Below, in pieces: positions 1 to 64,000 of a stretch of 64,000 nt of DNA. The first letter of the stretch is position 1; every line of letters starts with the position of its first letter. The notes under the pieces were generated by a model. That model saw nothing but the letters and a program-made list of their open reading frames with translations, did no database searches and was not told where the DNA came from. The DNA comes from Thuidium tamariscinum (Eukaryota; Streptophyta; Bryopsida; Hypnales; Thuidiaceae). The stretch lies in the NCBI GenBank assembly GCA_947034885.2, contig OX344755.2:24807052-24871051 (forward strand), read 5' to 3'. Both the position numbers and the translations under genes were made by a program.

Positions 1-1017
1 AAATATTCGGTTTTGTTACCTTTTATGAATAGCTAATTGGTTAAGTTTGAATGTCAAAATGAAGTTATAAATTTGTAATGGGAGAAACCAAGAAAATATT
101 GAAAGGCACTATATTTTTTTATTTTCTTTAATGATTTTAGATTGGCTTACTGACATATTGGATATTTGGATGAGGAAATGGAGTTTGTCATCATGCTTTA
201 CAATAATTTGTTTATTACATTTTGGAAGAATGGATGTGAATTCATTTATTCATGGTATATTTAACTTCTTTATCTTATATACTATTATAGATTGAATTCC
301 TTTATTTTGTTTTGTTTGCAATATTTTCAAAGAAGGAAGAAAATGATAGATAGTACTGAACTATGTTGTTTAGAAATCATTTAAACCATAGGGATGGTCA
401 ATTATGTTATTCCATCAACACTTTTTTGCCATTTTGGCATGTACAATAATTTTCTACCTTTGCCTATTTACAATTTATTTCCCTTATCATATATAATTTG
501 AATAGTTTTAAAACCTTTTAATACAGTATCAAATTTGTTTTTTTCGTAAATATAGAAGAAGACTACTATTTTTTAACTACTTGCAAAACCATTTCTAGAT
601 ACATGAGAGGTTCCTCAGAAATAAATTATTGAAAATAGATATCTTTTTTTTGGTGAACTATTATCTTCAAAGATTATAGAAAGTTACAACACAAAGGATT
701 TTTCGATTTCAACCATACAAAATTCTTACAAATTTGGGACTTCACGACTTTAGGGGATGCTAACTTCGTAGAAGTCACTGAACTAATCATTAACCAGTAA
801 ATGGCCAGGGCCTATTTTGAGCTCCTTCGAATTTGCTTTCATTAAAACGGAATGTAAACATTTTCATAAGTTTTTATTATTTCACTCTTGATTAGAAATG
901 ACAAACATTATCATCAAAGGTTGCATAGGAAAAAAAATATATCACTTATAGAGTGAAAGACTATAATATTTGATAATGAAGGTGTTAAAACAACAAAAGA
1001 ACTAGAAGCCCCAAACC
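1..1017. other. AT-rich intergenic stretch, no gene seen
   Basis: The stretch is strongly AT-rich, with poly-T and poly-A runs and stop codons in all frames. I see no coding segment, RNA gene or element end in it. Confidence 0.6.
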
Positions 1018-1220
1018 CGAAGGCGCGGTCGCCCATCCCGCAAACGCGCACCCGTGGTCGCGCACCCGCGGTCGCACCCCACGAACGCGCACCTTCCTGG
1101 ACTCGCGGTCACCTTGAATGCGCAGTCGCCCTTGCGCACGCGCCCTAGGCGACTGCGGGTACTTAAGCAGTCGCCCCGACCCGTAGTCCACCTCCCTTGC
1201 TTTGCGCATTGACCTTCACC
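1018..1220. repeat. GC-rich GGTCGCC/CGCACCC array upstream of gene A
   Basis: An abrupt GC-rich island in AT-rich DNA, made of degenerate short units such as GCGGTCGCC, CGCGCACC and GCAGTCGCCC in direct order. It ends about 280 bp before the ATG of gene A (1502). A similar, longer array lies upstream of the paralogous gene B (7530-7912), so it is probably a shared upstream (promoter-proximal) element. The peptides it can encode are low-complexity and are not taken as genes. Confidence 0.7.
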
Positions 1221-1501
1221 CACTTAGATGTGGCTGATTGCGTGCCCGTGAGCAAGGGATTCCATACTTCACGTCGGGATTTGCCATTTTTGCGCTCGAG
1301 CTCTGCACATGCTTGGCATACTGTTATGTATGAGTATGTGCCTTTTTTTTTATAAATTTTTTTTTTTGTAAATGCATATAGGTTTGTAAATGTGTAGTTT
1401 GCTTGTTCTAGGGATTTAGGTTTTTAGAAAAGAACATTTTAGTCGTAGAACAATTAGTTAAGTTAACCATAGAGTAGCATAGTACTCAGGTAGCAATAGT
1501 T

Positions 1502-2998
1502 ATGGAGGATGAGACTGGAGCAGCCCAGCCTAGTACAGGCAAACCATTGACTTCACCACAGAAGAGGGCAGCTCGAGACAAGGACCGTAAAAGGAAGGGG
1601 AAATGTCACAAGAAGCGAGTGCCTCTCCTTCAATATCTAAAAATCAAGGCTTTTTTGGGTTGGAGGACTGAACCTGAGCCTTGGACTTACAAAACAGTCA
1701 ACAAATATGTTGATTGGTGCCACATCAACAAGTTGTTTCCACATTGGCGCCACAAGATTCATTTGGGGCAAAACAAGGCCAATCTTGCATATTGCAAAGA
1801 TGAAGACTTCACACTCAGATGCTTGGAAGTATGGATGAGGTTGTATGGGGAGACCCAGCCATATAGAAACGACAATTTCTGTTTCTTCCTGGTCCAAATG
1901 GTGTATGCTGAAAACATATTGAAGAAAAAAGTGGACTAGTCAACATTGAAGGAGCTTCTAGTTGGAGACCATGTGGAAGAAGCATCTATTGTGGCAGAAG
2001 GTGAAACAATTGATGTGAAGAAGTCATTGGCACGAGTGAAGCCTGGGAAGTTAGCTGTTTTGGATGAAGACGTAGTATGGTCGCCTAATTCTAGCTCGGA
2101 TGAACACACCCATGAATACGATGGGTATAATTTCCAGAGCGACGATGAGGATGTTGGCATGGGCGACCAAAAAAAGGCCTTGGAGTTGGAACTTGCCAAG
2201 AAAGGCAAAAGAAAGGTGGAGGACCGAGGGACTCCATCAAACATCCCAAAACAAGTCAGGGAGGGTCATGAGCATATGGAAGTAGGCCAAAAAATTGTTG
2301 AAGGCCTCCAAGATGGGAGAGTAGGTGATGGAGAAGAGAGTGTGGACATTATCCAAGCTCAATTAGATTCAGCAATTGAGGCCTTGGATTTGGTGAAAAG
2401 ACATGTGTTAGAATTGCGCCAAATAAGAGCATTGGAACTTAGTGCTGGCACAACTGCACACACCATCCCTATGTTGAAGGAAGAGATGAAGGCCATACAT
2501 AGGGCCATCTCTGAAAATGACGAGCGCCTAGCTTCTATGAAAAAAAGTAGAGATCTTTATTACAAGAAGAAACAAGAGAAGCGTGGACACCCAATGGACG
2601 TGTATGCCATACTTCAACAAAAATTGAGAATTCTTGAACGCGAACGTTGGCGGGTGCACAATGACGTAAGAGTCCTCAATCGGCAAATAGATGAGGAAGA
2701 AAAGACCAACTACGTTGCTGCTCTACAATGTGCCTCAGAGCTAGATTTTCTCGCTATGGCTCCTCAATACGGTACCACAGAAGAAGAAGTATCAGTATTG
2801 CGGAAGCTTGTAAAGCTACATGAGAAGAAATTTGTGGAATCAGTGAAAGAGGTGGGACAATTGCATTCACAAATTAAATTTGAGCACGCTTGGATGAAGT
2901 GGAAAGTGCGTACTACAGCTCGAGGTGTTACTCGTAAAGACCTTGAAGAGATAGGTCCAGAACCCAAAGAAGAAGATTTTTGTAATACCACACGTTGA
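1502..2998 (+). pseudogene. Gene A: paralog of gene B, one in-frame TAG
   Basis: One reading frame of 499 codons is interrupted by a single TAG at 1937-1939. The part before the stop (146 codons) has a basic N-terminus (KRKGKCHKKR) and a domain with WCHINKLFPHWRH and NKANLAYC. It aligns with gene B (WCHIGKLFPAWRH, NKANLKYC). At the stop, gene A reads KKKVD-stop-STLKE where gene B reads KKEVDWSTIKE, so the TAG replaces a conserved Trp. The frame then stays open for 350 codons: an acidic segment (SDDEDVGMGD), a Lys-rich stretch and a long coiled coil (about 1946+450 to the end, rich in EEEK, LRKL and KLHEKK heptads). Unlike gene B there is no RING finger. Function is unknown; probably nuclear from its basic and acidic tracts. 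A recent nonsense mutation or stop readthrough are both possible. The long open frame after the stop argues that any loss is recent. Confidence 0.75.
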
Positions 2999-4886
2999 AG
3001 TGAAGTATTATAGGGTTGTGCTTTGATTTTGCGTTTTGGACAAATGTGTCTAATTTTAGGATGTAATTTTTTGGTAATTAATGTAAAAAGCAATTTTCGG
3101 AAAAAATGTGCAAGTCGTGAGGATATTTTATTGAAGATGTGAAATAGTATTATGATAGTTTAGGACATAACCACTTGAATAATTGTTCCACCAATTGAAA
3201 ACCCTACCCAAATCAATATAAAATCAATTATTTTCTGTTGTTTAGGAGTTAGGACATTGTAATGACAAATGTTTATCTATAAAAAAGAACCAATAATGAT
3301 TAACTTCTAAAGGAAGAATGTCAAATTTTTCGAAAAATTACTTTGTGGTGCCATTTCTGTTGCATTCATCCAAAAGAAGACTTTTTTTTTCCATAATATC
3401 CAACCGTAGGATCTTGTACTTTGCTTGCCTAAAATCATGTGGTGAAATGTTTAGGAAGTTTGACCGGACAGATTGAAAGATATGGCCATCGAAAGTTCGA
3501 AATAAAGTTTTCCGAGATGCAATGCCTATAAATGGAGAATACAAAATACTAATTACATTCATTTGCTAGAAGAAATACTTCATGTTTTTATGGTGGAATG
3601 AAAGTGGAGTTTTAAGAAAAATAGATTAGGTACATTTCCAATTTCCAGTTGTGGTAATAATAAAAAAATTATAATATTTTTTAGCAAACTTTGATAATCT
3701 TTTTGGCATAGTAAATTAACAGTCATTGATAAAAAGAGAACTTTCTAAAAAAAATTGTGTGACAAAGTTCACTTATTTTTTCCAAAGATCCGTTTGAGAA
3801 TTGAGATTTCAAGCTCCTGATCAAAAGTAATGTGCAAAAATCATAGAAGGCTTCAAAGGCCAAAAAATTACCAAAAACTTCAACATTATTTCTCCTTTTT
3901 ATCCATAAATTTTGAAATAAAGATCCAAATGTCAAATCAATTCTTGGACATTTAATTGAACTTCAATTCAACCCTTTTTTTGGTTTAGAAATTTCCTTCA
4001 AAAATTCATTTATTATACCTAATGGATGTCCGAAGTGTGTTGATTTGGTTTCAAATTATATGATTTCTAATTATAACATGGATTCTAGACTTTGTAGAGA
4101 ATTCAAATAATACGTGATTTTTTGAAAAATGAATCTATATTTGTACAATCCTAGGTTTACAAATACATTTGCCTATGGTTTTCAAAGAACATAAAATTAG
4201 GAAAATAAATTTTCCTCTAATATGTCAATGAACAATGAATTATGGAAAAACAAAATTCATGAGACATATTTTGTCTATATTATTCCATAAAAGTATGTAT
4301 GTAAAAAAAAATTTGAACCTTCAACTTCTCTCATTGTTCATTTTTTGATATTTATCATATAAATTATTAGAATAAAAAAATGCGGTCTTCTTGTATGGGA
4401 TTTAATGATCGAAGTACCTTTCTTTCATTCAAAAATAAAACCGACGTAGGCTACTTCTTTCCATGATCCAACATGAAAGAGTACTTTGTTATAAAACAAG
4501 AATAAAAAACAAATCAATTTCCTTAATACAAAGATTCAATTCGTATTTATAGAAATGAAGCCATTCACTATTTAGACAAGTGCAAACAATAGAATTTCTA
4601 TACAGTAAGGTAAAGCCGAAAAAAAAGTATATATTAAAAAGAGATAAACACAAAATTGTTATGAAATAACAATTAATGAAGAAAACCTACTAGAATCCAT
4701 CAAATAAAACTATAACAATAACACATAGGCTAATACTTCACAATGCAAATAGTGATGAAGTTCCATCATATTATCGTATAAGAAGACTCTAAGAGCCTTC
4801 TTTTATATATATAGTATGACGAAAAGTCACAAGTGACCTAGATGATTACGAGGCTAGCTATAGAACCATAGTTAGCATCTTAAACC
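2999..4886. other. AT-rich region between convergent genes A and B
   Basis: The gap lies between the 3' ends of genes A and B. It is AT-rich with no convincing coding sequence. About 3340-3540 contains a copy of a dispersed repeat with the word CCGTAGGATCTTGTA (at about 3403); related copies occur at 29850, 30990 and 32605. Nothing else is recognised. Confidence 0.55.
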
Positions 4887-7361
4887 CTAAACATTTGGGT
4901 CTTCATGTGCATTGCTTGATTCACCACGCTCGTGGTTGGATGATTCTCCAACCACAAGTTTGCGCTTGGCGCGAGTGCGTGAAGCTGGTCCATTCGCATT
5001 TAGAATGGATTCTAAGACGTTGGAATCCTTCAAGGCTTGGAGGGTCCTCATGGTCTGTGGAGAGTGTTTCTCCAACAAATAGTCAACAGTTTGACTCGTG
5101 TAGTAGGGCCCATATGTAGAGTCCAGCAATGCCATACTAGTAAGATCTTCTTCAGAGGCATTTGCAGTCTGGTCGCACACTCTTTTTCCTTCAAAATCCC
5201 AACGGTGACATTCCGGATGACGTCCCCACATGAAGCTTTGTGATTGTTTATCGAAAAATCCACCAAGGCATTGGAAAAAAAATGCCCTTCGTCCCTCGTT
5301 TTGTGGACCGTTTCCCATGAGCTTGGATGCAACTTGCACGATCTCTTCTGGGTCAGTTTCCCAATTCAATTGAGAACTATCTGTGCCCTTTTCTTGATCA
5401 TGTTGGCCTTGTCGCCAACTCCAAATCAGGTCTCGGCCCCATAATCTGGTCTCCGGAGTTGTGTCACCTGTGTATTCCCAAGAGGGCGGCATATATGTCA
5501 TCAAGTTGAACAAGGCGTATAAACGATCATGGAATGGGGCTGAACAAATAACACAACGTCTCCGTATGAGGCATTGTGTAATTAGACATTGAGGATGGTA
5601 TACGTGCACGCATGATCCAAGTGCCCATCCTCCTTCAGGGCCGAAGGATTCTTGACATATAGGACATTTTGTATGGTCCAAAACAAAAGTTGCTGGCTTT
5701 GGCCACAAAAGTTGTCGTTGTTTCTCATCTACGTGGCACGACATCTGGTTTTTGTGGTCCCAACCAAGCTGTGTCCAATTGATTCCTTCATTTCCAGGGG
5801 TGTTCAACATAGGCATATTCTCAGGAAACATGTCCTCCATAAATGCCCACGATGTGAGTCCATTCTCACGTTTAGGGGCATTTGCGACGAAGTTCTTTGA
5901 AATTTTGTCCAACTCCTTTGCAACTTGTTGTGATCTGTCCACGGAGAGAATGCATGCAACCTTCCAGTGATAGTATGTTGCTGCCAACTCATTCAATCGT
6001 GCACGAAGCATCTTGTTTTCCTCTCGAAGGCCTAGTTTCTTCGGAGATGGTACCGGTATTGGGAGTGGAAGTGATGGAAATGAAAGTGAATCTTGAGTCT
6101 CGTGAACACCATCTGCCCCCATGATAGCATCTTCCGTGACGGTAGGCAAAATCGTAGCTGGCAATACTGAAGAACGTTTGACACGCTTGCCAGGAGGAGT
6201 ACACTCAATGAGACCGCTAGTGAGGTCTTCCACGACCCTCTCCAAATGATGAGGATCATGTTCAATGAAACCTTCGTCCATATCTGACAAAGTAATCGTC
6301 TCATGTTGTTTTTGTCGAAGGCGTTGAAGTTCTTTGGCTTGTTCTAAAATGAGAGCATTCTTCTGGTCCAAATTTGATTGCAATTTCTTCACATCAGATT
6401 GGAGTGAAGCAATTGTCGTGTCTTTGGTCTTCAAGAGGTCAAGAGCCTTATTGAGAGCCGTGGTTGAATCCCCTTGAGCTAAAAGAATAGGAACGCTCGC
6501 ATCCACAGGCGTTTCATCATTTGGTTCGAAGTCGAAGACATCGGTCGCATTTTGCAGTGGTAATGATGGACTGCGAACTGTTGCTGAGGTTGATCCAAGT
6601 CCGATTTGATTCGGCGAGCGTGGAACCTTAGAGGGGCGTCTAGGTTTCTGTCCTCGTGATGATGAAGCTCCTCTGACAGCTGGATCTTGAATTACTGGTA
6701 CAGGGGCAATTTGTGGAGCAATCCGTATTGGCCTTGGAGCATGTGTGCCATCGGAATCGCTATCTTCTTCAGATTCCGATGTGATAACTTCGATGACACT
6801 CTTATCGAAAGGATCTTTTCGAATTGGTCCAAGTCCACCCTCCGGAAACTTCAAGACTCCTCTTGGTATTGATCCAATTTCTGGAGGTGAAACATACATA
6901 CTTTCCTTGATGGTGGACCAATCCACTTCTTTTTTTAGAACCACCTCAGCATACGCTCCTCGAGCAATGGAAAGCGTGACTTCATTCCTTTCTACAAAAG
7001 GAGTGTTGTAGAGGACTTGCCAAATTTCGATGCACCTTTGAACAAAAGCTGGATTTTCACAATATTTCAAGTTCGCCTTGTTTGTGTGCCGATTGTGATG
7101 ATGGCGCCATGCTGGAAATAATTTCCCAATGTGACACCATTCAATGTAGTCTTCGCACATTTGAATTGACCAAGGCTCCTCCTCCTCGCTCCAGCCTTTA
7201 AATGCGGGGTGATCAGGATTGTTCAGCACGTGTAATCGCTTGCGATGAGTATTGCCTCTGCGCTTCCGATTTTTGTCTAGTATAGACTTCCTCGCAGCAT
7301 AAGTGATTCGTGTATTGCGTGGAACAACGGGGGGCACCTCCGGGGTCTGCTCTGTAGCCAT
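4887..7361 (-). CDS. Gene B: 824-aa coiled-coil RING-H2 protein of unrecognised family
   Basis: A single uninterrupted exon starts at ATG 7361 and ends at TAG 4887. Residues ~16-150 form the domain shared with gene A (basic KNRKRRGNTHRKR, then WCHIGKLFPAWRH and NKANLKYC). An acidic Ser segment follows (ITSESEEDSDSDG, ~190-205), then a coiled coil at ~297-355, a basic nuclear-signal-like GKRVKR at ~390, and a second coiled coil at ~440-490. A RING-H2 finger at ~565-605 reads CPIC-x11-GSCVHVYHPQC-x10-RRRCVIC, which has all eight ligands. The C-terminus (~605-824) is unknown and ends Lys/Glu-rich. RING-H2 fingers usually recruit E2 enzymes, so ubiquitin-ligase activity is likely but not shown. 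The short HVYHP motif of the finger recurs in the RING protein inside the 18.5-kb transposon. A TATA box and GC-rich array lie upstream. It may be a domesticated or transposon-borne accessory gene. Confidence 0.8.
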   Translation of the reverse strand: MATEQTPEVPPVVPRNTRITYAARKSILDKNRKRRGNTHRKRLHVLNNPDHPAFKGWSEEEEPWSIQMCEDYIEWCHIGKLFPAWRHHHNRHTNKANLKYCENPAFVQRCIEIWQVLYNTPFVERNEVTLSIARGAYAEVVLKKEVDWSTIKESMYVSPPEIGSIPRGVLKFPEGGLGPIRKDPFDKSVIEVITSESEEDSDSDGTHAPRPIRIAPQIAPVPVIQDPAVRGASSSRGQKPRRPSKVPRSPNQIGLGSTSATVRSPSLPLQNATDVFDFEPNDETPVDASVPILLAQGDSTTALNKALDLLKTKDTTIASLQSDVKKLQSNLDQKNALILEQAKELQRLRQKQHETITLSDMDEGFIEHDPHHLERVVEDLTSGLIECTPPGKRVKRSSVLPATILPTVTEDAIMGADGVHETQDSLSFPSLPLPIPVPSPKKLGLREENKMLRARLNELAATYYHWKVACILSVDRSQQVAKELDKISKNFVANAPKRENGLTSWAFMEDMFPENMPMLNTPGNEGINWTQLGWDHKNQMSCHVDEKQRQLLWPKPATFVLDHTKCPICQESFGPEGGWALGSCVHVYHPQCLITQCLIRRRCVICSAPFHDRLYALFNLMTYMPPSWEYTGDTTPETRLWGRDLIWSWRQGQHDQEKGTDSSQLNWETDPEEIVQVASKLMGNGPQNEGRRAFFFQCLGGFFDKQSQSFMWGRHPECHRWDFEGKRVCDQTANASEEDLTSMALLDSTYGPYYTSQTVDYLLEKHSPQTMRTLQALKDSNVLESILNANGPASRTRAKRKLVVGESSNHERGESSNAHEDPNV

Positions 7362-7516
7362 GAGATAAGTTGGTGTTCAAAACACCAATAAGGAAACGTG
7401 GATGGATGAAGAAAGAAGTAATTATTCAACCCGAAGTTAATGCATGCAGCCAATGAAGGATGCAAGACGAAGAGCCTCGATGGAGAATTAAGGTACCAAT
7501 GCCTTGTGCGAGCACG

Positions 7517-7527
7517 GCTTTATAGGC
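7517..7527 (-). promoter_or_regulatory. TATA box of gene B
   Basis: On the minus strand the sequence is CGCGCCTATAAAGCC. The CTATAAAG core lies about 160 bp upstream of the gene B ATG and directly downstream (in gene orientation) of the GC-rich array, as expected for a core promoter. Confidence 0.55.
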
Positions 7528-7529
7528 GC

Positions 7530-7912
7530 GAGTACGGGTAAAATCCAGGGCGCGTGCGAATCAGAGGCGACCACGGGTGGCGCCAGGGCGACTGCGGCTA
7601 GAGGCGACTGCGGCTTAGGGCGACCGCGTATTGGAAGGGGGCGACCGCGGGTCCGAGTAGGGCGACCTCGGGTGCAGATGGGGCGACCGCGGATGTGGGG
7701 GGGCGACCACGGGTCCTTGAAGGGCGACCGCGGCTGCGCATGGGGCGACTTCGGGTGAGCCGCGGTCGCCTAATCCTGCAGTCGCCCCTAGCGCGGTCGC
7801 CCCCACACTAAACCGCTACCCGTGGTCGCCCTAGCCGCAGTCGCCCCGACCCGCGTTCGCCCTATCTGCAGTCGCCCTACCCGCGGTCGCCCTACCCGCA
7901 TGCGCCCTAATT
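7530..7912. repeat. GC-rich GGGCGACCGCGG array upstream of gene B
   Basis: Degenerate tandem units of about 14-28 bp are built on GGGCGACCGCGG. The strand sense changes near 7760: units read GGCGACC before it and GGTCGCC after it, so the array itself forms an imperfect inverted repeat. It abuts the gene B TATA box. Its counterpart lies at 1018-1220 upstream of gene A. Confidence 0.75.
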
Positions 7913-8165
7913 TTTGCCACGCGGGCATCCAGGTGGCATTATTTTCCACGTGGTAATTTTTAAAAAGTCAAAGGTAAATTTGACTTTTATGGACGTCGCG
8001 GAGGGTCTACTGGACGTTTCGTGACGTCGCAATGTCGCGATGTCGCAATGTCCGGCAGAACAACCCTGGAATAAATTGATATTTTTTAGACACTTATCTA
8101 AAACTTCTAATTTATACCACTCTTTGTGAAAGTAAAGGACATTTGCATGTATAGCATTCTTGGTG

Positions 8166-8645
8166 TTTAAGCAAGGGTTGCTATTATGTGAGCTTAGGAG
8201 TGTAGGCCCATGAGCCTAAAAGACTATACACCTATGATTATAGTAACCTTCTATTATAATAGTGCATATATATGCTATAAATATCTATATTATAGGTGTT
8301 TATGTTATAAACATTTTCAATGGTTGCATGATATTTACATATATATATGCTCAAGGTTCACATGCTCACACTTTCACTATTGAGGTCTAAGCTGCCAACG
8401 GTGTTGGTATGTGGATATGAAAGTGTAAGCATGCCTAAGCCTTGAGCATGTATATAAGTATATATCATGCAACCATTGAAGGTGTTTATAATATAAACAC
8501 CCATAATATAGGTACTTATAGTATACATGCACTATTAATATAGAAGGTTACTATAATATAAACACTTATATTATAGGTGTATAGTCTTCTTGGCTCATAG
8601 GCTTACACTTTTATACTCACATTATAGCAACCCTCAAGTCTAAGC
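8166..8645. mobile_element. Foldback/MITE-like inverted repeat, about 480 bp
   Basis: The two halves (about 8166-8385 and 8398-8645) are imperfect inverted copies. The left end reads AGGGTTGCTATTATGTGAG and the right end, reversed, reads AGGGTTGCTATAATGTGAG. Further matching blocks are AGACTATACACCTAT, GGTTACTATAAT and CATGCAACCATTGAA. There is no coding content. I could not fix a target-site duplication, so the element class is open. Confidence 0.7.
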
Positions 8646-9083
8646 CATGGAAGGGTTCCTCTGCTTCATTGGAGAGAATCTTGAAGGAATGGTTGTCATA
8701 AATTGTGAGCAAGAGAAAAAAAACAATTTCCATTGTAATACAAATGAGTGACCTTGTAGGCAAAGGGACCCTAATCCCAATAGACAAAAATGCTTTGTTG
8801 TGGACCACCAACTACATGGAAAGAGGAGTTTTTTTGTCTTTTTGGATGTTGATCAAATTATCTACAATCAAAATGTTTATAAAAAACTAAGTACAAGCTT
8901 AAAAAGCTAAATTTTTTTAAATTGGAAAGGCCAAAAAATGTGCCATGTATATAGTGATTGTGTACTCCAAGTCTCCAACTACATTGAGCTCAATACAAAA
9001 TCTACACAAGAAAATGTGATAAAAACACCATTGAAGAAAGAATTAGAAATCGTATTCACACATGATAGTGATAGTGATAGTCA

Positions 9084-9423
9084 GAGCCAGACTCCATCAG
9101 CGAGCCGGACCTCCGATTCATGGAGGGGGCCTGAGGTCGTGGCTGGACCTTCCGTGTGCCTCCATTGGACTTTACCAACCTTGTCGGACCTTGCTAACCC
9201 TGCCCACCCTGCCGAAAATAACTAGCGGTGCGGTTTTTTGTGCGAAAAGCTTTGTCTTCTAGTGCCTCCGGGTAGCCCTCCGGCTCCTCCAAGGATGCAC
9301 ACGTGAATAACAGGGGCCAGAGGCTGGAGGTCCGCTTGAAGGTCTAGCTGAGTCCGATTAACGTAATGGAGCTTTCCAGACCTCCAGGAATCGGAGGTCC
9401 AGCCCACTGATGGAATCTGGCTC
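9084..9423. mobile_element. 340-bp MITE with ~43-bp TIRs and TCA duplication
   Basis: The left end begins GAGCCAGACTCCATCAG and the right end, reversed, begins GAGCCAGATTCCATCAG. About 38 of 43 terminal bases match, including a shared GGACCTCCGATTC block. The trinucleotide TCA flanks both sides (9081-9083 and 9424-9426). The interior is more GC-rich than its surroundings and has no gene. A 3-bp duplication is compatible with PIF/Harbinger-like or CACTA-like elements; this is not resolved. Confidence 0.75.
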
Positions 9424-9429
9424 TCAAGT

Positions 9430-11657
9430 GTCTCTTACTCCACTATAAGAAAATCCAAGAGTGTGTAAGCATCCAAGTAAAACCTCAAATTTTTATAAAA
9501 GGCTAATCAACACAACTACAATCCTAACAAACAAAAGAGCTCTCTTTCTAAAACACATTGAAACTTGACCCACTTACTAAATGTAAAATCAAGGGAGCAA
9601 GCCAAATATATTCCAAATCTTATATTTTCCTAAAAAGCAATTAGGATTTTAGAAGAAGCCTCACTTAATTTTTTGCAAGAAGATGATGTTGGAATTCTTC
9701 TCTTTGTTGTATTGTTGATTTTTCTACATAGGAAGTTGTTTAATTTGTAAAATACCATGTAGTATATTTTTGCAACTTCAAGCTCCTTGTTCTTGATGTA
9801 AGTTTGAAACATAAAGAATTATCTTTTTTGATTTTAGACTCAATTAATAAATCAAAGCCATTGAAGCTAGTGCAATTTTTACTCTAATTTGAAATTTGAA
9901 TTTTTAACCACTATCAATTGGCATTATTAATTATGGAAAGTTATGGTAAATTTTTTATTCCATGATCTTTTACATAATGATTTATATCCATGAAGAAATT
10001 TTCTTCACTTTTTCTTTAACTCTTTAGTAACCGCTTAACTAGTTTTTGGTTGATATTTGGATTTTTTGTCGGTTGTTCATAGAATATCTCATTTCAAATA
10101 AACCAGAGAACAATGCAATTAGAGTGTCTTTGTATTCTCCTAACAAATCCAATTTCAAAGAAATGTGTGCAAAAATGCATTAGCTACGCTTGTCCAAATT
10201 TAAATTGGCTGACCCTTCATATGTAAAATATGCAAAAAAATATATAATGAATGTAAAAGATAACTACTTATATACATGTAAAAGAACTAGTTGTAAGGTT
10301 TAGGATTGATTTCTAGAGCATGTAGTGAAATTTATACCCAATTGTGGCAAACCATATTCAGCACCTCCATAAGAGGTTGTTTGCAACACATCAATCTTTG
10401 AAGATTAATAACTAAGATGTGAACTATTGGATCACTTTCATTTTTTGTTTGGTTCAAGGATTTGTCCTATATAGAACCAATTTATACAATTTGATTTAGA
10501 ATCACATCCATAGAATAGTCACAAAATGTGACTTTTCAAAAATTGTATATAGAAATTGTGCTTGCCCCCCATATCAACCATGGGCACTAAAGGGTTAAGA
10601 AAATCAAGATAGTTTCAAATTTATACAAGTAATATGAAAAGTTTATAACTTATACATGACATGTAATCTTATCATAGAAAAATTAAAAGTTAAAATTTCA
10701 AGAATGAACAGTCACAATATAGAAAACATCAAGTTTAAGGATTTTAAAGTTCAGTTTTGAAGTCATAGGCTCGTCTTTTGAAGGTTAAAAGAAAACTAAT
10801 GTAGAAGTACCTATACCAATTGTACACACTATATCAATTTTAGAAATATGTACGTCTAGAATTCAAAATGTACAATTTCAAAATGTACATTAGGAAAAAT
10901 CTGAACTGTGCATAAGTCCATGAGACTATTGCCATAACAAACTAGTAGTGCAATTACAATTTTAATTTTAATTTAATTTAATTTGAAATGATAGGGCACT
11001 AATATATATATACTTTTAAAGAAAATTTTGTATTTGCATCTTGATTTTCCCACAACCAAAAATCAAATAGCCTTTTGCAAGGTTCAGATTTTTCCTAATG
11101 TTGGTCAAATGCATGTATGAAGAACATAATTTTGGATGGTCATTGGAATTTCTCTTTGATAATGTATATTATTATAGTTTGCAAATTCACTTTTCTTCCA
11201 AAGCCTTCTCTTGTTGTAATTTCTTATTTGCAAAAAAACTCAATCTGGACGTGAGAAATTAGACGATGCATTTTCTTGCTTATTTTATTGACGTCATTTT
11301 GTGTCTTTTGGATGACTTGAGGTAGCACTATAGGATGGGGGGAAAAAAAAATCTTGATCAATATTGGATATTCCATCACTATGATATTATTCATTTTACA
11401 AAAGAAGAAGATGCTTGATTTCATGGATCATGCTTTCAATGTATTTTGTTTACTTCTTCTTTGCGTTTAATGTTTAATCTGAAAATGAGCCATAAAATTG
11501 GTATTTTTTGAATTTAAGACCTCTAATGAAACAAATTTTATTAAGTCTAGTTTTACTTTCAATATAAAATTCCTAATATTCTTAAAATTCTATGTTTTAT
11601 TGCAATTTGAACTTTATGCCTATGACCATGGTTTATTGAATTTTAAATTTTAGGATG
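9430..11657. other. AT-rich intergenic stretch, no gene seen
   Basis: AT-rich sequence with short poly-A/T tracts and frequent stops in all frames. No coding segment, RNA gene or clear element end was found. Confidence 0.5.
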
Positions 11658-12402
11658 GGGTCATTGCAAGAAAGACCTGCCACAAAGCGTAGCGTTTTGC
11701 ACAGTACTCACTTTTTTCTTTGGGAGTACTGTATAAATAGTAAATCAATTTTAAAAAAAAGTGAAAAATATGTTTGATGTATATACCTTTAAGAAGAAGA
11801 TACCCTAGGAAGGAAAAGTATAGAAAAATTCTCTAAGTAGGAGAACTAGAAAAGTGCTGAATTTCGTGAAAATTGTAACTTTCACTATATTTTCACATTT
11901 TAATTTGTAAAAAATAGGGAAAGTAATTTTTCTTAAAACTAAAAATTGGCCATTTGAGAAGACTTTATGGTAAAGGTATTTCACCAAAATAATGATCCGA
12001 AAACTATCTTGATTGTTCAAAAATGTGCGCGCAAGGGAGGCCTATTAGCACACATGTAGAGGAAAGAGAATAATGATTTTTTAAATTTCCTTCAGTGGAA
12101 ACATGCCTACTTAGTGTAGGAATAGACCCTAGAAATCTGAGCTCTAAAATATTAATTTAAAGTACTCCCCAGTACTAAAAACCCCTAAACCGCAAAGTGT
12201 GACAAATTAGAGAAATTAGAATTTAAATATAAAATGATTTTTGAAAATTTCTGAAAAATAAGGGTTTTGATAACTATCAAATCAGTCATCTCCAATAAAA
12301 ATTTCAAGTTCAAAGAGTTAATGCTTCAAAAGTTATGGCTCATGACAACTCCGTCACTCAAAGTGTGACGCCAAATAGTACAAGTCTTTCTTGCATTCAC
12401 CC
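11658..12402. mobile_element. 745-bp non-autonomous relative of the 18.5-kb transposon
   Basis: The left end starts GGGTCATTGCAAGAAAGACC and the right end, reversed, starts GGGTGAATGCAAGAAAGACT and continues TTGTACTATTTGG, as in the 18.5-kb element. It is flanked by a perfect 4-bp duplication GATG (11654-11657 and 12403-12406). The interior has no gene. It contains a hairpin with ACAGTACTC/GAGTACTGT arms at 11701-11731 and AAGTGTGACAAATTAG, shared (inverted) with the 1077-bp element. It is probably mobilised by the transposase of an element like 37153-55666. Confidence 0.82.
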
Positions 12403-12406
12403 GATG

Positions 12407-14136
12407 GCACTATAATTTTGGTTTATATTGTGATGTTATACAATTTAATATACACCTATATTCCTATAGTGAAACTTTCAGATTTTTTGAGCATATATTG
12501 TATGAGTTTTGATATGAATTTTCTTCACTCTTTCCTTTAAACTTTTTACAAGAATTTGAAAATTTTGCCAAAAGACTTGAAAATTTTAAGAGCCATAGAA
12601 GACATGATTTCATCTAAGGAAGATAAATATTAAAAAATATATTTTTCAAATAGATCATTTCACTAGAAAAGAATTCATATATAGTAGAAAAATGGCAAGA
12701 AACAAAGTTATGAATTGTAAGGCTTGAAATTTGTTGTCTGGGCCCATTCATTCTAGTTAACATTGTGTAATATTGTTTTGGATACTCAAGTGCTTATTTG
12801 GATGATTTTACTTGAGAATGTAGGATGGAAAAAATATTTTTTCATTTAGTTTTTTTTGGAAATTCCTTGAGTACGTTTTCATTGAATAATATTTCAAATT
12901 CACTCCATATGGTGTAATTAGTGACTTTTTTAAAGCATTAGATGCTCAATCCATAATCACACTTGTATTTTGGCTATTTCTTGCTCTGTATTCTTGATGT
13001 GAATTTTAGCTATAAAAATGATTCTTTTTGAATTTGAGTTCAACTAATGACATGAAGGTTTCTAATAGAATTCTAGTCCAATTACTCAAGTTTAGTTTCT
13101 AGTCCAATTGGAAATTTTGAAAATTTTGTAAATTTCATTGTTTTATAGAAATATGAACTTTGGGCCTACAAAACCATAGTTTGTTGATTTTTTTATTTTA
13201 GTGTGGCATAATAACTTTGGATTATAACATAATACACTATAGTACCTTTTCAATTTTGAAAACCTCTACCAAATATTTAAAAAAATTAAACTTTTCAACT
13301 TCAATAGTTGAAAAGTGATTTCAACAATTTTTAGCATCCAAAATACCTATTTAATAAAGTATTTAGTAGTTCTAACAGTATCCTAAATCCACTCAATGTT
13401 GGCATGCAAGTGATGCAACACATTCTACACACATATGAAAAGACAAGAATGAAAGATAAAGTTTAAATTTGTTTCATTACATTGTTTAATGAAGAGATCA
13501 TGAGATTTTAAAGTTCCTTTCTAATAAGAATCAAAGTCAAATCTATTTCCACACCTCAAATTGTGAAGTGGCTTGAATTGGTTCAATTTTGACAATAGGT
13601 ACTAGAAATTTTCAAAATTTTGAATGGTTATCATTATAAATTGCTTGAAATTACAAATTCAATTTATAAAAATTAATTTTTGCCAAAATTGAAGAAATAC
13701 TGCAATAAATCTATGGTGAGTGTATATTGTATTGAGGTGAGTATCCTTCATTTTTTTTCTTTAAAGACTCACAAGATAATTACAAACCTTTCTCTAAAAA
13801 TTTAAAAATTTCATGACTTGTATGTAGTAGACACATGACTTCATCTATGAAAATTAAATTTAAAAACTTTCTTTTACATCTAGTTTCAAAATGGCAACAA
13901 ATTGAGTAATGGCTTATAATCAATGGTCATGGGCCCATCTTTCTAAGATTAACTCGATCCAAAGAGCTACAAGAGCAAATCACATATAGTGAAAGGTTTA
14001 ATAAGAGCTGGGACAAGTCTAATACATTATTGCAAAGAGGTTATAACATATTTTGCATTCATCATGTTTGTATGTAGGTTGGGTCAGGACTATTCTAACA
14101 AATTACTTTAGAGAGGTTTATTCATTAGTTTAGCCC
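12407..14136. other. AT-rich intergenic stretch, no gene seen
   Basis: AT-rich, with short internal similarities (a TGGGCCCAT word at about 12735 and 13928 in similar context) that suggest old repeats. No gene is supported. Confidence 0.45.
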
Positions 14137-14694
14137 CTAAAAGCCCAACAAATTAGGATAAAATACAAATGTGCTATAAAATATAAGCTCTACAACTTCT
14201 TTGAAGTTTGCATCTAAGAAGATATTGTGAAGCACAAAAAGTAGAAAGTATCCATACATGCAAAGTTGTAAAATTATTTTTTGATTCTCTTCAAATAAAT
14301 TTTGAAAATTTAACTTCAAAAATTCACCAAAAATACAATTTCCATCTTTAGGGTTTGAATTTTTTTTATTGGTAAAAAATGTGGTTTCTAATGATCTGCA
14401 AGAAAATGAAAAATATCTAGTAATGAGAGCTTCAATGCTTTCCCCAATAGTAAGTTTTTCAACAGTAGGCAATTCTAAACACTTGATACTATTTCTCTTG
14501 TAATTTTTGTTTGCCTGTACTGATTTCAGTTTCGAGTATAAATGTTGGAAGACAACCCAATCTTTCCAAAATTTGAAAAAAGAAGTTTTGAAAAAAATTC
14601 TTTTTTGCCCGAAAATCCTGCCCGAAGTCAGGCAGCGCTCAGGGGTTAAAGAGAGATGTTCATTGGAAGTTCTATTGTATAGAATCCATTCCAA
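14137..14694 (-). CDS. Doubtful 185-codon ORF
   Basis: An open frame in AT-rich DNA, rich in Phe, Leu, Lys and Asn. It has no recognised domain or paralog in the window. The middle (CLELPTVEKLTIGESIEALI) looks somewhat protein-like. The composition could equally be chance in AT-rich sequence. It borders the GC-richer island that holds the DCD-TRF4 gene. Confidence 0.2.
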   Translation of the reverse strand: MEWILYNRTSNEHLSLTPERCLTSGRIFGQKRIFFKTSFFKFWKDWVVFQHLYSKLKSVQANKNYKRNSIKCLELPTVEKLTIGESIEALITRYFSFSCRSLETTFFTNKKNSNPKDGNCIFGEFLKLNFQNLFEENQKIILQLCMYGYFLLFVLHNIFLDANFKEVVELIFYSTFVFYPNLLGF

Positions 14695-14699
14695 ATGGC

Positions 14700-16132
14700 C
14701 CCAAACCCAAGCACTTCATGGGAAGGTGTTGTTGTCTTAGTGTAACTTTCCAGGAACTCGTACTCGACTCAATAAAACATCCCACCAGACAAGACCCACA
14801 CGGTAACCACAGCAATACCATCTCACCACCGCCTGAATTGAATAGAATATTTGAAGACGACTCCATCGCACAAAAAAGTCAGGCAAGTAGTAAGCTTACT
14901 TCTAGACACAGAAAAGCGACTAATCTCACACACCAGTCAGCCAGAATATACGCAAGACATCACAAGGTCAAGAAATCAGTCACACAAGCAAGCTGCCACA
15001 ATGAACGAAAAAAAATCTGATGTGCAAAAGTCCACTGTCAAAATGTAGTTCACTTGGGCTCCACCCAAATTGATGCTGAAAAGGTCAGTATGACAATTGT
15101 AACGAGTTCAACCAGAATCAGACTCCAATATCCCTTCTGTAATCACCAATCACCTGATCTAATCCCTGCACAAGAACTGCCAGAAGATCACTCCAAATCT
15201 ACGGTCAAACATGGCCAGGGAATTCGAAAGGCCAACCATCTAAGAATAAACAAGTAACGTCAAAAGCGAAAACCAGAAAGGAGCAATGAATAAAGCGTCA
15301 CACAGGGTGCATCATGCACAGCTCTCCACAATATAACCCGTCTCTAAAACTCCCGATATCCTTTGTATTTTCTTTAAAAACCTACGATATTGCAAGGCGC
15401 TCAAGCCAGTAGACTTCACAAAGCCGAAAAATGGTGGTGGAAACTGTTTATTACCAGACATCAAATTCCCTGCTCAAATATCCATATTCCTACACCATCT
15501 ATAACCTACTCGATTTCAATCAACGAAATGCCAAAAATTCCTCCTGTCCAACAGCGAGGACGAGCACCAAGTGCAAAAAATCTCGTTCCAGGACTCTATG
15601 CTCACCGGCTCTTGGGGTGTGAACATCTTCTCTGCTCCCACTCGCCAAGTTCTCTGTTCTTTTCCAGTTTTCAGTGAAGGCTCTCACTCAACTGCAAACC
15701 TCAAAGTCTCTTGCTTCGATTAGTCGTGCGCGAGCGGAAGAGCTGCATTGTTCTCAAAGCGACTCAATAATTCACAAAAAGTAAAATGGCTTCTCGTCCC
15801 CCTAAACTGCAATCCCAACCCACCGTCACCACCGTCGCTGCCTTCGACGCCAGTCATCCACTTTAGTCCACTCAGTCCACCGAATGCGCACATCTCCAAA
15901 AATAAATTGGTAAAGACATTCAGAGGCTCCAAAAAGCTTAACCGACACATCCGTGTTAAGAAACAGAAGTGTGGGACAACATCTCTTGGATGCACACTCG
16001 CACAAGCCGATCCTGAACGACCCTCATGTCAAAGAATTTCCGAACCATGCTGCCTCCGCAACTTGGAATCAACGTCACTTCTTCCAAAAGCTTCGCAAGC
16101 ACACGGATACACGGTCGCGTGATGAGACGAAA
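14700..16132. other. GC-richer region downstream of the DCD-TRF4 gene
   Basis: Base composition shifts sharply to about 50% GC at 14700 and stays so to about 24640. This part lies 3' of the last recognised exon of the minus-strand gene and probably contains its 3' UTR. The frame after the TAG at 16133-16135 stays open for 58 codons. I judge that chance, because the family ends near here. No other gene is recognised. Confidence 0.4.
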
Positions 16133-19100
16133 CTAAAGCGGCGCAAGGGACGCATTCCCATTCAAAAATAGTTGGTCCAGCAGGGGTAACGCACGCCTCC
16201 TTCCTGGACCCATTCCAACGCTCTCAAGACTTGACACCGGTGCAAGCCGAGTCAAAATGTAAAACATCTCCTGCATTGCACCCTGCAAAGCGCAAAATCA
16301 AACAACGCACCAGGCAAACTCAAATCCCTGTTATCTTGCAAGTCTCCACACCACAACATCTTCAGAGGTGGCAAAGGAAGACGCACGAAACAATCACGGA
16401 ATAAGCCACTCGGGCAACCCTGCCAGCCCCTTTGGCACTCCAGAAGTATTCACACAATCCAGATCACTTGAAATGCAGCGAAACCTCAATACACCCAACC
16501 ATCTCGAGCAAATGCCATGACAAGGTCCGAATGCCACGAACCTGAACTCGATGCATGTTGAACGATCCAGCTCCAATATTGGCACCAGGACGAAGCGGGT
16601 CATCGATTGTCAATGCGACTGGACCTGAGGCCTTGTCAAGGTAAAACAAACCGCCGCTACCGCCGACACCCTGACATAATACACACAACATAAACGGTCA
16701 CTCAAATGAACCTCTAAACCAACGAATCATGGAAACATCGACATCATCTTCACCCTCACCCTCCCGGAAACCATTCGGTGTCCACATGTCATCTGTACGT
16801 CACCCATCCCACGCAAAATTCACAACTTCGTGAACTGAGAAAACGATTCAACCATGTACCTTCGTCACAAGACGCACTTGGGTGAAATCGATCGCCCAAC
16901 CAAACACGTACAGAAACCCAATTAAGAGGGTACCCAGATTCGGAGAAGAAACCGAATGCATGGAAGTCAGCAACTGCTCCACGATTCCTCCGGTCCATTG
17001 ATTGCAACCTACACTCTTCGAACCGTCCAACGCCAACGGAACACGAACACCAATGCTGGATCCTGTTCGTCATCCAATCAGCCTGTTAGACCTGCACCAC
17101 GGACACTGACTACACATATACATCGCCTCGTACGCCAACACCACCTCATTCAACATCACACACTCCAAACACCATGTCCACTCCCAAACACTTCACGTGT
17201 TCTCAATCGGCGGACGACAATTGCAATGCACCCACCGGCTTCTGATGGAGCTTCAGAAATGGACGTCAAGCTTGACCTCCTATCTGATGACGACACGGTG
17301 TCGCTTGGAGGAGGAGAAAAAGAAGACTCTGCCTCACGATGACCCAAGGACTCTGTACCAGCTACCGTGGAAGAAATATTCGTCGCCTCAGCGAGTGATG
17401 TTGAGCTCGCGCAAGCATTCGTACCTGCAGCACTCGGCGCTCTCGCTTCTGTGGGTGTGCCACAAGTAATGGGCACTCTCTGTCACCATCACAAAATACT
17501 CACCAAATCAAATTCATCGCCCTCGAAAAATCATCAAATCAAAAAAAACATCCACACAACAGCATGCAAGGCGCCAAAACCGGGAAGGCAACAAAGACGT
17601 ACACCAACCAAATCCACATGCTCAAAAGAATCATGGGAAGAGCAACTGAGGAAGCTAGAACAACACGAAACGGGACCCTCATAAGTCGTGCAAACGAACT
17701 CGTCCCAAACAAACACTCCGAAACAGTCACAAACACACGGGGCGCGGGGCGTACCTCCAGATAAAACACAAGCATAATCGTCAGAGAAAACGATCCAAGG
17801 CCTCCAGTGTAAACATCCTTCAGCCCTTTCGAGTGCAGATAAGACTTCAGAAGCAGAACCTGTTCACACGCCCACACCGTTGTCAACCACAACCCTCAAC
17901 ATCAATACAACACAGCGAGACGACCCATAAAACCGAACCTCTCCACCACATACCCCTCCACGCCAACGGACACGCACAATCGAGCGACGCTACCACAAAC
18001 GAAGAAAACCAACTTCACCAACTGCACAACAAAGAGGATCCAAATACCAGGGGCGCCAAAGCAGGGTGCTGGTGCAGCCGCTTGATCACGTACTCCCGGG
18101 CTGCAGCACCGTTGTGGAGCTGGCTTGCCAATTCGTAATTCGAACTCACCGGTCGCACGCTCTCAACACCTTCGACGCTCTGCACTGCACCGACACCTCC
18201 TTCTCGCCTCATCTTCCTCCCACCGATCGTGATATCGATCTTCACCACCGGAGAAACCGCAGACGAACAACAAACAGAAGGACTGCAATGCAGCTTGATC
18301 ACAGGCATGGTTGCGCTCTCGATCGTCGCGATGCTCTTGCACCACTCGTAGCCGCGCAACGCTGCACCCAACAACCGGATAGACGGCGCAAGCAAACGGG
18401 TGCCCGTAAGACCCGCGGTTTCCGCGGTTTCCAAAGGAGGGGGCGCGTCCACTACCACCACGTCCACATCGCTCTGGGATAGGCACAGACCGGTGGCATA
18501 CGAACCGAACACCTGCCCACAAAAATCGAAACACACAAGTCAGAACCTGCTCGACGCATACACCACACGAAAAATGGTCCATGCATTCCCTCGCGTTCCC
18601 CTCTGACGGTGCCTACCTCCACGTCAGCACTCGGCCACAGTCTCTTCACGGCATCCCTCACACAGTCGATGGCAGCCTCAGCACAACTCCGGGCTTCCGA
18701 CGACGGACTGGCTGTGTGTGCAAAATCCAGGATCTCCGAGTGCAGCTCCTCGGCGTTCACCAAGAATTGCTGCGGGGGAATCGGAAACATGCCATTCGCG
18801 TCGAAAAGATAGCCCGGCGCCATCGCTGGCACGGACGAAGGGACGCCCCACCCACCTTGGACTACTCCATTCTGGACTCCATACTCGCCCTCTCGCAATC
18901 CACGAGGGATCGCTCGATACGACATCTCATGATGCAACACGTCTGCAACGCATGTCACGCACTTTCAGTTTCTCAATGAAACAAGGATTTGCACATAAGA
19001 AGGTCATACGAAAACGCTCCACCAATTCCCTGCCCAGAACGCGGGCTCCAATGGTATATACAATCACAACACACGCATCACAAGCAAATGCACAGAAACG

Positions 19101-22100
19101 GCTCCTCGCGCTAAAACAATGACGCCGTCCTTGCCACCGGATTCACCGAAACCTCCTATTCGAAAAGATTGGTTTGGCTCCTACAAGATCCGCACAGACT
19201 GAGTCACCTGAACTACCTCTCGTACTCACGGAAATTAATCTCGCAGACAGAACCAAGCACAAAGTCTCTCATACAAACAACGGACAAGGCGTACAGGCCG
19301 CACTCAACTCAGGCGCAGCACGATGGCATTCACGCTCCACTAAGAACACACAACCCCGTGTCACCGACTTCGGCAGCCCAAATTGCGGAGCCCTTCAGCT
19401 ACTACCACACCGGAAACACAAACGACCACCTCATCAGCTACCACAATAGGACTGACATTAACACGTCACTCACCAGGACGAAAGGGCTGTTGAGAAGACT
19501 GCATTGGAGGCGGAGATATCGTCGCGGGAGTCGACGTAGGATCAATCGGAAGCTGTTGGACCAGGGACGGAGCTTCAGCAGCTGAAGCCGATTGCGTCCT
19601 CCGAAAATGTGATTTCTCGTCCCTCTCTGTCGCGACCTTAGACTGCTGATCCCTTCGAACATCGTTTGCAGGCCAGGCCAACATAGACACTGGGCCCTCC
19701 TCTTCACCCTTCGTCTGAGAAGCACTGGGGGCCATCCCCGATAGCACTTCCGATGGCCGAACTCTCTCCTGCACTAGGCTAACTGCCGGAACCTTGTGAT
19801 TGGCATTCTCTCGGGCTTCCTGCGTCTGAAACCTCGTTTTCGTGCTGCTGTCAGGCTCGGCCACACTCGTCGAGACTTCCACCTCAGTCTGCGTCTGCTG
19901 CTCAGATGCCGCAGGAGGCATTGCAGTTCCAATAATCGAACCCGACGAAGGCTCCAGCAATCGCCGAAGGACCGCATCACTCCCTTGCCAGGAGACCTTC
20001 TTAACAGCACTCTCGGGGCCCAAGCTTGCACTGTCCGCACCGTCTACAGCAACGGGACGATCTTGGCTGCTGCTGGAGCTCCCAGTGCAGTCGTCCTCGT
20101 CCGCAACTGGGCCACCGGGAGGGCTCTTCGTACCATTGCTACCGCCGTCTCTCGAAGGAACCCACCCCAAGGGACACCCACCTTCGATCATCCCTCTACC
20201 AACGCTTCCGGCGTCTGTACGAGAAGCCCTGTTCCCTCCCTCCGCCACTGCCGTCGTGGCAGCCTCAGATGATTTCCTGTCGCTCCACGCCGACCGGCTA
20301 TCCGCCTTCTTCGCTTCGCCGTCCCAACATGTCGAGGATTTGCCCACTTTCCTCTCGAGCCACACTAGGTCGCCTGCGTGGTGAGAGCCCAAAACCGCTT
20401 GCGCGCCACTGCCAGACGCTTCTGAATTGGCCGATGACCTTCTACTCCCTACCGCCTCAGTGTGTTTAACACTCCCTACTTTACTACCGTCTCCAACAAA
20501 ATCTGCGCTCGCACTCGACGAGACACAAACATTAACAATGGATCCAACTCTACTGACGCCGTCCTCACCACTTGCAACACACGCATTCCTATCAACGCTA
20601 TCGACACTACCTACATCCGCTGGCATTCCCGCTTTCAACGCTGCACTATACGAACTAAACCCGGAAAGAGTCGGAGACTGGGACCCTACTTGCGAGTCCC
20701 CTTCCACAGTACTCCTCAATCCACTACACTCCGTATTTTGCTCATCTGAATCTGACCTAGAACCCCTCTCACTGCCGGTTTCACACAACCCATTCGTGAG
20801 CTCATCGCTCTTCACAGTGGTGGCGTTGCGAGGGTCGAGATACTCACCTGCTCTAACTACACCATTTGCCTCACCATAAGCTACGCCGTTCTCCTTCGTA
20901 CTCTTCTTTAACCTTTCCTCATCGTGTGATGCCCAATTCGACGTTGACAGTCCCGCACTCGCTGAACCACTCACGCAATCTGGGTCCGACCGCCATCGTT
21001 GCGCCGCATCAGCCCTGGTCTCCCTGCCGCGTCCGAAGTCGCCGTTCGAAGAATAGTGGCCGCTGGACTGCGATGCATTGCTGTTCGCACTGGACCAATT
21101 CATAGTCGGCCCCACTCTTCTTCTCCCTGACAAAGAGTTCGGGGAGTTCGATCTCTTTGTAGTCTGCGGACGATGAACGCGAGTCCCACTTCCCTTGCTC
21201 TTCACCTTCACTCTCTCCCACTCGCCTTCTGGATCGTCCGCACCCTTCTGCGTCTTCGGTGCGCGAGACGTGCCGAAAAGCTTCAACAGTTCTTCTGCCT
21301 GAAGGTTACACATCACCGAACTCAGACACAAACACCACACACAACGATTCTTCAATCTTCTACACGTGAGCAACCTCAACACTCAACTCTGGATTTCAGT
21401 AAATATGCTTGCATCTGATAGAGCCATTCAGCTGAGAAAAATCTCAAACAGTGGTCTACTACATCCAGCTCCTATCTACCTCCATTTCGACCGCGTGCAC
21501 CATTCAAGCAAGACCTAAGCTGAGACAAATTTAATCTAATTCAGCTTATGCTAGCAGTAAACTAAAAAAGCTACCAAATCCCACTGTTATCCATCACAAA
21601 GAGTATACTCAAAAACACAATTGCGTCAGGCGTAGCCTGACTTCCTGAACCGAAATGACAACCATGCGTCCAAGGCCCCTAGATTAGATCAGTACCGATT
21701 CAAAGCAGGCAAAAACTCGACGACTCAGGAAAGCGGCCATCACAAGCTTGTTAGCAAGATCCAGCTTACCTCAGGCACTGTCAGCTCTAACCTAAATTTA
21801 GGACCATCGTAGTAATTAACTGTGGAACGAAACATGGATTCTTCCAGTGCGGGTCTTTCCTCCCTCAAACGAACTCTGACCTGCATGTTCAAATGTTTGA
21901 AAGGATTGTCATATTCCCAAGAGCGGAACAAGAGCATGAATACGGTGCAGCAAATCACAAAAATCTGAAGCGTTCGAATTGGGCGAGATGTAGGTTGGAG
22001 CGAGAAAAAAAATTTGAAGGCTATAAACAACTGCAATTTCCTAATAGAAGAACACACAGCAAGTGACTAGTCAGTTTATATGATCAAGTTCCATATTTGT

Positions 22101-23880
22101 CAGCGTATTATTCAGGCTCTCTATCTAGTGTCATTACGCAAGAACCGCTTGATTTTCGAGGCAGAAAATGATTACGACTCACCGTTCACCAGGATAACTT
22201 AATAGAAGACAGGACTAATGACCAAAATCAAAGAGCACCACCATTTATAATACTGATCATAACAAATGCGTAAGAAACTGAACCACGACCGTCACCTAGC
22301 GAGTACAAGACTCTATGACCAACGCAATCGCAGGAAGTAAAGCATGCCTGTGCAGGAAAACGAGACATAGGCCGACCATTCCGTCTTGCTTCTTTGATCT
22401 CCCAAGCCTCAGGTTCAATGTTGAAGCCACCATCACTCGTCGCCTGTAAGATATTGAAGTACAGGTCAGGTCATCTGAGGCAGCTCGAAAAACTATCTAT
22501 CTCTAGCCGCTAGAAATACCTTAGCACCAGGGTGAACAAGAAATTGAAACAGAAGATGATATATCAGCAATCGTCCGTACAGGCCAAAGGTCTAGTTCCC
22601 AAAGAACAGCAAGCGCACGTTGACGGTGTCTGCTGTGTGCACCTCACGGCAAGTCATGCACTCACCTCGAAAACGCCATGCATAGATCTTGTGGAATAGT
22701 TGTAAAGAAACAGCGGAAGCCCAGTCTGTATTGCCTTTACGGAGTCTTGATACCGCTGAGGAAGCCCTGTAAACAAGCAAGCAATGATTGAGAAGCAACC
22801 TCTAGTGACAGAACTCGTCAATGTATTTTTCGCCTACTTCTCTGAAATGGAACATCCTACCTGCTGACACGTCGCCGTTACTGAGAAACACTCCTTTTAA
22901 AAATGCACAAAATACTGCGGACACAACTAGTCGGGCAGGCTCCTGGTAGTGGTGCCTACCTCAAGACGCAAGTGTTCCCTCACCAAAACCCAGAGATACT
23001 AGTTTCTGTGAATTATTCATGAAAAATGGTAGTTGAGCAGACCTTATATTAATTTAAAAGAGTATTTTTTCTTTCTAAAACCTTACTGGGATCGCAAATC
23101 ATCCCCTTTCACGACTCCGCAATACATGTGCATTCTCATCTCTTGCCATGGACACTCCGCCCGACTTCTTCTACGATGGCATTGCCATGACTACGTCATT
23201 CGCATAATTCACATCCTAAAACTGTCGCGAACTGATGGAGCTTATCCCTGAACCCAGCACAAACTCAATGTAGGGTTCTGACAAATTCTCACAACTGCTT
23301 TAGCAGAATTTGACCTCTTTCTCTCAATGTCACCTCATTCTACTCCCGCCGCAAATGGAGAGCATTGACACGTCTGTGCCAAAGCGTAGAGAAGGAATCA
23401 AAGTATAAAACGGGGAAGATGCAGTCGGTTAAAACCGCTCCACAATACAATCGAACGTGTTGTCCACCTAATTACACTTCACGCCTCGTCTGAGACTCAA
23501 ATAACAGAAGGGAAAATCCCATTCAAATTCCATAGGAGAAATGTCATTGATGTGAGAAAAAAGGTGACTTTGATAATCCCTGCTCCGATTGCCCAGAAAA
23601 CCTAACGTCACCAACAGCGATGGAAAACTGTAACTTGACCAAGTCAGAGTCGGGAGGCAGAAACATTGATTGAAAGGGAAGAGACTGTACCAAACAAGTG
23701 ACGCTCCAAGTCTTCGCGCATGGTGTCATTGTTGCATACGAATATGAAGCCTCCGAGAGGCTCATTCAGACCGCCGGCATTGCCAGCAGAGGCGCCTCCA
23801 TCCACCTTCCGCTCTCTCATGTAACTCACGTCCACGGACACCGTCGGTCCCGGACGATGGTATTTGGCGGTGGCCACCAT
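16133..23880 (-). CDS. DCD domain fused to TRF4-type non-canonical poly(A) polymerase (12 exons, ~1211 aa)
   Basis: Exons in order: 23880-23691, 22766-22666, 22443-22348, 21880-21770, 21298-19474, 18942-18617, 18512-18048, 17859-17755, 17448-17425, 16973-16860, 16670-16542, 16282-16133. All phases agree, giving 3636 nt. Residues ~43-175 are a DCD domain (GGFIFVCNN, LFGLPQRY, TGLPLFLYNYS, HGVFE, FPAQVRV, FRLELTVPE). Residues ~176-775 are a Ser/Gly-rich, probably disordered linker. The polymerase part has the TENT4/TRF4 helical lead-in (LHSEILDFAH), the nucleotidyltransferase motif GSYATG with Asp898 and Asp900, and the third Asp976 (KIDITIGG). It continues with PALAPLVLLLKSYL and FTGG-like YTGGLGSFSL, then NLGTLLIGFLYVFG and IDDPLRPGANIGAGSF. 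The catalytic triad is intact, so it should add short A-tails to nuclear RNAs for exosome decay. ATG 23880 is chosen for its Kozak context (A at -3, G at +4). The start of exon 10 is the least certain point. The DCD fusion is discussed in Part 2. Confidence 0.9.
22346..22348 (-). other. GC donor splice site (exon 3 of DCD-TRF4 gene)
   Basis: Exon 3 ends in CCTGCACAG followed by GCATGC. The protein on both sides (FPAQ, then VRVR) is exactly what the DCD family needs, so the junction is firm. The donor is GC rather than GT, making this a GC-AG intron. Confidence 0.8.
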
Positions 23881-23996
23881 CCTCACAACCGTCCTCAACC
23901 AGTTCCGCCTGCTTATGCACCCCCGTCTCTCATGCCACAATCGCCCCCAGCCACTCCCTCCTCACCATCACAGACACTCCCTAATCACGTCAATTC

Positions 23997-24010
23997 CCAC
24001 CCTAGGGTTT
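23997..24010 (-). promoter_or_regulatory. Telobox-like motif upstream of the DCD-TRF4 ATG
   Basis: On the minus strand GGGAAACCCTAGGG lies about 120 bp upstream of the proposed ATG. AAACCCTA is the plant telobox core, common in promoters or 5' UTRs of RNA- and translation-related genes. Region 24010-24640 beyond it is GC-rich and probably holds the promoter. Confidence 0.45.
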
Positions 24011-24639
24011 CCCTTTGACAATGCAGGTCAAAATTCTCCTCCCAAAATTTGAAGCCGAAGATGTCTAAACTCCCAGGCCAATGCCTTTCCGTCCACAAAT
24101 CGCAACTGACACACGTGACTTGATCCCTCGAGGCGCAATGGCGACCCCCGGGTCCCTCAATCCCCCGCGTCAATCCGGGACGGCGTCGAATTTCCTATTT
24201 GCCGCGCATGCAACGTACGCGCGGGAGCCAGAGGAATGAAGATAGCTGTAAAACGAGTGCTACAGAGCGCAAGAGAGGGCGAGCAATGGCTCGTTGGAAC
24301 GAGAAGCAAGAGGGCAGCGCAGGGTGCAATCCATGAAAAGGGAAGCAATGCGATTGCAATGCCACTTGGGCCAGCGCCGTTAGAAAGTCCACGAGTGTCG
24401 TCGTTGTTCATTTGCACTACGGGGGCGGCGCTGCCGAAGACGATGAAGAAAGAGGCGCCCTCGAATGCCATGGGCCCCATGGCTACATGCCGCCCATCAC
24501 CGCGCCAGGCATGCATGCCCGCGGGGTCTGCTGCCACGCGCTCCTCTGTTTTTTTGTTTCCGGGCAGGAGTGGTTAGGGCAGAGGTTTAGGCCCTGGAAT
24601 TGTGGACCCTGGAGCTGTGGTCCACGATTTCGCAGTAAC

Positions 24640-27256
24640 TAAATTAAGTTACTTATCTTAAGTTCTGAGTGGAACTGTCGGGTAATTTTTTTTTTTTTTT
24701 TTTATACTAATGAAACGGAATTCCATTGCAAACCTGTCGTGATAGCTTGGGAGGTGGGAGTTGGGACTGACTGTTAGGTTCTTTATTGAATTGCCTTTTT
24801 GACTTTCTATCTTTCTAAGAAGTGAATCTCACAGCACAGTACAAGAAGTTACGTGATCCTACTTCCTTGTCTCATGTGTCAGACACTTTTGTTTTTACTT
24901 TTGAGCATATTCAAAATTCAAGGAGTGATCTGAATCTGTGGGAATCATGTTCACCCTAAACCCTTAACCCCTAAATGCACAAGGCACGCAAATGTGGTGT
25001 CCAAGAAACTTTGAAGTTAAATAAAATCTTACCAAATTTCTATTTGTAGTAGTTCATATTTTTGGAAGATTCTTTTTGAAGTCTAGTTTTAGCATCAATA
25101 ATCTGATCTGAGAAATGAATGATAGTGATTTTTCTACGCAAGATTTAGTGCACGGGTACCCCTTGTAATCTTGACATTCCATAGTGTTAAGAACTCCTGG
25201 AAATGAGCCTCAAATACATTAGATCTTAGAGAAAAAATCACACTAAAAATCCATCTTAAAAAATTGTTGAAAAGATCTTAAGAAGCCATAAAATGATTGG
25301 GGTTATGCTTGTTAGGCCCTTCAATCTCATGTTTTTTTGGTGACCAACTTTTTAGATCTGACATGCAAAAAGAGAGCTCAAAGATTTTCATAGTTTTTAC
25401 ACCCTCATGATCAAACATTATAATCTTTCAATCCATAAGTGATATTGTTGTATTTTCTTTTCCTATGTCATCTCTAACATGTCTATTTTGAATTTATATG
25501 GTTACAATTCAAAAAAAATTGATTCAACCTATCAAAATGTTGGATTTTTAATTTATTCAGTTTAGAGCAAATTCCAAGAAGCTCAAAACAGGGCCTAGAC
25601 ATTTAGGGTTAAACAATGGACCGGTCATTGGGAGAAAGGGACTATAACTATAGTGCTGGCTCAAAATAGACCCACTTCTTAGAACCGCCCCTATAAAATG
25701 TAGTTAAATTGATATTGTTCAAATTTTGTTAAATGGATCTGTAATGCAATGTGAATATTTATTTGATGACAGCAGAGTAGATTTGAATGTCACAGGGGTC
25801 CATTAACAAATCACTAACGGATAGAATAAAAAGCTTAGGAGATTGGTTTTCAGATGTTTGCAACATGTATAAAAAAAATTTTAAAAACAAATAAACTAAT
25901 GGGGCGTGGACTTCCTCACCTTGTCATTTTTTAATTTATGCATGACTTGTTAGCGCACTATTTAGGGTTCGTTTTTGTTTTAGCAGGGGGGCGCATTTTA
26001 AAACCTTGAGAAACACTTCCCACATGTCATATTGTTACTTTTCAATAAAGGCCTTATCTATTTTCCAATTCTGTCTGTACTCTTTCTGCATGGCCTACGA
26101 TCACAAATAGGTGGCTATGCCAAGTTTCTTTAAAAATTCATTACTAATTCTCACCTACTTCGAAAATTACAAAACCAGTGGTGTCCGATTTTGCTACAGC
26201 TACTCTTCTCTTGAAAATTTATCATAAATTCTTTTTGTAATCTCAGACCCCTCAAAAACTCCGAGCGGGCCTTAAAAGGGTGCTTTTCAAGCCGGATACC
26301 TTATGGGTTGTCACAACACTTCCGAGGTTGGCACAATTCCCTAAGAATATCAACGTGTTTGGTTATCATTAGGGATTGTCACAACACTTCGAAAGTCCTC
26401 AAAATTCCATGAGAATGAGTATGTGGTGCACCGGGAGCAAAAGGCGGACATGAAGTTCTTAGAGAAAAGGGAATGCCATTTTTTCTCCTATGTGGGTGAA
26501 TAAACGGCATTTTTGAAAAAAATTCTCATAGAATTTTTTGAAGTCATCGGCCTAGTGCAAGTATTGGAGCGCCCATCCAACTTTGCAAGTCAAAAATTCC
26601 CACAGAATTGCTGCAAACAGCAAAAAAAGGGTGTCATAGCTCCTTGACGCGGAATGGCTCACGACTGACTCCACTTTTGCCTAGCTGATTTTTGGTCGCA
26701 TCTATAGTAGTGCAATGAGCCATTTGCCCCCACCCACCCCTGCTTTTATCCTAGGAAAAATGTTGGAACATTTTATTTACTATGCAAATTAAAATTTGCA
26801 AATTCTAAATTCATATTTGCAATCAAAGACCCCAAATTAGTCTAGGGAGGTCTTTACATCCGCATTCACACGGCACAAACTAGGGGGCTTTTTTTTACTT
26901 TCACCCTTACTTGGAGCTCCGCAAATGATTGGTTGCACTACTTTAGACAAAACCTTGATTTCTCCAACTTTACAAAAATCCAATCCTTGGAAGAGCCATG
27001 ACTACCCCTATAAGGGGTTGTTAGAGCTCCTCTAAGAAACAAATTTTTGTGAAGTGGGAAAAATTGATGAGAGAAAAGTGGAGCCAATGGTAACTTGTTG
27101 TACATGAATGAGGTGTGACCCCCCTTTTGCTAGACTAAGTGTACACAATCAAAAGTCAAGAATTAGTTTACCTTTGCGTAAAATTTGGGCCCAATCAAAT
27201 TTAGCACATAAATCTTACTACATGAGTGACTCATACAACAAAGTAGAAGTGTGAAA
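24640..27256. other. AT-rich intergenic stretch, no gene seen
   Basis: Composition drops back to AT-rich at about 24640, with a T-run near 24690. Telomere-like ACCCTAAACCC occurs at 24954. No coding sequence or complete element was recognised. Confidence 0.5.
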
Positions 27257-27263
27257 CAGGGCT

Positions 27264-27900
27264 GTGCGGACGTCCGGGCGTCCGCGTCTGCGTCCGGCAC
27301 CCCGCGGACGTTCTGTGACATTTAAATTTCCTTATTTAGTGTGCCCGGTAAAATACAGAGGCGGACGGCCGCCCCGGCAGCCGGCGTCGGAGGTCCCGTC
27401 AGACCGCCCGTCCGCCCCAACCGTCGGCGTCGGAGGTCCCGTTCGACCTCCTGTCCGACCGCCCGTCCGCCCCAACCGTCGGCGTCGGAGGTCCCGTTCG
27501 ACCTCCCGTCCGACCGCCCGTCCGCCCCAACCGTCGGCGTCGGAGGTCCCGTCCGACCTCCCGTCCGACCCGACCGCGGCGTCGGAGGTCCTGTCCGACC
27601 TCCCGTCCGACCCAACCGCGGTGTCGGAGGTCCCGTCCGACCTCCCGTCCGACCCAACCGCGGTGTCGGAGGTCCCGTCCGACCGCCCGTCCGCCCCGAC
27701 CGCCGGCGTCGGAGGTCCCGTCCGACCTCCCATCCGCCCCGACTGCGGCGTCGGAGGTCCCATCCGACCGCCTGTCCGCCCTGACCGCCGGTGTTGGAGG
27801 TCCCATCCGTTGCACCCGTCTCAGCGTCCGCCACGAAAGCGATCCCGTCCGCTTCGACCGACCGCGTCCACCACGCGTCCGTGATGGCGTCCGCATCGAC
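27264..27900. repeat. GC-rich array with 55-bp and 42-bp periods
   Basis: Sub-terminal array of the hAT-like element. The word TCCGCCCCAA recurs at 27411, 27466 and 27521 (55-bp period), and GTCGGAGGTC then recurs at 27581, 27623 and 27665 (42-bp period). Units contain GGAGGTC and GACCTCC, so each can pair with its neighbour. It is open in several frames on both strands only because it lacks AT; the Arg/Pro-rich peptides are not genes. Confidence 0.8.
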
Positions 27901-28512
27901 CCTGATGAGAATGTCTGGAAAAAAAATTAAAACTTTTCACCGTATAAGGTAACTAGTCAAGTTAAGAGCTGAAATTAAATTTTGGGGAGCGGAAACGTCT
28001 TAAAATATTTTCCAGTAAATTGCCTTTGAAAGACAAGTGGAATTGACATCTAACCAAAATTGTTTTATAATTTTTGAAGTTTTGTGGAATTAGTTATGAA
28101 TTTTTGAAGTTGAAAGGGCATAGGGCTTTGAAAACGCCCACCCTTGCAATGTACACCCTTTGTACATTGTTGAAGGCTACAAAAAGCAACATGTACAAGT
28201 AGTGAAAGTAGGCGGTTTTAGGCGCATTGAACTTGCAATTGGTGGGGAAATTCATAATTAATTTTTGGAACAATGTACTTGATTACTTGAACAAGTTAAC
28301 AAGAAGATCAACAAGTTGGTTTTCTTCAAAAAAAATTAATGATGAAGATTTTGATTTTTGACATTCCTTTAAGGACAAGTATTTCGTATTTTGAAGTGCA
28401 TTTGGGGGATCCTTTTGGGATTAATGACATTTTTGAATCACGATTTGTCCATGTCATGATTTTAATTAAAAATGCCATGAATTTTTCGGGACCCCGCAAA
28501 AGGAATTTTGTC

Positions 28513-30270
28513 ATTTGTGACTAATGCCCTTTGGGGCATTAGTCACATTAGTCACAATTTAGTATATTTGCCACAACTTCTGTATGGGCAATTGAAATTT
28601 TCTAAATTTTTTTATACATGCTTGGGATGATGTAGGACACCTACTTGCAAATTTTCAAAAGCAAAGGACCTTTTTAAAATTCTGTGCAATTTTTTGATGG
28701 CTTTGACTTAGAACCCAAAAAGAAATAAAATTGGAGGTCATGTGTCCAACTTCGAATGTCAATATGCTTCATTAGGATGCATTGGAAGTATTCGGAGATT
28801 TTCAAAAAAAATTGAAATTGAGAAGGCTAGGAATTTAGGAGATATGCTCAATTGTGACTAATGTGACTAATGCTCTTTGGGGCATTAGTCACATTAGTCA
28901 CAATTTACTATATTAACCACAACTTTTGCATGGGCAACTAAACTATCTAAATCTCTTTATACATGCTTGGCATGATGAGGGACTCCTACTTGCAAATTTT
29001 CAAAAGCAAAGGACACTTTTAGAATTCTGTACAATTGTTTGATGGTTTTGACTTACAACCCAAAAAGAAATAAAATTGGAGGTCACTTGTCCAACTTCAA
29101 ATGTCAATATGCTTCATTAGGATGCATTGGAAGTATTTGGGGATTTTCAAGAAAAATTGAAATTGAGAAGGATAGGAATTTAGGAGATATGTTCAATTGT
29201 CGGACCTCTGGCGTCCGACAACAGGCCCGTCCGCCTCGGAAGTCATCGGCCGGACTTGGCGTTCGACAGCCCCGCTATGCATCCGCCCTTCCGATGTCCT
29301 CGTCCGCCTTGCCACCACCCAGCGTCCGCCCTGTCGACTTCGTCGTCCGCCCTGCCAAGTGCCGACCGCCCTACTGACTTCACCGTCCGCCCTTCCGACC
29401 GCCCAACGTCCGCCCTTTGGCTCTGCCCGTCCGCCCTAACGACCAAGTGGGCGTCCGACAAAGGCGTCCGCCCTGCCGAGTGCCGACCGCCCTACTGACT
29501 TTGCCGGCCGCCCTTTCGACCGCCCAGCATTCGCCCTTTGGCCCTGCGCGTCCGCCCTAACGACCGAGTGGGCGTCCGACAAAGGCGTCCGCCTTGCCGA
29601 CCGACTAACCTCTGCCGAAGACCGCTCAGATTTCAAGTCCAAACTCAACATTGGATTCCACAAGTGAAAACTTGACATTGGATTCCACAAGTCCAAACTC
29701 AACATTGGGTTCCTAGAAGTCATATTTAAAGCTTTAACCCTTAAAGGACCGTCAATATATTTTCACCAAAAGCACTCTAAAAGACCAAAACTGCCATTTC
29801 TAGTACAAGTACCAAAATTTTCGGAAAAAAACTTTTTTTGACATATCTGACCGTAGGATATTGTATTATATAGTATCAAAAACATGTAGTAAAAATTTCA
29901 AACATTTCCACCGAGTGGATTGCAAGATATAAGCATTCAAATTAACTAAAATCATTTTTTTGACTCTGTGAAAAGCAAGGCAGGTGCACTTCACAAGCTC
30001 ACATTTCTATGAAAAAATGACCTAAATGGTGGTGCTTCTTTGGATTTGTTTTCCTAGACAAGTTGGGCACATGCTTGAAAATTTTCAAATCATTTGGAAT
30101 AGTACAACATATAGGAAAAAAATAGTAAGTATGTAGTAGTAGAGAATGATTAAACATACTAAATTATTTATAGTTGAAATATGAAATTGAAAATTTCCAA
30201 TCCCAAATTCTCAATGGTCGAAAATTTGAAATGTTGTAATAATGTATCTACATCTTACGATTTTTTTTTT
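28513..30270. repeat. Left arm of ~1.8-2.1-kb inverted repeat
   Basis: Inverted copy of 32199-34255. The inner 0.6 kb (29640-30270) is nearly identical to its partner; both carry CCGTAGGATATTGTA and CTACATCTTACGA words. The outer part holds two ~346-bp units with GTGACTAATGC hairpins (28521, 28867) and a GTCCGCC array (29196-29620). Confidence 0.8.
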
Positions 30271-32198
30271 CTAGAAATCATAAATTAATCTCTTTTGAAA
30301 GAATTTGTAATTCTAGGAAATTATAATGATACCAATCTTAAATATTGGAAATTGTTAATATCAATAGTTGAAATTTAGCTGATCCAAATTGTTCCAAACA
30401 CAATAACACACCTCCCATGAGAAAGGAATATTCAAATTTGATGGAATTCCAATTGAAATTTGAAATCCTAGAGGATCATTCACTTTTGGTCTTTCAGGGG
30501 AAACATGTGATTTGTGCTAGTACCAGCGGGCTGAAATTCAAATTTGATCCTCGTTTTTACAAACTTCTTCAGAAGATAAAAAAGTTGATTAACTTTCATG
30601 GAATGTAATTTTTTTTCACAATTGATACCCAAGAGCAACAATTATGATCCAATGAACTCAAAATATTGAAAGTAAGGGACAGGGGGTTGAAAATAGCTAG
30701 AACAATCTCACCATTGAGATTATTGTGTTTCAATCCCATGTTAGAGTTATTAATGATTTAGTTTTTCTTTCAATCTTGGACTTACTTGTACTTAACTATT
30801 TTTTGAATAATGAAAATCAAGCCTATCTTTCTTGAAATTTTTGTCTTAGACTTTCAACTCAGTTCTAAGTTTTTCAAATTCCTTCAAAAATTTTAATTCA
30901 AGGTCCATACTCCATAGTTCCAAAAAATTCCATGAATGGTGGTCAAAGTCATCTGATATTTTTACCACATTATCCTAGATAAATAAAGTACAAGATCCTA
31001 CGGTTAGATCCCAAGAGAAGTAGTTTTTTGGTTTTCTTATAGTGAACGCAGCAAAAATGGTAGTTTTGAGTGGTTTGTAACAAAAAAATGGCCTTGGTCC
31101 TTTAGGGGTTAACAATATAGGGAGAGATTTATAACCATATTTTATTGCAAGACATTCTCAACTCTCAAATTGTAACTTGTAAGGGCCTAATATTTCAATT
31201 TCTAAACAAATTAGAAAAATGTATCACCATACTTTCTACAATTCTACGGTTGGAAGATGATGACATTCAAGATTGCATAAGAGGATGAGTCAAATTTGAA
31301 AATGATGCAATTATACTTGAAAAAAAATTTGAAAATGTGAAAAATTATAGAATCTTTCATTTGAATGTAAGTGAATCTGTGAATGTGAATACGAAGGAGT
31401 GTACTTCAAATAATTTTATCCCTTACTAGTTTGCATTTAGAAATATGTAAAGAATATATATTTTTTCTATTAAAGTAGGGTGTATACGTTTTTTTAATTA
31501 ATAATGTGTTGAATCCTTGGATCATTCATCAATTTACTTTCACTATTTATTATTTTATATGACACCCATAATGCAAAAATGATGAAGAAGCTTGGGTTTA
31601 GGGTTTAGAATTTAGGGTTTAGGATTTGGGCTTGTCTACACTCTACAGAAGTGGACGTCGATGCTATTCGGATAGGGTGTAGGGTTTAGGACTTACTTTC
31701 TTTAAATGTGCATAATGAAACTCAATTTCACACATACATTGAACATTGGATGCTTTTTCCAACACTTCCCATTTTAACCCTTAAAAGACCGCACTGTTTT
31801 TTTGGGATGTATAGAAATTTTGGGCAGGTACCTACGAGCGGGGACTTTTAGATTTGAGGCTGAAATTTGAATAGAATGTGGGGGCAAGGAAGATCTTTCA
31901 TATGCAACAAATTTTCATGACATTTGAAAATACAAGTCAAAAGTTATAGCCTAATATGTTATTTTTTTTCATAACTGGGCATTTCATGCAAATCAGAGAA
32001 AATCACTTTTTTCATAAACAAGAATTCCACAAATTGATTTTCTAGAATTTTGTATACGCGTGAAGTTTTGAATCATTCTATTTTGATGAATGAGTCAAAA
32101 GTTATGTGGATTTTTTGTTTTTGGTCAGTTTTGGATTTCCTACTCTAAAAATAAACTTCAAAATCCTTTATCTTACCAAATTTCCAATACTCTTGGAC
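30271..32198. other. AT-rich spacer of the inverted repeat
   Basis: This is the unique 1.9-kb centre of the hAT-like element. It contains another copy of the CCTACGG-type dispersed repeat (about 30985-31110, ending CCTTTAGGGGTTAA) and degenerate telomere-like GGGTTTAGGGTTTAG at about 31600-31700. A 63-codon frame at 30417 is not convincing. No gene is supported. Confidence 0.5.
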
Positions 32199-34255
32199 AA
32201 AAAAAATCGTAAGATGTAGATACATTATTACAACATTTCAAATTTTCGACCATTGAGAATTTGGGATTGGAAATTTTCAATTTCATATTTCAACTATAAA
32301 TAATTTAGTATGTTTAATCATTCTCTACTACTACATACTTACTATTTTTTTCCTATATGTTGTACTATTCCAAATGATTTGAAAATTTTCAAGCATGTGC
32401 CCAACTTGTCTAGGAAAACAAATCCAAAGAAGCACCACCATTTAGGTCATTTTTTCATAGAAATGTGAGCTTGTGAAGTGCACCTGCCTTGCTTTTCACA
32501 GAGTCAAAAAAATGATTTTAGTTAATTTGAATGCTTATATCTTGCAATCCACTCGGTGGAAATGTTTGAAATTTTTACTACATGTTTTTGATACTATATA
32601 ATACAATATCCTACGGTCAGATATGTCAAAAAAAAGTTTTTTCCAAAAATTTTGGTACTTGTACTAGAAATGGCAGTTTTGGTCTTTTAGAGTGCTTTTG
32701 GTGAAAATATATTGACGGTCCTTTAAGGGTTAAAGCTTTAAATATGACTTCTAGGAACCCAATGTTGAGTTTGGACTTGTGGAATCCAATGTCAAGTTTT
32801 CACTTGTGGAATCCAATGTTGAGTTTGGACTTGAAATCTGAGCGGTCTTCGGCAGAGGTTAGTCGGTCGGCAAGGCGGACGCCTTTGTCGGACGCCCACT
32901 CGGTCGTTAGGGCGGACGAGCAGGGCCAAAGGGCAGACGCCTTTGTCGGACGCCCACTTGGTCGTTAGGGCGGATGGGCAGGGCCAAAGGGCGGACGCTG
33001 GGCGGTCGGAAGGGCGGACGGCGAAGTCAGTAGGGCGGTCGGCACTTGGCAGGGCGGACGGCAAAGTCGACAGGGCGAACGCTGGGTGGTGGCAAGGCGG
33101 ACGAGGGCATTGGAAGGGCGGATGCATAGCGGGGCTGTCGAACGCCAAGTCCGGCCGACAACTTCCGAGGCGGACGGGCCTGTTGTCGGACGACCCGAGG
33201 CGGACGCCAGAGGTCCGACAATTGAACATATCTCCTAAATTCCTATCCTTCTCAATTTCAATTTTTCTTGAAAATCCCCAAATACTTCCAATGCATCCTA
33301 ATAAAGCATATTGACCTTCGAAGTTGGACAAGTGACCTCCAATTTTATTTCTTTTTGGGTTGTAAGTCAAAACCATCAAACAATTGTACAGAATTCTAAA
33401 AGTGTCCTTTGCTTTTGAAAATTTGCAAGTAGGTGTCCTACACCATGCCAAGCATGTATAAAAAAATTTAGGAAATTTTATTTGCCCATGCAAAAGTTGT
33501 GGCAAATATACTAAATTGTGACTAATGTGACTAATGCCCCAAAGAGCATTAGTCACATTAGTCACAATTGAACATATCTCCCAAATTCCTATCTTTCTCA
33601 ATTTCAATTTTTTTTGAAAATCTCCAAATACTTCTAATGCATCCTAATGAAGCATATTGACATTGGAAGTTGGACTAGTGACCTCCAATTATATTTCTTT
33701 TTGGGTTGTAAGTCAAAACCATCAAAAAATTGCACAGAATTCTAAAAGTGTCCTTTACTTTTGAAAATTTGCAAGTAGGAGTCCCTCATCATGCCAAGCA
33801 TGTATAAAGAGATTTAGATAGTTTTAGTTGCCCATGCAAAAGTTGTGGCTAATATAGTAAATTGTGACTAATGTGACTAATGCCCCAAAAGAGCATTAGT
33901 CACATTAGTCACAATTGAGCATATCTCCCAAATTCCTATCCTTCTCAATTTCAATTTTTCTTGAAAATCTCCGAATACTTCCAATGCATCCTAATGAAGC
34001 ATATTGACCTTCAAAGTTGGACAAGTGACCTCCAATTTTATTTCTTTTTGGGTTGTAAGTCAAAACCATCAAAAAATTGCATAGAATTTTAAAAGTGTCC
34101 TTTACTTTTGAAAATTTGCAAGTATGAGTCCCTCATCATGCCAAGCATGTATAAAAAAATTTAGAAATTTTTAGTTGCCCATACAAAAGTTGTGGCTAAT
34201 ATAGTAAATTGTGACTATTGTGACTAATGTTTCAAAAGGCATTAGTCACAATTGA
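32199..34255. repeat. Right arm of the inverted repeat
   Basis: Inverted partner of 28513-30270. It carries an inverted GGCGGACG array (32860-33215) and three ~346-bp hairpin units (centres about 33540, 33890, 34230), one more than the left arm. Each hairpin reads GTGACTAATGTGACTAATGC with its complement after a short loop. Confidence 0.8.
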
Positions 34256-34384
34256 ACATATCTCTCAAATTTGCTTAGGACGTTATAGGTACACAAACCT
34301 GAATCGCAATAAATATGTGATTGTTAAAGGACACTATGAGCCCCCCTAAGACCCAAGGTTGAGGGTTGAAAAATAAAAAGGGGT

Positions 34385-34700
34385 CCGTCTAAAGCTGTCC
34401 GCCGTCTGCCCATTCCGCCGCCCCGTCCGCCATCTCGTCCGCCGTCTTGTCCACCAACGCACCACCCGTCTGCCCATTCCGCCGTCCCGTCCGCCACTCG
34501 GTCCTCCCGTCCGCCGTGCCGTCCGCCAAATTCCCGCCGTCCGCCATAATACACACCGTCTACCCGCCGTCCGCGCAAATTCAATGGCCCCCCGACCATC
34601 CCGCTTCCCCGTACTCGACGTCCGACAGCCCGTCCACCGGGAAAAACGCCGTCCGCCACGCTAATTTGGCCGTCCGGATGTCCGGACGTCCGGATTTTGG
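34385..34700. repeat. GC-rich CCGTCCGCC array
   Basis: Right sub-terminal array of the hAT-like element, with degenerate CCGTCCGCC units. It ends in GTCCGGACGTCCGG, a self-complementary stretch that mirrors the left terminus. It gives open frames by composition only. Confidence 0.7.
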
Positions 34701-34747
34701 GCGTAATTTCCCAAAAGACGTAGAGTCCGCACAACCCTGGTTTGAAA

Positions 34748-37152
34748 CAAAGGGAGCGTGAGATAAAAGTTTCTTCAAGAAAGTTGGAAGCAAGTGTCGT
34801 TTCTTCACCTCCAGAGGAGAAAAAATAGCACTCAATATTCTCCGAGAATTTCAGCTCTGCCTTCCACTCATAGTCCTCCACCACACACCACACACCACGT
34901 GGACTTTCTCATAGAAAACAGAGTGCTTTGGAAGTGCTGTGACAACCCCTATTGGTTGTTTGTGGCAACCTAATTAACAAGTTCCTTGAGAAATTTGAGT
35001 GTCGTTTCTTCTCATGAGTAGATGAAGAAACGACACTTGTCACAGATTTCTTGAAGAATGTTTCATCCTCCACTCCTCTAGTTTCACCCTTCATAGATTT
35101 TACCTTTGATGTTGCTCGTTGATGTTGAAAGCTTTGATGGTTGGTGAGCTTGAGATTGTTCATCGTTCATCACAATTTCCTCACAGATAATTGATTCTTG
35201 GATTTTCATTCTCCATGCTCAATGCATTCAAAAGGAGTGTCATATGACTTCTGAGGATAATGGCTCTCCATTGGCCTCATGCTTTTCTCACGAACTTCTC
35301 ATTCTTTGAAAAATTTGCTTCTTGGAAGTGCTATGACAACCCCTATTAACAAAGACAACAACAAATATTGTTCTTGCTCAATGAACAATGTTAAAATAAT
35401 GCCATAGGCAGGTAGTACATGCTACCCTTGTAGAATTTGCAAAGAGGGTAGTATGGGCCTAATATTGTATTTCAGCTGACTTCTGTAAAAATATTGGACC
35501 CAAAAAAATGAATGCTTTGAATGCCGCTAGTTTATTCCTTCAAAGACAAAGCACAACTTGATGCTCACATTTCAAAAAATGAATGAATGAAAAATAAATT
35601 ATAATCATTCTCTAGACAATTTTTTTGTCATTCATTGGACTCTAGACGTCCATGTTGACATTCCAACAACGCTAGCGCTCGAGCATGGAGCGGTGAGCTT
35701 GTGAGCTGTGAGCATGTAGGTTGTGAGCGGTGAGCATGAAGCATGTTTTTTGAAAATATTTTAATTGAATTTTGTTTTGGATTGATTTTTTCCAAAAATA
35801 GAATAAAAGCTTTCTATTTATAGTAAATTCTTGTACCTATGACCGTGCCCCTATAATCGTGGATTTTCATAAAATCCTCTACCTTTTGGCAATTATTGTT
35901 TGGTACTATGCATTTGGAGTTTAGGAAATTTATTTCTAAAAAATGGCAAAGAATATGCCAACCACTTTAAATACAAAGACTTGTATCACATGACAATAGT
36001 AAATTGTATTTTTTTCACTACCTAAAATGAATATGGACAATTAAAAAAAATGAATGAATGAAGAAAAGGTCAAAAAATAGAAATACATGACAAAAACGAT
36101 GTCTTCAAAATTAGAATATATCATTTCAATTGCACTATATGTAAAAGAATATAGCATGAATGTAGTATACACCAAAAACTAGCCATTCCTACTTAGAAAC
36201 AATGATGATCTCCGCCTAAACTAGGAGTAGCTTCAACTCATTGAAGCTATAACTAGGTGATTGAATGAATTTGTCATCATGAATATCCATCTTGGAGAAG
36301 TACCTGTATAAATAATATAAGTGGTTACAGTTCACGTATTGCACTCTCGTTTCAATAGCGGATATCACCATATTGACAAAATTAGGGCATGTGCATGCAT
36401 GTAGGAAATATATTTATTGTCACTCAATATACGTTTTTATTTTACTCCACTCTAGTCTCCAACACCACTATTGCACCAAGTCCTAGAAGAGGTATAAGAG
36501 TTATTTCCAAAATTTGCCTTCTAATGTTCCCAACACTTTTCCATTTGTTTTATTGTTCTATAGTTGGAGCATTTGCAAGTCTTTTAATTGTTCCATTGTT
36601 CTTTACTATTAGATGTACATCTAGATTTGGTGGACATGATTGGTTGAAAAAGGCAAGCTCACAAATCTTAACCATCATAAAGACTTTATGTGGCGATAAT
36701 GTGGGTCAGTCTTGGAGGTAGAAACTTGCATGCTATAAGAGTAAGGTCTCTTCTTGATTGAAATTGCTCCCCATCACTATAGGCCAAACTTCAGGCAGCT
36801 CCAACTAATCAATGACCCACTCTTCTTTGTACCTTTCACACATCATTCAATGTCATCCCAAGACAACAAGAAATCCACCACAACCTCTTACTTAGTTCCA
36901 AACTCTTCTTTTCTACTACGATATATTGGAGCTTGAATTTCCTTTCTACCCTTTGCAATCCTTGAGGTACACTTGATGTTTGATGTCCATTGTTGAGCAA
37001 AGCATCTTGCATTTGATTTGTGTCTGATCCTTGCAATGTGCCACTTCCATGTGTTGCAATCACTTTTGCATGCTACCATCACATCGTAGAGGGGACTAAC
37101 TTCATTGCAATTTTGAGTGCCTTGCATTAAATCTTCTATAACCTTTGTAGAC
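34748..37152. other. AT-rich stretch left of the 18.5-kb transposon
   Basis: It contains a hairpin at about 34999-35037 (GTGTCGTTTCTTC against GAAGAAACGACAC). GTGAGC-rich repeats at 35656-35750 start CCAACAACGCTAG, like the nested element at 43882. A minus frame at 36888-37148 runs into the insertion site and may be a remnant of something disrupted by it, but no family is recognised. Confidence 0.4.
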
Positions 37153-37182
37153 GGGTGAATGCAAGAAACACTTGTACTATTT
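37153..37182 (+). repeat. Left terminal inverted repeat of the 18.5-kb transposon
   Basis: It pairs with 55637-55666. Sub-terminal CGTCACACC just inside resembles AGTGTGACG just inside the 745-bp element. Confidence 0.85.
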
Positions 37183-37739
37183 TTCGTCACACCAACAATT
37201 TGAAAGTAGTTTTGTACCATAAGTAATGCAAAAATGATCCAATGAACACGAAATTTCGAACGAGGGTTCACACAGACATTTAAAACTTAAGGAATTTTTT
37301 TCAATTTTATCAAAATTAGTTGTATGGGTCGAATTGAATTTCCAATAAATGTCACAAATGAAGTTTTACTAGTTTCTAGTACTATTGAGTACCCAAGCTG
37401 AAGTCATTGGAGCTGAAATTTATAGAGCTTGCTTGTGTAAGCAATATACACCTTCCCAGGAGAGGGATTTTAGAAATAATGCTTTGACTGAGTTCTTCAT
37501 GGCCCTAAAGTATGCTTCAATTACCTCAAATTATCCGACATTAAAAAATGAAAATTCAATTTTTGGATCGGCTTTCCTCCTCTCCTGTTTCTTAGCTACA
37601 ATGGCCATTTTTGTCCATAATTTTTTAGGTCCTTTTAGTAATTTCTAAAAATAAAAAACCATTACTATGTTTTTTCATGAATAATTACACACTGTGTCTC
37701 GAAGTAGTAGTGCGGGGTAGTGCAAAGCATTGCATAGTA

Positions 37740-37790
37740 CTAGTGGGGCCCACTAGAAAGAACAATTAGCAGACGTGGACTGTCCACGTC
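37740..37790. promoter_or_regulatory. Two adjacent palindromes upstream of the transposase gene
   Basis: CTAGTGGG-G-CCCACTAG (37740-37756) and GACGTGGAC-T-GTCCACGTC (37772-37790) are perfect dyads with one-base centres, spaced 15 bp apart. They lie about 230 bp before the transposase ATG. They may bind the transposase or a host bZIP factor (the second contains ACGTGG/CCACGT cores). Confidence 0.5.
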
Positions 37791-38016
37791 AGGCACTGCA
37801 GGAATACTACCGTCGCTTATTGAATGCCGTGATTATTCCAATACTGGGTCGATGCCGCCGCCAACGCCTTCCTCAATTTCGTTGTCAGGGTTTTCAAATT
37901 CTCTTCTGTCAACTTCTATGCTACAATTGTGTTCAGGCGCGTCGAAATGTGGTTGTTGCCTTTGTTGTTTTTTGTTGCGTTACTTAGAATTCTAAGAGGC
38001 AATATGACCGGTAATC

Positions 38017-41000
38017 ATGGATGAGGGAAGGAGGGAAGGTCGGCCGGGTCCGCGGACTCGAGCTTCCATGGCAGCTGTAGCAATTGATGTACAACGACAA
38101 CTGTGGAGGGAGCGGCAACGTCGCTGCCGTGCTGCACAAGCAGCGACCAATGCAGAGAACGAACATGAAGAACCTGTTGCACATCGACCACTTCGATGGG
38201 GTTCCAGTAGGAATTGCACTAGTCTCTGGAGAAGTTCGCAAAGAATTGTGGACTCTCTCATCCGCTTGTTAGAAAGAGTTAGAGATCCTGATGTGCGAGC
38301 TGCTGTTTTAGACAAGGTCTTCACAAACCAGCGCGTACGACCGTTACTTCCAGATTACTATCCTCGTCCTCATGAAGCGAGAGCACAACGAGATATATTG
38401 CAGAACATTCGGGCTGACTTACAAGCATTGAAAGTTCCACATTCTTCTGGTATGTTGGCACGGAAGCGAGCTATCCTGGAAGCAGCTGTTTCCGAATTGG
38501 ACTCAGACATTTCAAACTTTCACAACATCTTGGGTACACGGAAGGAGAATTTGGTGGCCGCACTGGATCGATTGCGATCCGCTACAACTACTACATCAAG
38601 TCGATATGTAGTTCCAACGCGTAAGAGACGGGAAGGCGGGATATCTGAAGAAGTGAAGGCTGCTGTTCTTCTGTGGTGGACTGAACAAACAAGGGTGACT
38701 CCAAGGCGACGGGACGTGCGACGAAAACGCTTGGGACGTAGCCTTTACGATACACATGCTGCACATCTACTTCTTGAAAATCAGGTGCATCTTTGCTTGC
38801 TAAATTATGTTCCTTTACTTTGTATCCAATGCTTTACTCTGAATTTTGGTTGCATGTCTTCCATGAGTGCTTTCAGTTCCTTGTAGTTGGGTTTCCTTTG
38901 CTTTTACAATGACAATACATAATGCAAGAGCTTCAAACTCTATACATTAAGGATAGAATGGGTGAAGGATATGAATAACTCTACAGGAGCTCTGTATATG
39001 ATGTGATTTCTAAATGATTGTCATCTCCGTATGGTATTACTTGCCTTTGCAACAGAATCACTGATTACAATCTGGACACTCTAACAACATCCATGTCTTC
39101 CTGAATTTTGAACAACAAGAAGCACTTTCTGTATCCCTAGGTTGCACTTCTTTGTTTAGGTATGATACTACTATGTACTTAGCTCCCTATAGGCTTCCTG
39201 CTTCATTTGACTTGTAAGAGACATTACCCTATGTCCATCTTAGTACTCCCTATTGCATTCCCTATCTACATGAAGTACTATGAGAATCCTAGGGCATCAG
39301 ACATGTAGTACTCCCACCTATTCATAGCTCATATGCGGTGCACATATACTGAAGACCACTAATTGTACTGGTTCATGACTATGCGCATTTTTGATACGCC
39401 CTAGGATATTGTTTAATACATCTTCTAACCACTATGTAGGACTATGTTGTTTCTCGATACTTGCTTCATTCCTTCAATTTTTTCACTTGAATGCAGTAAG
39501 TACTACATCCATATTGCTGTTTACTTTACAGTACTATCTGTTGTTTCCGTGTATTCTTTACTTACTAAGGCCAATGCTACTGTATTATGCGGATGTGCAC
39601 TTCTAACCGCTGAGGTCTTCCATATCTTTCCAAACTCCGTCAAGTACTATGATGTCCTCTTTGTTTTTACTGAACTTGGAACTATCACTTCTTTCTTTGT
39701 ATAGTCCTCAATGGAGTACTATGTGCACTTTATGCTTGTATAATGCGGTAAGGCCTCTATTTCTTTTGAAATATGGTTGGTAATTTTCTCTTCTTCAGTA
39801 CTATGTTTTACTTTGCTTTCTGTGTTGTATTATAGTAGTCCTCCTCCGTTAATAGTACTCTGATGATTGAAATGCAGTACTATTGAGTACTAATAGTGCT
39901 AGGCTGGCTTATCTTCTATAATTACTTCCATTTTCTACTATATATACTAATCCATAATTTATACAGATGCAGCTGTTCAATCGCTTTGTGGAAGCCCATC
40001 CCCATTTCAGCATTCAGTGCAGAGCGTTCTTCAAACTCCGACCTTTTTTTGTGATCAAGTGCAAGGAACGGAATGTGTGCTGCTGTAGGTACCACATTCA
40101 AGTCCTGTTTCTTCTGGAGGCCCTAAATGCATTCCGTGACCCCCGTACAGGTGCTCATGTACTCTTCATATGCACCTGCCAGTGTATTGTCTACGGCTTT
40201 GAGAATGGAGGAGTTTGCAATGTGGGCAGTAGTAAATATGCAGGGGTGACAGCATTGTGTGATGACTTGCTATGTCCAAAGCTTGAAGGTGAAGAATTCC
40301 ACAAGCGCAAATGCTTGATGGGAGGCTGCAGTAGATGTGGTGTGTGCTTCTTCAAAGTTTGTCCTCGTGAACGGGTGACAGATGCAACCCGAATCATTCA
40401 GTGGAAGCAGTTCCAGTACGAAACTGTAGGGACGTCTACAGATGGTCGACCCAAAAAGCGCATCAAAGAGGTTCTCATGACAACGTCTTTCTCTGAGTTC
40501 TTGGATTTCTTTTTACCGACTGTGGAACAATTCATTCGCCATAACTTCATAGCAAAGTGGCAGAGTGAGCAAGCAAAACTTCTGCAGTCTTGTTTGCAAG
40601 CAGGGGCTGTGTTGACTCACATAGATTTCTCTGAGAACTACACATTTCAGGTGCAAAATGAGATCCAGTCCATGTACTATCATTCCGAACAAATCTCTAT
40701 TTTGGTGCAAGTTACATTCTGTGCTGATGCTGAAGAGAATGTTTTGGAAGAGGGTATACAATTGAAAAGAGAGACACACTTCTACATCTCTGATGACAAG
40801 ACTCATGATACCTTCTTTGCCCAACATTGCCTGATGCTGCATTGGCGTTGGATGCAATCAAGGGGATTTTCACCACAAATTCACTATGTTTTTAGTGATG
40901 GTTGTGCGGGACAGTTCAAAGGTGCTAAAGCCATGTACTTCGCTGCAAGGTAATGCTCTCTTTTTATGTCAAGTGCTCTTCTATATTTCCATGAATATTT

Positions 41001-42410
41001 TGCTGCTACTTGCATTTTTCTACTGTTTTCGTCAGTACTAGGTACTGAGTCCACTGTCTTCTGTACTAAGCACCTCTTGTTTCTTTTGTCATCTGTACTA
41101 CGTAGTATTATTTGGTAGTCCGAAGTACTATTAAATACTCATGAGCTATACATAGTCCTCACCGACTATTTTGAACACCAATAATTTAGTACTACCCCTA
41201 CTACATTGCCTGACAATTTTGACGACAGGTTTCATAAAGGATGTCTGAGCCCTCTATACCTGCAATTCATTGACATGAGTATGTCTAATTCTAAGGCATT
41301 CACTTCTGCTCTTTCCACTTCTATAGGTATCCTTCACTTACAAGCGGATGTAAGATGCTATGGAGCTATTATGGTACAGGCCATGGAAAAGGCGAATGGG
41401 ATGGTGCAGGAGCAGTCATAAAAAGGGCACTTCGGGCAGAGCAATTACTGAACCCCCATCGACGCCTCCAAAATGCAGCGGACTGCGTTCTCTTCTTGGA
41501 TGCCACTATGGCTGGACAAGTTCCTAATCGTTCTCAAGGAATAAGGTCTTCTCTTTTGCAATTCCATGTAATTCTGATTTTTGAAATGTTGAATCCCATT
41601 TTCCCATTTTCAAGTGCACTTGAGATAGTATCTATATTTACAGACTTGCCCGAATAACGACCATGGCTTCAACCATGCACATATTGGGTGTGCAGATCGT
41701 ACCGATATTTCCATCACGTAGGAGTGAACGATGTGGACCGTTCAGCTGTAGAACACTGTGATCCAATTCCCGGATCCTCAAAGTTCCACTCCATTTTCGG
41801 CTTTGATCAACAAGATCCAACAAAGCTACTTGTGCGTGGCCTGTCCTGCTTTTGTGGCCCGTGCTTGGAGGAAGACTTTGTTCACTGTGAGAAAAAAGCT
41901 TATGTGAAGCCGTGGACTGCCTTGAAGATCCAACCACGGAATGTCAGATTTGCTGCAACGCAAATGACCTAAGAAGAAGACGAAGAACCTTAGGACTATG
42001 AATATGACATTGATTGTATGGCAGATTTAGTGCAACAGGGAGACAATTTTGTAGTGGCAGCTAGTGAGAACAATGAGGAAGGCGTCCCTTTCTTCATTTT
42101 ACAATGCCAGACTCCAAAACACATTGTGCAAGAAGATTTTGACTGTGTTTGGGGAAGCCACTTCCAAGCTGGAGACTCAGTCATCTGTGGTACTTACTAC
42201 CAAAAATGGGGACGTCGTGATGCAAACAACTACGTGTATTTGCAGACCTCGAGGCCAGCATATGTGGATTGCAGCTCTGTCCTTGCATGCAAATTCCAGA
42301 TGATCCCAAGGCAGCACAGAGTCAAAGGTGGAGATGCTGTTTATACCCTATCAGAGGAGACTGTTGATGTGATCAACACAGCTCTAGAAGAATTGCAGGC
42401 TGATGCTTAA
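38017..42410 (+). CDS. Transposase-like protein, four exons, two in-frame stops near the C-terminus
   Basis: Exons 38017-38784, 39967-40949, 41345-41545 and 41696-42410 join in phase to 889 codons. The N-terminal 256 residues are basic and helical (DNA-binding candidate: WRERQRRCRAAQ, KRREGGISEEVKAAVLLWW). A Cys-rich segment follows (HKRKCLMGGCSRCG). The core has the pattern of an RNase-H-like DDE transposase: HIDFSENYTF (first Asp), VFSDGCAGQFKG (second Asp), then GTGHGKGEWDGAG (third acidic residue), across the exon 2/3 junction. It resembles uncharacterised transposon proteins with SDGC-QFK and HGKG motifs; I do not fix a superfamily. Exon 4 has TAA (41970) and TAG (41991) in an acidic linker (EEDEEP, DYEYD). 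The frame then runs 139 more codons through a compact domain (FILQCQ, GSHFQAGDSVICGTYY). So this copy is either recently inactivated or makes a C-terminally truncated protein. Confidence 0.75.
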
Positions 42411-43240
42411 ATAGCAAGGTAACTAGTCTATAAGAGAGGCCTACTATAGTATTGCACAATGCATTCTTAGGGAACTTCATATTTTATTCAGAGGGCAAGA
42501 AGCATCAACGCAGGTGCTTCTCCTTCACTATCAAGAATGTTTAGGTAATCCACAATGAAGACCTCAAACTTTTCCTCACATATGATTTTCAAATATTCTA
42601 TTCTATGCAATGTTTTTGTTTTTGTAATCTTCATGAACATATGACCTTTCTATGAGGAAGTCCATTATTCTAAATTACTTCTTTTGCTTGTCATGGGCTT
42701 ACTTCATCACTAAATGATAAGTGAATATAATGATTTGTGTACATATGACTACTATTGTATTTTACAAACATACTTATTTACAGCTTAATGCCTTTTCTAT
42801 TTTAGGAACTCATTGTTTTAAGAAATTGCTATTTGTCCTGTGGTTAGACTTAATTATTCTGGACTCTATTGCCAAAATTTATAATAAATAAGTAAAATTA
42901 GTTGAAACAAAAAAAATGAAAAATTGTGCAATGCATACATGTAGCTATGAATTTCTTAATTCTAATGTCTAAGTGATTACTCTATTTTTTACTTCCAAAA
43001 CAAATACAAGGAAGACTTTGAAGTCAAATTTGGCTATTTAACAAAATCTACCCTTCAATTTTATTGATTAGCAAAAATTTTATTGTTCAGGGGTATAAAC
43101 AAATGCTCTCCTCCGTACTTCGATTTTATTCTGAATTTTAAAAAATAAAAATAAAATATTGTAATTTTGGATAGGTAAATGTTGCCATTACTTCATTTTA
43201 CATATAATATATATTGAACTACTATGAAATTTCTAACGTA
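42411..43240. other. Transposase 3' flank, AT-rich
   Basis: AT-rich DNA after the transposase stop, presumably 3' UTR and spacer. No gene is seen. Confidence 0.45.
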
Positions 43241-43399
43241 AATGAGAGTTAGAATTAGAAATTCAATTTTTGACACTTCCCATTCACTTCAGTTCATAAT
43301 GTCCTTCCTAATCCATTTCTACCCATCTCCAATTTTTTCCTTTCCCATTTCTATGCCTTTTCAATTCACTTCCAAAGGCTTCAACTACTTTTCACTTCC

Positions 43400-43860
43400 C
43401 CCCTCCAATTATTTTCCATTCCCTTTTCTTTTTTGCCCTTTTTCTAGTTGTTTGGGCCTCAAGTACTTATCTTTTATTCCCCCCTGCATTTTTTCACATT
43501 TCCTTTTTTTTGGGGGCCTTTTTCTAGTTGTTTGGGCCTCTAGTACTTCTCTTTTATTCCAGTAATTATTTTTTTTACATTCCCTCTTTTTTTTGGCCTT
43601 TTTCTAGTTGTTTGGGCCTCTATTACTTATCTTTTATCCCCCTTTGCATTTTTTCACATTCCCTTTTTTTTTGGGCCTTTTTCCAGTTGTTTGGGCCTCT
43701 AGTACTTATCTTTTATTCCATTAATTATTTTTTTACATTCCCTCTTTTTTTTGGCCTTTTTCTAGTTGTTTGGGCCTCTAGTACTTATCTTTTATTCCCC
43801 TCTTCATGTTTTTACAATCCCTTTTTTGGGGGGGGCGCTTTTTTATTCAATTAGGCTTCA
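43400..43860. repeat. Tandem repeat, 80-bp period, about five copies
   Basis: TTTCTAGTTGTTTGGGCCTC recurs at 43441, 43521, 43601, 43680 and 43760 (spacing 79-80 bp), in T-rich context with CTTTTATTCC between. The Phe-rich open frames here are an artefact of the T-richness. Confidence 0.85.
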
Positions 43861-43881
43861 ACTACTTCTCAGTTTCTCCCC

Positions 43882-44708
43882 AACAACGCTAGTTTGTGAG
43901 CCCAAAAGCATGAGCTTGTGAGCATAGGGTTTTTGAGGCAGAGAATTAACCCAAAAAACTGTGAATTTCTTAAGCGAAGAGAAAAAAAAATGAGGTCATT
44001 CCAAAAAAATCTATTTGTAGTAAAATGTGAGCTTCATGATCGTGGACCTATGACCGTGGACCAATGACCATGGAAATGTGGTTTATGTATTTTAAAATTT
44101 CGAACCCTCCTATCTCCAAAGGGCCTCTAAATACCTTCCAAAAAAAATTTGAATTTCTGAATTTATTTTTGAGGTTCAAAATCAAGAATCCAACAAAAGA
44201 TTTTCTAGGATGATGGAGTCCTGAAAAAGATTTAAAAAAGCTCTTTTTTTCCGACTTTATCACCGTCAAATTGATCTCTCGGTACCGAGAGATCGTTTTC
44301 AAGGGTGAGAAATCGCCAAAAAAATGAAGTAGTAACATAGTTGGAAAAAAAATGGAAACAGTTGAAAAAATATGGAAAAAAAAGTTTTTAGAGCTCAAAA
44401 GCCCTCTACCTCCAAACCCCTTTCAATATCATGAGGGATTTTGGAGGGTGATGGAATTGCAAAAAAATTTGGAAAAAAAGGGACTAAAAAAAATTGAAAA
44501 AAATTGAAAATTAAAAAAAAAAAAAAAAAGATTTGAAAGTCAAAAATTTCAAATCCCATGAGGGGGGTACTAGATATATAGAAATCCAAAATTCTTAAAG
44601 CATGGTTATAGGTCCACGCCCTAAAAATCACTAAAAATTTCTCCAAAAATTCTAGGCTCAAAAGATCACAGGCTCACGCTTCGCAAGCTCAAAAAATAGC
44701 ATCCCCGG
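43882..44708. mobile_element. Nested ~827-bp element with 9-10-bp TSD (MULE-like size)
   Basis: The 10-mer GTTTCTCCCC occurs at 43872-43881 and again at 44708-44717. Between them the ends are weakly inverted: left CGCTAGTTTGTGAGC, right reversed TGCTATTTTTTGAGC. A 9-bp duplication is typical of Mutator-like elements. Inside is a perfect 22-bp palindrome at about 44273-44294 (GATCTCTCGGTAC and complement). No gene. Confidence 0.5.
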
Positions 44709-45120
44709 TTTCTCCCCCTCCCCCCCGAATTATTTTGCATTCCCTTTTTTTTTGGGCCTTCTTTAGTCACTTGTCTTTTTTCCCCTCTCCATTCTCTCAC
44801 ATTCCATTTTTTCTTTGGCCTTTTTTTCTCAATTACACTCCAAGTCCCCCTTTTTTTTCCCTCTATATGTTTCAACATTCCCTTTGTTTTTGTTTTTTTG
44901 AATTCATGTGCGCTATAGCTACTTTCATCATTTTATCCGCTCCCGATTTGTTTCTCTTCCCAGTTTAAACCGTTTATAGATTTTTTTTCCCCTTCCTATT
45001 CATTTGGGCTTGAATTACTTTTAGAATTTTTGCACTCCCCATTGTTTGGGGCCTTTCCACTCTGTAAGGCTAAACGTAGCCTTCCATTCTGTTTCTGGCA
45101 TCAATTTTTTGGGCTTCACA

Positions 45121-46197
45121 GGGTCATTGCACGAAACACCTATACTATTAGTTGCCTTTTTTTTGGACCTCTTAAACAAGGCTCTAACTTTCGAATTATG
45201 AACTCAATGCAAAAAACAGAAAACCTATTTCTAGATATCTTGATTGCAATTGATATCCCTTTTTTTTAGAAATTTTAAAAATTCATTTTCTGTTTAGAAG
45301 TCTATTTTGTTAATTTGTCACACTTAGTAGTTTAGGGGTTTCAGTCCTATTTTGAACCCAAAGAAACAAATGTTGAGGTGAAATTTTGAGAGGATGATTT
45401 CATAATATACTTATAGGTATTTACCAAACAGGGATTTTCAAAACAATTAATTTTATGTGGTATAGAATTCTACAAAGAGACCCTCTTCCTGCTTGCGGTT
45501 TTGAACATATGAAACCTTTTTTTGGTGGGGTTCTTTTTTCAAATCTTACCACCAAAAAGTATTCAGAAATGGCCAATTTCTAGATTTCCTTAAATTCATT
45601 TTTCCTATTTCTTGAAAATTAAAATGTAAAAGTTGTATTTCCTTCATTGGAATTGTAGACATAGAATTCTGGTGAAGAAAATTTCTCTATACAATTTTTT
45701 AATTAAGAAAAAATAGGATTAATTTTTAAGAGAAAATTAAAATTATATTATTTAAGAAGACTTTTTGGTGATGAGATTTGAACAACAAATCCACCAAAAT
45801 AATGTTTTATATGTTTCAAAAAGCAAGTACCACAAAGGTCTCTTTGTGGACTTCTTTACCACATAAAATTAATTAATTTGAAAACTCCTTTAGTCAATAG
45901 CTATAATTATATTATGAGATCATGCTCTCCAAATTTCACCTCCATATTCGTTTGTTGGGGTTCAAAAGAATACTAAAAAACCCTGAATTGGAATTTGTAA
46001 CAAAACATTGGGGCTAATGAAAAATAATAAAAAAAATTTGAAATCTTTAAAGATATAGAAAAGATACATAATAGTTATAAATATGTTGCCTATAAATTTT
46101 GAATCATTTAGAGCCAAAACGCAAAAGTGATGCCCCTAAACCAATTCAGCATGTACCATGTGACAAAACAAAGTACAAATATTTCGTGCAATGACCC
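45121..46197. mobile_element. 1077-bp non-autonomous element nested in the transposon
   Basis: Both ends start GGGTCATTGCACGAAA (16 of 16 identical, right end reversed). A perfect 4-bp CACA duplication lies at 45117-45120 and 46198-46201. It has the same termini type as the 18.5-kb host element and the 745-bp element at 11658. The interior is AT-rich and non-coding, with TTTGTCACACTTAG shared (inverted) with the 745-bp element. Confidence 0.82.
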
Positions 46198-46201
46198 CAC
46201 A

Positions 46202-47394
46202 CTAATTTTGGCTTTCAGTAATTTATTATTTCTTTCTCTTCCCCTTTATTCCTCTTATAGCTTCTGTTATTGAGTTCATGGAAAATTGCCCAAGTTATTT
46301 CTGGAGGGCCTTATTCTACCCTTTTGTACTTCACTGTGTACATTTGGCATGTCTTTTCTATTTGCCTTTAATTTCGGTATTTGCGTACAATCTTTTTTAA
46401 TTTTTTAATTCTATTAGAGTATTGAGAGAAGTCCCTCTTCACTAAGTCTAAATAACATTAGGGGGACCTAAAGTACTTGGCGACAAAAGTTCTGTAATAA
46501 TTAGAACTATTCCATCGTTTTATTGTATGCAATGTTCACAACTACAGTGAAATTGTATTTTTGGAAACATGTAAATATTTGGACATGAATTTAGTCATCT
46601 GAAGAAGTAACAATTGCTTTCTATACATATGTGCAAACACAATTTTTTAAACCATTGCATTTTTGCCCCCTACAAAATATAATGGAAATATCTAAAACAC
46701 ATATGAAAGTTGCCACTTGAAGAAGAGTTTCTATTTCCTAACATAGAAATTCCATATTCTCTATGAGCGTCCGAGAAACAACAAATTTTTTGACATACTT
46801 TCAGAAGGATATTGTGAAAATGGAATGAACGACAACAATACCACAAGACAGAATATTTAACTTCTATGACTTCCTTCATAGTATTATACAATGCAGTCTC
46901 TTATCATTGACACAAACACTCTTTCTAAGCTTTTTCTTCTGAGATGTTACTATAAATTGTGAATGCAGAAAATGAAGCCCTTAATAAGAATTATTGAGGT
47001 ACACCATACTGAGATACTAATTTCCTAGCAGCACTTATATTTTATTATACAACAACTGCTACAACATTGTTAGTGACATCCAGAATGTTTTATGACTTCC
47101 ACAGAGGGAGACTGCTTGTGGCACACTTCCACTGCTGATGTTAAGAAAACAGTACCACTACAATGGGAAAAGAAGCAAAAAAATATAGTTTGTAATCACC
47201 AAGTACTATAGAAGTACTGTCTTCTAATCTTGATAAGATGTCTCCCTTAAGAAACAATATAAGGACTATACACAAGAAGAATAGTACTTATAAGTACTGT
47301 GGTGACCCCATTCTGTGTTGAACTATACAACAAATTTCAAGTGCAGACTTCTTACATCTTTCTGCACATAAAGCCATTCATGAATTTCAGAAAT
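46202..47394. other. Spacer 3' of the SUVR gene
   Basis: AT-rich spacer between the nested element and the SUVR stop codon. AGTACT-type words increase towards 47200. No gene is seen. Confidence 0.4.
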
Positions 47395-50300
47395 TCAGTG
47401 CCCTCTGCAGAACGTGCTGCCGCAAGTACAGTGGAATGGCTCCTGCTTTCCGTCAATTGTAGAGAAGGCACAGTCGTAGTCCCACGTTAATTCTTCTCCC
47501 TCTTCTACTTCTCTGCTTGTGAAAAATGCTACCTGCAACAACAAAGAGACCATGACGCCAATTCTATGAGGTGTAAGTATCTATACGTAGTCACTTGTAC
47601 AAGAGAATTTTCAAAATCGAAGGAGTGCAGAGGAGGTTCTTACATGGTACAATGTTGGAATCTTCTGCTCTATCCAAACAGGGATGTCTATTAAATTTGC
47701 ATCACCACATCTGCAACCACAACATCCACAGACAAGCACAGTATGAAAAATATGCAACACTCAATGAGAGCAAGGGTGAAGATGTATAATTTTTTGAAGG
47801 AGAAATCAGAGGAATGTGGAAAAAGTAGCACATACCTGTGATTTAGCCACCTGGCAATGTTTGTGAAATTAGATGCATCAATAGAAAGCAAGTCTTCATC
47901 TCCCAACATCACTTCACATGGCCAATGTGCATCAAGTGCTAGAGAGTACTTCTTTGCCCCCCCACGCCGCAATAACTCAGCATTACTAACAATTTCTCCT
48001 GCATATTCAAAAACAAAGCATCCTCGGCCCAACCTCTTTGTGGTCCGAATCCCCCACCCTTTGGAGTCATGAACATGAAAGACCTGTATAAAGAAGTACT
48101 TAGCATAATGCATAAAGAAATACTTGGACCAATACATGTCCAAATCAATCGAAGTTTCAAGAAAAGAAAGGACTTCTGGAAAAAAGCATCTATGCAGTGT
48201 GTACGATTCACTAGAGGTGGCACTTGCATTCTTCCCTCTAGTTCAGTGTCTACCATGTCGGGGTCAACGTTGGCAAGCATTGTACCTGGAGATTCTTGTG
48301 CACACCACCTTGCACAACTTTGTTAGAACAGGATGATATGCATCGGCAAGTGTCGTAGCACTCTTGAATGTAGGCTCTATGAACATGGCCACCGCATTTG
48401 CCGTTCTCAAATTCAGGGCAAGAGTGATGTCCACCGCATCGAATTAGCCCTCCATTACGCACTGTGCGCTTACAGAGGAACTGAGGAAGAAATAGCAACA
48501 TCAGGAATTGCCAAGTCCCAAGGAAGTCAACATCTAGGCCAAGTTCATTATTCTCGATAAGACTGCCAATACATGATACTCTATATGCAAATCAGTTCAA
48601 TAAGGAAAGAAAATTAAACATAATCAAAGGTATAAATTCACCTGCGCTATGTATTCCGGAAGTAAAGCACCATCCAATGTATATGCTACACCTCCAGTAT
48701 TATGCAAAGCATAATTCTCTGTACCCTTGTCAAAAGCATTGACTGTGGATATGCACAAACAAAATTGGTCCATAGCACGTGCATGAGCCAGTGCTCCTGC
48801 GGTCACTGACTCATGCAGCACAGGACTGCATACATAAATGTAGGAATGATCGAATGACGACAAAGCATCTGACGAAGTTGGCTTGGCGACTAGGATAGGA
48901 AAATTCTCCATACCCTTAGCCAAGTCCCAAGGAAGTGACTGTTCTTCACCCTGTCCATAACAACATGTCATACAATTGCTCCAAAGTGCAAAGAAAAACG
49001 TGGTTAGTAGAAAATGGATGGTAGTCATATATAATATAATTCCTTGTACTACAGTAATTACAAAAGGTAGGGGCCACTATCCTCCCGTGACATAGGGAAT
49101 GAGAACTATGAAAATAGGGCCCAGAAAATTGTGCCCAGTGGCCCCTCTGGAGCCCAGCGTCTCTCAAAATAGGGCCCACAAAGTTGGGCCCCGTGGCCCC
49201 TCTCCAATCCTACATGTCGAAGCAATGCCTGCCCCCCCCTCCATAGCACACCTACTTTGTGGGTGAGAAGAGCGTCCTTAGTTCCTTACTGGAATTACTT
49301 TTTACCCACCTCCTTCAAAGATCGTGGTCCACCATGAGTTCCTGTCTTTTTGGTTCCTTCAGTTTCCAGCGCCGCTGCTCCGGGTCGTGGTCTCAATTGC
49401 CTTTTACTAGCTTGGGGGGGGCAATCTACTTTGGATCCAACACATGAAATTTGCTTACCTAAGAAGCCAACAGTAAAATCCAAAGCAACTTCCTGAAGTT
49501 AGTCTGCTATAGCCATACATGTATGGATCACAGATACAACATTAACCACCGGAAAAAAAAATTCTTAAGCTTCTATAGTGCAGTTTTTACTCTAAGATAG
49601 CACTACTAGTAGTCAAAGGTGGTGCTTCAGTGTTAAGTACAACTGCAAGTGAACTAGATCCTCTCCACTTTGTGCTATTCTAGTAGAAGGGCTCAAAGCA
49701 AAAATGTGAAAACGTAACCCTGAACTTTACCAATACCAATAGTACTGTAACCAGTACTATTGGTTCTCAAAGGTTCTGTACCGTACCTGATGAAGACTCC
49801 TTCGGTAGTCCTCTTGGAGGACTGCATGCAAGAACCGCATGGTCATCAGGACTTGCATCTTCAGCTACAGAAGTCTTGTTATGCCCTTCCATAGACTGAA
49901 CGGAACGCTGCACCCGGCTTGTAGTATTAGTGACTTCTGTGACCGTTATATCCCAGGGGTCTTCAGCGTCCTACTCACCATTACACCAACCCACATATGA
50001 TCTGTTAGCATCATGTTTTATGCATAGTGTGTAAGCCAAGCACAATTATAAGCAACCCGTTCTATGTTTTGTTAGTAGAATACAAATTAGTTTTTATTGC
50101 CTTCTAAAATATGGATCAACAAAATGCCACTAATGCAAAAAAGACTACAAAAGCAATGAGGAAGACTACAGTAGTCGCATAAAGGCACGTGGTTAGTAAA
50201 GCACCTGTAGTTCACTACAGGGCTCTACATCCACTAAGATAGGCACCTTCTTGCAACTGAAGTCCAATGCCCGAGCATCTAGTCTCTTCGGAGGTTCCTC

Positions 50301-50696
50301 TACCGTATGTGCAGGTAGGGTATCTTCGTGAGGATTGGATGAGGGCAAGTCCAATACATCTCCTGTGGCCTTCGCAGGTGCAGAGGAATTTACAGGGCAT
50401 GCCGAGTCTACCACATCTGACATCGGGGTCGAAGACGGACATTCCAGGGCTCCACCAGATACTATTGATAGAGTACCGCTTCCAGAAGGGTACTCGAAGC
50501 CAACAGCAGCAGTGGAACCTTTAGAAGCAAAAGGATTCAATGTTTCATCGCCATCAATCATCGTTGCTTTAGGTGTCAGAAGGTGCATTGCTTCATCTGA
50601 ACCTACAACATGTAGCTGTGGATGAAATTGCTCATGGCCTATGTACTTAGAGAAAGTGCTATCCGAGGCAGATATGCTAGGTGCCCCTATGTCCAT
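47395..50696 (-). CDS. SUVR-like histone H3K9 methyltransferase (transposon cargo)
   Basis: Recognised exons: 50696-50205, 49970-49787, one or more unresolved between 49787 and 48950, then 48950-48642, 48480-48286, 48083-47836, 47710-47644, 47532-47395 (TGA). The last five join in perfect phase. The N-terminal ~225 residues are disordered. Next comes the SUVR-specific lead-in (LPWDLAKGMENFPILV, then GGVAYTLDGALLPEYI), a pre-SET Cys cluster (CRCISSCSNKVVQGG), and SET motifs GWGIRTTKRLGRG, RWLNHRCGDANLIDIP and EELTWDYD. A post-SET CTCGSTFCRG follows. All catalytic and zinc-binding signatures of the SUVR1/2/4 group are present, so it should methylate H3K9 or act as a SUVR2-like silencing factor in the nucleus. 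ATG 50696 is a choice; the exon could instead be spliced to the RING gene upstream (phase permits via AG at 50687). No WIYLD domain was recognised. Confidence 0.88.
49111..49225. repeat. Two-copy 55-bp tandem duplication in a putative intron
   Basis: AAAATAGGGCCCA recurs at 49111 and 49166, each followed by a TGGCCCCTCT block. It lies in the unresolved part of the SUVR gene and may have disturbed its splicing. Confidence 0.6.
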
Positions 50697-50828
50697 GGAG
50701 GCCACCCTTGCACAGTTACCACAAAGAAAACAAATGAGCTTATGAAACAAAAAAATTTCAAAGTTTCTTATACAAAACCAAACTTTCATGTGCTAGTTGG
50801 GAGAAAGTACTAGGCAGCTGTGTATTAC

Positions 50829-52742
50829 CAATCATATAATTGGCCTTATGTGAAGACGCAAGTAGGCATGTTGTCAGCGGTGTAAAAGCAACTACTGCAT
50901 TGTGAGGCGCATCAAACATACTTCCTCCAGGGCTTTGATTGGCATCTCCAAATCCCCAACTCATAGACCACAAGGGATGCACTGGCCCACAGTTGTAAAC
51001 AGCACAAGAAGAATTAGACTTGAACCAATTGGCAGCACACCATGGGTGGTAAACATGCTGGCAACTGCAAAAAAGGAAATCCCCAAGTGGAAAACCTTCG
51101 AAACATATAGAGCACCGGAGGGCAGTCAATGAGACGGTTGATTCCTTTTCCGAAGTAACGTTGTCAAAGTTCTTCAATTGGGGAAGAGGGTGCAGCACTA
51201 GTCCTTCACCACCACGACTCAAGTCATTGAAATGCATTTCAAGTGCTGCTTCACGGGCAACACATCGTTTTACCTTTGCTGTAATCTCCTCTAAAGAGTT
51301 CCGGAGTTGTACTTCCTAGTCAGCAAATTCGTTGAGCTTCCTCAGGTGACCATCAAGTACTCGTTGTAGGACCTCAGAGCCGCCTTCCTCCTCCATTTCA
51401 GTCATAGTCTCCCGCAATTGCTGAATTCCGAGAAGTCTACCTCTGTGCTGGTCAGCTGCTGCATCAGCCTTCTTCTGAACTTCTTCAGCTGTGACTTGCA
51501 AGCTTTGCACCTCAGCATGTACAGAGTCGAGCACAACTTTTACGGAATCCTTCCTAATTAAGAAGCCAACAAAGAGAGCATTTAGAAGGTATAAGTGAAG
51601 AAGACAAAAAATTGAAGTGGTAGCTACAGAATTTCAGTAGGAAGGCAAGAGGTAAACCTGGCAGCCAACTCCGATGAGTTCAGACGTGAAGGAGGAATAG
51701 GCACAGCAAAAGACTTTCCATCAACTGCTCCACTACTGTTGTCATTGACGTTTTGAAACAGCTGCACTACTGGCTGCTTGGGATCTTCAACCTCTAAATA
51801 CTTTGTGAAGCCCTCTACCTTGGCAAGTTCGTCAAATGGCTTCTCTATAATCTGTGCAAGCCGAAGGAGCCACATCCGAACACGCCTAGCATAAGATCTC
51901 CGTTGATCCAAGTTTGTCTCCGCTGCAAAGCCAGCCCAATTTATTTTAACCCCTTTTGTCTCCAAGGTCCAACCCATGGCCAATTCTTTGTCGATGTGAG
52001 TACTGCAGTGGGGCTTCTGATAACACTGACAGTACAGGGACTCCACCTCTCTACGCAAGGCAGGAGTCAGTTTCTCTGCGAGGAGGAAGCCATTCCGCCT
52101 CTTCTCTTGACCAAAGAGTGCTTCCACGTCTGCTAAAGAAACATCTTTGTTCATGTGCAGCCGGTGTGGGTTCAAACCATCGCGGCCTAAGTTGCAGGCG
52201 GTGGCAAAAATGTCTTCGGACATTGCAGTCGGAGGCCGCTTCAATGGCTGAGAAAGCAAATGCAATTGCTTGCGGCATTCTGTCTTTGTGTATTCACGAG
52301 AAGATGCACTAGCCTTCTTCAACTTGGAAGGGGTCCTCACCTGCACTTCATCAACAGTATCATCGTCGTCTGACTGACCCTGACTTCTAGACGCAAGGTT
52401 CGTGTCTTCACCATCAGATCCAGACACAGTGGGGTAGTGTTGTTTCTTCGCTAAGGATCCAGCCTTTCTTCTCCCTGGGCTACTTGATACACGCACTGAT
52501 GATCCTGGAGCTTTGGTATTTCTTCTCTTCTTCTGGCTAGTACCTTCTCCAGCAGTAGGAGCTAAGTCTTTGCTGGCCTTTTGTGAAGTAGAGTGCACTT
52601 GATGTTGCAATCCCCTTTTCTTGCCCTTCTTATCATAAGTTCTTGGCTCTGTATCTGTATCCACCTCCTCTCCTTCGACAGCTGTGTCTACAGAAGAAGG
52701 CCTCGGTCGGCTTTCTGGTATCGAGGTCTTCATCCTCGCCAT
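50829..52742 (-). CDS. Coiled-coil/RING protein of the transposon, one in-frame TAG
   Basis: Exon 1 is 52742-51658 (ATG at 52742) and exon 2 is 51553-50829; the junction is in phase. The first ~170 residues are basic and disordered (nuclear signals KKGKKRG, QKKRRN). Residues ~175-350 form a folded, unrecognised domain (LLSQPLKRPP, CYQKPHCSTHIDKELAMGW). A coiled coil follows (LQVTAEEVQKKADAAADQ). Then a TAG at 51316-51318 splits FAD from EVQLRN. The frame continues through a RING-type finger (CSIC-x11-CSCQHVYHPWC, then C-x3-C; near 51114-50990). The HVYHP core matches gene B. The last ligand pair has spacing 3 instead of 2. If TAG is a true stop, the protein loses its RING. The C-terminal exon is not resolved; the frame also runs unspliced to a stop at 50758. 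Confidence 0.68.
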
Positions 52743-54362
52743 TGAAAGCACACGTAGAAACTGTAGTGACTCACAACATAGAAAGCAATGAGAGTAGAAT
52801 ACATATTGAATTAACATTGTAATGTAAGACAAGAATATTATCCACCTTCCTCTACTACTTTATAGCTTCACGAACATGGTATATTTAGAAAGGGAAAGAG
52901 GAGTATTTCACCAAAAAATTTGTGAGTGCAGTAGCATACCTGTTTAGCACTGCCGTAGTGCAAGTGAAAGGCCTTTGATGCCGTACAGAGAAGCAGAACA
53001 ATGTGGTACCGAGTCTGTAATTCAAAGATGATGTAAAGCCGCCTCAACAAAAGAATGCTAAAGGAAAAAAAGGAACACTTCGTCAGAAAGCACAGGATAG
53101 CAATTCAATATTTTTTTAATGCAGAAGATAGTACTATAGTACTGAACATCAGTGGCCGTGGATATGGAACTAGGGATTCAGCGCAGCACATAGTACTAAG
53201 TACTGCTTAAAAGTTCCGAGTAGTACTGAAGAGTTATAGAATAAGACTCATAGCGTAACTTATAGTAATAAGTAGTGCTTCAAAGTTCATAATAGTACTA
53301 CCAAGTTCTACAGTAAACTTCAGAGGTGACTAGCATTACTTCCAAGTGAAGTTATAGTACACTATAATTAGCTCTAATTTAGAGTAGTAAGCAAGTAGTA
53401 CTTTGAAATTGGTTTAGTATATTGTAGAAGTAATGAATAGTACTGCCTAAGAGGTAAAGAATACAGCACCCTTGGTAAGTAGTACTAAAAGAATTCAATG
53501 TACAGGAACTTGATGCTATGACGAATTATGTTAATAATATAGAGAAGCAACAAAAAGTGAGTACTATGGATATGAAAGCTTAAGAAGGAAAGACACGAAG
53601 TACCTGGAGTATGGAGTTTCTGGAATAGTATAGGAAGACAGTACTACCGAAGCCTTGTAGCTCTGCCTCCAAGTACTGTCCGATGATGTTTCCAACCTAA
53701 ACACATGAAATAACACACATTGAGTACAATGTAAAATTCAGATGTTCCACAAGTACTGCAAGTAGTATGACGAATATAGGTTTTCCAGAAAGAATATAGT
53801 AGCGAAGTCCACACATTATAGAATACACTTAGGAGCACAAAACTGACAGTCGTGAACATACAATGCATATGGTTCGTTTGAACAGCCAACACTGTATGTC
53901 ATGCACAAAGTCATTACTATCAAGATCCTACACTTCAGGACTTGCCAGACTACAAGGAGTAAGTAAGGAATGTTAAAAGTGAAGTAGTACCCATTTAGTA
54001 CTCCCTAGAAGTGCCCCATGCATTCAGAAAGTGACATCATAATTCAAAAAACGAACCTGAACTCGCAATGCAACATAGTAAATACAGAAGAGTATGCAAG
54101 CGGTGTACAATGTCTGCACTGGTTGTAGTTCCTACCCGTTTCTAGATGACAATGATATAAAACAAATCCATAGACAGTGAACACATGCAGTGGTATTTTA
54201 GAGTAAGCAAAACAATTTGTTTTGTAAGGGAATAGAGTCCGAATTTTACATTTCATTGAAAAGATATAAAACATAGCCAAAGAAGAGGTTTGGCTTCAAG
54301 ATATAAGTCAACAACAGATGCATATTCTACTAAGGAAAAAAGATGTGGACTCTCCCTAACTC
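52743..54362. other. AGTACT-rich spacer in the transposon
   Basis: Intergenic or 5' untranslated DNA of the RING gene. AGTACT, TAGTACT and GTAGTACT words recur strikingly (for example about 53130-53480). I see no coding sequence. Confidence 0.5.
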
Positions 54363-54776
54363 CTAAGGGACATCAGGACTGTCCTTCACAAGGGAGGTGA
54401 GTATAGGTAAGGTGAACTTCTTCTTAGGTCCTCTACCATAGCCTTGAAGACGATTTGGAAGATAATTGTCTTCAGCGACAAGAGGCCCCTCACACCCTAA
54501 TGGCTCTCTCATGCACTGCAAGAATTTAGAATACTCAGTGTTGCTTCTCTCCTCTAGTTCCGCCAAAGTCATCTTCTTTTTTTGAGAAGGAGGCTTCGGC
54601 TTCAAATCCAATGCACTCACATTGTGCTGAACACTAGCGGGAGTAAGGTCAGAGCTCATTCCATTTATCTGGACAGGAGGTAGGTCATTGGCTTCTTCTT
54701 CCTCATCACTCCACATAATTTTGCGCTTCTGCCTTCTATGAAGCGGGGCTGCCCGCAATCTTTTTGGTTTGTCCAT
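54363..54776 (-). CDS. Small basic protein of the transposon (~137 aa)
   Basis: It starts at ATG 54776 (MDKPKRLRAAPLHRRQKRK), a strongly basic, nuclear-type N-terminus, followed by an acidic SDEEEEAND patch. Then come a Lys/Pro-rich segment (KPKPPSQKKKMTLAEL), a Cys-containing core (FLQCMREPLGCEGP) and a basic GPKKKF tail. It ends at TAG 54363. No family is recognised. Charge and length suggest a nucleic-acid-associated accessory factor. It could alternatively be a first exon of the downstream RING gene. Confidence 0.5.
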   Translation of the reverse strand: MDKPKRLRAAPLHRRQKRKIMWSDEEEEANDLPPVQINGMSSDLTPASVQHNVSALDLKPKPPSQKKKMTLAELEERSNTEYSKFLQCMREPLGCEGPLVAEDNYLPNRLQGYGRGPKKKFTLPILTSLVKDSPDVP

Positions 54777-55636
54777 GACGCCAATGCCTGACTTTATGTG
54801 GTAGACTGTTCGGTGTGAGATTGCGAACCAAGCACTAAGAAATGAGGTCAAATTTGGACATTTCTAAGTGGTTCAGCACCCCATTTCAACACAGGACATT
54901 CCCCAGACTGCAAATCCTTCACTGACATCCCTTCACTGAAAGGCATTATCGCAGTCTCGTAGGACAAAAATGCTTGGACACGAGCCTAAACCCTAAGCAA
55001 ATGAAGTCCTCAGATGGCACATAATTCATACACAGGTGTTGGGAATGGAGAAACGCACCTCTTGTAAATGCAGAAATCTCAAATTTGAAGTCGTCCCAAC
55101 TGCTACAGTGAATGTGCAGCACCCCGACAACGAACCTTGCCAAATTCACGCTTCGCGGTGGTGTAATCCGCCCAATTACACACAAAATCGATTGCTGACA
55201 GAAATGGCGGAATCGTGAAACCGCAAGTGGCCCCACCAAGCACAAAAATGTAAAAAGTATGTCTAAAACCTTGAAGCTCTCTCAATTCCAATTCTAAAAT
55301 CAGTGCGCAACCATCACTTTGACAAATCAAGAGCTGCGACAAAGTCACGAGGCCACACCGACTTCGCGGGAATGGGAAACTCCAAACCCTAGGCGCCGGA
55401 ATTCAAAAACGGCTAAATTAAGAAGAGGATGAAGAAAGTGGATGAGAATCACTTTCCTCCATTCATCCACGATCGTTGTGCAGGCCTGCCAACCTATCGT
55501 ACACGCCCACGTGTCGTGAAGGTCCCACATCCCGAAATCAAATCAACGGCCCACGATCCATCTTATGTACCCTTTATAGTACTCACAGTACTCGTAGTAC
55601 ACGTAGTATAGATACAAGAAAAACCCAAAACGCAAC
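54777..55636. promoter_or_regulatory. Probable promoter/5' region of the minus-strand cargo, with two teloboxes
   Basis: The region between the first cargo ORF and the right TIR is more GC-rich than the outside. AAACCCTAA (about 54987) and AAACCCTAGG (about 55382) are telobox-like motifs. No convincing exon. A host-type promoter for the cargo is inferred. Confidence 0.4.
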
Positions 55637-55666
55637 AAATAGTACAAGTGTTTCTTGCATTGACCC
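55637..55666 (-). repeat. Right terminal inverted repeat of the 18.5-kb transposon
   Basis: Partner of 37153-37182, followed by the AGAC duplication at 55667-55670. Confidence 0.85.
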
Positions 55667-55670
55667 AGAC

Positions 55671-57640
55671 ATTATTTGAACGTAGGGCTACGACAAGTTG
55701 ATTTTTGTTTGATTTATATTAATCTCTTATGTCACCAATATGTACATCAAGCCTCCTCTTTGTGCTTCCAAAAATTCTCTTTCCAAATGTAGTACTTCAG
55801 TTCCTACACCATGTTCTTCCAGCAATGTATTCAATACTTCTACAACTTTTGAGGGGCATCCGTTGCATCTTTTTGCTCTCAACTTCAATTCTCCCTTTGA
55901 CGATCTTAACCTTGATGAATATCTTGTGAAGTATGCCTAGTGGTTTGTCATTTGCATCCAAGCATGAATATTATCATCACAAGTGGTGTCGAATAAATTG
56001 TTTCTTCTTTTTACCAACATTTGTAGCCACAAGTTGTTATATACCATTTCAGACAAATCACAGAAAAGCATGTCTGTCATCTTTTCTAAAGTGAGACCCT
56101 ACAAATCCAATTATAGCAAGACATGAGTACAAAATGAAGACCCTATTGTCAAGCCAATTATATTTCAAATTACTTTGTATAGTTGCAAGCAATTTATTGT
56201 AGGGTTTTAGGTCTAAAAGAATGGAATTGAAAAGGATGAACAAATAGAATTCAAGAGATTTGTAGTTCCCTAATTCTTTATATGAGATTAAAAATTCAAA
56301 AAAATGTACCTTGAAGTAGGTTGTCAAAGTTGCTCTAAACTATAAGGTACTAGTTATTAAAGTGCAATGATATGAGACACTTAGAATTGTCAAATCCAAC
56401 AATTTCAAAATACATAAATTTTTACATAAGAACAAAAATACTGAAGGATTGTATCTTCACATAGGATGTGATTCAAGATGGTCATTATCGGAAGGTATCC
56501 AAAATGGGAGTTACATTTTGTATACCTTCCAATAATGACCATCTTGAATTCTTACAAGAAATATCAACAGAATTTTTCAATCACTTGTTTTATAATATTT
56601 CACAAATTAGGTCTAGTTATGGAAAAAAAATCTTCAACTATCAAATTCAATTTTCTAGTCATCAATATCTAATAGAATGAAAAAACATTTTCAATACTAA
56701 AAGAAGATTCAGTTACCATTGTCACAAAGCCTCCCCATTGTAGATATCAGAAATGCCAAAATGCAAGCTAGTGGTTCAAGTGATGAAGTGAATCTTCACT
56801 TGCCAACTCTAGATGACAACCACCATTATCTAATTGCAAAATAGCGTACATGTCTTTACTTTATCCTAAGTCTTTAATTCTTTATATTGTTTATATAGTG
56901 CAATGAATTGTTGCTGAAATGCTTGCTTGATGTGCTTCTGTGTATGTTTGTAAGAAAATTACTAGTCCAATGTAGTAAACAAGTCTTTTCACGATTCTTT
57001 ATGACCTCATTTGCGGAACTACTACCATAAACAATTCTAGCATCATAGGTGTCATTTCAAGAACCTTCTCCAATGTCATTTCTAGAACCTCATTTGTGCT
57101 CCAATGCCTTTCCATCTACACTAGCAATACATCCATTTTAATTAAACTTCAAATGAAAAATAAGCACAAGCAAAGTCATGCAATATCTTGAAACTTAATT
57201 CACATCTTCTATGAAAGCAAGCCCATTAGAAGGATGAGCTACTACTAGTAGTAGTTTGTCCATTTTTACCATCATTCAAAGTATTAGTTCTCTCTTTTGC
57301 TCTAGTCCTTATAGCATGAACGACCTCTTTTAGCCTTTTGTCGCTTTTGGTGTGGCATTAACATACTTCATCACTGCAATATGTACTTCTTGAAACATAT
57401 CTTGTTGCATGATCACCCCATTTTTTCACTTAGTCATCACAAAAGTTTCAAAAGCATACCAAGCAAAAGGATTTGAATTTCTTGAAAAACAATGTATTTT
57501 CTTTTAAATAAATGATGTAAAAACCTCCATGAGTATGCGGTGCCATTTCTTGGAAACCACATTTTCAAAACACTTTTTCTTCTTTGTGAGCCTAAGCAGA
57601 TTAGTGAATCATTCAATTGGCAAAAGTCTATTCTTTTGCA
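55671..57640. other. AT-rich stretch with a hairpin at 56474-56548
   Basis: AAGATGGTCATTATCGGAAG (from 56476) is repeated inverted, ending at about 56546 (CTTCCAATAATGACCATCTT), forming a hairpin with ~27-bp arms. The short frames at 55729-55940 on both strands overlap each other, and no family is recognised. Confidence 0.45.
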
Positions 57641-57649
57641 CTTGGTAAA

Positions 57650-58980
57650 AAGTTTATATCATATCCTACTAAATTTTAGAACATTTCTTTAGTAATGGCT
57701 TCAAAAAATTTGAAAAATAAATCTTTGGAAAAGTCAATGGTGTCAAAACTAGAATTATATTTTATCATTTTGTAAAGGTTAATTGCATTCAACAAACCTT
57801 TTTGGGGTGCTTGGAGGTACCCCTCTTTTCAATACCCTGTTGAATTTTAAAACTATCTTTTTAGTTACAGTTTCAAAAAATTTGAAAAAATACTTTTGAA
57901 AAATTCAATGGTATCAAAACTAGAAGTAATTCTAAAAATCCTATAAAGGTTAGTTGGATCCAAAAAAAATTGGGATACTTGGAACTACCCTTATTTTAGG
58001 TACCTTGCTAAATTTCTAAACTATCTTTTTGGTCATGGTTTAAAAAATTTAGGAAATTATTTTTGAAAATTTCAAGGGACCCAAACTAGAGGAGCCTCAT
58101 GGTACCCCCAGTTTAGGTACCCTATTGACTCTAAATTCAAGTTTTTGGTCATGGTTCAAATGTTTTTTGAAAAAAAAAACTTTCTCTACAGTAAAAACTA
58201 ACCAAAATACGTATTTAAAAATTAATTGAAAGTTGTTCTTTTCAAAAAAATTTAAACCATGACCAAAAACTTGATTTTGGAGTCAATAGGGTACCTAAAT
58301 TGGGGGCACCATGAGGCACTCCAAAAATGTCCGTCGGATCCAACGGCCTTTTCAGAGGTGCCTTATGGTACTCCTAGTTTGGGTCCCTTGAAATTTTTTT
58401 TAAAAAAAATTTTCTAAATTTTTTAAACCATGACAAAAAAGATAGTTTAGGCATTCAGCAAGGTACCTAAACTAGGGGTACCATGAGGCACCCCCAAAAG
58501 GTCCATTGGTCTTTTTTGGAGTTTTTTCTAGTTTGAGTCCCTTCAAATTTTTAAAAAGAAAATTTCCTAAATTTTTTAAACCATGACCAAAAAGATAGTT
58601 TAGAAATTCAACAAGGTACCTAAAAGAGGGGTAGTTCCAAGCATCCTAAATTTTCTTAGATCCAACTAACCTTTATAGTATCTTTAGAATTACTCCTAGT
58701 TTTGATACCATTGACTTTTCCAAAAGTATTTTTTCAAATTTTTTAAAGCCATGACTAAAAAGATAGTTTTCAAATTCAATAGGGTATTCAAAAAAGGGGT
58801 ACCTCCAAGCACCCCCAAAAGATCTATTGAATGAAATTAACCTTTAGAGGATGTTGAGAAATACTTCTAGATTTGATACCATTGACTTTTTCAAAGGTAT
58901 TTTCTTCAAAATATTTGAAACTGTGACCAAAAACTTGATTTTGAATTCAACAAGGTATGTAAAAGAGGGATAGCACCAAG
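57650..58980. repeat. Composite inverted repeat with internal palindromes
   Basis: Left units (57780-58170) are repeated inverted at 58235-58950. Shared words include ACTATCTTTTTGGTCATGG, AGGTACCCTATTGA and CCATGACCAAAAA. The centre is near 58225. Within the right arm, a ~100-bp palindrome is centred on TCGGATCCA at about 58338. No coding content. Confidence 0.7.
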
Positions 58981-59150
58981 TACCTTAAAAGGTCCTTTGG
59001 ATCCTATGGAAATTTATAGGGTGCTTGGAACTACTCTCTTTATGTGCTCAAGGTTTGATTCAAAGCCTTCCATCATTACAAAGGTAGCTTGTAAAACTTG
59101 TAAGATTTTATATTAACAAAGGAATAACTATTAAGGATTATAAAGAGAAA

Positions 59151-59268
59151 CACAACAATACCCAAAGTTGGGGTACCATGAGATACTTCAAAAAAGTCCA
59201 TCAGATCTGATGATCCTTTTTGAAGTATTTCATGGTACTCCAATTTTGGGTCTTGTTGTGATATTTCT
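59151..59268. repeat. Long palindrome centred on TCAGATCTGA
   Basis: ACCCAAAGTTGGGGTACCAT and its inverted copy (ATGGTACTCCAATTTTGGGT) flank the core near 59207; arms of about 50 bp match with few mismatches. Confidence 0.75.
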
Positions 59269-60106
59269 ATAGAAATCTTGAACTTTCAAAGGATTCTCTT
59301 TTGTTGAAAATTGATCATTCCAGTTATTCTTTCTATAAGCTAAGTAATCATTAAAGTAAAAATTTTGAACACTTAGAGATCTCAAAAGTATTGCTCATGT
59401 TTTAGAATTAGAGGTTGAATTCAATAAACTAAAACTTTAGCTACAAAGTGAACAACCATGCCGTGAACTTGTGGTTGACACTTTTGACAATATCATTGTT
59501 AGTAAGAAAGTTTGAGGGAAGACTTTGTATACATCCAAGTTTAGAGAGGAGTGTGAAAATTAGCTCAAGTAAAGAAGTTGGTTTTAAAAGAACTTTCTAT
59601 CACTGAATGACTCTAAACACTTGCGTTGTCCATGGTGAAATTCCAAATACATAATAATATCAAATTCTTTGAAGAACAACTTTGAAATTATTTTTTGACT
59701 TGGCAGTTTTAGAGGTACCACAAGGCCCCCCAGAAACTGCCAAGTGAAAAAGTTTTAATCCTTCTTTTTGAATTATAAATTCTTTTTAATGATGCGCTTT
59801 TACAATCCAAATGCATTGAACTAAAGACTTGTATCCAATTTTTTTTAACACTTCAAGTGTTGAACGTAGCAAGCTACACTTGGAACGGCCAAAAGAAATG
59901 AACTTTCTAAAAACACTTGAAATTTATAAGAAAAGAAGACCTTGCTTTGAACTTTTATTGCATCTTGTTTTGGACAAATACTTTATATAATTATAGCTCT
60001 GAAAATTGCAATTAAAAGTGTCATTTTCAATGAAGAGCACTAAAATCTTTGAATTTGATTGTAAAATATTAGACTTTATCAAAAAAATTGAAGTTTAATG
60101 AAGATT

Positions 60107-60246
60107 TTTGTAATATTTTGATTGATGATCAAGTTTTGGGGGGTAGTATGAGCTACTCTATAAAACCCCATCGGATCCGACGGGGTTTTCTAGAGTAGCT
60201 CATACTACCCCCAAAAACTTGATCATCAATCAAAATATTACAAAAA
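60107..60246. repeat. Near-perfect ~140-bp palindrome centred on TCGGATCCGA
   Basis: Left arm from TTTTTGTAATATTTTGATTG through GATCAAGTTTTGGGGGGTAG and GAGCTACTCTA to CCCCATCGGATC; the right arm repeats this inverted. Only a few mismatches over about 68-bp arms. Such a palindrome would extrude or fold into a single hairpin. Confidence 0.88.
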
Positions 60247-60249
60247 TTT

Positions 60250-61466
60250 GAACAATCTCAAGGTCTTTATTCTTTGAGATTTTAAATCCTGGATTACATA
60301 ATGACATAGAGAGATTCAATGCAAACTTTTGTTCTTATAAAGACTAAAGACTATGAGATTTGTTATGTTCAAGATTTGTGAATCATTCTTTGAGAGCAAT
60401 ATTTGTGTTTGCCTTGCTAAATCTCGTTTTCTTCTTATAATCATTGAACCTAAGTTAGTGAATTATCAAAAACTTCTTGACCCTACTATCCTCATTTCAT
60501 TTGGAAGAAAGACTTTGTATAGAATTTCCAAGGGTTACTATAGACGATGCAATTAGCATTTGCTTATTTCAGGTATTCTAATCCTATAATAAAAGTATTT
60601 GATGGAAGGCCCTAAATTTGTGTAGGAAAGAAAAAATCATCTTTGCAAATATGAAGTAACCTATTTGATATGATTCTGACTTTGTTTGTCCTTGATTTAA
60701 CCTCTGGTAGGAAGTACCAACATTTTTTGAGGACTCTCAAGAAATGGCCTAGCACATATGTAGCATGAGAACCATCTCTTAACATTCTAAGTTGATCATA
60801 TCATTAGAAAATTAGACTTTAATTTCATAATTGAAATTCATAGTTAAAACTTTTATTGCATTAAGAATTAGAAGTTCAAAAAAATCTTAACTACTCATTT
60901 ATTTGAGTTTTTTGAGTGCATGCGTGTTAAGAAAAAACTTAGCCTCCCCCTCAATTTTCGAATTGAAAAAACTGAAATTAAAGAACCCTTCATTTAAAAA
61001 AACAAAATTTAATTTAAAAAAAAATCTTATATAGTATATAGTTCTTAGGAGTACCTCATAGTACCCCTAAAAACCATATATGCCACAGTATTTCTTGATT
61101 TGTTTTTGTTTAATTCCATTTATATTAATGATTATTGTGACTATAGGCATTGGATTTCTAAACCATTATGAAGCCATTTTTTTCCTCTTAAAAAATCACT
61201 TATATTCTTTATGATAGTCTTCTATGCTAAAAGATCTCAAAATAATTTTGAGGTTTAAATGTAAGGCTTTGCAATTTCATTTCATGAATGAAATTGTGTA
61301 AATTGAGAAAAAAGGGTCAAGTTTTCAAAGAGGCTTTAGATCTCTCTTGCATATTTTTGAAGGGCTCATAGATGTGTAGGAGGGGATTAAATTAAGTCCC
61401 TTCAAAAATTAGGCCCCAATTTTTTAATGTTTCCTTTTGCTTCCAAGTTCATGATTTTGGGATTCA
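60250..61466. other. AT-rich stretch, no gene supported
   Basis: AT-rich. A 67-codon frame at 60353 is not supported by any domain. A further GTACCTCATAGTACCCC word at 61050 belongs to the palindrome repeat family. Confidence 0.45.
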
Positions 61467-61659
61467 ATGATTGAAGATATAGGTATTCAAAGATATAAAC
61501 ATAGAGTTAGAGTACATTCATTTACTCGCTCACTTGTTAGAAGACAATTTTTATATTCCATGTCTAATTTTCTCCTTGATTGTCTAGGGCAGTTAAGGAA
61601 TAGAAAAACGGTTGAAAGTTGCTTCTATACAATACCATACTCATGTAGAGTAGACTTTT

Positions 61660-62025
61660 CTTGCTTTCAAAAGTGGAGGACCATCCGAGCCTAAGAAATG
61701 GCCGCAGTTATGCTTAAAGCCCTCCGATGATCCAAGCAATGATGAGTAGAACTTGGTGAGTTTTGCTGACATCATGGATGTTGTAGACCGAGTGGCAAAC
61801 AATTTGGAGGGAAGAAGACTTAATTGGAATAGGGGCCCTAGTCCATGGTTTTCATCCAAGAGCTCAAAGATAGAGTACTCTTCCACTATTGAGCTCTCCA
61901 ATGCTATTAGTTTACCATTTCCAGATTTGTATCACGATGAGAGTTTTGATAGGTTTTACTTAGTGGAAGTCATCATTCTCAACTCAGACTCTGATGAGGA
62001 TGATGATGTCAAGATCATAGAATAG
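61660..62025 (+). pseudogene. Gene fragment with acidic C-terminus, in-frame TAG
   Basis: A coherent frame (GPSEPKKWPQLCLKPSDD) runs to a TAG at 61747-61749, then continues NLVSFADIMDVVDRVANNLE and ends DSDEDDDVKIIE at 62025. The composition is clearly protein-like and more GC-rich than the flanks. No family recognised; probably a decayed gene that includes the next two fragments. Confidence 0.45.
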
Positions 62026-62257
62026 AATGAATTTTTTGTAGTCATTCATCATGTACAACATATTAGGCGTTATCCTTTTAAAGGCTCTTTCCTTTTTGTA
62101 AATCCACTTGACTTATCTTACACAAGTATCAATTTTCTTTTGAACTGAAGGTTTCAATTTCAACTATAACATCATCTTTCTTGCAATGTTTTTTCTATTC
62201 ATTCATTGTAAACACTATATTAAATGCACTTCAATATTGTTATTACAAATGCGTACA

Positions 62258-62590
62258 TCACCTATCAAAGAGACCTTGGACAAGACAATTCTAGAGACGC
62301 CAGGCATTCCTAACATCAAGTAGAGAGAGATCAAAGAAGGAGAACAAGAAGGAGAACAAGAAGAAAAAAAGAATTCATGGAAATAGATGTTCCGAAAGAG
62401 AGGAAGAGACAATGATGATGGCAGACAAACTTTGCCGAATTCAAAAAGGCGGCCTAGTGGACATTCTTATCCAAGTACAAATGAAGCCCAAAGAGGTCTT
62501 TTGAATGCACATCCCACTATGCAACCTTGTAGCCATGCTAACAGAGAAGCTGCAATTTATTTCTATCTACAACATGATAGGTATGTATAA
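62258..62590 (+). pseudogene. Basic gene fragment, two in-frame TAGs
   Basis: The frame reads KETLDKTILETPGIPNIK, TAG (62321), REIKEGEQEGEQEEKKNSWK, TAG (62384), then MFRKRGRDNDDGRQ and a nuclear-signal-like NSKRRP, ending at 62590. GGAGAACAAGAA is repeated twice inside. It is probably another exon of the same decayed gene. Confidence 0.4.
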
Positions 62591-62847
62591 AATAAAAAAT
62601 TTGAAATGGTAGAATTGCTCCGTACCTACTCGCAAAGTAAGGAAGTTCCCACCCAAACCCATCTCCAAGATCCTACTCCCCCAATTTCTAATCAAATGTA
62701 CATGGCACTTGAGGATAAATATTCAATGTCTTCTATTCAATGAGTTTGAATTCTATTAGAAATAAATGGCTATTGCTTTCATCGCTTTGTACGAAATCCT
62801 TTAATATAAAAAAACACTACATGTTGATAGTGTGGTACATGTTTTAG

Positions 62848-63069
62848 ATAGAAGATGCCGCAGTAGAGTACTTTGACAAAGTAGTGAAGGAAGACAACAA
62901 CACCCCTGTAGAATCAGAGCAGTTGCTGGGGTACATAGAAGGATGGAGGTGCAAAATCTAGGAGCATGGATTCATGAATTATTTCAAAGGACAGAAATAC
63001 TTCAAAAATGGGGACTCCTTTGCTGCTCAAGAAGGTTTTGCTACTGCGGTGTGCAGAGTCCTCTATTGA
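62848..63069 (+). pseudogene. Gene fragment, in-frame TAG, possible last exon
   Basis: After an AG acceptor (GTTTTAG at 62847) the frame reads IEDAAVEYFDKVVKED and continues to a TAG at 62959. It then goes on EHGFMNYFKGQKYFKNGDSF to a TGA at 63067. The helical, amphipathic pattern looks like a real domain, but I do not recognise the family. Confidence 0.4.
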
Positions 63070-63440
63070 TATGTGCCATCTTCATATTTCTTTGAATTGT
63101 AAGCCATCATTAGTTTATCATGTAGTATGCAATTGCCAAGTTTAAACTACAACTTATAATTCATAATACTTTGAGTTTATGATTGATGTCAACTTAAAAC
63201 TAAAGTTGCAAATTGAATGGGCTTTACAAATGAATTTTAATCTAATCGCTTATAGTGTATTTTACCTTTTCAAAATTTGTATTGTTTCTACTATTGTTTT
63301 GAGTTCAAATCAAGATAACACTAGTTTCACATGGTACCACAATTTTATTCTTTCATTTCCAACATCAATACTAGGTCTTATGAATTACTATGGCTACATT
63401 TCAGGTATTTCAAGTTTGAGCTCAAAAAAAAGGAGTCATT

Positions 63441-64000
63441 CGGTGATTGCAAGAAACACTTGTCCTTTTTTTTGTCCCCTTCACCTCCAACAGGTAGATT
63501 TTTGCTCATAACTTTTGTAGCTTTTACCCTATGGTCTTCAAATTTGGAATGAAGGTACACACAAAAGTTTTAGATGTTCAATAATTTTCTTAATTTAAGA
63601 AAATTGATTTATTATTTTTAAATTGCCCTCAATTGGGTGTCTACCTTGGCCATTTTGGAGGTTTTTAGTCCTATTTTTGACTCAAAAATCCAAATTTGAA
63701 GCCACAAATTGGATAAATTGGAGGTCTACTAATATTAAAAGGGATGACAATGAGTTTTTATGAAATTAGAAACATGTCTATTATGCACATGGGGTCAAAG
63801 TGACCTTCCTTTGCATAAAGACTATGAAGAGGGAAAAAATTTCCTAAAGGAATTTTTTGTTGCAATGTGAGCACAATTTTGTTTAGAAAAAAGTTTTTTT
63901 TAAATAATTTTTAGAATTTTTTTTGAATTACTAAAAATGAAAAGGTCCAAAGACCCTTTTTTTGCTATTTTTTGCTCTCAGTGGCTTAAATAATACTTTG
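63441..64000 (+). mobile_element. Left end of another GGGT-TIR element, cut by the window edge
   Basis: CGGTGATTGCAAGAAACACT at 63441 continues TGTCC, matching the 18.5-kb element's terminus apart from the first base and one internal base. No right end occurs before position 64000. The visible part is AT-rich and non-coding. Confidence 0.55.

Follow-up and report, generated by a model that had tools for sequence, protein, structure and literature searches.

Why would a mobile element carry the writer of the very mark that silences it? This puzzle is raised by an 18,514-bp block (positions 37153..55666) in the window, by which we mean the whole 64,000-nucleotide stretch of the Thuidium tamariscinum genome that was analysed. 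The block has 30-bp terminal inverted repeats (TIRs) at both ends and is flanked by a 4-bp target site duplication (TSD). An earlier sequence-only reading had described TIRs of about 30 bp with one mismatch and a perfect AGAC duplication; the coordinates were re-read, and both ends agree with that description. The boundaries and a nested element are located as follows.

37149..37152, no strand assigned: left copy of the TSD, AGAC, read in the flank.
37153..37182, plus strand: left TIR, 30 bp, like the termini found in ten long copies.
45121..46197, no strand assigned: nested short element inside the 18,514-bp element, with related termini and a CACA duplication.
55637..55666, minus strand: right TIR, identical to the left TIR at 29/30 positions.
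55667..55670, no strand assigned: right copy of the TSD, AGAC, read in the flank.

The 19-bp core of the TIR occurs four times in the 64-kb window when up to three mismatches are allowed, against 0.05 occurrences expected, and the genome-wide TIR pattern gave 706 + 737 matches (1,443 termini), against 0 + 0 for a reversed control pattern. Two short elements with the same termini and their own 4-bp duplications had also been reported in the window, and both were found: the nested element, whose matching place is occupied in all three sister copies of the block, and another at 11658-12402, which has a GATG duplication and termini related to those of the 18,514-bp element. The abundance of short elements with such termini, one of them inside the block, speaks for chance bracketing of a host SUVR locus by two independent short elements. 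However, three more blocks of 18.4-18.6 kb (C6, C5a and C5b), diverged by 1.1-2.2% from the window copy, are found elsewhere with different TSDs. Together with the window copy they make four copies at four sites with four different TSDs; a composite of two short elements is therefore excluded, and chance bracketing retains a negligible probability.

Perfect, mutually different 4-bp TSDs and both ends were found in 10 of the 11 long copies read (AGAC, ATTA, ACAT, GTAT, TGGA, AAGA, TGCC, TTTA, AACA and ATAC), so that TIRs and fixed-length TSDs, the defining marks of Class II elements, are present in these ten. The one exception, C8, lacks its left end within the 19.8 kb read. The 18,514-bp block belongs to a DNA transposon lineage with many copies, about a hundred large elements in the T. 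tamariscinum genome. For a host LHC protein, the best PDB chains of ordinary LHC length are two Physcomitrium structures (8htu, 7xqp), behind two long chains of entry 9vfj; together with the 11 contigs that contain nearly the whole assembly, this is in line with a moss. SUVR and RING sequences recur inside other full-length copies with the same TIRs, which supports the earlier claim of a DNA transposon carrying a SUVR (H3K9-type) methyltransferase.

The plus strand of the element carries a transposase-like gene, for which we propose a model of about 894 aa.

38017..38784, plus strand: transposase exon 1, from copy comparison.
39967..40949, plus strand: transposase exon 2, with at least 122 genome matches and with HIDFSENY and FSDG, whose aspartates are candidate catalytic residues.
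41327..41545, plus strand: transposase exon 3, with the GHGKGEWDG motif, from copy comparison.
41696..42410, plus strand: last transposase exon with the stop codon, its acceptor chosen by copy comparison.

An alternative acceptor for the last exon at 41644 was rejected, as it gives 13 in-frame stops in the window copy; the acceptor at 41696 gives two, at codons where C6, C5a and C5b have no stop, and it gives none in C6. Exon 2 is stop-free in 63 of the 122 matches listed. The D of HIDFSENY, FSDG and GHGKG.WDG is present also in a 40%-identical relative, and comparison of the window copy with C2 gave a dN/dS of 0.09 over a transposase segment that started about 35 bases too early, its acceptor having later been moved to 41696. 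No Pfam match was obtained for the transposase, Harbinger type included, and tblastn revealed no viral relatives among 89 pattern stretches. The protein resembles an animal family with ENYSF...FSDGA...HGKG.CDG motifs.

The minus strand carries the remaining genes.

54363..54776, minus strand: gene for a small basic, fast-evolving protein, from its open reading frame and copy comparison.
51658..52742, minus strand: predicted RING-SUVR first exon, with the start MA(R/K)MKT in aligned copies and MTKMKT in C10a.
50829..51553, minus strand: predicted RING-SUVR exon with the RING (zf-RING_2, 28.8 bits against a cut-off of 27.3).
50205..50707, minus strand: predicted RING-SUVR exon after the RING, from splice signals across copies.
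49787..49970, minus strand: predicted RING-SUVR linker exon with a conserved EDPWDIT motif, from splice sites and phase.
49310..49458, minus strand: predicted RING-SUVR linker exon with KRQLRPR, from splice sites and phase.
48642..48950, minus strand: predicted RING-SUVR first pre-SET exon (DLAKGMENFPI...), from homology and splice sites.
48286..48480, minus strand: predicted RING-SUVR second pre-SET exon, from homology and splice sites.
47836..48083, minus strand: predicted RING-SUVR SET exon (GWG, FEYAGEI, NHR), from homology and splice sites.
47644..47710, minus strand: predicted RING-SUVR exon containing CGDANL, with which the NHxC catalytic motif ends, from splice sites.
47395..47532, minus strand: predicted RING-SUVR last exon, which encodes the post-SET (ELTWDY and CxCx4C) and contains the stop codon, from splice sites.

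The RING and SUVR exons are predicted to splice in one frame into a single RING-SUVR protein of about 1,200 aa, because splice sites and reading phase agree. Phase agrees at 9/9 junctions in three of the seven copies compared at every exon (the window copy, C5b and C2), and the remaining four have small indels in these exons. Exon boundaries were picked with the frame in view (one boundary off by 1 base broke the frame and GT restored it), so that phase agreement is weaker than an independent test would be. A RING gene that stands alone and stops ahead of the SUVR is not supported, given that in three copies the frame continues across splice sites that are conserved. The contents first described for the element, a transposase-like gene on the plus strand and a SUVR SET gene, a RING protein and a small basic protein on the minus strand, thus stand with one amendment: the RING is probably an exon of the SUVR gene and not a separate protein.

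The last cysteine pair of a RING is usually CX2C, and here its spacing, judged by eye, is CX4C; the dN/dS of the RING part is 0.28 between the window copy and C2. The window copy has one in-frame stop in the RING exon, from which its three sisters are free, and an AA at the acceptor of the 50205..50707 exon, where C6, C5a, C5b, C9a, C10a and C2 have AG. None of the seven copies (0/7) is intact in both genes, as each has a stop, an indel or an altered splice site in at least one of them; in C6 the transposase model is open, and the indels are in the RING-SUVR gene.

The SET part matches PF00856 (E 1e-14), and its closest PDB chains are EHMT1, EHMT2 and SUV39H2, which are H3K9-type relatives. 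The SET open reading frame alone finds SETMAR as its best PDB match. SETMAR is a host gene that acquired a transposase domain, and in both cases a SET enzyme and a transposase were joined in evolution, whereas in the moss it was the mobile family that acquired a SET enzyme. The Pfam Pre-SET score is 12.5 bits, under the 29.1 cut-off; the pre-SET and post-SET cysteines and NHxC are kept in 19 to 29 loci per position and lost in 0 to 3. Among 30 loci, conservation reaches 30/30 for NH, 29/29 for the C of NHxC, 30/30 for GWG and 22/23 for the Y of TWDY. The SRA domain, the mark of SUVH proteins, is represented by at least 117 PF02182 matches in the genome, 0/117 of which fall within the window. 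WIYLD is absent from the element, and the genome has a single WIYLD match, which lies at the host SUVR (C1:43265066); the SET module is hence SUVR-type, but the protein taken as a whole cannot be called a SUVR.

Three intron positions are common to the element SET part and the host SUVR, which points to capture as genomic DNA and led to the rejection of a retro-copied SUVR. In a tree whose host side consists of one SUVR and one SUVH, both long-branched, a single clade of element SUVRs was not rejected (p-AU 0.47), which allows for one capture or two. We infer that the catalytic 3' exons of a host SUVR were captured by an older transposase-plus-RING element.

A SUVR SET gene lies within 15 kb of 96 of the 122 transposase loci listed, and the two genes are convergent in 96/96. 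With a 30-kb limit the count is 100/122, against a mean of 0.78 and a maximum of 4 in 1,000 random placements, for which some contig sizes were rounded guesses. Transposase and SUVR identities rise together (Spearman 0.87, n = 96), and a RING is found upstream of the SUVR, on the same strand and within 15 kb, at 102 of the 121 SUVR loci listed. All locus counts are lower bounds drawn from the best-scoring candidates only: all 122 were used for the transposase, 148 of 150 for the RING (two second pieces dropped), and 125 of 150, from 214 matches, for the SUVR (25 dropped as further exons of counted loci). Among the matches listed, no SUVR was found near a more distant transposase group, which provides a further comparison.

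Selection on the SUVR was estimated by the Nei-Gojobori method, with stop codons skipped, in 27 chosen pairs that share branches and include several dS values near saturation: 15 diverged pairs gave dN/dS of 0.09-0.26, 10 close pairs gave 0.22-0.81, and 2 were not computable. On the ratios of the diverged pairs, the gene looks as if it had been kept as an element function, retained by selection on the element. Gene capture is common among plant DNA transposons, and the SUVR could instead be a hitch-hiking host gene of no use to the element, as the lack of any copy read that is intact in both genes and the relaxed ratios of close pairs (up to 0.81) might suggest. Such a passenger would hardly be expected to show fixed orientation in 96/122 loci, with transposases down to 42-50% identity, nor the low ratios of the 15 diverged pairs, nor nearly invariant catalytic residues. 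This explanation is already disfavoured, and we hold it to be very improbable.

Harbinger elements have their own transposase type and 3-bp duplications. Membership of the moss element in HarbingerS was rejected on its 4-bp TSDs and on the lack of a Harbinger-type transposase match in Pfam. According to the passages of PMC12730594 that treat them, HarbingerS, with a SET histone lysine methyltransferase, and SET-bearing MuDR families are known from Phytophthora (Kojima and Jurka 2014), and like the moss element these are DNA transposons with a SET-domain histone methyltransferase gene. They differ in their oomycete host and their Harbinger and MuDR transposases, the moss element having another transposase and 4-bp TSDs; it also has a SUVR module with host intron positions and a predicted RING fusion, whereas the brief description of HarbingerS does not give its SET subtype. 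The statement in the sequence-only reading that no DNA transposon with a SUVR methyltransferase was known thus has to be narrowed, since SET methyltransferases in oomycete DNA transposons are on record (PMC12730594); for plants, no SUVR or SET gene in a DNA transposon appeared among the matches listed from the open-licence PMC literature.

Other systems resemble the element in part, as far as the passages cited describe them. Fungal DNA transposons encode TET/JBP dioxygenases, likewise enzymes acting on silencing marks, for which removal of a DNA mark has been proposed (PMC12730594), whereas the enzyme class of the moss element adds a repressive histone mark. Retrotransposons of dinoflagellates and charophytes, hundreds of them in Symbiodinium, carry DNA methyltransferases, and self-methylation has been suggested for them (de Mendoza et al. 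2018, PMC5890265); they too hold a host-derived writer of a repressive mark within transposon coding regions, with DNA methylation and a retrotransposon in place of histone methylation and a DNA transposon. Compared by description alone, Sola2 elements share 4-bp TSDs and a transposase of similar length (888 aa in one family; PMC3627910), but their duplications are AT-rich (amoebozoan examples), whereas the ten moss TSDs are mixed (AGAC, TGCC and TGGA among them). Finally, the element has the pre-SET, SET and post-SET with NHxC of SUVR4-type enzymes (PMC7218100, PMC4260354), the intron positions of the host SUVR, and a RING-bearing N-terminal part instead of their WIYLD.

The best explanation overall, to which we give a probability of roughly 45%, is that the fusion would be an active H3K9 methyltransferase that marks element copies. 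An older transposase-plus-RING element would have taken up the catalytic exons of the host SUVR as genomic DNA, and selection on the element would then have retained the enzyme. Linked to what the element itself encodes and to its chromatin, the RING-SUVR fusion would deposit or adjust H3K9 methylation at the element's copies, which would keep their expression and cost low and so let the family persist. The catalytic residues are conserved and selection is purifying, both of which speak for an active enzyme. Against self-marking, a parasite usually profits by escaping silencing, not by writing the silencing mark. In SUVR2 the SET residues are conserved and activity is undetectable (PMC4260354), so that such conservation does not prove activity. 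The RING might give the ubiquitin cue that SUVR4-type enzymes receive via WIYLD, the domain through which ubiquitin changes SUVR4 output (PMC7218100, PMC4260354) and which was lost in the element. More tentatively, the element could possess its own heterochromatin enzyme, one RING-SUVR protein in which ubiquitin ligation is coupled with methylation of H3K9 at the element's copies. It would have arisen when the catalytic exons of a host SUVR were joined to a RING gene that the transposon already had, and selection would have preserved it while the element spread to about 100 copies.

A mobile element may, then, run its own gene-silencing chemistry. The family offers a testable set of about 100 copies of differing age in one genome, with the host SUVR as comparison; if active, the fusion would be a self-contained module of RING and H3K9 methyltransferase, with which one could ask in a natural setting whether transposons persist through repression.

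C-to-T scars at CG and CHG in element copies are compatible with methylated chromatin. In another multicopy (SRA) family, L055 and L056 show the same CHG-biased C-to-T changes, L057 shows little and L054 is too divergent; with the same scars in two of four members, a scar special to the SUVR transposon was rejected, and the element is not specially marked. The scars also bear on an opposite function, in which the captured SUVR, now without WIYLD and with a RING, acts as a competitor of the host SUVR or tags the host's silencing proteins for removal through ubiquitin, allowing element copies to escape silencing. The loss of the host N-terminal domain (WIYLD is matched in the genome at the host gene alone) and the presence of the RING in the same predicted protein accord with this, as do the transposon precedents of TET/JBP elements and Vandal in the passages of PMC12730594 on them. 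SUVR2 silences without catalysis (PMC4260354), and a competitor therefore need not be active. However, a mere decoy needs neither the catalytic residues kept here nor a dN/dS well below 1, and the scars imply that element copies did not stay methylation-free; we consider this function unlikely, though worth serious attention.

Beside the preferred self-marking, the protein might mark or read H3K9-methylated chromatin so that insertions land or survive in heterochromatin. Consistent with this, 14 of the 36 listed loci of the transposase group with 42-50% identity lie on the 17.5-Mb contig C11, against 0 of 71 in the group with at least 50% identity (Fisher p 3e-8). Yet the window's group, without a C11 locus, is spread over the ten other large contigs, and survival after insertion could yield the same pattern, so that we regard such targeting as distinctly improbable. 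In the group with 42-50% identity, a SUVR was found in 33 of the 36 listed loci.

The element at 37153-55666 has inverted repeats of 30 bp that differ at one position between its left and right ends, and an AGAC target duplication is present on both flanks. It had been read from the sequence alone as a DNA transposon, with two short elements offered as support; both of these are real, and the interpretation is upheld by other copies that have their own duplications. The relevant features of the window are as follows.

37153-55666: window copy, 18,514 bp, duplication AGAC
11658-12402: short element with like termini, duplication GATG
45121-46197: short element with like termini, duplication CACA
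63441 onwards: another terminus of the left type (4 of 27 mismatched), continuing beyond the window edge

Copies were sought directly in the 363-Mb genome assembly (19 contigs) that contains the window, and 11 long copies were read, the window copy included. Counting chains of usual LHC length, the structures closest to a host LHC protein are 8htu and 7xqp, from Physcomitrium patens; together with the 11 large contigs, this would fit a moss host. Both ends and a perfect 4-bp duplication were found in 10 of the 11, which measure 13.2-20.0 kb (one, C10b, from two reads with a short unread stretch between them). Their duplications are all different: AGAC, ATTA, ACAT, GTAT, TGGA, AAGA, TGCC, TTTA, AACA and ATAC. 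The C8 copy (G000:C8:13603000-13622800; L015, L016) has the right end and the RING part, while no left end, transposase match or SUVR match was detected within the 19.8 kb read. Three sister copies, C6, C5a and C5b, have a layout identical to that of the window copy over 18.4-18.6 kb with 1.1-2.2% divergence from it, which excludes the alternative that a host gene happens to be flanked by two short elements of independent origin. Genome-wide, the terminal pattern has 706 matches on one strand and 737 on the other, and its reversed control has none. Given 122 matches of the transposase exon, short derivatives should account for the majority of these termini; at least eight pairs of facing termini ~0.7 kb apart occur among the places listed on contig C1. 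In its 4-bp duplications the element resembles Sola2 as described in the available text of PMC3627910, a likeness that concerns duplication length. Two SUVR elements lie head to head at G000:C1:42904388-42934980, their left ends ~5 kb apart, with equal scores in two genome searches and nearly equal scores in a third; they are perhaps an inverted duplication.

The SUVR gene has 214 genome matches, and the linkage counts were drawn from the best 150 of these. Among the matches listed, a SUVR lies within 15 kb of the transposase at 96 of 122 loci, tail to tail in all 96, and within 30 kb at 100 of 122; 1,000 random placements of the transposase at the 30-kb limit averaged 0.78 such loci and never exceeded 4. 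RING sequences are found upstream on the same strand at 102 of 121 SUVR loci, and both SUVR and RING recur inside other full-length copies with the same inverted repeats. Transposase and SUVR identities are correlated (Spearman 0.87, n=96), and the transposase-RING-SUVR unit has probably long been co-transmitted.

SUVR genes within 15 kb of the transposase, by identity to the window-copy transposase, among SUVR matches listed
90-100%: 4/4
70-90%: 20/22
57-70%: 32/37
50-57%: 7/8
42-50%: 33/36
below 42%: 0/15 (weakest SUVR matches missing)

The last row is insufficient by itself to establish absence of the SUVR since the weak end of its matches is not listed. At two of these 15 loci, tblastn searches with either the element protein or that of the host recovered no SUVR in the 9.9 kb from the transposase onwards, and one of the two (L051) contains a RING of 31% identity; the RING may be an older companion of the transposase than the SUVR. 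Contig C11 (17.5 Mb), possibly a sex chromosome or a heterochromatic one, harbors 14 of the 36 loci of the 42-50% group versus 0 of the 71 at 50% or more.

Assignment of the gene to the SUVR type also stood. Spliced from pre-SET to stop, the window-copy SUVR is open over 318 aa, with a SET domain Pfam match of 1e-14 and a Pre-SET score under the cut-off, and the closest solved structures are the H3K9 enzymes EHMT1, EHMT2 and SUV39H2. The WIYLD domain has a single match in the genome, directly followed on the same strand by pre-SET, SET and post-SET parts of the SUVR kind, which we take as one host SUVR gene. Three intron positions, after LQ(V), at NHR/C and after YH, are common to element and host within a residue, the host exon edges being read from alignment ends. 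These positions indicate that capture of the SET part from the host took place at the level of genomic DNA and left the WIYLD part behind. When 30 element SUVRs were placed in a tree together with the host SUVR and one host SUVH, a single element clade was not rejected (p-AU 0.47), which is no proof of one.

The SUVR, the RING and the small basic protein of the initial description are all present, but the RING is predicted to belong to the SUVR gene rather than to a separate protein. The RING and SUVR parts are separated by a pair of short exons, both conserved (EDPWDIT and KRQLRPR), and conservation of the splice sites extends to the sister copies, C9a, C10a and C2 but is less clear for C9b. 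With exon edges placed with the frame in view, three of seven copies (window copy, C5b and C2) keep the reading phase at 9 of 9 junctions between the initial MA(R/K)MKT and the SUVR stop codon; the other four (C6, C5a, C9a and C10a) have small indels. Non-canonical sites comprise AA before one exon in the window copy (AG in the three sisters), a lost acceptor in C5b, and a GC donor in C2, C9a and C10a. The simplest model is a ten-exon gene with a predicted RING-SUVR protein of ~1,200 residues. The linker motif EDPWDIT (window 49787-49970, - strand) is kept between subfamilies that differ at more than half of the surrounding residues, and is a possible interaction motif.

Among 27 chosen SUVR pairs, two of them without a computable value, dN/dS was 0.09-0.26 in 15 pairs with finite dS above 0.2 and 0.22-0.81 in 10 pairs with dS of 0.015-0.07. 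This pattern, low on long branches and relaxed between young copies, would be expected of a gene needed for spread. Between the window copy and C2, dN/dS was 0.09 for the transposase, 0.20 for the SUVR and 0.28 for the RING part; the small basic protein evolves fast (0.16 to 2.19 among pairs listed). At 30 SUVR loci, NH and GWG were kept in 30/30, the C of NHxC in 29/29 and the Y of TWDY in 22/23, the least kept listed residues being the E of ELTWDY (22/26) and the D of TWDY (21/24). This conservation is not to be over-read because Arabidopsis SUVR2 is described in the available text of PMC4260354 as retaining catalytic residues yet lacking activity.

None of the seven copies checked is open in both transposase and RING-SUVR. 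The window copy has two in-frame stops in its last transposase exon, both missing from its three sisters there, and one in the RING part; the transposase model of C6 is open over ~894 codons. Genome-wide, 63 of 122 transposase exon-2 matches are stop-free. Private changes are C-to-T or G-to-A in 85/101 (window copy), 73/89 (C6), 109/125 (C5a) and 151/254 (C5b) cases, and their rate at CG and CHG sites is several-fold that at CHH in the sister copies. These scars fit methylated-cytosine decay. In plants, CHG methylation accompanies H3K9me2. The scars are probably general to silenced repeats, since an SRA-gene multicopy family shows the same C-to-T pattern in two of four rows. The SRA domain, a reader of 5-methylcytosine, has 117 genome matches, many with near-identical scores, and at four of five top loci read (L054-L057, L060) tblastn found no SUVR- or SUVH-type SET in 3.45 kb; a second multicopy family with an SRA gene therefore seems present.

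The element is mobile as a unit and combines a transposase-like gene with a catalytic module of SUVR type that has been conserved. Its RING-SUVR enzyme, predicted to join both parts in one protein, would be active on the chromatin of element copies, and self-marking is the reading we favor, with a probability of about 0.45. SUVR4 binds ubiquitin through WIYLD, which aids H3K9me3 formation from H3K9me1 in vitro according to the available text of PMC7218100 and PMC4260354, although another sentence of PMC7218100 gives the effect in reverse. Since the enzyme has lost WIYLD and gained a RING, its own partner domain may now supply the ubiquitin cue. Less probable than self-marking is that the captured SUVR works against silencing; targeting of a niche by the enzyme appears more doubtful still, and other roles take the remainder. 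Among the open-licence PMC papers listed, no SUVR-bearing or RING-SUVR transposon of plants was found. SET genes at large are on record in such elements: like our element, HarbingerS and MuDR of Phytophthora are DNA transposons with a SET methyltransferase gene, as stated in the accessible part of PMC12730594 (its references 9 and 10), which also mentions TET/JBP in fungal DNA transposons. Dinoflagellate and charophyte retrotransposons carry DNA methyltransferases (PMC5890265, in the part available).

Two further features lie in the window.

4887-7376, - strand: 829-aa open frame, which may belong to a different repeat family as an accessory gene, with a RING-like motif under the Pfam cut-off (47% identity to the element RING over 38 residues)
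28504-34255: large fold-back ~6 kb across, with inverted arms of 739 bp at 99% and several of 260-430 bp at 90-96%
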